A DNA stretch of 44,745 nt, taken from contig JAKFUT010000098.1 of assembly GCA_021732565.1 (NCBI GenBank), forward strand, positions 1-44,745, written 5' to 3'. How positions within the stretch are numbered: the stretch's first letter is position 1; each line of letters begins with the position of its first letter. The notes beneath the pieces are model-generated. The model saw nothing but the letters and a program-made list of their open reading frames with translations. It did not search any database and was not told the DNA's origin. A program made the position numbers and the translations under genes. Shown in pieces: positions 1 to 44,745 of this stretch. This stretch comes from Candidatus Obscuribacterales bacterium (GTDB lineage Bacteria > Cyanobacteriota > Vampirovibrionia > Obscuribacterales > Obscuribacteraceae).

Positions 1-188
1 AAATCAATGCCGGACATTCCTGGCATGTGCCAATCTAAAATGAGCAAGTCGTAGCTCGATACTTTGAGCATGGTCTGCGCAAGGTCCGGTTCCCAAGACA
101 CGTCAACTAGAAAACCTTGAGCCTCTAGAATATCTTTGACCGCGGTAGTTAGTGATTCCTCATCATCAAGGATAAGAATCTTTGACAA
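1..188 (-). CDS. Response regulator receiver domain, 3' end cut by window edge
   Basis: Only the first 62 codons are inside the window. Reading leftward from a TTG at 188 the translation begins MSKILILDDEESLTTAV and continues to a phospho-acceptor motif LILDWHMPGMSG. The acidic pair is at residues 8-9 and the likely phosphorylated Asp at residue 52. This is a CheY-like receiver domain; the output domain lies outside the window. A GGGA purine stretch lies a few bases before the TTG. The gene is divergent from the TPR/histidine-kinase pair at 241-2939. It resembles the regulator at 36916 (VAKVLVIEDD, IIDWDLPGMTG), which sits in the paralogous module, so it is probably the partner of the kinase at 1443. 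The receiver call is firm; the partner assignment is inference. Confidence 0.85.
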   Translation of the reverse strand, partial: MSKILILDDEESLTTAVKDILEAQGFLVDVSWEPDLAQTMLKVSSYDLLILDWHMPGMSGID

Positions 189-240
189 CTGATTTTCCCT
201 TTGCTATCCGAGGGGCGGCGACGCTTTAATCCAGACGCGA

Positions 241-1446
241 GTGCTCTTGCGCTTTATAGAGAAGACCTTCGAAGTATCCTTTAGTATTATAGGCGCTGTT
301 GTCGATAGTTGTAACTCGCTGCGCATCCAAAGGGTCCCTTTGATCTACTTCGGTTCATTGCTCAATTGCGTCTGCAAGAGGCAATCCAGAGTCTTGTCAT
401 TAGCTTCTGTGCTGTTGCTGGTGGCTGCACCATTGGGATGGTCTGATACCGGAAAAGCAGGTCCGGGTGCTTCCACGAGACGATGGCGAGAGATTAGCCG
501 CAACGCAAGCAAGGCTTTATGGTTGAAAAAGTTCACCGAGGCCGCTGCCGGCTACGAAGAGGCTATTGCGACCATTTCCGCTACTTCGGCGAATTGCGAG
601 TCGCTGCTCAACCTCAAAATGAACCTTGCGGAGGTGAGGCGGCAACAAGGTCTGTTAAAGGATGCGACGCTACTGCTAGATTCCGTGCAGACGGAAATCA
701 AGCAAACACCACCGTTGGATCCTTTCTTGCAAGCTAGATATTGGCGGGGGCGGTCTCGGTTGCAAGAAAGCCTCAAGTTGTATGAGGATGGGGCGAACTC
801 TGCTATGAAAGCCTTCGAGATTGCCTTGCCTCATTTCGCTCCGCACAGCGGGCACACTTTTACTGCATACAGTCGACTGGTATATAGATTATGCGAGCTA
901 AACGGATTCAATCTAATTCTAGAAGTAATGAGCCGAGTAGATAAGACATACGAACCAACGTCGAAACAACACGCCAAACTAACAAGTTCGTTTCAAACCA
1001 CTTTTTCCAAATTCTGCAACTGGGCAAGTGATATAAAAGACCTGGTGTACGCAGAAAAGCAATTAGCCGGACTTTGCAAAGTGTATAAGGACCTGCCAGT
1101 CTTGCTGAGGTCTTGCCGGACTTGGTTTGATACCTGCAAAAGAGTTGGCGCGCGCGTAGCGTACGACGACATCGCAACAAATTTGCAAGCGACTCTGCAA
1201 CGCGAGAGGCCGTCCGCCGAAAATATTTTGGTTTTGATAGACGGTCGTTGCCTGGTGGTTGATCTTTATCGCAAGCATCATCAACAAGATGTTGTTCAGG
1301 ATCAGCTACGGAAGTGCGAAGGGCTGCTGTCGTCAGCTACAAAGTTGCGCGTAGCGTCAAAGAAACGAGAGCCCTTGCAAAAGGCAATAATGCAGCTGCA
1401 GACAGATCTCAACCAAATGAAGAAAATTAGAGAAGAGGACAAGTGA
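241..1446 (+). CDS. Secreted TPR-like helical protein, partner of HK1
   Basis: The open frame encodes up to 401 residues of mostly amphipathic helices. A hydrophobic segment (SLASVLLLVAAPLG, about residues 53-66) reads as a signal peptide or anchor. For that reason a start at the TTG at 358 may be more realistic than the GTG at 241; neither has a strong ribosome binding site. The region after it (residues ~80-220) has the spacing of degenerate TPR helices. Its stop codon overlaps the GTG of the downstream histidine kinase by 4 bp, implying translational coupling. It is a paralogue of the protein at 39184-40485: compare FLQARYWRGRSRLQ with LLELRFWRRKRQLY, each followed by a similar helix pattern. 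Likely role, by inference: a periplasmic sensor or scaffold feeding the adjacent kinase. No enzymatic motif is visible. Confidence 0.72.
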   Translation: MLLRFIEKTFEVSFSIIGAVVDSCNSLRIQRVPLIYFGSLLNCVCKRQSRVLSLASVLLLVAAPLGWSDTGKAGPGASTRRWREISRNASKALWLKKFTEAAAGYEEAIATISATSANCESLLNLKMNLAEVRRQQGLLKDATLLLDSVQTEIKQTPPLDPFLQARYWRGRSRLQESLKLYEDGANSAMKAFEIALPHFAPHSGHTFTAYSRLVYRLCELNGFNLILEVMSRVDKTYEPTSKQHAKLTSSFQTTFSKFCNWASDIKDLVYAEKQLAGLCKVYKDLPVLLRSCRTWFDTCKRVGARVAYDDIATNLQATLQRERPSAENILVLIDGRCLVVDLYRKHHQQDVVQDQLRKCEGLLSSATKLRVASKKREPLQKAIMQLQTDLNQMKKIREEDK

Positions 1447-2939
1447 TATTGAAGCCGACAAAGCTAAGGCACCAAATTCTACTTTTGCTTGGTGTTCCGC
1501 TGTTGATTCAACTGCTCACCATTAGTTTTCTTCTGTTTTCCTTCGCAAAAATCGATGAGGCGGCAAGAAGAGAAGCTAAAGCCAAGCGCGTAGTTTCGGT
1601 TTGCCAGGAATCCATTGGGCTTTTCGGTAGCATCATCTTCCAAATCGCCACGCCCACCTATTTTGGCGAAAAGGACCCCGCGCGCGCAAAGTTACTCGTC
1701 AAGTCCCTACTGCGCAAAACCTCCGAACTTCAGTCGCTTGTAAAAGACAATCCGGAAGCACTAACTTTAACCCATCGATTCGCGCGCGACGCCAAAGGCT
1801 TCATCGAAAGTTTCGACGAACTGATTCGTTCATTTGATGCGGAAACCGGAAGATTGCTTTTCTCGGAAGTGCTGACCACCGGCGAGTTCATGGAGCAGTT
1901 TAAAGTGATCTGGGAAAGAGTTCAGCAAGATTTGAATGAACTTATAGCTATGTACGCTCCCATTGCAGATGAGTTCCAACCTCAGGGGGTTAAGGCGAGG
2001 GAAAACCTCCGGCTGGTCATAATAATGATTCTCGCCATCAATATTCTTACCGTTATGATTCTGGCTGCCAATGTGAACCGAAATACACTGCAGCGCTTGC
2101 AAATACTAATGAGCAACTTGCAAAGTTTTTCTCGCGCCAGGAAAGAATATATCGACTTGAAAGGCACCGACGAGATATCGACACTGAATCAGGCGTTCAA
2201 ACAAGTTGCTGATGAGCGAAACAAATTAGACGAAATTCGCAAGTCGCTACAAGCAATGATCAGTCATGACATCAGGTCGCCGCTGTCAGCCGTCACGTTG
2301 TCTCTGGAATTCATTTTGGACAGCTTTCAGGAGACACTGGTACCGACCGTTTCCAATCGCTTGACCAGATCTCTATCTGAACTGAAGAGACTTTCGCGGT
2401 TAGTTCGCACATTGCTCGATATTGAGAAGATGGAAACCGGTCATCTTGATCTTTCGATAAATGATCATTATTGCGTCGACCTCATTGATCAGTCCACTTC
2501 CGCGGTGCTGTCGCTCGCAGAGAGAAAAGAGATCGCACTTGAAACCCTGGTCCCGGAGTCTCTTGCTCTGGATTGCGATGGTGACAGAACGATTCAGGTA
2601 TTGGTTAACTTGCTATCCAATGCAATTAAATTCGCTCCGCGAGAATCGACGATAATAGTCTCTTGCGACAAATCAAAAGATAATGCGACAAGATTTGAAG
2701 TGATCGATCAGGGACCGGGTATTCCCGACGACAAGGTAGACAAACTCTTTGGCAAATTTTCACAGCTAGATCAGCCTGAAGAAATTAAAGTTGCGGGAAG
2801 CGGACTCGGTCTCTTCATTTGTAAGTTATTGATAGAAGCGCAGGGGGGGCGAATTGGTTATCGTCCATCCCGGAGCAATGGTGCCTGCTTTTGGTTCGAG
2901 TTACCAGAGGAACCTCCGTCCACCACAAGTCGAGTCTAA
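1443..2939 (+). CDS. Membrane sensor histidine kinase HK1
   Basis: A 498-residue sensor kinase starting at a GTG that overlaps the upstream stop. Transmembrane helix 1 spans residues ~11-35 and helix 2 ~190-211, enclosing a ~155-residue helical extracytoplasmic domain. A HAMP-like linker (~212-262) follows, then the dimerisation helix with the phospho-acceptor His275 in MISHDIRSPLS. The catalytic domain has the N box (VLVNLLSNAIKF), the G1 box (DQGPGIPDD) and the G2 box (GSGLGLFICK). It should autophosphorylate on His275 and pass phosphate to a response regulator, most likely the one cut at 1-188. It is clearly paralogous to the kinase at 37641-39134, including the motif YAPI followed by QP at the end of the sensor domain. 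The kinase call is certain; the ligand is unknown. Confidence 0.95.
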   Translation: MILKPTKLRHQILLLLGVPLLIQLLTISFLLFSFAKIDEAARREAKAKRVVSVCQESIGLFGSIIFQIATPTYFGEKDPARAKLLVKSLLRKTSELQSLVKDNPEALTLTHRFARDAKGFIESFDELIRSFDAETGRLLFSEVLTTGEFMEQFKVIWERVQQDLNELIAMYAPIADEFQPQGVKARENLRLVIIMILAINILTVMILAANVNRNTLQRLQILMSNLQSFSRARKEYIDLKGTDEISTLNQAFKQVADERNKLDEIRKSLQAMISHDIRSPLSAVTLSLEFILDSFQETLVPTVSNRLTRSLSELKRLSRLVRTLLDIEKMETGHLDLSINDHYCVDLIDQSTSAVLSLAERKEIALETLVPESLALDCDGDRTIQVLVNLLSNAIKFAPRESTIIVSCDKSKDNATRFEVIDQGPGIPDDKVDKLFGKFSQLDQPEEIKVAGSGLGLFICKLLIEAQGGRIGYRPSRSNGACFWFELPEEPPSTTSRV

Positions 2940-3036
2940 TTTGTCCACAGCGGACAGCTCCTTAACGATGCTGTAACGACGCGGTAGTTAAAGTTAACTA
3001 CTAAGAGCACAAGCTAGCTCATCCTGGAGCGAGCAA

Positions 3037-3042
3037 GGGAGG
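3037..3042 (+). promoter_or_regulatory. Shine-Dalgarno site of the signal peptidase homologue
   Basis: A GGGAGG stretch lies 5 nt before the GTG at 3048. It decides that start, which puts the membrane anchor at residues 3-20 where signal peptidases usually have it. Confidence 0.7.
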
Positions 3043-3047
3043 TTAAG

Positions 3048-3692
3048 GTGATAATTTTAAAGTGGCTCGCCTTCGCAGTACTTGTGATGGTTCTATGCAT
3101 AGTACCAATGCGGATGTTTGTACAGTCTCGCTCCTGTCCGTCTAATGATATGTGGCCGACAATTCTGTTCGGAAGCGAGTTCATGGTTGAACGTTGGTCG
3201 ACAATATTCGGCCAGTTAACGCGTGGCGATGTAGTACTGTTTTATCCGCCAAAGGACGAAGTTCCCGGCATAGACGATTTCTCACTATCGCGACTATTGG
3301 GCGACTTAAGCGGATTACCCTTCTTTGAATGCAGACCGGTTTTTATCAAGCGCGTAATCGGATTACCTGGTGACAAGGTCGAAATTAAGGCCGGTCAGGG
3401 GGTCTATTTGAATGGCGAGCCGCTCAAAGAGCCATACTGCATGGACATTGCACAGTATTCTCTAGCCCGACTGCAAGATATAGGTGGCCCCGTTGCTACA
3501 GGAAAGTTCTTCACCCCGTACCCTGACTCGACTGCACCGATAGTGGTACCGGAAGGGCATCTGTTTGTGCTGGGGGATAAACGCAACAACAGCCAGGATA
3601 GTCACCAGCTCGGGTTTATCAATAAAAACCGGCTAGTCGGCAGAGCGTGGTTTGCATTTGAACCAGACGGAATAATGCCAATCAGGAAGTAG
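3048..3692 (+). CDS. lepB: Signal peptidase I (S26) homologue lacking the catalytic serine
   Basis: A 214-residue protein with an N-terminal transmembrane anchor (residues ~3-20) and the S26 signal peptidase boxes in order. Box B reads PSNDMWPTI (residues 31-39), RGDVVLFYPP follows at ~59-68, the general-base Lys101 lies in FIKRVIGLPGDKVE, and box E is GDKRNNSQDSHQLGF (176-190). In active enzymes box B is PSxSMxPT and its second Ser is the nucleophile. Here the codon at that position is GAT, giving Asp34. As written the protein should not cleave by the usual Ser/Lys mechanism. The fold and membrane position are otherwise intact, so it could be an inactive regulator, a repurposed peptidase or a recent loss. 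It is followed by a gene fragment and stands alone on its strand. Confidence 0.88.
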   Translation: MIILKWLAFAVLVMVLCIVPMRMFVQSRSCPSNDMWPTILFGSEFMVERWSTIFGQLTRGDVVLFYPPKDEVPGIDDFSLSRLLGDLSGLPFFECRPVFIKRVIGLPGDKVEIKAGQGVYLNGEPLKEPYCMDIAQYSLARLQDIGGPVATGKFFTPYPDSTAPIVVPEGHLFVLGDKRNNSQDSHQLGFINKNRLVGRAWFAFEPDGIMPIRK

Positions 3693-3706
3693 CCACTACG
3701 CGACAC

Positions 3707-3802
3707 TCAATTGGCATCTTGATAAACCGCAGTGGATACATCATTGTGTTTGATGAAAAAGACAAAGGTGCAGCTTACGTTCTTAAAGTGAAAAAGGAAT
3801 AG
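3707..3802 (+). pseudogene. Truncated copy of the C-terminal tail of the gene at 5061-5909
   Basis: In frame this stretch reads INRSGYIIVFDEKDKGAA and on to VLKVKKE followed by TAG. It closely matches the last ~30 residues of the minus-strand protein at 5061-5909 (INRNGYFIVFDEKDKGAA). The nucleotides 3721-3805 and the reverse complement of 5058-5142 differ at only about four of 85 positions by eye. No start codon or upstream domain is present, so it is a gene-tail fragment rather than a gene. Confidence 0.85.
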
Positions 3803-3805
3803 ACC
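3721..3805 (+). repeat. Left arm of an 85-bp inverted repeat pair
   Basis: Inverted partner of 5058-5142, about 81 of 85 bases identical by eye. It runs from GATAAACCGCA to GAATAGACC and includes the stop codon plus a few bases beyond. The two arms enclose ~1.25 kb holding one hypothetical gene and a strong hairpin. Confidence 0.85.
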
Positions 3806-3813
3806 GCTTCCAA

Positions 3814-4443
3814 GTGGTCGGCGGCAAAAATACTATAAACGAAGCTGGCGAACATGGCGATTCCCGGCGTCCCTCGCGCGAGAAATCTTCAGCGGACGTA
3901 TCTGCCGACTACCTGCAATATCGACTCAATGGCAATTCGTTGGACGGAAAGACTATGGTGCACGCCACTCCTGTTCCTTACGATATCAAACGACCAATTC
4001 AGGACTTGCGTGGTGAAAGAATAGTAACAGCCATAGAACCTGATGGAAGAATGCGACTATATGTCATCGACAAAAATTCAAGCGTTAAAGAGGTCGATAC
4101 GGCCAGCACCGAAAGCTTGATCGAGAAATCGTTCGACGAACTGGCGAAATCTAACGACAGAAAGCTGGAAGCAGCGAAATCAGATCCTGCCAAAAACAAA
4201 GATCTAATCGAAAAACTCCAGGCACAAAAACGAGCTATAGCACTAGATAAAGCTAAATATGGCAACAACCCGGATTTTCGCCGTACGGTGAATCATTCTA
4301 TAGCTGAGAGGCTGAAGTCCTCAGGCAAAGTTACGGGGACTTCCGTTACGGTGCTATTTCTTGCGACAACCGCCATGGAACTTTTTCATAGAGAGACTTA
4401 TCCGGATTCGGATGTTCTAGATTTCCGCATCCTCGGACCTTAG
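3814..4443 (+). CDS. Hypothetical protein, possibly 5'-truncated
   Basis: I do not recognise this 209-residue protein. The first ~45 residues are polar and probably disordered. A short beta-rich stretch (GERIVTAIEPDGRMRLYVID, ~residues 69-88) is followed by a Lys/Glu-rich helix (~105-155) and a weakly hydrophobic segment (TSVTVLFLATTAMEL). The GTG at 3814 has no visible ribosome binding site, and the frame stays open upstream to 3787, so the true 5' end may have been lost when the repeat arm at 3721-3805 was placed here. The next in-frame methionine is at 3955. It lies between two arms of an inverted repeat and upstream of a hairpin at 4598-4647. Coding status is moderate; no function is assigned. 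Confidence 0.5.
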   Translation: MVGGKNTINEAGEHGDSRRPSREKSSADVSADYLQYRLNGNSLDGKTMVHATPVPYDIKRPIQDLRGERIVTAIEPDGRMRLYVIDKNSSVKEVDTASTESLIEKSFDELAKSNDRKLEAAKSDPAKNKDLIEKLQAQKRAIALDKAKYGNNPDFRRTVNHSIAERLKSSGKVTGTSVTVLFLATTAMELFHRETYPDSDVLDFRILGP

Positions 4444-4597
4444 TTCACTAAATTTTCCAAGCATCAGCGACGAGTACAGTCATGATGAGGTTCGCAAAGT
4501 CGCATAGTACTCGGGCCTGAATGTCGCTCGGTCGCAGTTTCGCTGACAAAGTAGTTTATCGGCCGGGGCCGGGCCAGTATGCGATAGTCCGAAAGCA

Positions 4598-4647
4598 AAA
4601 GAATGTGCGCTCTCCATCCATCGGTTACGCGGAGAGCGCACATCTTT
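4598..4647. terminator. Strong hairpin, likely bidirectional intrinsic terminator
   Basis: AAAGAATGTGCGCTCTCC (4598-4615) pairs with GGAGAGCGCACATCTTT (4631-4647) across a 15-nt loop, with one unpaired base. The left arm is A-rich and the right arm ends in T's, so it can terminate transcripts from either side. On plus it lies 155 bp beyond the gene ending at 4443; on minus it lies 410 bp beyond the gene ending at 5061. Confidence 0.7.
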
Positions 4648-4857
4648 TTGTTTCAGAATTGCTTGGAGAAAATCGGAGCCAGATTCGACTCGGCGCATTT
4701 TGTATTGCACGAAAAGATAAAAGGCGGCGATACGACGTTTTCCTCTCAACGGGCTTTCCAATTGCGACTGGAGTGATTAAAGGAGCCTGTCGACATCTCA
4801 TCAAAGATCGCATGGACACTGGGACTCGCTGGGGACTTGAGGGTGCCGAGTCTATCC

Positions 4858-4896
4858 TACGGCTTCGCTCGCTGCGCTCCAGGGTGACCTGGAGAA
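4858..4896. repeat. REP-like palindromic GC-rich element
   Basis: The stretch GGCTTCGCTCGCTGCGCTCC is followed by a perfect small hairpin, CTCCAGG-GTGA-CCTGGAG. Such TTCGCTCGCTGCGCTC motifs followed by palindromes are common in dispersed intergenic repeats. Only this copy is seen here, so membership of a family is a guess. Confidence 0.35.
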
Positions 4897-5057
4897 GTAT
4901 CGGAAATTCCACGAAGCACAGTCTTTCCATCGCAATCATGTCTCTCGCTTTGCCATCCCCTCGCTGTCTCGAGTGGCACAGTACATTGTCAAGGCAGAGC
5001 TGCACCCAATTTCAATTACCTCAAATCGGCTAGCGAATGCTGCTCTTGCAGCGATGT

Positions 5058-5142
5058 GGTCTATTCCTTTTTCAATTTAAGGACGTAAGCTGCACCTTTG
5101 TCTTTTTCATCAAACACAATGAAGTATCCATTGCGGTTTATC
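5058..5142 (-). repeat. Right arm of the 85-bp inverted repeat pair
   Basis: Reverse complement of 3721-3805 with about four mismatches. This arm is the coding 3' end of the gene at 5061-5909, so it is the source copy and the left arm is the derived fragment. Confidence 0.85.
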
Positions 5143-5909
5143 GCCACAATTTTGTCGCGATACACTGATATGTGGTCGCCATTAGGATAAGTCATACTGG
5201 TTTGACCAGACGCGTCGGTGAGCATTCTTACTTTACCGTTAACCTCAATTGAGTGAGCTTGAGCAAACAAAGCGATTCTGTCACCGTTTGGCATTTTTAA
5301 ATCTTTGTCGGTAAGCGTGTCGCCCGTAGGCAGTAAGATCTCTTGTCCAAGTTCCAGCCGCTTGTATCCGTTGTCCTCATAGAGCTTACGCACCTGAGCC
5401 GCTGCTTTCTCGGCTTGGGGCAACTGGCGCTCTTCCCGTCTGCTGCCGACCGGTGGAAGCTGAAGTTCGTCTAAATTGGCTGACTGTTGAGCCACACGTG
5501 CTTGCGGTGCTCGATTAACTTCAGCTGAGCTAGATAACGGCGAAGCAGGAGGAAGTAGACCTTCCCGAGGTCTGGCCGGCGGCAACTGCGATTCGACCGA
5601 ATTCGCTGTAGCAGTTTTTTGCACTTCGCACGTCTCCACCAATGGAGTGGTCCGTCGCCCCCCCGAGCCGGAGGCGTGTTCTGCGAACAGTGATCGAAGT
5701 GTCTCCGTTGTGTGCATACGATTCAACATTTCCTCCAATGACTCATTCTCAGAGACAGCTGACGGTTTGGCGACCCGGCATTGGTTACCCGTATCGCTTG
5801 GCGGACCTGATAGTAGCTCTCTTGCTAAACTCGCCATCGCAGTATAACTGTCGTCATCATTCTGTTCTGTTTCTCTATAGTCCGCTTTTAAAAGATAGTT
5901 GTCTGACAT
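5061..5909 (-). CDS. Hypothetical protein: disordered N-terminus, PNGD-rich beta domain
   Basis: The start was set at the ATG at 5909 because AGGAGG lies 5 nt before it; the longer frame to 5987 has no such site. The 282-residue product is Pro/Ser/Glu-rich and probably disordered up to residue ~160, with repeated QLPP-type motifs. The C-terminal ~115 residues look beta-rich, with repeating turns (LPTGD, MPNGD, YPNGD) and a tail ending KLKKE. I do not recognise the family. No signal peptide or membrane segment is visible, so it is probably cytoplasmic. It is divergent from the acidic protein at 6319, leaving 409 bp between the two starts. A copy of its tail sits inverted at 3707-3802. Confidence 0.75.
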   Translation of the reverse strand: MSDNYLLKADYRETEQNDDDSYTAMASLARELLSGPPSDTGNQCRVAKPSAVSENESLEEMLNRMHTTETLRSLFAEHASGSGGRRTTPLVETCEVQKTATANSVESQLPPARPREGLLPPASPLSSSAEVNRAPQARVAQQSANLDELQLPPVGSRREERQLPQAEKAAAQVRKLYEDNGYKRLELGQEILLPTGDTLTDKDLKMPNGDRIALFAQAHSIEVNGKVRMLTDASGQTSMTYPNGDHISVYRDKIVAINRNGYFIVFDEKDKGAAYVLKLKKE

Positions 5910-6318
5910 ACGGTCCTCCTCGTCCTTTGAGCGCTCACAATGCACTGCACATAAAAACGTTTGCCTTCGACTGCGACTCGTTTTCAACTCTTCGCGATGT
6001 CCACTGTTTTAAACTAACACTCGTCAAGTTACGGGACCGTTAAGTAAGTCGGTCGAGACCTGACTTCTTTTCACAACAATCGAACAGTAAGTCGATGACC
6101 GAGCGTGGAGACAGGAGCGCTTACACCAGTATGCGTTCCGGTGCCCGGCTTTCTGTCCTGTTGCTCTTGGTGTGCTTCTTGAACCGCTTACAATTTTGCG
6201 ATTTAGTAGTTATCGAATCCTTGCCTTTAATGCTTTCACACACAATCCTCACAGAACTCTCAAGGTTGTGTCACACGTCGTTGCGTATGCTGATTCCGTT
6301 ACCAAGGAGGAACGAGCT
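5910..6318. other. Divergent intergenic region
   Basis: 409 bp between the starts of two divergent hypothetical genes. It must hold promoters for both, but I see no clear -35/-10 pair. Several frames stay open here without credible starts. Confidence 0.5.
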
Positions 6319-7074
6319 ATGGACTTCAATGACATAGATGATATGGAGAGTGTAGATAGTGTAGATAGTGAGAGCGTTAGAGAAGCAGGAGAATCGCTGT
6401 TGGATTCAATCGCGGACGAGATGAATGAGGAATGCGGAGGGTGTGACCTAAACGAAGATGAGCCAGAGGAGCTTGAACTTCCCGACCTGGATTTTACAGA
6501 TGCTGCTCCTGAAGCACTCAATAAACCAGTCGAGGAACTCAATAAGGATGACCTGGCAGATGCAACCTCCGGGACCACAGCGAGCGACCCGGCAGACGGA
6601 GGATCGAAGGAACAGGTAGAACATCGACGCAACCGCAATCAATCCCCGGAGATCAATCCTTCGCTCGTCGAGGCAAGCGAGAATCTGAAGAATGCACTAT
6701 CCATGATTAATCAGAGGACAGGTCGATTTGACAGCGCCGAAGCACTGGAAGTGGCAATAAAGAATGTAGTTCAGGCTCTGCATCTTGCTCCCTCACTTGT
6801 AAAAGAGCAAGGCAACCCCGGTGTGCTTTCCCCTCTCCAACGGTTAGCCAAGGTGGAAGGCGTGGCTACCGACCCCCATTTCCTCGCAGCTCTACAGGAG
6901 GCCCGTTCAAGCGTGGAGCAACTAATAAATCCTACCCCGCCGCAAAGAGGATCGAAAGTTTCGCCACAAGAACAAGGACCTACATCTTTTTCCCGAATTG
7001 AAGATTCGACCAATCAGCAGACGGACAGAATGTTACGTGGATTCAGACCGGCTAAGCCTACGGACCGGCGCTGA
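6319..7074 (+). CDS. Acidic, largely disordered hypothetical protein
   Basis: The ATG at 6319 is chosen over the upstream 6172 frame because AAGGAGG at 6304-6310 precedes it by 8 nt. The 251-residue product starts with a strongly acidic stretch (MDFNDIDDMESVDSVDSESV). A small 9-bp tandem repeat encodes the VDS repeats there. A helical region at ~residues 115-200 (SLVEASENLKNALSMINQ) is the only part likely to fold. The tail is Gln/Pro/Arg-rich. No signal peptide, membrane segment or catalytic motif is visible, and the family is not recognised. A 12-bp hairpin follows at 7086-7125. Confidence 0.75.
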   Translation: MDFNDIDDMESVDSVDSESVREAGESLLDSIADEMNEECGGCDLNEDEPEELELPDLDFTDAAPEALNKPVEELNKDDLADATSGTTASDPADGGSKEQVEHRRNRNQSPEINPSLVEASENLKNALSMINQRTGRFDSAEALEVAIKNVVQALHLAPSLVKEQGNPGVLSPLQRLAKVEGVATDPHFLAALQEARSSVEQLINPTPPQRGSKVSPQEQGPTSFSRIEDSTNQQTDRMLRGFRPAKPTDRR

Positions 7075-7085
7075 TCTCGTCAGAG

Positions 7086-7125
7086 AACCCGGAAGTGCCT
7101 AACTCGCCTTATCCACTTCCGGGTT
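7086..7125 (+). terminator. Hairpin downstream of the acidic protein gene
   Basis: AACCCGGAAGTG (7086-7097) pairs perfectly with CACTTCCGGGTT (7114-7125). There is no T-run after it, so termination by this stem alone is uncertain; it could also protect the 3' end. Confidence 0.5.
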
Positions 7126-7331
7126 CGCCTAAACTGCGTGCAAGAGTTGTCTCGGCGAGCAAAGCATCAAGAAGAATTGATTGGGATAATCATACGCATA
7201 CCACAGGGACAGAAATGAAAGCATCCTGGCAGTACGCGACTCGCTAGTGGCACAACAGCTATTTCGCTGAGGCAATCTTAAGCGCAAGTTGAGGCTAACC
7301 CTCAGCTCAAAATTCAAAGAAGAAGAAGAAG

Positions 7332-7376
7332 AAGAAGCGTGTCTCAGCGAGAGCAGCGGGGCACGCTTCTTTTTTG
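7332..7376 (+). terminator. Intrinsic terminator preceded by an AAG repeat
   Basis: AAGAAGCGTG (7332-7341) pairs with CACGCTTCTT (7362-7371) and the T-run continues to 7375. A run of AAG triplets leads into the stem from about 7317. No credible gene ends just before it, so it may end a short untranslated transcript from the 7130-7330 region. Confidence 0.65.
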
Positions 7377-7661
7377 AAAGTGAATCATAGTTAGGAGAAA
7401 CCCTTCTCATTCGAAATCCATCTCTGATTGGCGTCAGTGTGCTGCATTTTCCTCGCGCAGCAAGCTCTATCGATTCCAATCGGCAGCTTTGAGCTGGCTC
7501 GCTTCCACGAGTCCCGCCGAAGACGAAAGCCATGGAAGCGCAGTAGTATCATCATTAATCCTTCAACCCGAAAGCCTCACAAAAGTACCATAAATTTCTC
7601 AGCACTTCTCAGTAAGCTGATGCTATGCACAAATGCATAAGGTCTCAACAGGAGAAGAGCA
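7377..7661. other. Intergenic stretch before the 7662 gene
   Basis: No credible gene. A small inverted repeat TATGCA-CAAA-TGCATA at 7624-7639 lies just before the ribosome binding site of the next gene and could be an operator; this is only a guess. Confidence 0.4.
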
Positions 7662-7898
7662 ATGGACATAATGGACAACTGCGGTTTATGGGAAATCGTC
7701 GAAAATTCAGAGGAAGATGAAATGCAGGAAAACTTTTTCGATGAAATCGATGGAACAAAAGATGCCGTTCCCGCTGAAGAGTCTAAAGCAGCCAGGCTTA
7801 AGCGATTTTCGTCTATTGATCAGAAAACGGTTAAATTTCAGATAGGGGAAGTTTTACCTGATACCCCGATTGACCAACCAGCTGATTTCAAGCAGTGA
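7662..7898 (+). CDS. Small acidic hypothetical protein
   Basis: A 78-residue protein starting MDIMDNCGLWEIVENSEEDE, with AGGAGA about 7 nt before the ATG, a good start signal. It is acidic over the first ~45 residues and more basic afterwards. No domain is recognised. Its last 45 bp overlap, tail to tail, the 3' end of the Ser/Thr kinase gene on the other strand. The codon pattern and start signal make it likely to be real. Confidence 0.55.
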   Translation: MDIMDNCGLWEIVENSEEDEMQENFFDEIDGTKDAVPAEESKAARLKRFSSIDQKTVKFQIGEVLPDTPIDQPADFKQ

Positions 7899-9191
7899 TT
7901 GAGCAATTTGTGGCCCCGCTCCCTTGGTTCTTGATTGACCAACCAGAGCTTTTGCACGCAATGCATATTCCCGTGCAAAGGCAAGGTGTTTCGCCGCCAG
8001 GTTCACTCGAAGTGAATCAGACGATGTAATTAACTCCCCGTCGCCGATCTGGTCCTTGTGAACAACCACATCGGTAAGCAGTTTGTGGGCTTCGGTGAAA
8101 TGACCGCTATTAATCAATCTCTCTGCAGCGTCGAGAGAATATTCTCGAGTTTGGACAACTTGATGATCTATTCTATTTAATTTGCTGGCAATGAATGAAA
8201 ACAAAATGCTGCTGATTGTGACCAGAGCAATGCCCGCAACGACCGAGATCCGTTTGTGGCGAAACTTAGTATGACCTCCTTTGCGGACTCGCTTCAGATC
8301 ATCAATGTCTCCTGCGGCCACCCTCAGCAGATCAGTTTGAAACTCCTTCATTGATTGATAGCGATCATCTGACTCCTTTTCGAGGGCGTTGAGAATTACA
8401 TCCTCTAATCCCGGTGGCAACGAAACCAATTGGGATAATGATACTGGAGCCTGGTTTACGTGAAGGTGTAGCAATCCTATGTTATTTTCCGCCTGAAACG
8501 GCTTGACACCACTGAGGCATTCATACAACACACATCCAAGTGCGTAGACATCTGTTGTTGCTCCAGCCTTGGTCCCTACGCATTGTTCGGGGCTCATGTA
8601 CTCTCCGGTACCAATCAGCGCACCGGTACTGGTTAGTTGTTGCCCGATTCTTTCGAATGACGTAAGCAACCGGGCCAGTCCGAAATCCACCAGCTTAACC
8701 CGCTCCCGTACCTGATCATTAGCAAGGATAATATTGCCAGGCTTGATGTCTCGATGAATAACGCTGTTTGAATGCGCGTGATCTAAAGCTTGGCAAATCT
8801 GGCAAGCGATCGGCAGTACTCTTTGCCAGTCTAACTTTTCTTCCTCATCGAGTAGTTGGCGCAAGCTTTTGCCGCCGACGAACTCCATGGCAATATACGG
8901 ATACTGTTTCTTCCACACCGCAAATCGGTATAAGACAATGATGTTACTGTGATGGAGAGAGGAAAGAATGTGTCCCTCTCGCTCAAAACGCATGAGATCT
9001 TCAGGGTCGGACGCGAACGAGTGGTGGAGAAGCTTTACGGCAACCAATCGGCCAAGATCACGCTCTAAAGTCTTGTAGACCGTGCCCATCCCTCCAGCCC
9101 CTATGAATTCGAGCACTTCATATCGGTCGTCGATAATCGTACCTGCAGCAAACGGCGCGTCGAGCATCATGGTCCCCGGTTGACGAATCAT
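7854..9191 (-). CDS. Membrane Ser/Thr protein kinase, PknB-like
   Basis: A 445-residue receptor-type kinase. The kinase domain spans ~residues 22-290: Gly loop IGAGGMGTVY (30-39), Lys53 in AVKLL, catalytic HRDIKPGN (146-153), DFG at 169-171, and the SPEQ segment at 200-203. A transmembrane helix lies at ~315-336. It is followed by a ~105-residue outer region of helical, TPR-like character (SLDAAERLINSGHFTEAHKLL). All catalytic residues are present, so it should be active. The outer part is much shorter than in the kinases at 18531 and 26020. The ATG at 9191 has only a weak binding site; ATGs eight and nine codons in are alternatives. Its 3' end overlaps the small gene at 7662. Substrates are unknown; an FHA protein is encoded at 23816-25159. 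Confidence 0.93.
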   Translation of the reverse strand: MIRQPGTMMLDAPFAAGTIIDDRYEVLEFIGAGGMGTVYKTLERDLGRLVAVKLLHHSFASDPEDLMRFEREGHILSSLHHSNIIVLYRFAVWKKQYPYIAMEFVGGKSLRQLLDEEEKLDWQRVLPIACQICQALDHAHSNSVIHRDIKPGNIILANDQVRERVKLVDFGLARLLTSFERIGQQLTSTGALIGTGEYMSPEQCVGTKAGATTDVYALGCVLYECLSGVKPFQAENNIGLLHLHVNQAPVSLSQLVSLPPGLEDVILNALEKESDDRYQSMKEFQTDLLRVAAGDIDDLKRVRKGGHTKFRHKRISVVAGIALVTISSILFSFIASKLNRIDHQVVQTREYSLDAAERLINSGHFTEAHKLLTDVVVHKDQIGDGELITSSDSLRVNLAAKHLAFAREYALRAKALVGQSRTKGAGPQIAQSLLEISWLVNRGIR

Positions 9192-9684
9192 TTATTCCCG
9201 GGTTTCCTGGAGGCGTAAACCCGATAGATGTGTAAAAACACTCGTGCAAGCCAGCATCCCGCGTATTAGCGGCAAAAACTTCCCTATTAGTGCCGGGAAC
9301 TAAACTGCAAAATGGGGCGAGCCTCGCCGCTCACCGTGTCCTTCTCGGGTGGGCTATACTAGTCAACAATGGCTTTGAATACTTCGCATTTCTAGCTACC
9401 AATGTTTGCGAGTCGCCATGTATTGGGATTGTGCAGAGAATACTTGAGTATTTTCGGTTGCTCGCTTACTCCCTTCACGTATCGATTTTCATAAACTGGA
9501 TTATCTGGCTCCTCGAATCGAATTGGATTGGGACGATCGTTTTATGATGGACTCAGCGATGACAGCGTCTGTAGTACTGTGACTTCTCCGAGTTGACTTC
9601 GAACTCGTCGTCGTTAGTTTTCTCAGATTTGCGCCAGATAGAAGCGGGTAAGTAGGAACTGTCTCAGTTTCAGGAACAATCTCC
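9192..9684. other. 493-bp divergent intergenic region
   Basis: It lies between the kinase start at 9191 and the gene at 9685. One 85-codon frame (9290-9547, plus) encodes a hydrophobic stretch but has no ribosome binding site. I see no gene I would defend and no clear promoter. Confidence 0.4.
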
Positions 9685-10689
9685 GTGAAGTGGCAGAATA
9701 AGCTTGGCGAGCAGATGCGTCGCGTGAGTCGCAACCTCTTATTTCAGGGGTTGGGATGGATTGCTTTTGGATTGCTAATCCTGATTTCGAATTCACGCTA
9801 CATTCAAAACGCATTTTGCGGGCCGTTAAAGATGAACACGAACCAACTCCTGGCGGTGTCAAATCCTGACTCCCTCAATCGCTACTACGTGAATATTGAT
9901 TGTAGTAACGTTTCCATGGCAAATAATCTGGCATCCCCGGCTATGTATGGAAACCTCTATGGGCTAACCATTGCAGATCATGTATTGTTTGCCGAAATTC
10001 GTGCGGATATTCCGTCGCAGCAGGTACTGTCGGCGAGGCATTTTGAAGGCGAATTGAGAAACCAAAAACCGCCAGTACAAACAGTGACGATGCCTGATGG
10101 AAAGAAGTTACCCGTTCTTCCTTTCACGTTGAGAGTAGCCGACTTCAGTTTTGGTGCCTGGCTTGTTTTGCTCTTTGGAATACCAGCGATTCTTGCCGGG
10201 CTTTCACTCTCGGTGAAAGCAAAGAAACGAATGGACAATCTTGATACCCATCCTACGGCAAAGCAGCTTGCAACCCTTGCAGAGGATCCCGCAGAGTTAG
10301 GAAGATCGATAAGTGCGGAAATGGACGACACCGCCGCGGCAGTATCAATCGGGCCGGCTGTAATAACAAGGAACTGGCTTGTCATTACATGGATGCTCGA
10401 TGTTCGTGTGATCAGGCTGGCAGACATAGCATGGATCTATGAACACAGAACCACTTACATTTCAGTTATGCCACCAGCATTTTTCAGGACCCACTGTATT
10501 GCTATCCGAACTTCCGACAAAAAAGGGCATGAGATACCGCTGTCGTCCAACAGAGCAGAAGCCATATTGTCTCAACTGACTCAACGGGCACCATGGGCAG
10601 TAGCCGGCTTCTCTGAACAGAGCAAGTCTCGCTGGACGCGCGAAACTGATGCCTTCATTGCCGAGGTACAGTCACGCAAGAGTAGCTAG
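9685..10689 (+). CDS. Uncharacterised membrane protein with two transmembrane helices
   Basis: A 334-residue protein starting at a GTG with AGGA about 9 nt upstream. Transmembrane helices lie at ~19-36 and ~156-176, so the ~120 residues between them should be outside and the last ~155 inside. The C-terminal part (~218-310: AVSIGPAVITRNWLVITW, then RVIRLADIAWIYEHR) has the strand pattern of PH-like membrane-associated domains. There are no enzyme motifs. It converges on bioA with only 15 bp between the stops. The family is not recognised with certainty. Confidence 0.75.
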   Translation: MKWQNKLGEQMRRVSRNLLFQGLGWIAFGLLILISNSRYIQNAFCGPLKMNTNQLLAVSNPDSLNRYYVNIDCSNVSMANNLASPAMYGNLYGLTIADHVLFAEIRADIPSQQVLSARHFEGELRNQKPPVQTVTMPDGKKLPVLPFTLRVADFSFGAWLVLLFGIPAILAGLSLSVKAKKRMDNLDTHPTAKQLATLAEDPAELGRSISAEMDDTAAAVSIGPAVITRNWLVITWMLDVRVIRLADIAWIYEHRTTYISVMPPAFFRTHCIAIRTSDKKGHEIPLSSNRAEAILSQLTQRAPWAVAGFSEQSKSRWTRETDAFIAEVQSRKSS

Positions 10690-10704
10690 CGGGTCTGTAA
10701 GAAT

Positions 10705-12438
10705 TCAGTCAACCTGCGATAACACTGTGGCGATACCCCGATAGGCCGCATCGAGTTCTTCATCTGTGACGCAATAGGGTGGCAGCAAATAAACAGTATT
10801 ACCGAGCGGTCGAATGAGCAGCCCTTGCGATAAGAAAGCCTCACGTAATCGCGGTCCTATCTCGTCGTAGTAACCGCCTTTAGCTGTTTGTATCTCTGCG
10901 GCAAAAATGGTTCCGCAATAACGGTGCCTCATAAGCGATCCCGTATTCGCAAGAAATTTCTCGCTCAACTGGCGGTGTTTCTGCTCCATGCTACAGAATG
11001 CGTTTCGATTCTCTTTTAGCAACCGCAGAGAAGTCCGAGCCGCAGCTAGAGCAAGAGGATTTGCCGTGTACGAATGGCCATGCACCAGCATCTTTCCCCA
11101 ATCATCCGAGAGAAACGCCCGGTACAACCGCGAACTACATACAGTGGCAGAAAGAGGCAAGAAGCCACCCGTGATGCCCTTTGAGAGACACAGAATGTCT
11201 GGTCGCACTCGGCTCTTAGTGGAAGCAAACCAGTCCCCTGTTCGACCAAACCCCGTCATAACTTCGTCGAAGATAAGGAGCACGTCAAATTCGCGTGCTA
11301 GCGCTCGCACCGATGCTAAAAAATTCGGACGACACATTCTCATTCCAGCCGCGCCTTGAACCAAGGGCTCAATCACCACGGCCGCAAGGCATTCCCCGTC
11401 GTTCTCAAGTATAGAGCGCAGAGCAGACAGCGCCTGTGCTTCCGTTTCTTCTACATTGGCATCGTGCTCGAAGGTAGACGGGAACGGCACTATACGAACC
11501 GGGAAAAGCAGAGGCTTGAAGTTCCCCCAAAAGGGCGAACCGCCTCCCACGGACATGGCTCCGATGGTATCCCCATGGTAGCCGCCCTCAAAGCAAACGA
11601 AGCCCGTCTTTTTTTCATGACCGATGTTTTGCCAATACTGGAAAGCCATCTTCAGCGCAACCTCCACCGCGGTAGAGCCATTGTCTGAGTAAAAGACATG
11701 CGCCAGGTCATCGAGATCGCAGTCGGGGCCAGTGAGCGCAGTAGCGTTCTCGGCAACAGGTCCGGTTTCGGGAACCGCAAAACCATCTCCCGGACCAGAA
11801 GCTGCTCCCGCCGTAGCGTGAAACCGCTCCATCACAAATTCAATGCCCGAAGCACCTTGAGAAATTTGCGTGGTATCGCAAGCATGGCGCCCGAAAGGTC
11901 GTGGGGGTTCCACGCCCTCGTTAGGCACTAAATTCTCGCCCTTGCTGTAGAAGGATAGCTCGCTTCTCCGCTGTTCAGCAACTCCACGTGATACCAGATC
12001 CGATACTGCATAATCCGAGGCGCCCCCGGTCGACGCCCGACTAGACATCCAATTCCCCGAGAGCTCACAGTCACGCACCAGATTCGATACTGCGTGCCGG
12101 GAATCTGTTAGCTCATTGGTCACCGCGCGGGTCAAGCTGGCAGACGGAGCATTAATGAGCTCCAGCAGTTCCCTTGCAAATTCTTCGGCGGGTTCATGGG
12201 TGAATCCGGCGAATATCACTTGTTCAAGATTAAGCGCCTGTTGATAAATTGCTTCAGCAATTTCCGGATGAGCATGACCGTGAAGGTTCACCCACCAGCT
12301 GGAAATCATATCCAGAACCTTACGACCATCTTCCAGCTCAAGGCTCACACCGTGGCCGCGCTTCACCATGAGCGGTGGCGGAGCCGTCTTTGCCTGAGTA
12401 AAAGGATGCCAGACTCTGTGATGATCACGATTGGACAT
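10705..12438 (-). CDS. bioA: BioA: DAPA aminotransferase with a ~140-residue insertion
   Basis: Adenosylmethionine-8-amino-7-oxononanoate aminotransferase, a PLP enzyme converting KAPA to DAPA in biotin synthesis. Family signatures: WHPFTQ near the start, ISSWWVNLHGHAHP (45-58), VFYSDNGSTAVEVALKMAF (248-266), FDEVMTGFGRTG, and the PLP lysine in LSKGITGG. The protein is 577 residues where the family is about 430. The excess lies between LLELINAP (91-98) and the DLDDLAHVFYSDNGS block (from 241), roughly nucleotides 11719-12144. The insert is polar with low-complexity patches and two similar sub-repeats (AVSNLVRDCELS, AVSDLVSRGVAE). It falls between conserved blocks and keeps the frame. Last gene of the bio operon, 171 bp after bioD. 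Activity with the insert is plausible but unproven. Confidence 0.93.
   Translation of the reverse strand: MSNRDHHRVWHPFTQAKTAPPPLMVKRGHGVSLELEDGRKVLDMISSWWVNLHGHAHPEIAEAIYQQALNLEQVIFAGFTHEPAEEFARELLELINAPSASLTRAVTNELTDSRHAVSNLVRDCELSGNWMSSRASTGGASDYAVSDLVSRGVAEQRRSELSFYSKGENLVPNEGVEPPRPFGRHACDTTQISQGASGIEFVMERFHATAGAASGPGDGFAVPETGPVAENATALTGPDCDLDDLAHVFYSDNGSTAVEVALKMAFQYWQNIGHEKKTGFVCFEGGYHGDTIGAMSVGGGSPFWGNFKPLLFPVRIVPFPSTFEHDANVEETEAQALSALRSILENDGECLAAVVIEPLVQGAAGMRMCRPNFLASVRALAREFDVLLIFDEVMTGFGRTGDWFASTKSRVRPDILCLSKGITGGFLPLSATVCSSRLYRAFLSDDWGKMLVHGHSYTANPLALAAARTSLRLLKENRNAFCSMEQKHRQLSEKFLANTGSLMRHRYCGTIFAAEIQTAKGGYYDEIGPRLREAFLSQGLLIRPLGNTVYLLPPYCVTDEELDAAYRGIATVLSQVD
11719..12144 (-). 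repeat. In-frame inserted element within bioA
   Basis: The boundaries are estimated by comparing the translation with the usual BioA block order. Internal near-repeats lie at 11993-12016 and 12078-12101 (ACCAGATCCGATACTGC against ACCAGATTCGATACTGC on plus). One part encodes GVEPPRPFG, a string often seen when repeat or RNA-like DNA is translated. The properties resemble selfish palindromic elements that insert in frame in Rickettsia genes; that comparison is inference. Confidence 0.55.
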
Positions 12439-12609
12439 TTTTGCTCCTTGGCAAACTCGTTAGCAGTCTTGCAGACGCGCTCAACGAAGCTCATTTTTTA
12501 CAATCACCCCATGTGCGACGCTCAGTTCGCCCGTAACTGTCAGGGCGGACAACCAGAGCGAGTGCTGCAGCAACTGCATGGATATCCCAAAACCATGTAG
12601 CTCCAAAAG

Positions 12610-13338
12610 CTATCTGGCGCCAGGAATTCTGATTGCCGCCGCGCTGATCTCAGAAAAGGGGTTACCGTCTTCAAGATTCGGTGATGGCAAAGCAAACGAA
12701 TCGTCTATGTATACTCGGCTAAAATGATCCGTGAACGCTTTTTCCAGGGTCGCGCGATTCAATCCGTTGAGCGGCGGAACTTCTGCCAGAACCGGCACTT
12801 TGGCATATTGCTCGATGGCAAATTTGTTCTCCGGATTCGCGATGCCATTCATTACGACACCGAGTACCGGAATCTTCCGAGCGCGCAAGGCCTCCACCGA
12901 AAGCATCGTATGGTTAATGGTACCAAGAGTGCTTCGCGCCACCAATAGTACAGGCAATCCGAGTTTGCTTATCATGTCGATCATGAAATGTCGTTCGTTG
13001 ATTGGCACCAACAGTCCACCGGCGCCTTCAACAATCAGCCGCTCTACCCCCATAGGCAATTCAATTTCATCGAGTTCAATTCTCTTGCCCTCAAGCCTGG
13101 CCGAAAGATGCGGCGACAACGGACGCCCTAGCCGAAAGGCCTCCGGCAATACGCGCCAATCAGGCAATTCACATGTCTTGCGCACAAATTCGCTGTCTGA
13201 CCATGGGTCGAGACCAGACTGCACCGGCTTCCAGTAGGTGGCACCCGTGCCCAATGCAATGATTGCCGATACCACCGTCTTACCAACCAGAGTGTCGGTT
13301 CCACTGATAAAAAACCGACCGGGTAATGCGTATTTCAT
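12610..13338 (-). CDS. bioD: BioD: dethiobiotin synthetase
   Basis: ATP-dependent carboxylation of DAPA to dethiobiotin. The P-loop is GTDTLVGKT near the N-terminus, followed by YWKPVQSGL and the VEGAGGLLVPI motif typical of the family. I chose the ATG at 13338, which overlaps the bioC stop as ATGA; an in-frame ATG at 13350 is an alternative. The length of 242 residues is close to the family norm of about 225-240. It lies in the bioF-bioH/G-bioC-bioD-bioA run, so it is co-transcribed by inference. Confidence 0.94.
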   Translation of the reverse strand: MKYALPGRFFISGTDTLVGKTVVSAIIALGTGATYWKPVQSGLDPWSDSEFVRKTCELPDWRVLPEAFRLGRPLSPHLSARLEGKRIELDEIELPMGVERLIVEGAGGLLVPINERHFMIDMISKLGLPVLLVARSTLGTINHTMLSVEALRARKIPVLGVVMNGIANPENKFAIEQYAKVPVLAEVPPLNGLNRATLEKAFTDHFSRVYIDDSFALPSPNLEDGNPFSEISAAAIRIPGAR

Positions 13339-14231
13339 TTGGTCATGCACCCATAGAGAATGTGATACGAGATTTCGATCGCGTTAGCCATAGATCCGAT
13401 TTCGGAGCCGTCGCCAATCGCGGGGACCACTGCACATGTCACGTCCGGCCTTCCTGCACGTAACAAACGTCTGAGCTCACTCACCGTTAGTCCATTTTCT
13501 GTACGGCGAGTACTGGTTCCCGACTCCTTCAATGCCTTGAGCATTGAATGAACATCAGGATAGTGATGATCCACTAGATATTCGCGCAAGGTAACGGTCA
13601 GTGAGGCATCATTCGCCCAGCTGGTCAGCTCGGCACCGGAAGGCAACGGGTTGCCGGTAAACGGCACGCAGCTCTCCTGGCATAGCGCCTTCCACTGGGC
13701 GAAGGTTTCTTCGCCGGGCACTGCGAAGAAAATGCACCCGCCATCAGCGAGCGCCTCTCTCATATTTGCAATTCCGGTGGCCGGCCGGCCAAACCACTGG
13801 AGAGCGAAGTTCGAAAATATCGCAGCGTACGGCGTATCGGCCTGTAAGTCTTCGCCATCGAGCACGGCGAAAGTAACACGCGCAGGGTCAAAGCCAGGGC
13901 ACCTGGATAGTCGCGCTTTGCACAGCTCAAGCATGTCTTGAGAGATATCGGAAATCACTATCTCTCGCCCGGGGAAATGCGACAGAAGGTGCGCGCTTAG
14001 GAACCCCGTGCCACAACCAATTTCGAGAATCGGACCTTTTGCCGGCACCAGAGCAGCAAGTTCGCCTGACTGTGATTCCGCGATAAACTCCGACAGAAGC
14101 AATGCTGCCAGCGACTGCACCTGCGCATGAGCCTCATAGGCTGCGGCTCTGGTGGAGAACGATTTCACAACCCGTTTCTTGAACTCTTCTATTGATATTG
14201 TATTTATAGTATTCATAGCTATTTCACTCAT
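13335..14231 (-). CDS. bioC: BioC: malonyl-ACP O-methyltransferase
   Basis: SAM-dependent methyltransferase that starts pimelate assembly by methylating malonyl-ACP. The SAM-binding motif I is ILEIGCGTGFLS (about residues 68-79); the N-terminus has the KKRVVKSFSTRAAAYEAHA helix usual for BioC, and FSNFALQWFGRP matches the post-II region. It has 298 residues, slightly longer than the ~250-residue norm because of an extended loop before motif I. Its ATG overlaps the upstream esterase stop by 4 bp. The position in the bio operon supports the call. Confidence 0.92.
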   Translation of the reverse strand: MSEIAMNTINTISIEEFKKRVVKSFSTRAAAYEAHAQVQSLAALLLSEFIAESQSGELAALVPAKGPILEIGCGTGFLSAHLLSHFPGREIVISDISQDMLELCKARLSRCPGFDPARVTFAVLDGEDLQADTPYAAIFSNFALQWFGRPATGIANMREALADGGCIFFAVPGEETFAQWKALCQESCVPFTGNPLPSGAELTSWANDASLTVTLREYLVDHHYPDVHSMLKALKESGTSTRRTENGLTVSELRRLLRAGRPDVTCAVVPAIGDGSEIGSMANAIEISYHILYGCMTK

Positions 14232-14956
14232 AAGCTACCGACCGGTAAAATTGATCTGAGGGCATTTCTTATCGAAAGCCAACAAGGAGCTACGTGGGTA
14301 AAGGGCAAAGCGTGGCCTGCCCCCTCGAACATGATGAGAAAACTGCGAGGCAACAATTTTTGTAGCGCCACTGCATGGCCGGACGGCACAACCTTGTCGC
14401 TTTCACCATGGAGAATTAGTATCTGTCTTGCCGTATAGGGGGCGTCCACCTCAAGGCGACAATAATCGATACGTTCCAAATCCGACCGCAGGGCGTGGAG
14501 ATTCAGTTTGTCCACATCAGAGGATGAACGCCTCAACAAGACCTGCCGTGTAAGTAAGGGGTGATAACAATTGCTAAAGAAATCATCAAGAACATCCAGG
14601 GGGCTCAAATCAAGCTTTTCCAGCATTAAGTGCAGCGTGCGACGAGAGCGACGCCTGGCCAGATTATCGTCGCCATGAAAAGTAACAAAGGAACTTATGA
14701 TTACCAATAAATCAGCACGACAGAGAATCTCCGGAGACAAAAAATGTAGCCCGGTTGAATGAGCAATTACAGCTTTGCGTCCGGACTGATTGGAAAACTC
14801 CGGCTGAAATTTTTCATTCCCGAAATAGCCTCGCTCCGCTCGATGAGTGACCAACTCATACTCAGGATTTTGCAAAAGGTGAGATCTCCACCCGTCCCAT
14901 GCACCGGCGTCAAATCCCCAACCATGCTGTAGAATTAGCTCAATTTTTTCTTTCAT
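14228..14956 (-). CDS. Alpha/beta hydrolase, BioH/BioG-type pimeloyl-ACP methyl ester esterase
   Basis: A 242-residue alpha/beta hydrolase. The oxyanion region is LILQHGWGFDAGAW near the N-terminus. The nucleophile elbow is IAHSTGLH (A-H-S-x-G rather than the usual G-H-S-x-G), the acid is likely the Asp in LHGESDKVVP, and the His is in GAGHALPF. Set between bioF and bioC, it fits the step that releases pimeloyl-ACP from its methyl ester, filled in different bacteria by BioH, BioG, BioK or BioV. I cannot tell which subfamily it belongs to, so no symbol is given. It overlaps bioF by 17 bp and bioC by 4 bp. Confidence 0.82.
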   Translation of the reverse strand: MKEKIELILQHGWGFDAGAWDGWRSHLLQNPEYELVTHRAERGYFGNEKFQPEFSNQSGRKAVIAHSTGLHFLSPEILCRADLLVIISSFVTFHGDDNLARRRSRRTLHLMLEKLDLSPLDVLDDFFSNCYHPLLTRQVLLRRSSSDVDKLNLHALRSDLERIDYCRLEVDAPYTARQILILHGESDKVVPSGHAVALQKLLPRSFLIMFEGAGHALPFTHVAPCWLSIRNALRSILPVGSL

Positions 14957-16106
14957 GCCAGCCCTTCAATGATTTAATCAAATGATCTAACTGAGCCTCC
15001 GTGTGCTCACCGGTTAAAGAAATACGGACCCTGGCCGAATTTTTCGCAACGGTTGGCGTGCGAATGGCCGGGGCATAAATACCGCTTAACTCCAAATGGG
15101 CTGACAGCGACAATGCCGCAGAATCGGCGCCGACAATAATGGGAATTATGTGCGTACTTGAGTTGCCGGTATCAAACCCGGCAAGCTGCAAGCGGGCTCG
15201 AACACTAGCGGCCTTATCGCCAAGCAGTTGGCGTTCTTTAGACATGGCGGGCACAAGATCCAGTGCCGCGTCAATGGAACCGAGCACCGCCGGTGGTAGC
15301 GCCGTCGAATAAATAAACCCGGCAGCAAAGTTGATCAAATAATCTCTGACCTCGTAAGAGCAAGCAATGTAAGCTCCAAAGGAGCCAAGCCCTTTTCCAA
15401 AAGTTCCCATTGAAATAGCATTAGGCTCGCCCGGCGAGACCCCCATTCCGTGCTCGCCTAAAACACCAGTGGCATGCGCTTCATCAAAGAAAAGACTCGC
15501 CTTGAATTCCGCAGCCACCTGTCTCAGCTGCTCCACCGGCGCTCTATCGCCATCCATTCCAAACACAGACTCAGTAACAATCCACAAACTATCGTACGAT
15601 TCGTTGCATCGAACGGTTAGCTTTTCGCGTAAGTCGGCTACATCGTTGTGCTTGTAGCGAAACCATCTCGCCTTGCCGGCCGACGCGCCGTGGAGCAAGC
15701 TATTGTGGCAGAGTCGATCACAGGCCAGCAGCGCATTGTTGCCCGATAGTGCCGGCAACACCGTACTATTGGTCTGATAGCCGGTGGGAAATATTAGCGC
15801 AGCCTCGGTTCCTTTTAGCTGTGCCAGCTTTCGTTCAATTCCATCGTAAGCATCTAAATTACCGCTCATCAGCCGCGATCCAGTGGACCCGGCGCCATAT
15901 CGTTCAATAAATTCGATAGCACGTTGCTTGAGCAGAGGATGCCTCGACAAGCCCAGATAATCGTTTGACGCAAAATTAATTAGATCTTTCCCGTCAAGTG
16001 AAACCTCGCCAGGGTTGGCTGGAGAAGCACCGCGAAGCTGACGAAAACGGTGATCGCGCTTTCTGTCATCGAGCTCTCGGGTAAATCGGGTGGCGATCTC
16101 CAGCAT
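14940..16106 (-). CDS. bioF: BioF: 8-amino-7-oxononanoate synthase
   Basis: PLP-dependent condensation of pimeloyl-ACP (or -CoA) with alanine to give KAPA. Signatures: INFASNDYLGLSRHP (~43-57), GAGSTGSRLMSGN (~71-83), the cofactor His/Asp segment FFDEAHATGVLGEHG, and the Schiff-base lysine in GTFGKGLGSFG. The length of 388 residues is normal. GAGGG lies shortly before the ATG. It is the first gene of the minus-strand biotin run. The 179 bp upstream contain a 9-bp hairpin at 16138-16164 but no recognisable BirA operator. Confidence 0.96.
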   Translation of the reverse strand: MLEIATRFTRELDDRKRDHRFRQLRGASPANPGEVSLDGKDLINFASNDYLGLSRHPLLKQRAIEFIERYGAGSTGSRLMSGNLDAYDGIERKLAQLKGTEAALIFPTGYQTNSTVLPALSGNNALLACDRLCHNSLLHGASAGKARWFRYKHNDVADLREKLTVRCNESYDSLWIVTESVFGMDGDRAPVEQLRQVAAEFKASLFFDEAHATGVLGEHGMGVSPGEPNAISMGTFGKGLGSFGAYIACSYEVRDYLINFAAGFIYSTALPPAVLGSIDAALDLVPAMSKERQLLGDKAASVRARLQLAGFDTGNSSTHIIPIIVGADSAALSLSAHLELSGIYAPAIRTPTVAKNSARVRISLTGEHTEAQLDHLIKSLKGWHERKN

Positions 16107-16137
16107 TCGACCCTCAGTGGTGGCATCATTAATGTCA

Positions 16138-16164
16138 CCTTTGCTCCAACAGTTCGAGCAAAGG
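16138..16164 (-). promoter_or_regulatory. Hairpin in the bioF leader
   Basis: CCTTTGCTC (16138-16146) pairs with GAGCAAAGG (16156-16164), about 30 bp before the bioF ATG on the minus strand. It could affect translation or be a weak terminator of the lipoprotein transcript; there is no T-run. Confidence 0.35.
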
Positions 16165-16285
16165 TTCCGCTTTAGAAGCTGTAATCGTATTCTCTTGACG
16201 TCCTCAAACCATTGAGCTGAACTAATTTGTTTAACGAAAGCAGCAGCGCGCCGATCTCACAAGCCGCAAAACGGTAGGCAGATTG

Positions 16286-16927
16286 TCATTCATCGAGATT
16301 TTTTCCGAGCGTATAGCCCTCGGGCGCCTCAAAGTGACTATCTGGCGAGGGGCCGGAAGTGTACTCCAGCAACTCCCTCTTAGTGCCTTTGGTCGGAGCA
16401 CTGGCGGGATACACATGCTGGCGCACCATGCATCCGGTGTCCTCACCGAACCACAAATCGGTGACCAGCACCGACGATTCGTATTTTTGAATCTGCCGCC
16501 ATAGCTGGCAAGGATGGGTGCCAATTTTCTCAGCCTTCTGGAATGCGAAGAATGGCATTTTGGGAGCGTCGATCTCGAAATCGGGATTCTTCGTATCGAA
16601 CCAGCGATGGTCGTACTTCGGTTCATTGGGGTGAACCAGGAAAATCTCAGCTTTGGGCGTATTGTAAATGAACAAACTGGTCATCTTATATACACCATCT
16701 CGTTCAACGCCAATTTCGGTGCGACGGCGTCGTTCTGTTCCTCGTTCGACTGTCATTTTTTCGACTTTCGCTTCCTTCTGTCCGTCGTCAGTGGTCACTT
16801 CATAGACCGCCGTGCCGACTTTAGGTTCAAGTTTCTTCGGAGTCGGTGCGCAACCACAAACAATTAATGACACCGCCAAGACTGCCAGACCTTGGATTTT
16901 TGTAGAACTGAAAATCGAAATACGCAT
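16286..16927 (-). CDS. Lipoprotein of unknown function, LolA/DUF4412-like fold guess
   Basis: A 213-residue lipoprotein. A hydrophobic signal segment ends in LIVCGC, a lipobox with the acylated Cys at about residue 26. The mature part is beta-rich: KMTSLFIYNTPKAEIFLVHP, then GTHPCQLWR and VTDLWFGEDTGCMVRQ. The pattern of alternating strands followed by VTDLWF resembles LolA-like or DUF4412 proteins; this is a weak resemblance. Its ribosome binding site (GGGGA) lies over the stop region of the upstream GntR gene and the start follows after 4 bp, so the two are one transcript and the regulator may respond to envelope state. Confidence 0.8.
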   Translation of the reverse strand: MRISIFSSTKIQGLAVLAVSLIVCGCAPTPKKLEPKVGTAVYEVTTDDGQKEAKVEKMTVERGTERRRRTEIGVERDGVYKMTSLFIYNTPKAEIFLVHPNEPKYDHRWFDTKNPDFEIDAPKMPFFAFQKAEKIGTHPCQLWRQIQKYESSVLVTDLWFGEDTGCMVRQHVYPASAPTKGTKRELLEYTSGPSPDSHFEAPEGYTLGKNLDE

Positions 16928-16931
16928 ACCG

Positions 16932-17921
16932 TTATCCCCACTTTTCGAGTCTTTCTTTTATCAATTTGATCGTTGAAGGTGAGTACAAATGAAAGGCCTG
17001 CACTGGCACTTTTCCCGCCACTGCTCGCACTGTAGCTTCGCTCGGTCCATCGCAAATTACTACATCGGCGTGTTTCATCAAATAAGTGATCTCGACTTTG
17101 TCACTCAGCTGAACGCAACGCACGGCCACTTCTTCCCCTCGTAATGCAGCGGCCATATTGGTGGCCATTTTAAGCAATGTCGGGCTCACTGACACAAACG
17201 CGACGATGCTTCCCTGACGCAAGGCCTTGATTGCTCCCAGTTCTTCGCTTCCCGGCTCAATTGTGCAAACTACAAATCGAGTTGGATCAAGTGGAAGAAC
17301 CTGCAACGGAAAGACATGATAGAAACTGGTCACGATCAGCGAACTAGATAATAACTCTAGACGTAATTTCAATTTTTCTGCAGTAATAGGCTCGACGGGT
17401 AAATCAATATGAGGCTGTAATTCCGCCTTGAGAATGGGATGAAAATCTTCGTTGCGATCTACGACCAGTATTCGTTCTACTTTCCGAGCATCAAGAAGTT
17501 TCTCAATGCATGCTTTTACATCGTCGCGTGACATACCGGACTCAGAAGCTCGAGCGAGGAATTGCCTGAAAAGTTGTTCCAGTGACGATTCTTTTACGGT
17601 GTCGTCTGCGGCTCGCCCGGATACTCTGACCCCGCTGCCCTGGCGAATGTCTAGTAACCCTGCATCGGCAAGATGATTATACGCCGATGTAACAGTGCTG
17701 TGGTGGATGCCAAGCCTCTGAGCGAGCGCCCTGATGCTTGGCAGTTTGTCTTTAGCCTTGAGAACGCCTGAGGCTATCTGCAGGCCAATCTGCTCGATTA
17801 ATTGCTCCCGCACCGGCACAGAGCTTTCTTTAGAGATGCTGATCTTGATGGAAGATGAAAGCATTGGTTCACTCGACAAAGGAGATTCAACGCATATTGT
17901 AGCCTCGTCAATGACAGACAC
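16932..17921 (-). CDS. GntR-family transcriptional regulator
   Basis: A 329-residue regulator starting at a GTG with GAGAGG about 7 nt upstream. The winged helix-turn-helix at ~residues 35-105 has the GntR hallmarks (PVREQLIEQIGLQIASG, KLPSIRALAQRLGIHHSTV, then LLDIRQGSGVRV). After ~120 residues the effector part has alternating beta-alpha units (RILVVDRNEDFH, FVVCTIEPGS, DVVICDGPSEAT). It reads more like a receiver or periplasmic-binding-like domain than the aminotransferase fold of MocR or the FadR/HutC folds. It is followed by a lipoprotein gene. A TCAAG-N12-CTTGA inverted repeat lies just before its start and could be an autoregulatory operator. Confidence 0.88.
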   Translation of the reverse strand: MSVIDEATICVESPLSSEPMLSSSIKISISKESSVPVREQLIEQIGLQIASGVLKAKDKLPSIRALAQRLGIHHSTVTSAYNHLADAGLLDIRQGSGVRVSGRAADDTVKESSLEQLFRQFLARASESGMSRDDVKACIEKLLDARKVERILVVDRNEDFHPILKAELQPHIDLPVEPITAEKLKLRLELLSSSLIVTSFYHVFPLQVLPLDPTRFVVCTIEPGSEELGAIKALRQGSIVAFVSVSPTLLKMATNMAAALRGEEVAVRCVQLSDKVEITYLMKHADVVICDGPSEATVRAVAGKVPVQAFHLYSPSTIKLIKERLEKWG

Positions 17922-17995
17922 GGCAACCTCTCAAGGCGGGGAGTATGCTTGACATTCAAAAAGCGCTTATATGCCCTTCATGTTTCTGAGGCTCC

Positions 17996-18028
17996 TTCGC
18001 CTCATCTGCGCTAGCCACTCGTTTCGCG
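17996..18028. repeat. Dispersed 33-bp repeat, copy 1
   Basis: It contains the 18-mer CTAGCCACTCGTTTCGCG (18011-18028), identical to 32573-32590, and the 15 bases before it also match at 11 positions. Here it is intergenic; the other copy is inside a coding sequence. Confidence 0.6.
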
Positions 18029-18493
18029 ACGCCGCTTGACTCGATTCCACTTAGAATGTCGACCGCTGCTTGCGTGACGGTCTTTCCAGTGATCTTTTCG
18101 GTCGGGCGAAACAGTGGCAATGCTAGAGGTCTAGCGAGGATACTTGCGAACGCGCGGCTTACGGTGCCGCTCTGGCAGCCTATGTGCCCTGATGGCGGGA
18201 GGCGCAATGGTTCTAAGAAGAGTCGGTCTCGATGATGAGTCGATGTAACACTGGCGTTAAGTGGCGTTGTTGGCCGCTATGCTATTGATTTCAGAATGGC
18301 CGGAATAAATCGGGCCCAGTGGACTAACTCAGGCACTGTCACTATGTGGAGATATTGCATGCGGGCAAGCACTACATGAGCCGGCCGACGGAAGAAGACT
18401 GCCGGGGGCAAGACTCAACGTGGAAGAGCCTGATGTTACTAGCAACGCTCACCGCGTAGTCTAGCGACAGTCGGTACGAGAGCATGTTTGGCG

Positions 18494-18499
18494 TATAAT
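18494..18499 (+). promoter_or_regulatory. Candidate -10 box of the kinase-TPR/HK3 operon
   Basis: A perfect TATAAT overlaps the ATG at 18498. If it is a -10 element, that ATG cannot be the start and the ATG at 18531 is. No good -35 is visible at 16-18 bp. Confidence 0.4.
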
Positions 18500-18530
18500 G
18501 AAGCATTATCCGCAGCTCCCGGAATACGGC

Positions 18531-21398
18531 ATGTCTGTGACGCCTCTCACAGTTGGAAGTAATTTTCAAAATCGGTACCGCATCATTGCTTCGATCGGCA
18601 GCGGTGGCATGGCGGAGGTATTTCATGGCTTCGACGAAGCGCTAAAGCGCGACGTCGCAATCAAGGTTCTCCACCAAAATCTCCTCTCTGAGGACGACCT
18701 GGCTCGTTTTGTTCGCGAGTGCAAGATTTTTGCCTTGTTAACTCATCCAAACTTTGTGCGCATATACAACTATGGTATAAGCGCGCACCAGGCACCGTTT
18801 ATCGTTATGGAATATGTTGAAGGGTGCAGTCTACGTCGATGGTTATCAGAGCATGAAAAAATGGATTGCGCCGAGACTCTTAAAATGGGCTTTGCACTTT
18901 GTGATGCCCTTTCTTATGCTCACGACAAGGGCGTTGTTCATCGTGATTTAAATCCCAATAACATACTGCTGGAAGGCGGAGATCCTCTCAAACCGAAGAT
19001 TATCGACTTCGGTTTGTCGATATTGAAACACCCGGACAGAGCGTCTACCTATGTTACCCGGGCTGGCACCTTGATGGGCACGCCTAATTATCTCAGCCCT
19101 GAACAATGTGCCGGAGAGCCGGCGGACCAGCGCACCGATGTTTATGCATTGGGCTGCACTTTGTACGAGTGTATATCAGGTCAAAAAGCATTCGATGCAG
19201 AGTCGGTAGTGGCGGTAATCTACAAGCATCTCAATGAATCCCCTTGCCTTCTCTCCACACACACGCCTGTACTCGAAGGCGTTGACCAGCTGCTGCAACA
19301 TGCACTGGCAAAGGAACTCGCCCGGCGATATCACACCATGACAGAAGTGGCAGAAGACATCCAGTTGATTCTACGCGGTCAGGGAGACGAAGTTACACTC
19401 GATGAACTGAGCACCAAAGAAGACACTACCGTCGACAGATCCGGCTCTCGCCTCAAGCGCGCCATCATTTTCTGTTTACTGCTGCCGTCGTTGTGGTTAT
19501 GTATCAGCGATCCCGGCATTGCATCTCTGCCACTGCGTGCGGCAGTGTACCTCCCGCCGACAATACGCGCGGAATTTCTTAGCAACGCAGCCGATCTTTA
19601 TGAGTATCTGGCAAAACCAAGAGCCAGGGAAGAAGCTTATCAGGTTTTCTTTTCGTCGACGGAGACGCTGGATAAGGCTCCGCTGGCGGTGGGGCTCAAG
19701 AGCTTGAGAAACTACGCAAAAATACTACGATTCAGCGATCAAGGCGGGCTCACGGAATCGTCTTCTCACTCAGCGTTTTTGTCACGTTACTTGCACTATC
19801 TTGCAGTGACCCTGACAAGTTATCAAAACGAGTACGTAACTGCAAAACCACGTCCAGCAGAATTAGCTCCAGCTGAACTGGGTGAACACCTGGGGACCAT
19901 CGCAAACCTAACCGGTCTTATGGGGCAGTTTCCGTTCGCCGAGTCTGACCTGACTCGAATGCAACAGACGACTGCAAATCAGGAAGACATGTTGCAACCG
20001 TGTGCAATTCTTGCAACCCTCATACGAGAGGGCAATCTGCTTCACGGGAATAGACGCATGGCCGCATCTGATCTGTGTTTGCTCGGTGATGTTTGTACGA
20101 AGTTAAAGAAGCCGACACTCTCTTTCGGGTTCGACAACCACGCTCTTTTGCGCTGTTCACTTAACGACTCAGACTTGAGACCAACGCTATTGCGAAGGTT
20201 ATGGACTACTGAAAGCGAACTGGCAATAGGCAATCAAATGGCGATTCACCTTCTCTCGATTGGCAAGGATATAGCCGCTTCAAAACTCTTTCACGGTGCC
20301 GAGCAGAAGAACTTTCTGATTACCTACGGAGAACTCCTTTGTTTTGTCGGCGACTATGAGCAGGCTGCGCTGATTCTTAGTTCGGTGCTGAAAGAGCCGG
20401 ATTTATACGAATATGCAGATGCTGATTATTTGTGGTTGCTGCGGGCCGAAATACTCGCGGGCAATTCCGGGCCCGCAAGTCATCAATTAACAAAGTTCGT
20501 AGAACCCTGGAAAAGGGCTGCTCCAATCTCGAAAACAGCGCTACTTTCCAACGCCCTGATTGAAGAAGTGAGTATGAGTCCGCAAACAGCCGAGCGCAGA
20601 ATTAGACAACTAAATCTGGTGTTAACTGATAATCTGAAGTTGGAACTCAAACCGCTAAAGACAGGCTTGCAATTGAACCTACTGCAAAATAACGTAACAG
20701 TAGACTGCGAGACGATCAAAAATAGCCGTGCCTGCGCTGCTGCACTGGCAATGCCGGTAAAGCAGATCCAAAACATTGAAATGGCTGCATCATCAAAACT
20801 GGCCGACCTCTTCCTCGTTGCTGAGACCGCGCCCCCAAACACCGCAAAACAACTTCTGCTGGAAGAGGAAATCTTATTGACTTTGATCGAAATGAAACAT
20901 GGAGACGTAGCATCGGGGCAAAGGAAGATAATGAAATGGATTGGACAGGCAAAGGCCTGTTATACTCCACAGCTTTTCAATTTCCATGCCACCTTGCTTG
21001 CTCGATCTCTGATCGCTTGCCGATTTTACAATCAATGCGAAGCTTTTTGCCAACGCCTTCTACATGAACGAGAAGGTCCCCGAGAAGAATTGAGACTCCG
21101 CCTGGCACTGTGCAAATTTCAATCAGGCAAATATGCAGAAGCCCGCTCTTTATGCAATCTGATTGATGAATCAATGCTACCTTTAGATGAATGCACCAGG
21201 CTAGACAATTATTTCTTGCTAACCAGGCTAACGACGCCCGGTACTCGTAAGGCAAAACGTTATGCCCAGATCGCTGCGGCACTGTATGCCTTGCGATTCG
21301 GCCAGGATGCTTCTAGCGCGAATTACCTGTTGCAATTGAAGAATTCGGAAACATCATCGCCTCAGCGCAAATTTCAAAATCGGGGTAACCATATTTGA
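18531..21398 (+). CDS. Receptor Ser/Thr kinase with large TPR-like outer domain
   Basis: Numbered from the ATG at 18531 (955 residues). An in-frame ATG at 18498 exists but is overlapped by a TATAAT box. Kinase domain: Gly loop IGSGGMAEV (22-30), Lys45 in AIKVL, HRD at 137-139 followed by LNPNN, and DFG at 159-161. The usual Lys two residues after the catalytic Asp (HRDLK) is Asn. A transmembrane helix lies at ~310-326. About 620 outer residues follow, built of helical pairs with TPR-like spacing (for example LITYGELLCFVGDYEQAALIL, KFQSGKYAEARSLCNL), each quoted only in part. The stop overlaps the TTG of the histidine kinase gene as TTGA, so the two are translationally coupled. Probably an envelope sensor joining Ser/Thr and His phosphorylation; this is inference. 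Confidence 0.92.
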   Translation: MSVTPLTVGSNFQNRYRIIASIGSGGMAEVFHGFDEALKRDVAIKVLHQNLLSEDDLARFVRECKIFALLTHPNFVRIYNYGISAHQAPFIVMEYVEGCSLRRWLSEHEKMDCAETLKMGFALCDALSYAHDKGVVHRDLNPNNILLEGGDPLKPKIIDFGLSILKHPDRASTYVTRAGTLMGTPNYLSPEQCAGEPADQRTDVYALGCTLYECISGQKAFDAESVVAVIYKHLNESPCLLSTHTPVLEGVDQLLQHALAKELARRYHTMTEVAEDIQLILRGQGDEVTLDELSTKEDTTVDRSGSRLKRAIIFCLLLPSLWLCISDPGIASLPLRAAVYLPPTIRAEFLSNAADLYEYLAKPRAREEAYQVFFSSTETLDKAPLAVGLKSLRNYAKILRFSDQGGLTESSSHSAFLSRYLHYLAVTLTSYQNEYVTAKPRPAELAPAELGEHLGTIANLTGLMGQFPFAESDLTRMQQTTANQEDMLQPCAILATLIREGNLLHGNRRMAASDLCLLGDVCTKLKKPTLSFGFDNHALLRCSLNDSDLRPTLLRRLWTTESELAIGNQMAIHLLSIGKDIAASKLFHGAEQKNFLITYGELLCFVGDYEQAALILSSVLKEPDLYEYADADYLWLLRAEILAGNSGPASHQLTKFVEPWKRAAPISKTALLSNALIEEVSMSPQTAERRIRQLNLVLTDNLKLELKPLKTGLQLNLLQNNVTVDCETIKNSRACAAALAMPVKQIQNIEMAASSKLADLFLVAETAPPNTAKQLLLEEEILLTLIEMKHGDVASGQRKIMKWIGQAKACYTPQLFNFHATLLARSLIACRFYNQCEAFCQRLLHEREGPREELRLRLALCKFQSGKYAEARSLCNLIDESMLPLDECTRLDNYFLLTRLTTPGTRKAKRYAQIAAALYALRFGQDASSANYLLQLKNSETSSPQRKFQNRGNHI

Positions 21399-23629
21399 AG
21401 GGCAACGTCCCATTCTCTGTGCTTATTCTCGTGCCTCTGCTGACCGGGCTCATTGCAGCGTGGCAGCTATGGAACTTAGAATCCAACTGGTGGACAAAGG
21501 TAAAAGCGACAGAAATCCTCACCGATATGGCAACAGAAAGTAAGCAAGGAGAAATCTGCTTAGATGCATATCTTACGACTGTCTATCCCCGCTTTCTTTT
21601 AGCTTATCTTGAGAATGCCAAGGCGCTACGGCAGAAGATGAATGACCTTCGGCATTCACCAACATCGAGTGTCAGGGAAGGAACGTTGTTGTGGCTTATG
21701 GAGAATGCTCAGCTTATCGACGCCGAGATGGTCAAAGACTCAAAACGTGGTGAATTATCTTCCGACCGCATACAAGACTGGCAAATAACGAGGACACATT
21801 ATCAAACAGCGTACGATGGGCAAGTTGAGACATATAAGTCTGAGATCAAACTAGAGCTAAATCCAGATCGGGCAAGGAGTCTGGTTTTAGTTCTGGTTAC
21901 CAGTTTGTTCTGTTCAAGTGCGTTAGCGTTAGTTCTTCGGAACAACCGCCACAAACCGCTCAGAGATCTCTTGAACGAGTGCTCGCTATTCTTGGGCGCC
22001 CATGATTTGAGAGTACCAAGAATAGCGCATGCTGGCCCGGAAGCGAATTTGAGAGCGAGTTTCAAGGTTTTGAGCGACGCGCTGCAAAGTGTACTCAAAC
22101 ATGAAAAAGCGATGGTTGACAATGCGGTGGACATGGTGTGCTGGTTAGACCCATTCGGAAAATTCAAGAAGGTGAGTCCGTCTTGTCAGAAACTGACGGG
22201 ATACACAGACGAGGAACTGAGAGACAATCGGTTAGCCGATTATCTGGCACACGACGATGCCACGACATCGACCGACGCATTGCACATGGCCAGTCAGAGT
22301 TCGGACTTGCGTGTATTCGAAAACTGGTTCCGGACAAAAAGCGGGAACACAATTTGTTTGCGATGGTCGGCCCACTGGTCGCTTTCAGAAAATGCGCTGT
22401 TCTGCATTGCTCATGATGTCACAGAGAACAAGCTGGCGGAGAAGTTGCTCAAAGAAAAGGAAGCAGAGCTGCGACTTTTATTTGAATCGTTACCTGCTGG
22501 GGTCGTGGTAGTAGATGAACAGATGAACATTGAACTCACCAATAGTTCAATCGGCGAAATGTTGCACCATGGAGATGGCGAACTGATTGGAAAGAACCTT
22601 AGTCTCATTTTGCCTGACTTAAATTTTCACCGCTCTGAGAAAGACGAAAATCGCTCATCAGCACGAAGCAATTCCCTTGCATCAACCGACCTTCAATCGA
22701 CTTCCACAACCGCCGTTCCGCCAGACATCCAGAAGTGCGACGCGCTTCCGCATGAACCGCATCGCGAGCCAACGGCCGGGGACAAGACTGGTACAGCTGA
22801 GGCGGATCAAGTTGTATCATTGATAGATGAGGTTGCTTGCACATCGACCAGCGAGCGTATTCCCGTACAGGTTGCTATTTCTAAATTCGCAACCCGGCCC
22901 AAGTGGTTGCTAGTTGTTTCCGACATGCGTTCCAGAGTTGCTATTGAAACTATGAAACGCGAATTTGTGGCCATGGTCGGGCACGATTTGCGCACACCAC
23001 TCACGTCAATTAAGACCTTTTTCGATTTGCTCCTGGTTGATGGTTTCCACCCGGAAACCTCGCAGATAGTACGCATGGTTGCTGATTTGGAACGCTTGAT
23101 GAGACTAATAAACGATCTGCTCGATGTTGAGAAAATGGGTGCCGGTAAGTTCGAAGTTGCCCCAGTCGAGTTGCAAATTACCAATCTCATTGAAGCCGCG
23201 TGCAATGCTGTCGAACACATCGCAAGCGTTCGCAAAATCTCGATAAACAAAGAGACAAGCGATATCCGGTGTCTGGCAGATGGTGCACGAACAATTCAGG
23301 TACTGGTAAATCTGTTGTCCAACGCCCTCAAGTTCTCACCAAAGGGATCCCTCATCATTGTTGGAATTAAAGATCTCAATGCCACGCACGTAGCAGTGTA
23401 CGTAAAAGATCAGGGAAGAGGGGTTCCGGTCACCGAAGTAGAGCGAATATTCGAGAAGTTCAGCCAGGTATTCAGTGATGATGACATAGAGAACGGGGGC
23501 AGCGGGCTGGGGTTGCATATTTGCAAAACGATTGTGGTGCAGCAGGGCGGCGAAATTTGGGTGGAACCCAACCCTGAGGGCGGAAGCACTTTCTATTTTT
23601 CCTTGCGCAAGGCTGAGACAACGCAATAG
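21395..23629 (+). CDS. PAS-domain sensor histidine kinase HK3
   Basis: A 744-residue kinase beginning at a TTG that overlaps the upstream stop. Transmembrane helices at ~7-24 and ~161-180 enclose a ~135-residue helical domain like those of HK1 and HK2. A first PAS domain (~238-345) contains VDNAVDMVCWLDPFGKFKKV. A second PAS (~355-410) is interrupted by a ~75-residue Ser/Thr/Pro-rich insert before its last strands (WLLVVSD). The phospho-acceptor is His530 in MVGHDLRTPLTS; N box VLVNLLSNALKF, G1 DQGRGVPV and G2 GSGLGLHICK are present. No response regulator gene is adjacent. The partner is the kinase-TPR receptor encoded just upstream. Confidence 0.95.
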   Translation: MKGNVPFSVLILVPLLTGLIAAWQLWNLESNWWTKVKATEILTDMATESKQGEICLDAYLTTVYPRFLLAYLENAKALRQKMNDLRHSPTSSVREGTLLWLMENAQLIDAEMVKDSKRGELSSDRIQDWQITRTHYQTAYDGQVETYKSEIKLELNPDRARSLVLVLVTSLFCSSALALVLRNNRHKPLRDLLNECSLFLGAHDLRVPRIAHAGPEANLRASFKVLSDALQSVLKHEKAMVDNAVDMVCWLDPFGKFKKVSPSCQKLTGYTDEELRDNRLADYLAHDDATTSTDALHMASQSSDLRVFENWFRTKSGNTICLRWSAHWSLSENALFCIAHDVTENKLAEKLLKEKEAELRLLFESLPAGVVVVDEQMNIELTNSSIGEMLHHGDGELIGKNLSLILPDLNFHRSEKDENRSSARSNSLASTDLQSTSTTAVPPDIQKCDALPHEPHREPTAGDKTGTAEADQVVSLIDEVACTSTSERIPVQVAISKFATRPKWLLVVSDMRSRVAIETMKREFVAMVGHDLRTPLTSIKTFFDLLLVDGFHPETSQIVRMVADLERLMRLINDLLDVEKMGAGKFEVAPVELQITNLIEAACNAVEHIASVRKISINKETSDIRCLADGARTIQVLVNLLSNALKFSPKGSLIIVGIKDLNATHVAVYVKDQGRGVPVTEVERIFEKFSQVFSDDDIENGGSGLGLHICKTIVVQQGGEIWVEPNPEGGSTFYFSLRKAETTQ

Positions 23630-23815
23630 GTTTTCTTATTGAATCCCTACGCCTGTAGCAATAGGTTCTCATTCTGTAGCCGACTATTCATCGGCGGTCA
23701 AAATGTCTGATGGAGACTTTCCACTGGCTCCGGAACCGCCCAGAGCGTTCGAAACACGGCGCACCGCCAATCGCCATTTCACAAATTTGCCGCTTGGAGC
23801 AGAACTTCATTTCGG

Positions 23816-25159
23816 CTATTGGCCGGGTTCTCTCATCGGCGTGAAGCCGGGCAGTAACCCATTGGTCGAAACCAGAAGCTGCTTGATGTAATCACGATCA
23901 CCGTTACCGGCACTCAATAATCGAAAGATTGTAAGCAACTGGGGCGTTGTAACCACGCACAATTTCTTCTTCGCAGCACTTTCGGAGAAGTCGCGGCTCA
24001 GCGGCGCTCGCTGTTCCGGCGGCGCCTTGGAGTTCTGCTGCAAGACAATAATTCCTTTGGGCTCGTAGGTGAACTGGCACCACACCACCGCTTGCTGGTT
24101 AACCACCGCCTCCATGTCTGAGGTGGGTGGCTCCTTTACGCAACCGACAATTCGCAGTACGGCCTCAATCTTGTTTCCAAGTCGCAGGCTCATTTCCAGA
24201 TGGTTGGCTGCGGCCCACTCCACCGTCCATCCCAGGGCGGTGATCACTTCCTTCACACGGGTGGCAAGGGCGTCTCCCTCGTCACACAACAAGTCGCTAC
24301 TGAGAGATCCAGCACCTGCGATGCGGGCATCTAACTCCTGAAGGTCTCTGCGCCCCTTTTCTATTAAGGCAACCAGTCTTTCCCGCTCTTCCATGAGCTT
24401 ACCGAACTCAGGAGGCGCATAAAGTTTGCTCCAGTCGGGATAATTTTTCTTGGAAATCGGCTCAGTAACAGAAGCTAGCACTGCCGGACCGCCTACTGGA
24501 AGCACGCTATCTCTCATGCGTTCCAGGGATTGACTAAACTCATTTTTGGCAGGTTGCGGAACCGGCACCGGCACGGGAGCTGGACCACCGGGAGGTGGTG
24601 GCAGAGGGTGAGTCTTGCCGATGGGGGAACCAGGAGGTTCTGTTTTGGGGGACGCTGGCGGTTCACTTTGATTCATTATTGAATCGAGCGCTGAGTCTCG
24701 ACCACCATAGTTGCCACTTGCTTTCAACGAAAAGGTGTAACGCGACATACCAGCGCTTACAACATCACCGTTGGCAAGCTTTCGGGGCGTACTTATCGGA
24801 CTCCCGTTCAGAAAGGTGCCATTACGACTACCACAATCTTCTATAAAGAATTCGTCTCCCCAAACTCGAATTTGGAAATGGTAACGAGAGAGACTTCGAT
24901 CTCCAGCGATAACAATGTCGCTTGTAATATCCCTTCCCACTTTGCAAACAGGGCTGACTACTGGAAGTGGCTTTCCCGTGACAGTGTCGATTAAGGCGAC
25001 GGGAATGTCTTCTTCCTGGTCTATTTTGGGATTAAGCGTCAGTCCTTCTTCGGCCAGCAACGCCTCCAGATCGAGCCCGGTGACCGTGCAATACGGACAC
25101 GTGGTGGAGGTAAAGTCCTTTCCGCACCGCTTGCATTTGCTGTGGAGAGAGCTGGTCAT
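23816..25159 (-). CDS. Zinc-ribbon/FHA-domain protein
   Basis: A 447-residue protein. Four cysteines (9, 12, 21, 24) form an N-terminal zinc ribbon. An FHA domain spans ~70-147 with the phosphothreonine-binding signatures KVGRD, SLSRYHFQ and GSRNGTFLNG. A Pro-rich linker (~160-205) follows, then a short coiled coil (~262-290: MEERERLVALIEKGRRDL) and a C-terminal alpha/beta region (~305-430) I do not recognise. The FHA domain predicts binding to a protein phosphorylated on Thr, most simply one of the three Ser/Thr kinases in this window or a target. It converges on HK3 with ~185 bp between stops. No membrane segment, so it is likely cytoplasmic. Confidence 0.9.
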   Translation of the reverse strand: MTSSLHSKCKRCGKDFTSTTCPYCTVTGLDLEALLAEEGLTLNPKIDQEEDIPVALIDTVTGKPLPVVSPVCKVGRDITSDIVIAGDRSLSRYHFQIRVWGDEFFIEDCGSRNGTFLNGSPISTPRKLANGDVVSAGMSRYTFSLKASGNYGGRDSALDSIMNQSEPPASPKTEPPGSPIGKTHPLPPPPGGPAPVPVPVPQPAKNEFSQSLERMRDSVLPVGGPAVLASVTEPISKKNYPDWSKLYAPPEFGKLMEERERLVALIEKGRRDLQELDARIAGAGSLSSDLLCDEGDALATRVKEVITALGWTVEWAAANHLEMSLRLGNKIEAVLRIVGCVKEPPTSDMEAVVNQQAVVWCQFTYEPKGIIVLQQNSKAPPEQRAPLSRDFSESAAKKKLCVVTTPQLLTIFRLLSAGNGDRDYIKQLLVSTNGLLPGFTPMREPGQ

Positions 25160-25847
25160 CTGGTCGTTGCCTGTGAACAGTAATCAGAAGAGTCTGGAGG
25201 GAAAGCGCGAGGAGAAGCTGTGCCAGACCTGAAGCGCCTATAGTGGATCGGATTCCCGCAGAGACAAATAATTAAACGTCAAAACAAACCAGAGAACAAG
25301 TGTCGAAAAATTTTTCGCAACGGATAGAACATATTCAGAACCCCGGTCGAAATGCTCCCGGTTAGGCGGATTGGTCAGGGTTCGAAAAAGATACGAAGGA
25401 GGGACATCCCTGCCAGTCCCTCCTTCGTATTTCTGTCTTTGGTCAGCCCGTTTCTGAAGCCAGGCTGTCCACACCCTTTTAGCCGTCCACAATATACATA
25501 CCCGGCGACCCGACGTTCTAACAGGGGAGCCGGACGTTTGCGCCAGCTGTCAAGTTGCAAGAACCAAAGTTGCGACCAACCCGACTCCGTTCCTGACAAG
25601 TCGTCCCGCAGAATATTTTTGACTCTGCTGAATATTTTTTTTGCACTTTACAAAAATCTCAATTTCGTATTGATCGAGAATCTGTTGCTACCAAAAGGGA
25701 AACCGTTTCCTTTCACCAAGCTGTCGAGCCTATTGACCGCCCACTCAATCACGGCAAATGGCTCCGCTTCATCAGAGCAATGGCGCACCTCTTCGGCCAG
25801 GATCGAAAAACAGTAAATGATTTGGATATTGCCTCTCATCTAGACAG
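25160..25847. other. Intergenic region with an orphan hairpin
   Basis: 688 bp with no gene I would defend; frames on both strands have no start signals. It holds a strong hairpin at 25391-25430 and an AT-rich patch near 25610-25650 with a direct near-repeat (CAGAATATTTTT, CTGAATATTTTT). Confidence 0.45.
25391..25430. terminator. Perfect 15-bp hairpin, bidirectional terminator
   Basis: ATACGAAGGAGGGAC (25391-25405) pairs perfectly with GTCCCTCCTTCGTAT (25416-25430), loop 10 nt. T-rich sequence follows on both strands (TTCTGTCTTT on plus, CTTTTTC on minus). No gene ends close on either side, so it may end an unseen small RNA. Confidence 0.7.
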
Positions 25848-26018
25848 TTGATACCAGCGCCCCCACACCGCAAGCGCAAAGGCAAATACGCACGCCAGGT
25901 CCACCGGGGCCGGTACTCACACGGCAGTACATGCCAGTGGTGGATTAGAGAAGAGAATGGGAAGGTCTATGCGATGAGCTATGAATGGGAGAATGTGATT
26001 ATCGATCTCGCGAGTTGA
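25848..26018 (+). CDS. Short basic ORF or gene remnant ahead of the kinase
   Basis: A 56-residue frame from a TTG: basic at first (PHRKRKGKYARQVHRGRY) and then a plausible folded end (CQWWIREENGKVYAMSYEWE). Its TGA lies 1 nt before the kinase GTG at 26020, an arrangement typical of translational coupling. The aromatic-rich second half looks like real protein rather than chance. It may be the surviving 3' end of a larger gene. No function assigned. Confidence 0.35.
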   Translation: MIPAPPHRKRKGKYARQVHRGRYSHGSTCQWWIREENGKVYAMSYEWENVIIDLAS

Positions 26019-26019
26019 T

Positions 26020-28224
26020 GTGCTCAATCCCGGTACACTGTTTGACGAACGTTATCTGATCGACACATTTATAGGTGTCGGGGGGCAAGCTCAAGTTTAC
26101 AAAGCCACAGATCAACACCTGCGGCGTGAGGTAGCACTAAAACTCATGAGACCGGAAGATGCTATCACCCGGGAAGAATTACAGCGATTCCGACGAGAAG
26201 CAAAAATCATTTCCCGACTAGATCACCGGTTCATACTGCGTTGCTACCACATGGGTTTTGCAAACGGCACTATGTATGCTTGCCTTGAGTATGTGCAAGC
26301 CCCGGATCTGGCACAAACCATTGCATCGGCCTCGCTGGACTGGTCACGGGCGCTGGAGATCTGCGCACAAGTATGCCAGGCACTGCAATACGCACACAAT
26401 CAAGGCGTTCTGCATCGAGATCTTACCCCCCGCAACATCCTTGTATTCAAGGACACGGTAAAGATCATCGACTTTGGTCTTGCTGCATCAAGAACACTTG
26501 TGGAAGAACAAAAGCTTACCCTTACCGGGGAAATATTGGGAACTCCCTTTTTCATCAGCCCGGAGCAATGGCTCGGCAAGACAGCTGATGAGCGATCCGA
26601 TATCTACTCTCTGGGTTGCGTTTTATACCAATGTCTTACCGGCGAGCTACCGTTCTATGCCTCCAATAGTGTCACACTGGCGGTTTCTCACACGAGCGCC
26701 ACACCACCACCATTGAATTTAACCGGTGTGCCGGACGAAACAGTGAGATCACTCGATGCGATAATACGCAAAGCGTTGGCGAAAGACAGAAATAATCGCT
26801 ACCAAACGACGGGAGAACTGCTTGCTGATTTGCAAGCGGTTCAGCAGGGTCGAAAACCATTGGCTGCTGTAGCAATGGTGACGAGAACCACTCCAAAAAT
26901 TATCTTTGCCTCTTTCACAGTAGCAGCGCTTCTGCTGGCACTGGCTTTAGTATCATCCCACATGCCGCGCCAACCACAGGAGTCTGACACCGGCGAGAGC
27001 ATGCGCATCACCGGCGATGCTATAGCCGATGCGTTGACATACAGCAAATCGTCCCTGAGAGCGCGCAATCATGGAAATATCAAAGACTGCACTGAGCTAG
27101 CCTCAAAATCGCTGGAACTTCTGTCCACCGCATTAGGAAAAGATTCCTCATCAAATGAATTGGATCAAGCAAGCCGCATTCTAACTATCTTGCAGCAATG
27201 CCGGCTGCGCTCAGGCCATTGTATTGAACAAATACTTCCTCTGGCACGCATAGATCGACTTACCAAGCCGGCTCTGGATCTAACCATGCAGATTGTTGGC
27301 AATGAACGTGAACCAGTTGAGAACCTTGGTGCTCAGTTCGTTTCTATCGCAGACGCATTCGCGAACAATAAGGAAACCACGGCCCGTCTGTATGACACTT
27401 ACAAACGAGCGGTTATCAACATCACCCCGACTGATAGTCGTTATGGAGGGGTTACAGCGACAAGAGCGGATTTGGCGCGAATTAGCGGTGCTCAATCCGA
27501 AGCTAAAGAGACATACTCTCTGCTCAATCCCTCAAGCAAGTATGCCGCGCTTTACCCGCAATATATTCAAGTTGCGCAATACCGGTTAGGACAAGCAGCG
27601 TTGTCGGCAAATAAATTTGCCGACGCCGCCATGCACTTCAAAATGGCGGACAATCCAATTTTGGTAAGAGATCAACAGATTACACATACCGCTCTTATTC
27701 GAGTATATCTGGCACAGAGCCTAGCCTTAAGCGGTCGGATTGAAGAGGCAGATTCGATACTGCAACGAATCCTGTCAGGTTCAACTGCCACAATACAAGA
27801 GCGCAAATTAGCCACACTTGAGCTTGCGGCGAACGGAAACATCGGACCAGAGTTGCTCCGTCGAGAATTTCAAAACGACCACGAAGCTCTCTTCATTAAC
27901 GTGCACAATAACATTCAAGAAGAATTCCGTGCCAGCCGATACCGTCGCACCGTCTCTCTTGCAAAAGTCATTGCCTCCTTGCCGGCGAATTCAAAAATTA
28001 CTGAAGAAATGCAGATTCACGAACGAATCTATCAGGGACAAGCGTTGATGCAGCTCCATGACGTGACAGCGGGTACTCGAGTGGCAAGGGAGCTGATACA
28101 TGATCTGATGACAGGCTACAAGCATGTGTCGAGCGATTTTCGCCAGGAAAGGCTTCGGGTTACATGGGGACTGATCGGAGGGATGCCGCGATCGCCAACT
28201 CAAGAGAACTCGGTCACGCAATAA
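26020..28224 (+). CDS. Receptor Ser/Thr kinase with TPR-like outer domain
   Basis: A 734-residue kinase starting at a GTG. Kinase domain ~residues 10-275: Gly loop IGVGGQAQVY (18-27), Lys41 in VALKLM, HRD at 132-134 followed by LTPRN, DFG at 151-153, and SPEQW at 180-184. The Lys normally found two residues after the catalytic Asp is Thr. A transmembrane helix is at ~293-313, and ~420 residues of helical repeats lie beyond it, with TPR-like units (AQYRLGQAALSANKFADAAM, YLAQSLALSGRIEEADSIL). It is paralogous to the protein at 18531-21398 but has no histidine kinase partner next to it. No Shine-Dalgarno is visible, and the short frame ending at 26018 may supply coupling. Confidence 0.92.
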   Translation: MLNPGTLFDERYLIDTFIGVGGQAQVYKATDQHLRREVALKLMRPEDAITREELQRFRREAKIISRLDHRFILRCYHMGFANGTMYACLEYVQAPDLAQTIASASLDWSRALEICAQVCQALQYAHNQGVLHRDLTPRNILVFKDTVKIIDFGLAASRTLVEEQKLTLTGEILGTPFFISPEQWLGKTADERSDIYSLGCVLYQCLTGELPFYASNSVTLAVSHTSATPPPLNLTGVPDETVRSLDAIIRKALAKDRNNRYQTTGELLADLQAVQQGRKPLAAVAMVTRTTPKIIFASFTVAALLLALALVSSHMPRQPQESDTGESMRITGDAIADALTYSKSSLRARNHGNIKDCTELASKSLELLSTALGKDSSSNELDQASRILTILQQCRLRSGHCIEQILPLARIDRLTKPALDLTMQIVGNEREPVENLGAQFVSIADAFANNKETTARLYDTYKRAVINITPTDSRYGGVTATRADLARISGAQSEAKETYSLLNPSSKYAALYPQYIQVAQYRLGQAALSANKFADAAMHFKMADNPILVRDQQITHTALIRVYLAQSLALSGRIEEADSILQRILSGSTATIQERKLATLELAANGNIGPELLRREFQNDHEALFINVHNNIQEEFRASRYRRTVSLAKVIASLPANSKITEEMQIHERIYQGQALMQLHDVTAGTRVARELIHDLMTGYKHVSSDFRQERLRVTWGLIGGMPRSPTQENSVTQ

Positions 28225-28345
28225 AATCGTCTAGAATCCGCTTCATTCATGGAGAATCTTTAGCCCGCAGTGCCCACTTGTAGAATGTGGGCAATTGGTC
28301 CGGTCTGATATGATTCATTTTGGCTTCTTTTTCTGAGGATTTGAA

Positions 28346-29329
28346 ATGCGCAGAAGCAAGTTTTCGTGGTTCTTGCTGTGCTCGTTGATGGCTGCACAGT
28401 CACCTGTTTATGCAGAACAGTTCAATGTTGGCGACAATGTCATCCTTTTAGGCGATCGACAGGGAACGGTTACTGAGTTGGGTGGCCCGTCAGGACAGAT
28501 ACGAGTAAAGTTCAAATTTACCCCGCCTGGTTCAAGTGGTGGTTGGTACGATCCTCACAATCTGAAGCACGGAGGTGGCGGAGCAGGTGGCAACGCACCT
28601 CCCGCTGCTCCTCCGGATAACCCTCCACCAGCCAATCCCGCGGGCAACCCGCCGGCGGCTCCCGCTGGCAACGGCGCAATGGGGGGCGGGGCCGATAACG
28701 GTCAGTTCAAAGTCGGAGACAAAGTCATTCTGTTAGGAAGATATGAGGGAACTGTCACTGCTGTCGGGGGTCCATCCGGACAGATAAAGGTTAAAACAAG
28801 AACGGGCCCCGCCAATTCGGATGGCAGCTGGTATGAGCCGGGCAATCTCAAGCATGGAGGGGGAGGCGATGCCGGGGGCTCCGGTTTCGACCCTGGTGTC
28901 AGCAGTGGAACGGCACCGGCAAATCCAGCGGGCAATGCAATTCGTAACCCCGTTCAAGTTCCAAACAATGCGGCACCAGGTATTGAAACATTCAAGAAGA
29001 TCATCGAATCGCACTCAATACCAGATTGGGGACAAACGATATTTTTTGATTTCCAGAACTTTCAACCTCTGGGGAATGCTAAATTCAACAATGCTTATGC
29101 GGGCAATCTCTCACAAGCTACCCAGCTCGGCGGCCCGGGTGATGTGTATAACGGTCTCAGGTATCACGTTAAGTTCGTCCAACGAACACGCCACGACGAT
29201 CCTCTTTCACGTGATGAAGTGGTGACGCAAGAAGGCGACTACACATTCTTCAAAGACAAAAACGGCGAATGGTTCGGAAAGAGCGACAACATACAAAAGA
29301 CTCCAACCCGATACCAGGACAAACGGTGA
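28346..29329 (+). CDS. Secreted protein with two SH3-like repeats
   Basis: A 327-residue protein with a GAGGA binding site and a classic signal peptide (residues 1-23, ending VYA). Two near-identical ~50-residue modules follow at ~25-79 and ~120-175. Each begins QF(N/K)VGD(N/K)VILLG and ends WY(D/E)PxNLKHGGGG, and they are joined by a Pro/Gly/Ala-rich linker. The modules look like small beta-barrel SH3- or KOW-like folds. The C-terminal ~110 residues (ETFKKIIESHSIPDWGQTIF) form a separate domain I do not recognise. It is probably periplasmic or surface-exposed, in a role such as binding wall polymers; that is inference. It precedes a decayed cupin gene, whose linker remnant starts within its last codons. 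Confidence 0.82.
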   Translation: MRRSKFSWFLLCSLMAAQSPVYAEQFNVGDNVILLGDRQGTVTELGGPSGQIRVKFKFTPPGSSGGWYDPHNLKHGGGGAGGNAPPAAPPDNPPPANPAGNPPAAPAGNGAMGGGADNGQFKVGDKVILLGRYEGTVTAVGGPSGQIKVKTRTGPANSDGSWYEPGNLKHGGGGDAGGSGFDPGVSSGTAPANPAGNAIRNPVQVPNNAAPGIETFKKIIESHSIPDWGQTIFFDFQNFQPLGNAKFNNAYAGNLSQATQLGGPGDVYNGLRYHVKFVQRTRHDDPLSRDEVVTQEGDYTFFKDKNGEWFGKSDNIQKTPTRYQDKR

Positions 29330-29953
29330 TGGACCTGTTCCCAAAGCACTACCGGTCAATCCGCCTCCTGCTAGCGAGAACCCGCCGCCTCTAACTCACC
29401 GTTTTCGTCTCGGGCGAAGGCCCCGCAAGTTGTCCCTGGTGGCACATTCAATATAGTCACTCAAAAAGACTTCCCGATCTCTGCCACCATATCTGGTGCA
29501 ATCTTAAAATTGAAGCCTTTTGCAATAAGAGAGATGCACTGGCATCCAAACTCTGATGAATGGCAGTACTACTTAAAAGGGCGGGCTCGAATGACCGTTT
29601 TCGGATCCAAGGGTAGAAAGATTACTCGTAAATTTGAACCAGGCGACGTTGGTTACGTACCGATGGGATATGGACACTATGTGGAATCGATCGAAGAAGA
29701 AGACTGTGAAATGCTTGCAGTGTTCAACTCCGGTGAGTACCAGGAAATTTCATTGTCTGAATGGCTAGCCAGCAACCCCGCCTACTTGCTTCAAACCAAC
29801 TTCGGCAGTGTGCCCCCAAAGGTTATAAAAGGATTGCGGAAGAAAGAGGACCTCTTCAGCGATCCCTTGGAACAACCCAAAGCTGAACCGAGACACCAGG
29901 ATGTTACGCTAACCTTCCTGGCGGAGCACTGCGGTGCTACCATTAGTGGTTGA
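29325..29953 (+). pseudogene. Decayed oxalate-decarboxylase-type bicupin (C-terminal cupin only)
   Basis: The intact frame 29510-29953 encodes one cupin with metal-binding motif REMHWHPNSDEWQYYL and GDVGYVPMGYGHYVE, the second-cupin signature of oxalate decarboxylase-like bicupins. Upstream, a different frame (from 29325) encodes the usual interdomain linker GPVPKALP and PPPLTHRFRLG. The match continues in the cupin frame as AKAPQVVPGGTFNIV. Joining them needs one extra G in the GGG run at about 29412-29414. The first cupin is absent, its place being taken by the secreted-protein gene. Thus the gene is truncated and frameshifted, unless the single-base gap is a sequencing error. A shorter single-cupin protein may still be made from 29510. 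Confidence 0.75.
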
Positions 29954-30120
29954 ACGGGTCCGATTCCTGGCAAATCATAAGATTAAGTGTTCACGGTGAT
30001 GTCGCAGCCCCGAAGAACTATGAAATGATCCCGGAATTACTGGCTAGCGCTGATACCGACTTCAGGCTGAACAATTCAGGCAGGGAATCGATTAGATAAC
30101 GCAAGCACAAAAGAGGCTAT

Positions 30121-30945
30121 ATGACTTTTTTTATTGCATTTTTGATTTTCTACCCCTTTCATACGTTGGGTATTACACTCGGATACCACAGGTTGCTTTC
30201 ACACAGGTCTCTTCGAGTGCCCAAGTGGTTGGAATACTTCATAGTTTCCGGCGGCTATCTCGCGCTGGAAGGATCACCAATTTTTTGGGTGACAACGCAC
30301 CGATTACATCATCGATATTCTGATCATCCCGGCGATCCGCACAGCCCACACGATGGACTATGGCACGCGTTCATTTCCTGGATGTGGAAGCCTGCGGTAA
30401 TAATCACAGCAGAAGAAAGCAGAAAGCACGGGCCAGATTTGTATCGCGACCCGGTTTACAAATTTCTTCACTGTCGCCACACCCACTGGGATGGAATTCT
30501 TTGCCTGGCAATCTCCGTGGTTTATAGAGTGATTATCTTTGCCCTGTTCGGTCCCGCGGTTTTGGCGGCGAATCTACTTGCTACATTGATGGCTTTTGTC
30601 GGCCCGCTGCTAGTCAACTCGTTTTCGCACCTGAAACGGTTCGGATATGAATCGTACAAGTGCGGCGATGATAGCCGAAATGTCTGGTTTGTAGCTCTTC
30701 TGTCTTTGGGCGAAGGTTGGCACAATAATCACCATGCATTCCCTCAATCAGCCAGACACGGACTCAAACCAGTTGAAATTGACGGCACGTGGCTGGCCAT
30801 ATGTCTCCTTCGTACCCTGGGCTTGGCTAGAGATGTAAGACTGCCGCAGTCGCCATGCCGTCTGTCTTTACCACAGATGGCCGACGAGAAGGTCAACTTG
30901 AATCAAGCTGTTGCCAGGGCGGAAGAAACTCCAGCCCGAAAGTGA
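30121..30945 (+). CDS. Membrane fatty acid desaturase (delta-9 type)
   Basis: A 274-residue acyl desaturase inserting a double bond in membrane fatty acids with a di-iron centre. All three His boxes are present: GYHRLLSHRS (H23, H28), THRLHHRYSD (H60, H63, H64) and EGWHNNHHAFP (H201, H204, H205). Hydrophobic helices flank them. The enzyme class (acyl-CoA or acyl-lipid) cannot be read from the sequence. AGAGG lies about 6 nt before the ATG. The N-terminus is a little shorter than usual for the family. It is followed by a strong terminator at 31054-31105, so it is probably a single-gene transcript. Confidence 0.93.
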   Translation: MTFFIAFLIFYPFHTLGITLGYHRLLSHRSLRVPKWLEYFIVSGGYLALEGSPIFWVTTHRLHHRYSDHPGDPHSPHDGLWHAFISWMWKPAVIITAEESRKHGPDLYRDPVYKFLHCRHTHWDGILCLAISVVYRVIIFALFGPAVLAANLLATLMAFVGPLLVNSFSHLKRFGYESYKCGDDSRNVWFVALLSLGEGWHNNHHAFPQSARHGLKPVEIDGTWLAICLLRTLGLARDVRLPQSPCRLSLPQMADEKVNLNQAVARAEETPARK

Positions 30946-31053
30946 ATGTGAATTCGGGCAATGCTGCACTAACGTTGCAGCACTATGCGTGTGTCTCTCC
31001 ACAGCCACTCTTATTTACAATTCAATTCAAGTTTGAAATCCGCTGCTAGCTAC

Positions 31054-31105
31054 CTCGAGCTGGTTGCCTCCGAAGTAATTCAGAGAGGCAACCAGCTCGA
31101 GTTTG
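31054..31105 (+). terminator. Intrinsic terminator after the desaturase gene
   Basis: CTCGAGCTGGTTGCCTC (31054-31070) pairs perfectly over 17 bp with GAGGCAACCAGCTCGAG (31085-31101), loop 14 nt, followed by T-rich sequence. It lies between the desaturase on plus and the CpxP-like gene ending at 31129 on minus. Confidence 0.8.
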
Positions 31106-31128
31106 AGTTTGATATTTTTCAGACCGCT

Positions 31129-31821
31129 CTAGGAGGAGCGCGTAGGAGCTGACCGAGAAGATTCCTCATGCGCTCCATGGTGCCTGGAATGTTCGGAACC
31201 GCCTCGGTGACCATGCTCGCCACCGGGACCAAACCCGCCTCCGCCACCACCATGACCGCATTCACCGCCGCCGCCGCCGTGACCACCTCCACCATGACCG
31301 CATCCGCCTGTGTGGACGAAACGATGATGTCCAAACACGGCCTGCTTCAACATGCGATGTCGCAGTTCCTGCTGTTGTTCGGGAGTAAGAACAGCGTGCA
31401 TGTCAAGGCGAAGATTCAGTTGGCTAGTGGAGAGTTGCGCGCGCAACCCGTTGATCTTGTCCTGCAGCGAAGTTGCCTGTGCTCTATCGACATTTGGTTT
31501 CGTCATCATATCGCGCAGTTGCCGGTGGAAGACATGTAGTTGAGCTCGAGGGCCGGCAGTGCTTTCCATAAATTGCAACTTGAGGGTATTCATCTTTTCG
31601 AGCTGCTCATCGGTGAGCGACATTCCATGCCTGTACTGTTCTCCCTCTTCAGTACGCACTGAAATTCGCAAATCTGGTGCTTGTTCATCATCAATGGCAA
31701 TTTGAGCAGATATTTCCTCGGATTCGGGCGGGGAACCGGCAGGTGTATCAGCATATGCCGGTGCGGTCAACGCAGTTGCCACCAGGGCTAGACTACCGAG
31801 AAAATAAATGGTCCTTTTCAT
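31129..31821 (-). CDS. CpxP/Spy-like periplasmic protein with Gly/His/Cys-rich tail
   Basis: Start set at the ATG at 31821, 7 nt after GGAGG. The 230-residue product has a signal peptide (1-24, ending AYA). Two LTxxQ motifs, LTDEQ (69-73) and LTPEQ (145-149), mark the helical CpxP/Spy/ZraP superfamily, which binds misfolded proteins or metals in the periplasm and feeds back on CpxA-like kinases. The last ~65 residues (from ~164) are dominated by Gly and His with two Cys (GGCGHGGGGHGGGGGECGHG), a likely metal-binding tail not found in CpxP or Spy. It follows another secreted gene on the same strand and is divergent from a CpxR/CpxA-like pair. Confidence 0.85.
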   Translation of the reverse strand: MKRTIYFLGSLALVATALTAPAYADTPAGSPPESEEISAQIAIDDEQAPDLRISVRTEEGEQYRHGMSLTDEQLEKMNTLKLQFMESTAGPRAQLHVFHRQLRDMMTKPNVDRAQATSLQDKINGLRAQLSTSQLNLRLDMHAVLTPEQQQELRHRMLKQAVFGHHRFVHTGGCGHGGGGHGGGGGECGHGGGGGGFGPGGEHGHRGGSEHSRHHGAHEESSRSAPTRSS

Positions 31822-31925
31822 CAAAAAACCTCCATTGTGGTTGGGAGCGACAGAGACAACAAGACAAACAACCGAATAACTGCAGTGGAGCGACTCAAAG
31901 TCTAGAGGACAACTTCATTTCCGCG

Positions 31926-32633
31926 TTACTGCACATACTCATGGTGATGATGGCGACGGCTGAACGGTTGTCCATAAGCATTTACCGGTTGACCGTAAGC
32001 ATTTACCGGCTGACCGTAGGCATCCACGGATTGACCGGAGACAGGTGGTTGCCCGTAGGTTACGGGCTGTCCAGGGACCCAAGGCGATTGCCCGTAAGTT
32101 ACTGGCTGGCCGTAACCATAAGCGGGTTGCCCCCACGCATTCACCTGCCCTCCATATGGGTTTGTCATCCCGGGGTCCACCGGCGAACCATACCCGGTCC
32201 ACGGGCCAGTGCCTGGTGCCCGGGTCAGATTCGGGTTATCTTGTCTAATATCATTATGTAGTCGTTTGTTCACCCCTCGCAGTTCTGAGCCGATTTGCTG
32301 TTGTTGCTGCGGAGTAAGGAATCCACCGTTTTGGTTAAGATATTGCTGCTCCTGAGCCTGAATTTGGGCGTTTCTATTTTGCAGTTTGCTGCTTTGACCG
32401 CTGTTGATAAGACCGTTATTTGAAAACTGCTGAATCTTGTTGCTTTCATTTGTCAGCCAGTTCTGGACCCCCTGGGCCTGTGCGGTGGCCGGCACAAGGA
32501 ACATTATCGCTACCAACATTGAAATCAATTTGTATGCGCTCACTGCGGCTCGGTACCCTCGCCTCGTCCGCCCTAGCCACTCGTTTCGCGCCGGGGCGCG
32601 CTCAACTCGCTTCGATTTACCTTCCGAAAACAT
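31926..32633 (-). CDS. Secreted Gln-rich protein with YGQPV repeats
   Basis: Start set at the ATG at 32633 because AGGAGG precedes it by 6 nt; the frame is open further upstream but without a start signal. The 235-residue product has a long basic leader (~36 residues) before the hydrophobic signal segment (SMLVAIMFLVPATAQAQ). A Gln/Asn-rich helical region with one LTPQQ motif (106-110) follows, then a Tyr/Gly/Gln/Pro-rich tail with repeated AYGQPV units and HHHHEYVQ at the end. Part of the leader is encoded by the dispersed repeat at 32558-32590. It is co-directional with the CpxP-like gene 104 bp downstream. Function is not recognised; the context suggests envelope stress. Confidence 0.72.
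   Translation of the reverse strand: MFSEGKSKRVERAPARNEWLGRTRRGYRAAVSAYKLISMLVAIMFLVPATAQAQGVQNWLTNESNKIQQFSNNGLINSGQSSKLQNRNAQIQAQEQQYLNQNGGFLTPQQQQQIGSELRGVNKRLHNDIRQDNPNLTRAPGTGPWTGYGSPVDPGMTNPYGGQVNAWGQPAYGYGQPVTYGQSPWVPGQPVTYGQPPVSGQSVDAYGQPVNAYGQPVNAYGQPFSRRHHHHEYVQ
32558..32590. repeat. Dispersed 33-bp repeat, copy 2
   Basis: It shares CTAGCCACTCGTTTCGCG with 18011-18028. Here it is translated on the minus strand as part of the N-terminal leader (around ARNEWLGRTRRG) of the secreted protein. Confidence 0.6.
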
Positions 32634-32859
32634 CGTCTTCCTCCTGTCTGATCCACTTTTGATAAAGTGATCTTCCTGAGTCCGGTCCTTGCTCCAAACG
32701 AGCAGTAGCCGGGATTGGTGCTGAGTTTTTTGTATCATCGCAATAGTGAGTGGGTCCTGACCGATAACCACTGTCATCAATGGTCGCTAACGGGTAGCAT
32801 CGGTAATAGCAATTAGAACACCTGACTGTAAAGCAGTTGTGTTAGTTCGGTCCCCCAGT

Positions 32860-32876
32860 TTAAAGATTTTGTAAAG
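32860..32876. promoter_or_regulatory. Candidate CpxR-type direct repeat
   Basis: TTAAAG-ATTTT-GTAAAG forms two direct half-sites 11 bp apart, close to the CpxR consensus GTAAA-N4-8-GTAAA. Another GTAAA is at 32828-32832. It lies between the divergent secreted protein gene (32633) and the regulator gene (32954), where autoregulation would act. Confidence 0.4.
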
Positions 32877-32953
32877 GTGAGGGCCTGTTGCTATGATCAG
32901 CGAAAATGCAAAGAACAGGCCACCATACGAACTAAGCAAAGTAGTTCAGCACA

Positions 32954-33697
32954 GTGACACTTATGCAACAATCCGAGACAGCACAAATCCGTTTGCTACT
33001 TGTCGATGACGACACGAAATTTTGTCGCCTTATTGCCGAATACTTAGGGCGATTTGGTTATGCGGTGGTTGCAGCACATTCCGGGCCGGAAGGACTGAAG
33101 ATGTCCCTGTCCGAGCAATTCCACGCGGTTATTCTAGACATTATGTTGCCAGGTCTGGACGGCTTTGAAGTTCTTCGTCGCATACGTGAGCAGTCCGAAA
33201 CACCTGTATTGATGCTCACTTCGCTTGGTGAGGAGACCGATCGCATTGTTGGATTGGAAATGGGCGCCGATGATTATTTGCCAAAGACTTCCTCGCCGCG
33301 CGAGTTGTTGGCCCGATTGCGCGCAGTATTGAGGAGAAGTGCTCGAGCTGTCTGCGACGATGCTGCGCCCGCTGAAATCACAGTGGGCCCGTTGAGCATA
33401 AACCTGAACGCACGACTGGCAATGTTAGGTGATGAAGCGCTGCCATTGACCCCGGTGGAGTTTGAGCTGCTTGTGGTTCTTGCACAGGCGCGGGGGAGAG
33501 TTAAGTCGCGAGAGGAATTGATTAACGAAATACGCGACCGCCACTATGACGTTTACGATCGCTCCATTGATGTTCACGTGTCTGCGCTGCGAAAAAAGCT
33601 ACGGGACGATCCAAAGAGTCCGCGATTTATCCGCACCGTGCGCGCGGCGGGATACATGCTGGTGTACCCGCCCGCAGGAACGGCTTATGAAAGTTAG
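32954..33697 (+). CDS. OmpR-family response regulator, CpxR-like
   Basis: A 247-residue regulator. Receiver domain ~12-125: LLVDDD (acidic residues 18-20), phospho-acceptor Asp62 in VILDIMLPG, conserved Lys in DDYLPKTSS. Winged-helix DNA-binding domain ~145-240: LTPVEFELLVVLAQARG, DRSIDVHVSALRKKLRDD and FIRTVRAAGYML. The start is GTG 32954 or ATG 32963, both without a clear binding site. The gene end overlaps the ATG of the sensor kinase at 33687. Sequence style and context (CpxA-like partner, divergent CpxP-like gene) point to envelope-stress control, by inference. Confidence 0.93.
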   Translation: MTLMQQSETAQIRLLLVDDDTKFCRLIAEYLGRFGYAVVAAHSGPEGLKMSLSEQFHAVILDIMLPGLDGFEVLRRIREQSETPVLMLTSLGEETDRIVGLEMGADDYLPKTSSPRELLARLRAVLRRSARAVCDDAAPAEITVGPLSINLNARLAMLGDEALPLTPVEFELLVVLAQARGRVKSREELINEIRDRHYDVYDRSIDVHVSALRKKLRDDPKSPRFIRTVRAAGYMLVYPPAGTAYES

Positions 33698-35240
33698 ATT
33701 ACCGCTGTCTCTGCAGTTTGTTGGTTTTCTTCTCCTTCATCTGGTAGTACTGTTTCTACTCTTTTTGTTCTTTTTCAATACACAGTTCGGCATGGGATGG
33801 GAAGCGCTTATTGCCAGCCCTGCCGGTGAACGTGTTGAAGGGATTTCTCGGGTAATGAGAGAGCAATTGAAGTCGAGCCCGAACAGTTCCTGGAACGCTA
33901 TTTTGGCCGGATTTGGAAATCTCTACAATGTTACGTTTTACATATTCGATCGCCGTGGTCGACAGATTGCCGGGGAGCCCGTGACACTACCTGAACAGGT
34001 TGTGGCAAGAGTTACAAGAAAACATCCACCTAATGCAGATCGCGAAAACGTGAATGCGGATCATGCACCGATTCCCGCCGATATCCAGCAACGCTGGAGG
34101 GAGCATGGCTTACACGGCCGGATCTTGCTACATACCAACAATCCCGATCGATTTTGGATCTGTGTGAGATTTGGAATTCCTGTAAACCGCGATGAAGCAA
34201 ACGCAGCAGAAGTAATGCCAACGCCTGACGGACCAATGATTCCCGGCACGCTATTAGCTGCCTGCCCGAATTTCTGGTCTTCTCGCATACTATTTGACTT
34301 TGGCATGTTGCTTTCTGCGATCGGTAGCATCATCTTACTGTCTGTCGTTATCTGGTGGCCATTCGTTTTTAGCATCACCCGCGCAATCGCTCAGCTGACA
34401 GCGATGACAGAGCGGATTGCACAAGGACGCTTTGATGCACGGTTAAAAGTAAATCGCAGCGACGAGATCGGTCAACTGGCAGAAGCGGTTAACAGCATGG
34501 CTGAGCGCCTCGATAATTTTGTCGCCGGACAGAAGCGATTCCTGGGAGACACCGCACATGAACTTTGTTCTCCGATTTCGCGATTGCATATCGCCCTGGA
34601 ACTGCTCGAGAGTTCCGTGACCGAGGAACAAGAGTTGACAATTAAGGACATCAGAGAAGATGTCGATGAGATGAGCAACCTGATTAACGATCTGCTGGCA
34701 TTTTCAAAAGCAGGTCTACAAGGAAAGGAGTTGCAGCTCTCTGCCGTTAACCTTGGTACGGTACTACAGACGGTGATGTCCAAGACCTGCTCGGAGAAGC
34801 TGGTGAAGGTAGATTTCCCGGCGGACGTCTTCGTCTTTGGCGACAACCTTTTACTTGAGCGGGCTTTAGCAAACGTGATTCGAAATGCTGTGCGCTATGC
34901 GTCGCAAGATGGTCCGATACATGTTAACGGGGTACGTTCCGGCGCGGAATTTGTGATCACAATAACCGATTCCGGTCCCGGTGTGCCAGCCGAGTCGATT
35001 AAGATGCTAGGGGAGCCGTTCTTTCGTCCGGAACCCTCACGGAGCAGGAGTTCTGGTGGTGTGGGACTGGGTTTGTCCATCGTAAAATCATGCGTGGAAA
35101 CCTGTGGTGGCAGTTTTACCGTACGTAATCATCAGCCAAAAGGTCTGCAAGTCGAATTGCGACTAAAATCGTATGTGGCGACACAGCGGTACCCGACGGA
35201 CGATGCTGGAAAGCTGAATGATTCATTCTCCGTTCACTGA
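33687..35240 (+). CDS. CpxA-like sensor histidine kinase
   Basis: The start was set at ATG 33687, which overlaps the regulator stop by 11 bp; the frame upstream of it is inside the regulator gene. The 517-residue kinase has transmembrane helices at ~9-30 and ~203-228, a ~170-residue periplasmic domain, a HAMP domain (~229-282: ITRAIAQLTAMTERIAQGRF), and the His box TAHELCSPISRL with His291. In most kinases the box reads HELRTP; here Arg is Cys. G1 is DSGPGVP and G2 is GVGLGLSIVK. The layout matches CpxA. It probably phosphorylates the regulator encoded just upstream and is held in check by the CpxP-like protein. Confidence 0.94.
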   Translation: MKVRLPLSLQFVGFLLLHLVVLFLLFLFFFNTQFGMGWEALIASPAGERVEGISRVMREQLKSSPNSSWNAILAGFGNLYNVTFYIFDRRGRQIAGEPVTLPEQVVARVTRKHPPNADRENVNADHAPIPADIQQRWREHGLHGRILLHTNNPDRFWICVRFGIPVNRDEANAAEVMPTPDGPMIPGTLLAACPNFWSSRILFDFGMLLSAIGSIILLSVVIWWPFVFSITRAIAQLTAMTERIAQGRFDARLKVNRSDEIGQLAEAVNSMAERLDNFVAGQKRFLGDTAHELCSPISRLHIALELLESSVTEEQELTIKDIREDVDEMSNLINDLLAFSKAGLQGKELQLSAVNLGTVLQTVMSKTCSEKLVKVDFPADVFVFGDNLLLERALANVIRNAVRYASQDGPIHVNGVRSGAEFVITITDSGPGVPAESIKMLGEPFFRPEPSRSRSSGGVGLGLSIVKSCVETCGGSFTVRNHQPKGLQVELRLKSYVATQRYPTDDAGKLNDSFSVH

Positions 35241-35260
35241 CGTGCAAAACACACGCCACT

Positions 35261-36310
35261 TTAAGCAGTCTTATTCACAGGGCGGCGCCAAATGAGTGTA
35301 TCACTTAAGTAATGGTGAAAGTTCATGGACAAATGCACCACAGCGAACAGAGCCGGAACAAAATAACTAATACCATGGAAAAGCGCGCTCAGCACGGCAC
35401 CGATCAATATCAACAGTCCCAAATGCTTCAGAGGAGAAAGCTTTACCTGTGGCGTCGAACCGGCCGGCGGTCTCGATCGAAACGCTTGCACATATGCCAC
35501 ATACTGTAGCGAATGCCACAGTGACACCACCAGATATCCCCAGGAAAGATCATCTGCTACAATCCAGGCTAATACATTGATCACGCAACCAGATACGCAA
35601 CACAAAATTCGTCCCGGCACTGCCCGTCTGGAGCAACCCTCTCGCAACTCGCACAAAACGTATGTGACGGCCAATAGCAAGCTCGCGCTCCAAACAGGCA
35701 CGCAGAGTGGCTCTAGCCATTGCAACGCGGGAAAAACAATCGGGTACCCCTGATATCGGGTATCTTGCCACATACATGCTGAGAGCACGGCAGCCCAGGG
35801 AAACAGCTCTATTAATGCGCCTGCCGTTTTGTTCACGAGTCGAGAAGGATCCGAATTGGCCATTCTCATGTATCGGCGCATAATTCCATAGTTCTGGCGA
35901 TTTGCATGCCAGGTTTGCAGTGCGAACCAGACGAATACCAAATACGGCAACAATTTGAACACATAAACAACCACAGCAACAAGTGCCATAATTGCAAGCG
36001 GCGCTTGCCAAGAAAGCCATTTGAATCGCAAACGACAATCATCGTCCATGTTCAGCCGCACATGGGTCGCCACTACATGTGGGAATCCTATACTGAGTGA
36101 GTACACGCTCATGAGCATCGTGTACCAGCTGTCCAATGCAAACAAACCAAACAGCGCAAGCGGTAAAACAAGCATTCCGGCGCCACCATGAATCGCCCAG
36201 AAATCTACAACGGGGTTAAATATCCAGTAGTTCACCTGTTTATCGCTGCCCCGCATACTTTCCCGGTGGACTTCAGCAACGGCAGGATGAGGTGCAGTGA
36301 CAGATTGCAT
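35261..36310 (-). CDS. Polytopic membrane protein with conserved His motifs
   Basis: A 349-residue protein with about eight hydrophobic segments. Histidine motifs recur at membrane edges: FPHVVATHVR (H78, H83), QTWHANRQNYG (H135), SLWHSLQYVAYVQ and, near the end, MNFHHYLSDTLIWR. Such spacing suggests a metal-binding membrane enzyme; Brp/Blh carotene-cleavage-like proteins or other multi-His membrane oxygenases are possible, but I cannot identify the family. It converges on the CpxA-like kinase with 20 bp between stops and stands alone on its strand. Start at the ATG at 36310 is the first in frame. Confidence 0.75.
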   Translation of the reverse strand: MQSVTAPHPAVAEVHRESMRGSDKQVNYWIFNPVVDFWAIHGGAGMLVLPLALFGLFALDSWYTMLMSVYSLSIGFPHVVATHVRLNMDDDCRLRFKWLSWQAPLAIMALVAVVVYVFKLLPYLVFVWFALQTWHANRQNYGIMRRYMRMANSDPSRLVNKTAGALIELFPWAAVLSACMWQDTRYQGYPIVFPALQWLEPLCVPVWSASLLLAVTYVLCELREGCSRRAVPGRILCCVSGCVINVLAWIVADDLSWGYLVVSLWHSLQYVAYVQAFRSRPPAGSTPQVKLSPLKHLGLLILIGAVLSALFHGISYFVPALFAVVHLSMNFHHYLSDTLIWRRPVNKTA

Positions 36311-36423
36311 AGTCGGCTTCAGCTCTGAACAACCCTAGTTCACGTATGTTAGTCGGCACGCTCGTGCAGATCATGACTTAGCGTTAATGTATCCACCCTG
36401 GCGATAGAACATCGCGACGAGTA

Positions 36424-36618
36424 ATGCAAGATAGAGTTCTCGATTCTCTACCGATAGGATTGTATCGATCCATTGTGGCGGAAAGGTCTAGAAACTTGTC
36501 GTACGCTCTCTCCCAAAGGGTGCTCTTAACACAAGCGGGAAGAACTGCTGTCCGACTTTTGCAGGCATCGAATTATTTACGCCGTTACAATGAGATCGGT
36601 GGAAACTTTCATTGTTGA
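36424..36618 (+). CDS. Possible small protein, doubtful
   Basis: A 64-residue frame from an ATG without a good binding site. The translation (LSYALSQRVLLTQAGRTAVR) is helix-like and basic, which is why it is listed. It overlaps by 10 bp, tail to tail, the minus-strand small frame. Evidence is weak. Confidence 0.22.
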   Translation: MQDRVLDSLPIGLYRSIVAERSRNLSYALSQRVLLTQAGRTAVRLLQASNYLRRYNEIGGNFHC

Positions 36619-36764
36619 ATTCGATTCGTAGGTTTTCCCACTTCAGCATGCAGTGGATTCTCCTTCTTGGCCAAACGCAGTCGGTAAGTCAATCTTCTAT
36701 CATGAACCGACCGTAGGATGCAGGATCTGCAACTGATCAACTCATGTTGTCCAAGAGCAAACAT
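36609..36764 (-). CDS. Possible small basic protein with strong ribosome binding site
   Basis: A 51-residue frame from the ATG at 36764, preceded by a purine-rich AGAGGAAAGGAAG stretch at good spacing. The product starts MFALGQHELISCRSCIL and is basic, with two nearby Cys (CRSC). It is not recognised. The start signal favours a real gene; the lack of any known relative keeps confidence low. Confidence 0.4.
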   Translation of the reverse strand: MFALGQHELISCRSCILRSVHDRRLTYRLRLAKKENPLHAEVGKPTNRIQQ

Positions 36765-36915
36765 AGTCTTCCTTTCCTCTAGAATCGGGACTCCGCCAGT
36801 ATTATCAACCCGGGTGGATACTCTGGCTGCAATTGTATTCAATTCAATTACCGACTTGATTTAGTTCGCACAAAATCGGGTATGTCGTTTGCGGTGCCCC
36901 AACAGGAATGAGTTA

Positions 36916-37635
36916 GTGGCAAAGGTTCTCGTCATAGAAGATGATCTTTTATTGGCGCAATCTCTCTACGATTGGCTGCAATTGGAAGGGCACCGCCCCG
37001 AAATGACTCATGATGGCGAGGATGGGCTGAATTTGTTGAAGGTCTCAGGTTTCGATGTGGCCATCATCGATTGGGATCTTCCTGGCATGACCGGAACGGA
37101 AATCTGTTCTAACTATCGAAATGCCGGAGGCAAAACTCCCATCCTCATGCTTACCAAGAAATCCACAATTGCCGACAAAGAGCAGGGCTTTGAGGCGGGC
37201 GCAGACGACTACCTTTCCAAGCCATTCGACCTTCGCGAACTTCGTGCTCGAGTTAAAGCCTTGCTTCGCAGATCCACGAACCTATTTGATACAGGCCGAA
37301 AAGTAGGTTCGATTAGTCTGGACAACGCCGGGTGCACGGTTACCATTGGCACCAGAATTGTCAAATTACTACCGCGCGAATTTGCTTTAATTGAGTTCCT
37401 GATGCGTCATCCTCATACCTTCTTTACTGCAGAAAAATTGTTGGATCATGTATGGCATTCCGAAGCTGATTCGAGCATACAGGCACTACGTACGTGTATT
37501 AGTCGAATTCGAACAAAAACCGATGAGGAGGGTCAATCGTCACTGATAGAGACATCCAAAGGCTGGGGCTATAAGATTTCCGAGAACTACACTTCTGATT
37601 TGGCAATCGAAACCAAAACCTCCAAGCCAGAATAA
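36916..37635 (+). CDS. OmpR-family response regulator of the HK2 module
   Basis: The start was set at GTG 36916, aligning with the other regulator (SKILILDDE against AKVLVIEDD), with AGGA upstream; the frame extends to 36889. It has 239 residues. Receiver domain ~1-115 with acidic residues 8-10, Asp52 in IIDWDLPGMTG, and Lys in DDYLSKPFD. Winged helix ~135-230 with LLPREFALIEFLMRHP and SIQALRTCISRIRTK. It converges on HK2 (stop to stop 5 bp), so regulator and kinase are on opposite strands, an unusual layout. It is the closest visible relative of the regulator cut at 1-188. Confidence 0.94.
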   Translation: MAKVLVIEDDLLLAQSLYDWLQLEGHRPEMTHDGEDGLNLLKVSGFDVAIIDWDLPGMTGTEICSNYRNAGGKTPILMLTKKSTIADKEQGFEAGADDYLSKPFDLRELRARVKALLRRSTNLFDTGRKVGSISLDNAGCTVTIGTRIVKLLPREFALIEFLMRHPHTFFTAEKLLDHVWHSEADSSIQALRTCISRIRTKTDEEGQSSLIETSKGWGYKISENYTSDLAIETKTSKPE

Positions 37636-37640
37636 TCAGT

Positions 37641-39134
37641 TCAGTCTTCGCTTTCTCGCGACGGCTTTTGTTCTTGAACCGGAATGTCGAACCAGAAACA
37701 AGTTCCACCGGATTCCGGCGAAGAGCAGCCAATTGAGCCACCGTGCGCAAAGGCAAGAGACTTGGCGATATAGAGCCCCAATCCACTGCCAAGCTTCTTG
37801 GTTTGACTCGATTGATCGAGTTGCGTGAATTTTTCAAACAAGCGAAGTTGATCTTCTTTTGAAATACCAGGCCCCTGATCTCGCACCTCCCATCTGGTTG
37901 ACGATGGCAACTGCTGAATCAAAATGTTAACTTCGGAATTGGCCGGCGAAAATTTGATTGCATTTGACAATAGATTGACCAGCACCTGGATCACACGATC
38001 GGGATCGCAAAACAGTAGCACCTGGTTGGATTGTTCTCGATCAAAGTTCAGCCTCACCTTCTTGACCTCAGCCATTCCTGAAACTGCATTGATAGACGGG
38101 ACAATTATTTCGGCGGCGAAGCACCTTTGCAATTCTAGTTCCATCTTCCCTCCTTCCAATTTATCTACATCAAGCAGCGTGTTGGTCAATCTCACCAATC
38201 TGTGCAGCTCGGAACTCGTTTTCCTCAATTTAGACAGGCAGCTCGGCGACAAGGTTTCCGCCTCAAACTCAAGAATCATATCCATGGTCAGAGTAGCTGA
38301 TGTTATCGGAGATCGAAGATCGTGCGTAATCATTGCAACCAGAGTTCGTCGGCGATCTTCCGATAGACTCTTATTGCGAGCCATTTCTCTGAACGCTGCA
38401 TCCAGCTCAGCCAGTTCATCCTTTCCCGTCAGGGCTACCAGGTTCGGCTCTCCTTGTTCGAACAATCGAATGTTACTCATAAGCAGCCGCAATCGGGTCA
38501 GAGTCTGCTTGCCAAAGAGCACCACCAGCAATGCCACAATGGCAGTATCCACTCCAACTGCAGCTATCGTCAAGTTCCTAATCGAAGCCCGTGAAGCAAG
38601 CGATTTTGGTTGCAGATCGCTGACAATTGGCGCATATTTATCTTGCAGCGAGCGCTCATCTGCGGTCAAATTATTGAATGCCAGCATCAGCTCTTCGTAG
38701 TATTCCGGCTCATTTATAAAGCGGGATAAGGCCAGAGATTTTGTATTGCCCTCTGCTACTGAAGATGCATAAGAGACAATTTCTTTGAAGCGTCCCAGGT
38801 TCTCGCCGTAGTGCACAGCCAAGGCTCTGGAGGGAGGATCATCGTTCACTAAATCTTGTAACTGCTGCATTCTTGCAGCAATCACGACCGTCATTGTCTG
38901 AACAGCTTTGTCGACATCAGTCGCGCTCAAAAATTGCCTGGCCGCAAACATGGAGATGTATTTGATCGCCGCAAATCTGATTTCCTGGCAACAAGTTATT
39001 ACCTGTTTGGCCCGCGTTTCTTTTTGAATGGCTGAATCTACTTGAATTAGCATGACAACCAGAGCAGACGAAAATACAAGCTGGCACAGCAACGGCAACC
39101 CCAACAAAAGAACACCCTGCTGCCAAAATTTCAT
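37641..39134 (-). CDS. Membrane sensor histidine kinase HK2
   Basis: The start was set at the ATG at 39134, with a GGAAAGG purine site upstream; a GTG at 39149 is an alternative. 497 residues: transmembrane helix 1 ~8-31, a ~155-residue helical periplasmic domain, helix 2 ~188-207, HAMP-like linker, His271 in MITHDLRSPITS, N box VLVNLLSNAIKFSP, G1 DQGPGISKED, G2 GSGLGLYIAK. It is paralogous to HK1 over the whole length, including the TM1 motif LLLGxPLLxQL and the YAPI-x-QP end of the sensor domain. It is divergent from a TPR-like partner at 39184 (49 bp) and convergent with its presumed regulator at 36916. Confidence 0.95.
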   Translation of the reverse strand: MKFWQQGVLLLGLPLLCQLVFSSALVVMLIQVDSAIQKETRAKQVITCCQEIRFAAIKYISMFAARQFLSATDVDKAVQTMTVVIAARMQQLQDLVNDDPPSRALAVHYGENLGRFKEIVSYASSVAEGNTKSLALSRFINEPEYYEELMLAFNNLTADERSLQDKYAPIVSDLQPKSLASRASIRNLTIAAVGVDTAIVALLVVLFGKQTLTRLRLLMSNIRLFEQGEPNLVALTGKDELAELDAAFREMARNKSLSEDRRRTLVAMITHDLRSPITSATLTMDMILEFEAETLSPSCLSKLRKTSSELHRLVRLTNTLLDVDKLEGGKMELELQRCFAAEIIVPSINAVSGMAEVKKVRLNFDREQSNQVLLFCDPDRVIQVLVNLLSNAIKFSPANSEVNILIQQLPSSTRWEVRDQGPGISKEDQLRLFEKFTQLDQSSQTKKLGSGLGLYIAKSLAFAHGGSIGCSSPESGGTCFWFDIPVQEQKPSRESED

Positions 39135-39183
39135 CTGCCACCTTTCCACCGTTCTGCGTTATTATAGGTGAGTCGCCGGTGCA

Positions 39184-40485
39184 ATGAATATGCTTCTTCG
39201 TGGCGCTTTGATAGTAAGTCTGGTGCCAGCCTTGATTCAGCCCTCTGCGCTGTCGGCTGAAAGTCTCGATTGGAAAGCGCAATCGAGGATCGCCTATGAA
39301 CTGTATCGTCATCAGCAGTATCAACAAGCTCTCCATAAATACTCGGATTGTCTGCAATATCCGGGTCCCAATAGCGAGAAGACCGAAGCTGGCATCGACT
39401 TGCGATTGAATATGGTGCAGATTCTTTGTGATTTGAACCAGCTCGATCAAGCCGCGAACATCTTGTCTAACTTGACGCCAGCTATAAAACAATATCGAGG
39501 CGGACTGCTGGAGTTGCGCTTCTGGAGAAGGAAACGACAGCTTTATCTGGCTGAAAAAGCCACTAAGCTTGCAGCACTTGCTCAAAAACGGATCTGCGAT
39601 CTCAACGGAAAAATCTTCGGTACGCTTTCTGAGCATTACATTAGCACTCGCAATACATTGTTGTTCGATTTAATTCAGTCGCAACAATGGCCGGCTGCGT
39701 TTGAGATAGTTCGCACCTACGCGGCTCTGTTAAAAGAATATCCGGATACCACGTTGAAGCACCATCTTGCTTATGGATTACAAATGTTCCGCAACGGCAT
39801 TACCAATCACCTGTCGGATGACATCAAAGCTCACAATGCCGAAGATGCATATAGCTGTGCCGATATGCTGACCACTGTCGATACCGATATGGCAGCGCGA
39901 ACTTATTTGTGGTCGCTCGTTTTGCCCTTAGCCGGGCTGCTTCAAAAGGGGCAACGTGATCGCCCGGCCAGTGAGATTATAAGCGGTGTCGAGCAACTTG
40001 GAAAAGCAGCGCCACGCCGAAGCGTTGAGGTCTACGCCAACTTGCTGTTGGCGGAGGCTTTCACTAGAGTGTATGCCGGTAACTTTGATGAGCACACCGA
40101 AGAATTACTAAGCCGGGCGTGGAAATCACTGGAACTTAAGATAACTCCATCTGAAGGCAACAGGATGGTGCTGTATATACATACAGGTTCATTGTTGGCT
40201 TTGGTGTTAGCAAAACGCGGAAACATTCAAAAGGCCACTGCACAGTTGAAGGACCTTTCACCTTGCTCCGTGCAGTTTCATGATCATCATATTCTCGATG
40301 GACTAACTCATGCCCGTGTCGCTATCGCTGAGGCGCTGGTGCAACAAGGCAAGTTGGTTGAAGCGCATCAGCAATTCCAAGCATTGAGAAAACAACTAGC
40401 ATCAATGCCCAAAGTGAAGGACAAAGGACAGGCTCTGACGGACTGGAAATGGAAGGAGGAACAGTTGCTTCCCACCCCGCATTAG
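39184..40485 (+). CDS. Secreted TPR-like helical protein, partner of HK2
   Basis: A 433-residue protein with a signal peptide (1-24: RGALIVSLVPALIQP, ending LSA). The mature part is helical throughout, with TPR-like units such as RIAYELYRHQQYQQALHKY and EALVQQGKLVEAHQQFQAL. It is paralogous to the HK1 partner at 241-1446. Here it is divergent from the histidine kinase and not overlapping, so co-regulation would come from a shared 49-bp promoter region. It is probably periplasmic and probably senses or scaffolds for HK2 (inference). Confidence 0.8.
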   Translation: MNMLLRGALIVSLVPALIQPSALSAESLDWKAQSRIAYELYRHQQYQQALHKYSDCLQYPGPNSEKTEAGIDLRLNMVQILCDLNQLDQAANILSNLTPAIKQYRGGLLELRFWRRKRQLYLAEKATKLAALAQKRICDLNGKIFGTLSEHYISTRNTLLFDLIQSQQWPAAFEIVRTYAALLKEYPDTTLKHHLAYGLQMFRNGITNHLSDDIKAHNAEDAYSCADMLTTVDTDMAARTYLWSLVLPLAGLLQKGQRDRPASEIISGVEQLGKAAPRRSVEVYANLLLAEAFTRVYAGNFDEHTEELLSRAWKSLELKITPSEGNRMVLYIHTGSLLALVLAKRGNIQKATAQLKDLSPCSVQFHDHHILDGLTHARVAIAEALVQQGKLVEAHQQFQALRKQLASMPKVKDKGQALTDWKWKEEQLLPTPH

Positions 40486-40996
40486 TCATTCCACTCGTTG
40501 TCATCGCGCAGGAGGCGACGGTTTAACTTACCCTGAAGTGTCACCTGTCAATTTATGCAAGATACGCATAATTTCTTACATTCCAATCTTTTCATTCTAA
40601 GGAATTCAGGGACTTTCGGGACTTGGTTCCTAAGAGAAGATATGCATCGCGCGCATAAATTCATAGGCGGATTACTCTCCACCAGTGTGGCAGTAGAGAT
40701 CAGTTCCAGCTGCACGTTTTGTTGGCGCGACAATTGCCATGCTTCGCGCGAATTCACTCTTCCAATCTTCATTGCGCAGGTTTTCTTACGGCGGCATCAT
40801 AGTAGCCTTCCTCCCGGGTAATGTGCGTCAGGCTCACCATGCTAAGTACATTGGAAGCGGCGTAAACCGGGCTGTGTGAGCGTTTGTTGAAAATCTCCTT
40901 CAAGCTCATGAATGTGCATGTTATCTATGCGTAATCTTCTCGTCATAGTCTTGGAGAACAGGAAAGACACGGCGCTTGTGCGCGAGGGGAATCGCA
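40486..40996. other. 511-bp intergenic region
   Basis: Two opposing frames (40555-40821 plus, 40548-40772 minus) have no matching start signals. On minus a strong GGGAGGAAGG precedes an ATG ATG that opens only a 4-codon frame (ending near 40789), which may be a chance or a leader. No gene is defended. Confidence 0.4.
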
Positions 40997-42094
40997 ATGA
41001 CCAAAGTAATCGAAAGTGATATGACCGATCGAACAGAGACGTCAGCGACGTTTGCTGCAGGACCGGAGAGTGTGGAGCCCATCTTGAATGGTTCGGATCA
41101 ACAGAGATTTATGCAAAGGAAGATTAGCGATACAGTCGCGCTACCGTCATTTGAGCTTACTCACAAGTCCGGGGGTCAACAGGACACCGCGGCAAACAAA
41201 CCAACCATAGACTATTCAGGAAACCAGAATGAAAAATCTTCGGCTGATAAAGGAGAAGAAGAAGGGTCTAAGTCGGGCTCCAAGAAGACAGAGTATTCGA
41301 AGGTTTTTGAACAAGAGACAACGATTTCCGATGGCATCGACCGCATGACTTTATCGATGGGAAAGGGTCAACTCAAGCGAAGCTTGAGCGAACGTTTCTT
41401 TGAACAAGAAACAAGTAATCCCGATGGTGCCACAGGCATCACTCAAGACGTCATCGATGCGCAGCGAACGCCAAACGCGGACAGAAAAGGCGACGGCACC
41501 CTGGAGCGATCAGGCTCGGGACGCACGAACGAGCCGCCCGCGGAGCCGAATGACAGATCTGAGAGCCCGCCGATCAAAGAAGAGCCCCGACCTTTTCCAC
41601 CCGGCATCACTCCCTTAACTGAGACACGGTCAGCAGAATCCGCAGTTGCGGCTAGCGATAGCAAGACGCCCGAGGCACCGGATAAGGTGTCCAAGCCTCA
41701 ACCGACCGAGGCGGACAAGGCGATTGTGGGAGATCTGATGGAAGCGCTGAAGGTTGGAGACTTGGCGAAGTTCAAAGATATCTTGAATGAGAAAACGAGT
41801 AAGTCCGATGCCGCCCGCATGCTCTTAGCAGACAAACTAAAGGAGAAGGGAATAGCCATAGGAGTCTTCGACGCCAATTTTGGCAAGAAAGACTCTGATG
41901 GCAACCCGGTACGTTCGGAGGCCTTTTTCTTGAGTATCTCGCTGGCCGAAAGCTCAGTCGCCATAATTGCTGTCGAGCAAAATGGAACCGGCACGCGAGC
42001 GTGGAACCACTGCCTGAAACTGCCAGCCAATCAGGCAAAACGGGTAGAAACAGCCCCCGTGCTGGAGGAGCTGAAGCGCAGACTGGCCAAATAA
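40997..42094 (+). CDS. Large disordered protein with a small C-terminal domain
   Basis: Start set at ATG 40997, with GAGGGGA about 7 nt upstream. The 365-residue product is polar and Pro/Ser/Glu-rich for ~240 residues, with an internal duplication (FEQETTISDG at 104-113 and FEQETSNPDG at 135-144). The C-terminal ~120 residues (MEALKVGDLAKFKDILNEKT, then FLSISLAESSVAIIAVEQNG) look folded. There is no signal peptide. It belongs in style with the hypothetical proteins at 3814, 5061 and 6319: disordered N-terminus plus small C-terminal domain. A hairpin follows at 42119-42149. Function unknown. Confidence 0.75.
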   Translation: MTKVIESDMTDRTETSATFAAGPESVEPILNGSDQQRFMQRKISDTVALPSFELTHKSGGQQDTAANKPTIDYSGNQNEKSSADKGEEEGSKSGSKKTEYSKVFEQETTISDGIDRMTLSMGKGQLKRSLSERFFEQETSNPDGATGITQDVIDAQRTPNADRKGDGTLERSGSGRTNEPPAEPNDRSESPPIKEEPRPFPPGITPLTETRSAESAVAASDSKTPEAPDKVSKPQPTEADKAIVGDLMEALKVGDLAKFKDILNEKTSKSDAARMLLADKLKEKGIAIGVFDANFGKKDSDGNPVRSEAFFLSISLAESSVAIIAVEQNGTGTRAWNHCLKLPANQAKRVETAPVLEELKRRLAK

Positions 42095-42118
42095 ACCTAA
42101 ATGCGAAAGCTCCAATTG

Positions 42119-42149
42119 CAGAAGGCATCACCTCAGGTGGTGCCTTCTG
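42119..42149 (+). terminator. Hairpin after the disordered protein gene
   Basis: CAGAAGGCATCACC (42119-42132) pairs with GGTGGTGCCTTCTG (42136-42149) with one G-T wobble and a 3-nt loop. There is no T-run, so it may be a weak or Rho-aided terminator. Confidence 0.55.
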
Positions 42150-42460
42150 GTCTGAGGCGTTCCATGACTCTGACGGGTTCGCTTTCCTGAATCTCTCAGG
42201 TCGGCGAAACGGTGTGCAATCCAATCTCAAAAGTATCGGACGCAGCTACTGAATGGACCGAGATGCCGGGTAAGTCGCAATAGAACGAAATGTGGCGCAG
42301 CGAATTTCGTATCCTGAACAAAAGCTTGCTTGATCAGGTCACGGAAGAATAATGAACCGGCTATCATTACCCCTCGGCTAAATTAATTTTTGAGCAGACA
42401 TTGAACTTTTTCCATGCTCATTTCGTTATGTGTGTAGATGCTCAAGCGGAGGTTTTCCAG
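42150..42460. other. Intergenic region before the glycoside hydrolase
   Basis: 311 bp without a gene I would defend; no clear promoter elements found. Confidence 0.4.
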
Positions 42461-43939
42461 GTGGCACAGTTGTCTCGTCGTGAATTCCTGGTGAGGTTAG
42501 GTATTGGTGGTGTCCTCACCGCGGCTTACGGATTGCAGGCTGGCCGAACTCCGGCCGACGCTTCGCCGTCGATCCGTAGCCCGAATAGCCAGAACCGTAG
42601 CAACGATGAAACCAGTCCGGTGGTCATTCGACATAGCAAAAACCTTCATTTCGGCACCTCCATTTATCCATTCCGCAAGAATCAAGATCCGGCTTGGCTG
42701 CTGAGCGAGGCCGGCGCATTGGGGCTGAATGAACTGCGGGTTGGCTATCCAAGACAACGAGTTGAGCGGCAACCAAACTACGACAAATTCGATCCTCAAC
42801 ACTTTCACGAGCCAAGCCCACAAATCTTAAATCTATTGCGAGATTCGCACTTCCTTATTTTGATGGTGCTTCAAGGACCAGGAGCAGACACGAAGGGCAA
42901 CCCTGTCGACTGGCCGCGAACTGCAAGTGGTTCAATAGACGGACTGCGCGCAGCAGAGGCACATGCAAATTATGCGCACTGGACGATCAACCGAACAAAA
43001 GACTTTGTTGACACCTACGAACTGTGGAACGAAGCATTCGGAAAGATAGACGACCCCCGAAAGAAAAGCTTCGGTCCCGGTGGATCGTTAGAGAACGCCG
43101 ACAATTACGCAGCAATGATGATTCCGACCGCAAACCTTATTCGCAAACTGGCTGAGGGAAGAAAAATTGCCGTTGAAGGAAACTATTGGAATCTGAGTCG
43201 TAGTGTTGGCAGCTCTCCAGACTTTCAACACTTGCTCCAAATGGCCGATTTTGTGGTTCGCCACCCATATGGTTACCAGCCCGAGAGCTACGAACGTATT
43301 GATCCGGAACGGGGAACCACATCGGCCATGGACTTATACAGAACCTACAATTCAAATCTAAAGTGGTGGTTCAGCGAATATGGAGTATCGCCTCATGACG
43401 TCGGTCTAACGCCCGGAAATATGCCTGAAATTGTGCAAGCAAAGGCAGTGTTGCGCTCCACTGTCCTCCATTTACTGCACGACATTGAACACCTCGACGT
43501 CTTCTGCTTGTATTATCCAACTATTCCACACTACACACTTATCGATGAAACCGGTAGAAGAAAGCCTGCGTTTTTCGCACTCCAGAAGTTAATCGCTAGC
43601 CTGACACCCCGCCGCCAGTGTCTCGACTTAAAGATCAAGCGCCTCGACCTGCCAGCCGATTGTAAAGATCTCTGCTTAACCACCACGGACGGTTTTACTT
43701 ACCTGATATGGCAGGAAACATCGGTAAAGACTTTCACCCAGTCGCCACCATCGGTGGTGTCGAACCCGCTTCTTAAACTAGACAACGGGGGTAGTCTTCG
43801 CCTCGAGTCAGTCACCGATCCGATTAAGGGTATGCAAGTTGCAGACGCCATTGCACACGCGGTCTCGCCTTCCGAAGTCCGGTTATCGATACCAGTTCAA
43901 GACTATCCGCTGATCTGCCGTTTCCGTGCAACTCAATAG
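42461..43939 (+). CDS. Tat-exported clan GH-A-like glycoside hydrolase
   Basis: Start set at GTG 42461 (GGAGG 8 nt upstream), which places the twin-arginine motif LSRREFLVRLGIGG at residues 4-17; the frame extends to 42401 but would bury it. 492 residues. The mature part looks like a TIM-barrel hydrolase: TYELWNEAFG gives a likely acid/base Glu191 and KWWFSEYG a likely nucleophile Glu306, as in GH39/GH5-type enzymes. A beta-rich C-terminal region (~395-490) follows. The substrate, probably a polysaccharide or glycoside in the envelope or outside, cannot be read from the sequence. It stands alone, with no sugar-transport genes nearby. Confidence 0.82.
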   Translation: MAQLSRREFLVRLGIGGVLTAAYGLQAGRTPADASPSIRSPNSQNRSNDETSPVVIRHSKNLHFGTSIYPFRKNQDPAWLLSEAGALGLNELRVGYPRQRVERQPNYDKFDPQHFHEPSPQILNLLRDSHFLILMVLQGPGADTKGNPVDWPRTASGSIDGLRAAEAHANYAHWTINRTKDFVDTYELWNEAFGKIDDPRKKSFGPGGSLENADNYAAMMIPTANLIRKLAEGRKIAVEGNYWNLSRSVGSSPDFQHLLQMADFVVRHPYGYQPESYERIDPERGTTSAMDLYRTYNSNLKWWFSEYGVSPHDVGLTPGNMPEIVQAKAVLRSTVLHLLHDIEHLDVFCLYYPTIPHYTLIDETGRRKPAFFALQKLIASLTPRRQCLDLKIKRLDLPADCKDLCLTTTDGFTYLIWQETSVKTFTQSPPSVVSNPLLKLDNGGSLRLESVTDPIKGMQVADAIAHAVSPSEVRLSIPVQDYPLICRFRATQ

Positions 43940-44245
43940 ACAACGCGGGTCCACCGGAGGAGAACCACTGCGTTAACGAGATCTGTTGGACAATCAAGCA
44001 CCAGCACAATGTACCGCGATTTACTTTCCTCCGCTTGGGCTTGCCCTGCCCGGAACAACAGGCCTCCTGGCGTCCCGCCCGCCTCTTCCGAACAGCGAAA
44101 GAAGGAACAAGAGCCGCTTTCAGGCAAGCAGTCTAGACAGTCTCACCTCCCGGTAGGTTATTGGATTGCTAGAACGACGAGCAGAAAGCCATCTCCTCGC
44201 CGTTCGTTCATAAGTTGTTAACGACCTGTGACCAGTCGATTCCAA
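43940..44245. other. 306-bp convergent intergenic region
   Basis: It lies between the hydrolase stop and the stop of the minus-strand gene at 44246. A weak imperfect hairpin is near 44172-44205; nothing else is seen. Confidence 0.4.
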
Positions 44246-44713
44246 TTAGGGACGGCGCAGCATGTTGCGAAGTCGTGGTCTTTGGTCGCTATCTTTTCCA
44301 GAGGAACGCTCCCTGGTTTCACGGCTCAACTTACTGAGGGACTTTTCGCTCAACTCCCGATTACGTTCCGAATCTGCGTGTCGAAAGTTTTCCTCAGAAC
44401 GATTGAAATGATCACTATGATCATTTCGAGACCCAGGACGAATATCGTCCGCTGGTCTCATCTCGGGGACTTCAATATCCGGTCGAGAAGCAGGGCGGGT
44501 GTCATTAAAATGGTCTGGCGAGCGTTCAAAGGTCCGAGGCGTCCAGCTCTCCACGTGAACGCGGGAACGAGCGGGGTCACTATGTTCCGGAATATTTGCG
44601 GGCGAATCGTATCCCTGCTTCTTTCCGTTTTCCATCTGCGACGACGAGGCATGCACTTCATCCCTCGGTTGCGAGTTACTGCGACCGTAGTTTACATCCG
44701 GCGTCGACGTCAT
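44246..44713 (-). CDS. Hydrophilic disordered hypothetical protein
   Basis: A 155-residue protein from the ATG at 44713, rich in Arg, Asp, Ser, Glu and His, with no hydrophobic segment. A DHFN motif occurs twice (SPDHFND, HSDHFNRS) and the end is basic (RLRNMLRRP). It is probably intrinsically disordered. No family is recognised. The frame is complete within the window. Composition matches the other disordered proteins in this genome piece. Confidence 0.6.
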   Translation of the reverse strand: MTSTPDVNYGRSNSQPRDEVHASSSQMENGKKQGYDSPANIPEHSDPARSRVHVESWTPRTFERSPDHFNDTRPASRPDIEVPEMRPADDIRPGSRNDHSDHFNRSEENFRHADSERNRELSEKSLSKLSRETRERSSGKDSDQRPRLRNMLRRP

Positions 44714-44745
44714 TGTTCGGTCCTGGCTGGTAACGGGTTTTTCCT

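Follow-up and report, generated by a model that had tools for sequence, protein, structure and literature searches.

Bacterial cross-talk between Ser/Thr kinases and two-component systems is known mostly from kinases whose targets are response regulators (RRs). The stretch of DNA analysed here (the window, 44,745 nucleotides) is contig C20 of a metagenome-assembled genome of 8.58 Mb in 428 contigs, which is 67% complete. In this window the gene of a Ser/Thr kinase (STK) receptor runs directly into the gene of a histidine kinase (HK). The locus raises the question whether the two proteins belong together, and if so, at which part of the HK the STK acts.

The STK and HK genes overlap by four nucleotides

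The STK open reading frame (18498-21398, plus strand) encodes 966 aa from its first ATG and 955 aa from the ATG at 18531. The TTGA overlap between the stop of this kinase-TPR receptor and the start of the 744-aa HK was found as the original prediction had described it, and the domains of both proteins were also as claimed (Table 1). The TTG start of the HK is credible, because a stop lies 3 codons upstream in the HK frame, no ATG or GTG occurs before codon 9, and the HK of the paralogous locus on contig C13 begins with TTG in a similar context. The overlap had also been taken to mean equal expression of STK and HK, which an overlap alone cannot tell. Promoter and terminator scans yielded fewer sites than in shuffled sequence and were uninformative. 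Both proteins are probably made from one message.

Table 1. Coordinates of the STK-HK pair and its parts in the window
Feature	Position	Strand	Basis
Hanks-type Ser/Thr kinase receptor (STK), 955 aa	18531..21398	+	ORF, Pkinase match, invariant active-site residues
Protein kinase domain, residues 27-278 of the 966-aa form, loop HRDLNPNN	18576..19331	+	Pfam Pkinase
Single predicted TM segment, residues ~308-331 of the 955-aa form	19452..19523	+	Kyte-Doolittle scan
Receptor half, all-helical TPR-type solenoid, predicted extracytoplasmic	19524..21395	+	Profile, AF2, Foldseek, Pfam
TTGA overlap, 4 nt (HK TTG start and STK TGA stop)	21395..21398	+	ORF ends
Membrane histidine kinase (HK), 744 aa, TTG start	21395..23629	+	ORF and Pfam matches
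HK sensor half, two TM segments (residues ~2-28 and ~160-183) flanking a helical, predicted extracytoplasmic domain, plus linker	21395..22099	+	TM scan, AF2
PAS1, residues ~236-350	22100..22444	+	Best conserved part among the four STK-linked HKs
Ser/Thr/Pro-rich insert in PAS2, residues ~412-470	22628..22804	+	Window copy only; gap in both intact paralogs
Transmitter: HisKA, H-box GHDLRTPLT (H530), HATPase_c	22952..23611	+	Pfam, alignment

The STK is a TPR receptor kinase with a variant catalytic loop

The kinase domain of the window STK matched Pfam Pkinase at 1.4e-43 (149.7 bits versus the Pfam cut-off of 31.7). The VAIK Lys, HRD Asp, catalytic Asn and DFG Asp are all present, and alignment of the four STK paralogs showed that K45, H137-R138-D139, N144 and D159-F-G are invariant. 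The catalytic-loop Lys of HRDLKPxN is replaced, the paralogs reading HRD[IL][NS]PNN, and another STK of the same genome carries HRDLSPRN. Given the motif of that other STK, the missing Lys is a variant rather than an exclusion from the Hanks kinases. Since this position is N or S throughout the subfamily, the kinase activity of the STK is not assured.

A TM segment follows the kinase domain in all four STK paralogs (Kyte-Doolittle scan). The profile of the receptor half behind it (A3) matched TPR chains such as kinesin light chain (2.2e-07), so the window STK carries TPR-type repeats after the TM segment, as a TPR receptor kinase does. Pfam gave a single TPR match in this half, TPR_19 at 5.7e-04, which is under the cut-off. 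The AF2 model was all-helical at a low-confidence pLDDT of 65, and Foldseek returned TPR solenoids with low TM; because the AF2 models were low in confidence (pTM 0.55 and 0.29), Foldseek was used for fold class only.

The best NCBIfam match over the kinase domain was NF033483 (PknB/PASTA), with 294 bits versus a cut-off of 450 over residues 9-301. The window STK resembles PknB/PASTA kinases in its predicted topology, with a kinase domain in the cytoplasm, a single TM segment and a sensor outside; unlike them, it has a TPR-type receptor half. Identity as a PASTA kinase was rejected, since PASTA repeats are absent and the match scores below cut-off and covers the kinase domain only.

In the window HK, Pfam detected two PAS domains (PAS 3.2e-16), HisKA (3.3e-14, 53.1 bits) and HATPase_c (4.5e-26, 91.9 bits). 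The H-box, N-box and G-boxes of an orthodox HisKA-type HK are all present. Its sensor was modelled by AF2 as helices over residues 4-153, and the blocks from residue 40 to 150 mostly reached 77-91 pLDDT.

The STK-then-HK order recurs at paralogous loci

Searching with the STK receptor half, we found matches at five places, all of them in this genome: the window, C13, the minus and plus strands of C214, and a short piece on C30. An HK lies directly behind the STK, in the same order and on the same strand, in the window (-4 nt), at C13 (48 nt) and on the C214 minus strand (3 nt). With these spacings, the TTGA overlap is not a kept feature of the family. At C30 the order is RR, a C-terminal remnant of the STK (its last ~55 residues; profile E 2e-6 in the whole genome, 31-37% identity) and an HK broken into several frames. 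This decaying copy occupies C30 2668-5070 (minus strand), and its upstream RR is intact.

On the C214 plus strand (7639-10146) stands the fourth full-length STK of the family, divergent from that contig's pair and not followed by an HK.

A tree of 74 STK kinase domains from this genome placed the four family STKs in one clade (support 1.0) with the window and C13 copies as sisters. In a tree of 126 transmitters, the HKs of the window, C13 and C30 likewise formed one clade (1.0), and window and C13 were sisters again. The copies are far apart, with 34-38% identity to the window copy for the STK paralogs and 25-27% for the HK sensor part, and the flanking genes differ between the window, C13 and C214. 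Contamination was rejected as a source of these loci; the GC and tetranucleotide composition of the four lies inside the spread of the genome.

The HK sensor half tells the same story from the other side. Its profile (residues 1-235) was run on 50 genomes of the same family and matched only C13, C20, C214 and C30 of this genome, always directly behind an STK or its relic. Within this sample the two parts are always found together, the one exception being the STK copy on the C214 plus strand. The prediction that the pair belongs together is thus borne out by the STK-then-HK order at three paralogous loci, the relic at a fourth, and an HK sensor half that always accompanies an STK or a relic. 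Because the pair has been duplicated and kept together at several loci, our results suggest that it probably works as one sensor.

Among relatives, the STK receptor half was found in 0 of 49 same-family genomes and in none of a 386-genome phylum sample, where only generic TPR matches appeared, and the HK sensor half was found in 0 of the 49. No orthologous pair was found, either with the HK at E≤1e-100 in 39 relatives or with the receptor profile in the 49 and 386 genomes. The closest HK elsewhere (relative G008, contig C22) is 37% identical and aligned from PAS1 onward only; the gene upstream overlaps it divergently and does not encode an STK. A scan of genome contigs with the HK alignment returned only distant HKs of other phyla, and a plasmid search gave no match. 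The family is known from this one partial genome.

Inheritance of the STK follows the HK input half

The C214 pair separates the parts of the HK. Its sensor and PAS1 belong to the family (PAS1 is 59% identical to the window copy). Its transmitter does not group with those of the family: when it was searched against the HK set of the genome, the window, C13 and C30 HKs ranked only 75, 78 and 50 among 138 matches. The simplest reading of these ranks would be that the C214 HK acquired another transmitter, with its sensor, its PAS1 and the STK remaining together; very rapid divergence confined to the transmitter appears less likely. Because the C214 transmitter is foreign and sensor, PAS1 and STK were kept, the STK is inherited with the HK input half rather than with a given transmitter or RR.

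PAS1 shares 59-68% identity with the window copy in the STK-linked HKs and at most 44% in other HKs; HKs outside the family reach no more than 47% to either the window or the C214 PAS1. Positions that are Ser or Thr in each of the four HKs fall mostly within PAS1 (S261, T268, T271, S300, S302, T314, S325, S329, S331 and T343), T314 being Ser in C30. Many of these positions may be structural, and no phosphosite stands out.

The Ser/Thr/Pro-rich insert in the second PAS had been proposed as an obvious target of the STK. The insert does exist (34% S/T/P versus 18% over the whole window HK) and is predicted to be disordered (pLDDT about 24-38). Both intact HK paralogs lack it, so that it is not the conserved target and cannot account for the conservation of the pair. 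The window HK may nonetheless be phosphorylated there. Of the original prediction, the co-inheritance of the two genes (three loci and a relic) stands, and the insert as the conserved target falls away.

Nearness of STK and HK genes is general in this genome

The genome has a very large signalling repertoire: its 8.58 Mb contain about 147 HisKA matches and, with 150 of 337 candidates scored, at least 150 Pkinase matches. In an unbiased sample of 1.05 Mb, 3.2% of the genes were STKs. Among the neighbours of 132 of the ~147 HKs, 23 of 248 were STKs versus 8.0 expected (P about 8e-6), an about threefold excess; the figures are approximate because genes were called by longest ORF, about 15 HKs lay outside the set, and 20 of the HK loci had been chosen partly for listed HK/STK closeness. 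The excess held on the opposite strand (10 of 103 neighbours), and convergent, divergent and tandem arrangements were alike. With the present family left out, an STK was directly upstream on the same strand in 4 of 72 cases versus about 2.3 expected (P about 0.2).

STK-HK nearness is therefore a general habit of this genome. A general operon habit was rejected, since the enrichment, though real, is independent of orientation and the non-family upstream tandems are not significant. Because adjacency is raised in all orientations, nearness alone is weak evidence, and the case for the pair rests on its repeated, exclusive co-inheritance and not on the overlap.

This background bears on the reading that the two genes are only co-expressed, in which an ancestral order survived duplication and STK and HK sense related conditions with no mutual action. 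The threefold excess in every orientation suggests general clustering of signalling genes, and tandems of HK then STK with unrelated receptors occur too. On the other hand, the pair is unbroken despite the strong divergence of both receptor parts and the differing flanks at three loci, and at C214 sensor, PAS1 and STK were retained with a foreign transmitter. We consider co-expression without mutual action rather unlikely.

Tight tandems of the reverse order, with gaps of -4 to 90 nt, lie on C28 (L123), C3 (L195), C190 (L073), C209 (L092) and C210 (L093). When the pairs on C28, C190, C209 and C210 were compared, their STK receptor parts were unlike one another. C2 (L147) carries a second RR ... 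STK-HK arrangement, in which an STK (12343-14787, minus strand) overlaps an HK (11019-12353, minus strand) by 11 nt; its receptor is unrelated to the family, an HK-like gene (9469-11058, minus strand) comes after the HK, and an RR is located at 15764-16429 (minus strand).

A linked response regulator is present at two loci only

An RR lies upstream of the STK at C13, like at C30, and the two RRs are 62% identical and mutual best matches in the genome. The C13 and C30 loci may plausibly descend from an RR-STK-HK unit. Neither the window pair nor the C214 pair has a linked RR next to it, and an RR relic was not found upstream of the window STK. The genome holds no closer free RR copy for the window HK, the next best being 54%. 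The linked cognate RR of an orthodox two-component system is thus absent at the window pair and present at C13 and C30 only.

If RR-STK-HK was the ancestral unit, the STK could modify the RR and not the HK. The position of the two reciprocally matching RRs directly upstream of the STK would fit this, and known STK substrates include the RRs CovR, WalR, VraR and DosR (review PMC6213207). Such cross-talk is like the present proposal in that Ser/Thr and two-component signalling converge, and unlike it in that the RR is the target. To our knowledge, the STKs acting on these four RRs are not receptors paired with an HK. Since the window and C214 pairs persist without an adjacent RR, and without a further close RR copy, we regard action on the RR as improbable.

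Relation to known systems and proposed mechanism

The closest known systems are fusions described in a cyanobacterial STK survey, of the order kinase-GAF-(PAS)-HisKA and named cbSTKIII or HstK (PMC2176072); as that survey cites Phalip et al. 2001, the HstK proteins of Anabaena and Nostoc are such STK-GAF-(PAS)-HisKA single chains. The window pair is like them in that a Hanks kinase and an HK share one unit of inheritance and expression, and PAS is listed for some HstK members there. Unlike them, it consists of two polypeptides, both with TM segments, the STK has a TPR receptor, and the STK chain has no HisKA. Membership in HstK/cbSTKIII was rejected on the two ORFs and the lack of a GAF match in the window pair.

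How an STK can act on the input part of an HK is exemplified by the Hanks kinase YbdM of B. subtilis, which phosphorylates Ser76 in the input domain of DegS and raises phosphotransfer (PMC3033389). Unlike the window HK, DegS is cytosolic, it is not described as co-inherited with its kinase gene, and no TPR receptor is involved. By analogy, the pair may resemble a split HstK-type fusion with YbdM-DegS logic, not a member of the fusion family. In a literature search of partial coverage, no description of neighbouring STK and HK genes with TPR turned up; as a sign of novelty this is weak.

We narrowly favour a two-polypeptide membrane receptor in which the STK acts on the input half of the HK. 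From hydropathy only, the STK would have its kinase domain in the cytoplasm, one TM segment and the TPR solenoid outside, and the HK would have its helical sensor outside between two TM segments, followed by PAS1, PAS2 and the transmitter. The STK would most likely act on the TM linker or PAS1 of the HK, through physical contact in a complex and/or Ser/Thr phosphorylation in the direction from STK to HK, and would so set the activity of whichever transmitter is attached. A stricter form, in which STK and HK sensor half are an obligate receptor complex and a Ser/Thr-kinase-gated input is joined to exchangeable transmitters (C13 and the window versus C214), seems rather unlikely to us.

Several paralogs, one of them with a foreign transmitter, represent a natural experiment that suggests the HK input half as the place where the two systems meet, and they supply matched and mismatched STK/HK pairs open to direct testing. 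If interaction fails, the case will be a useful caution against taking close, duplicated gene pairs as a sure sign of cross-talk.

Neighbouring genes in the window

FHA domains bind phosphothreonine. The gene convergent to the HK (23816-25159, minus strand), between two STK genes, encodes a cysteine-rich zinc-ribbon-like start and an FHA domain (7.9e-18), and is a possible phosphothreonine reader. The STK output could be another protein such as this one, the HK only sharing the promoter. Against this, a second STK (26020-28224), flanking the FHA gene on its far side, is an equal candidate, and at C13 and C214, where neighbours were tagged for kinase, HK and RR motifs only, no conserved FHA neighbour was noted. 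We regard this output as very improbable.

The TPR part of the STK had been thought to take the place of stand-alone TPR proteins in other modules of the window, which holds loosely: the product of 39184-40485 is a TPR protein, divergent from its HK, and that of 241-1446 has no Pfam match. The latter gene (plus strand, 401 aa) shares a second 4-nt overlap, GTGA, with the HK gene at 1443-2939 (plus strand).
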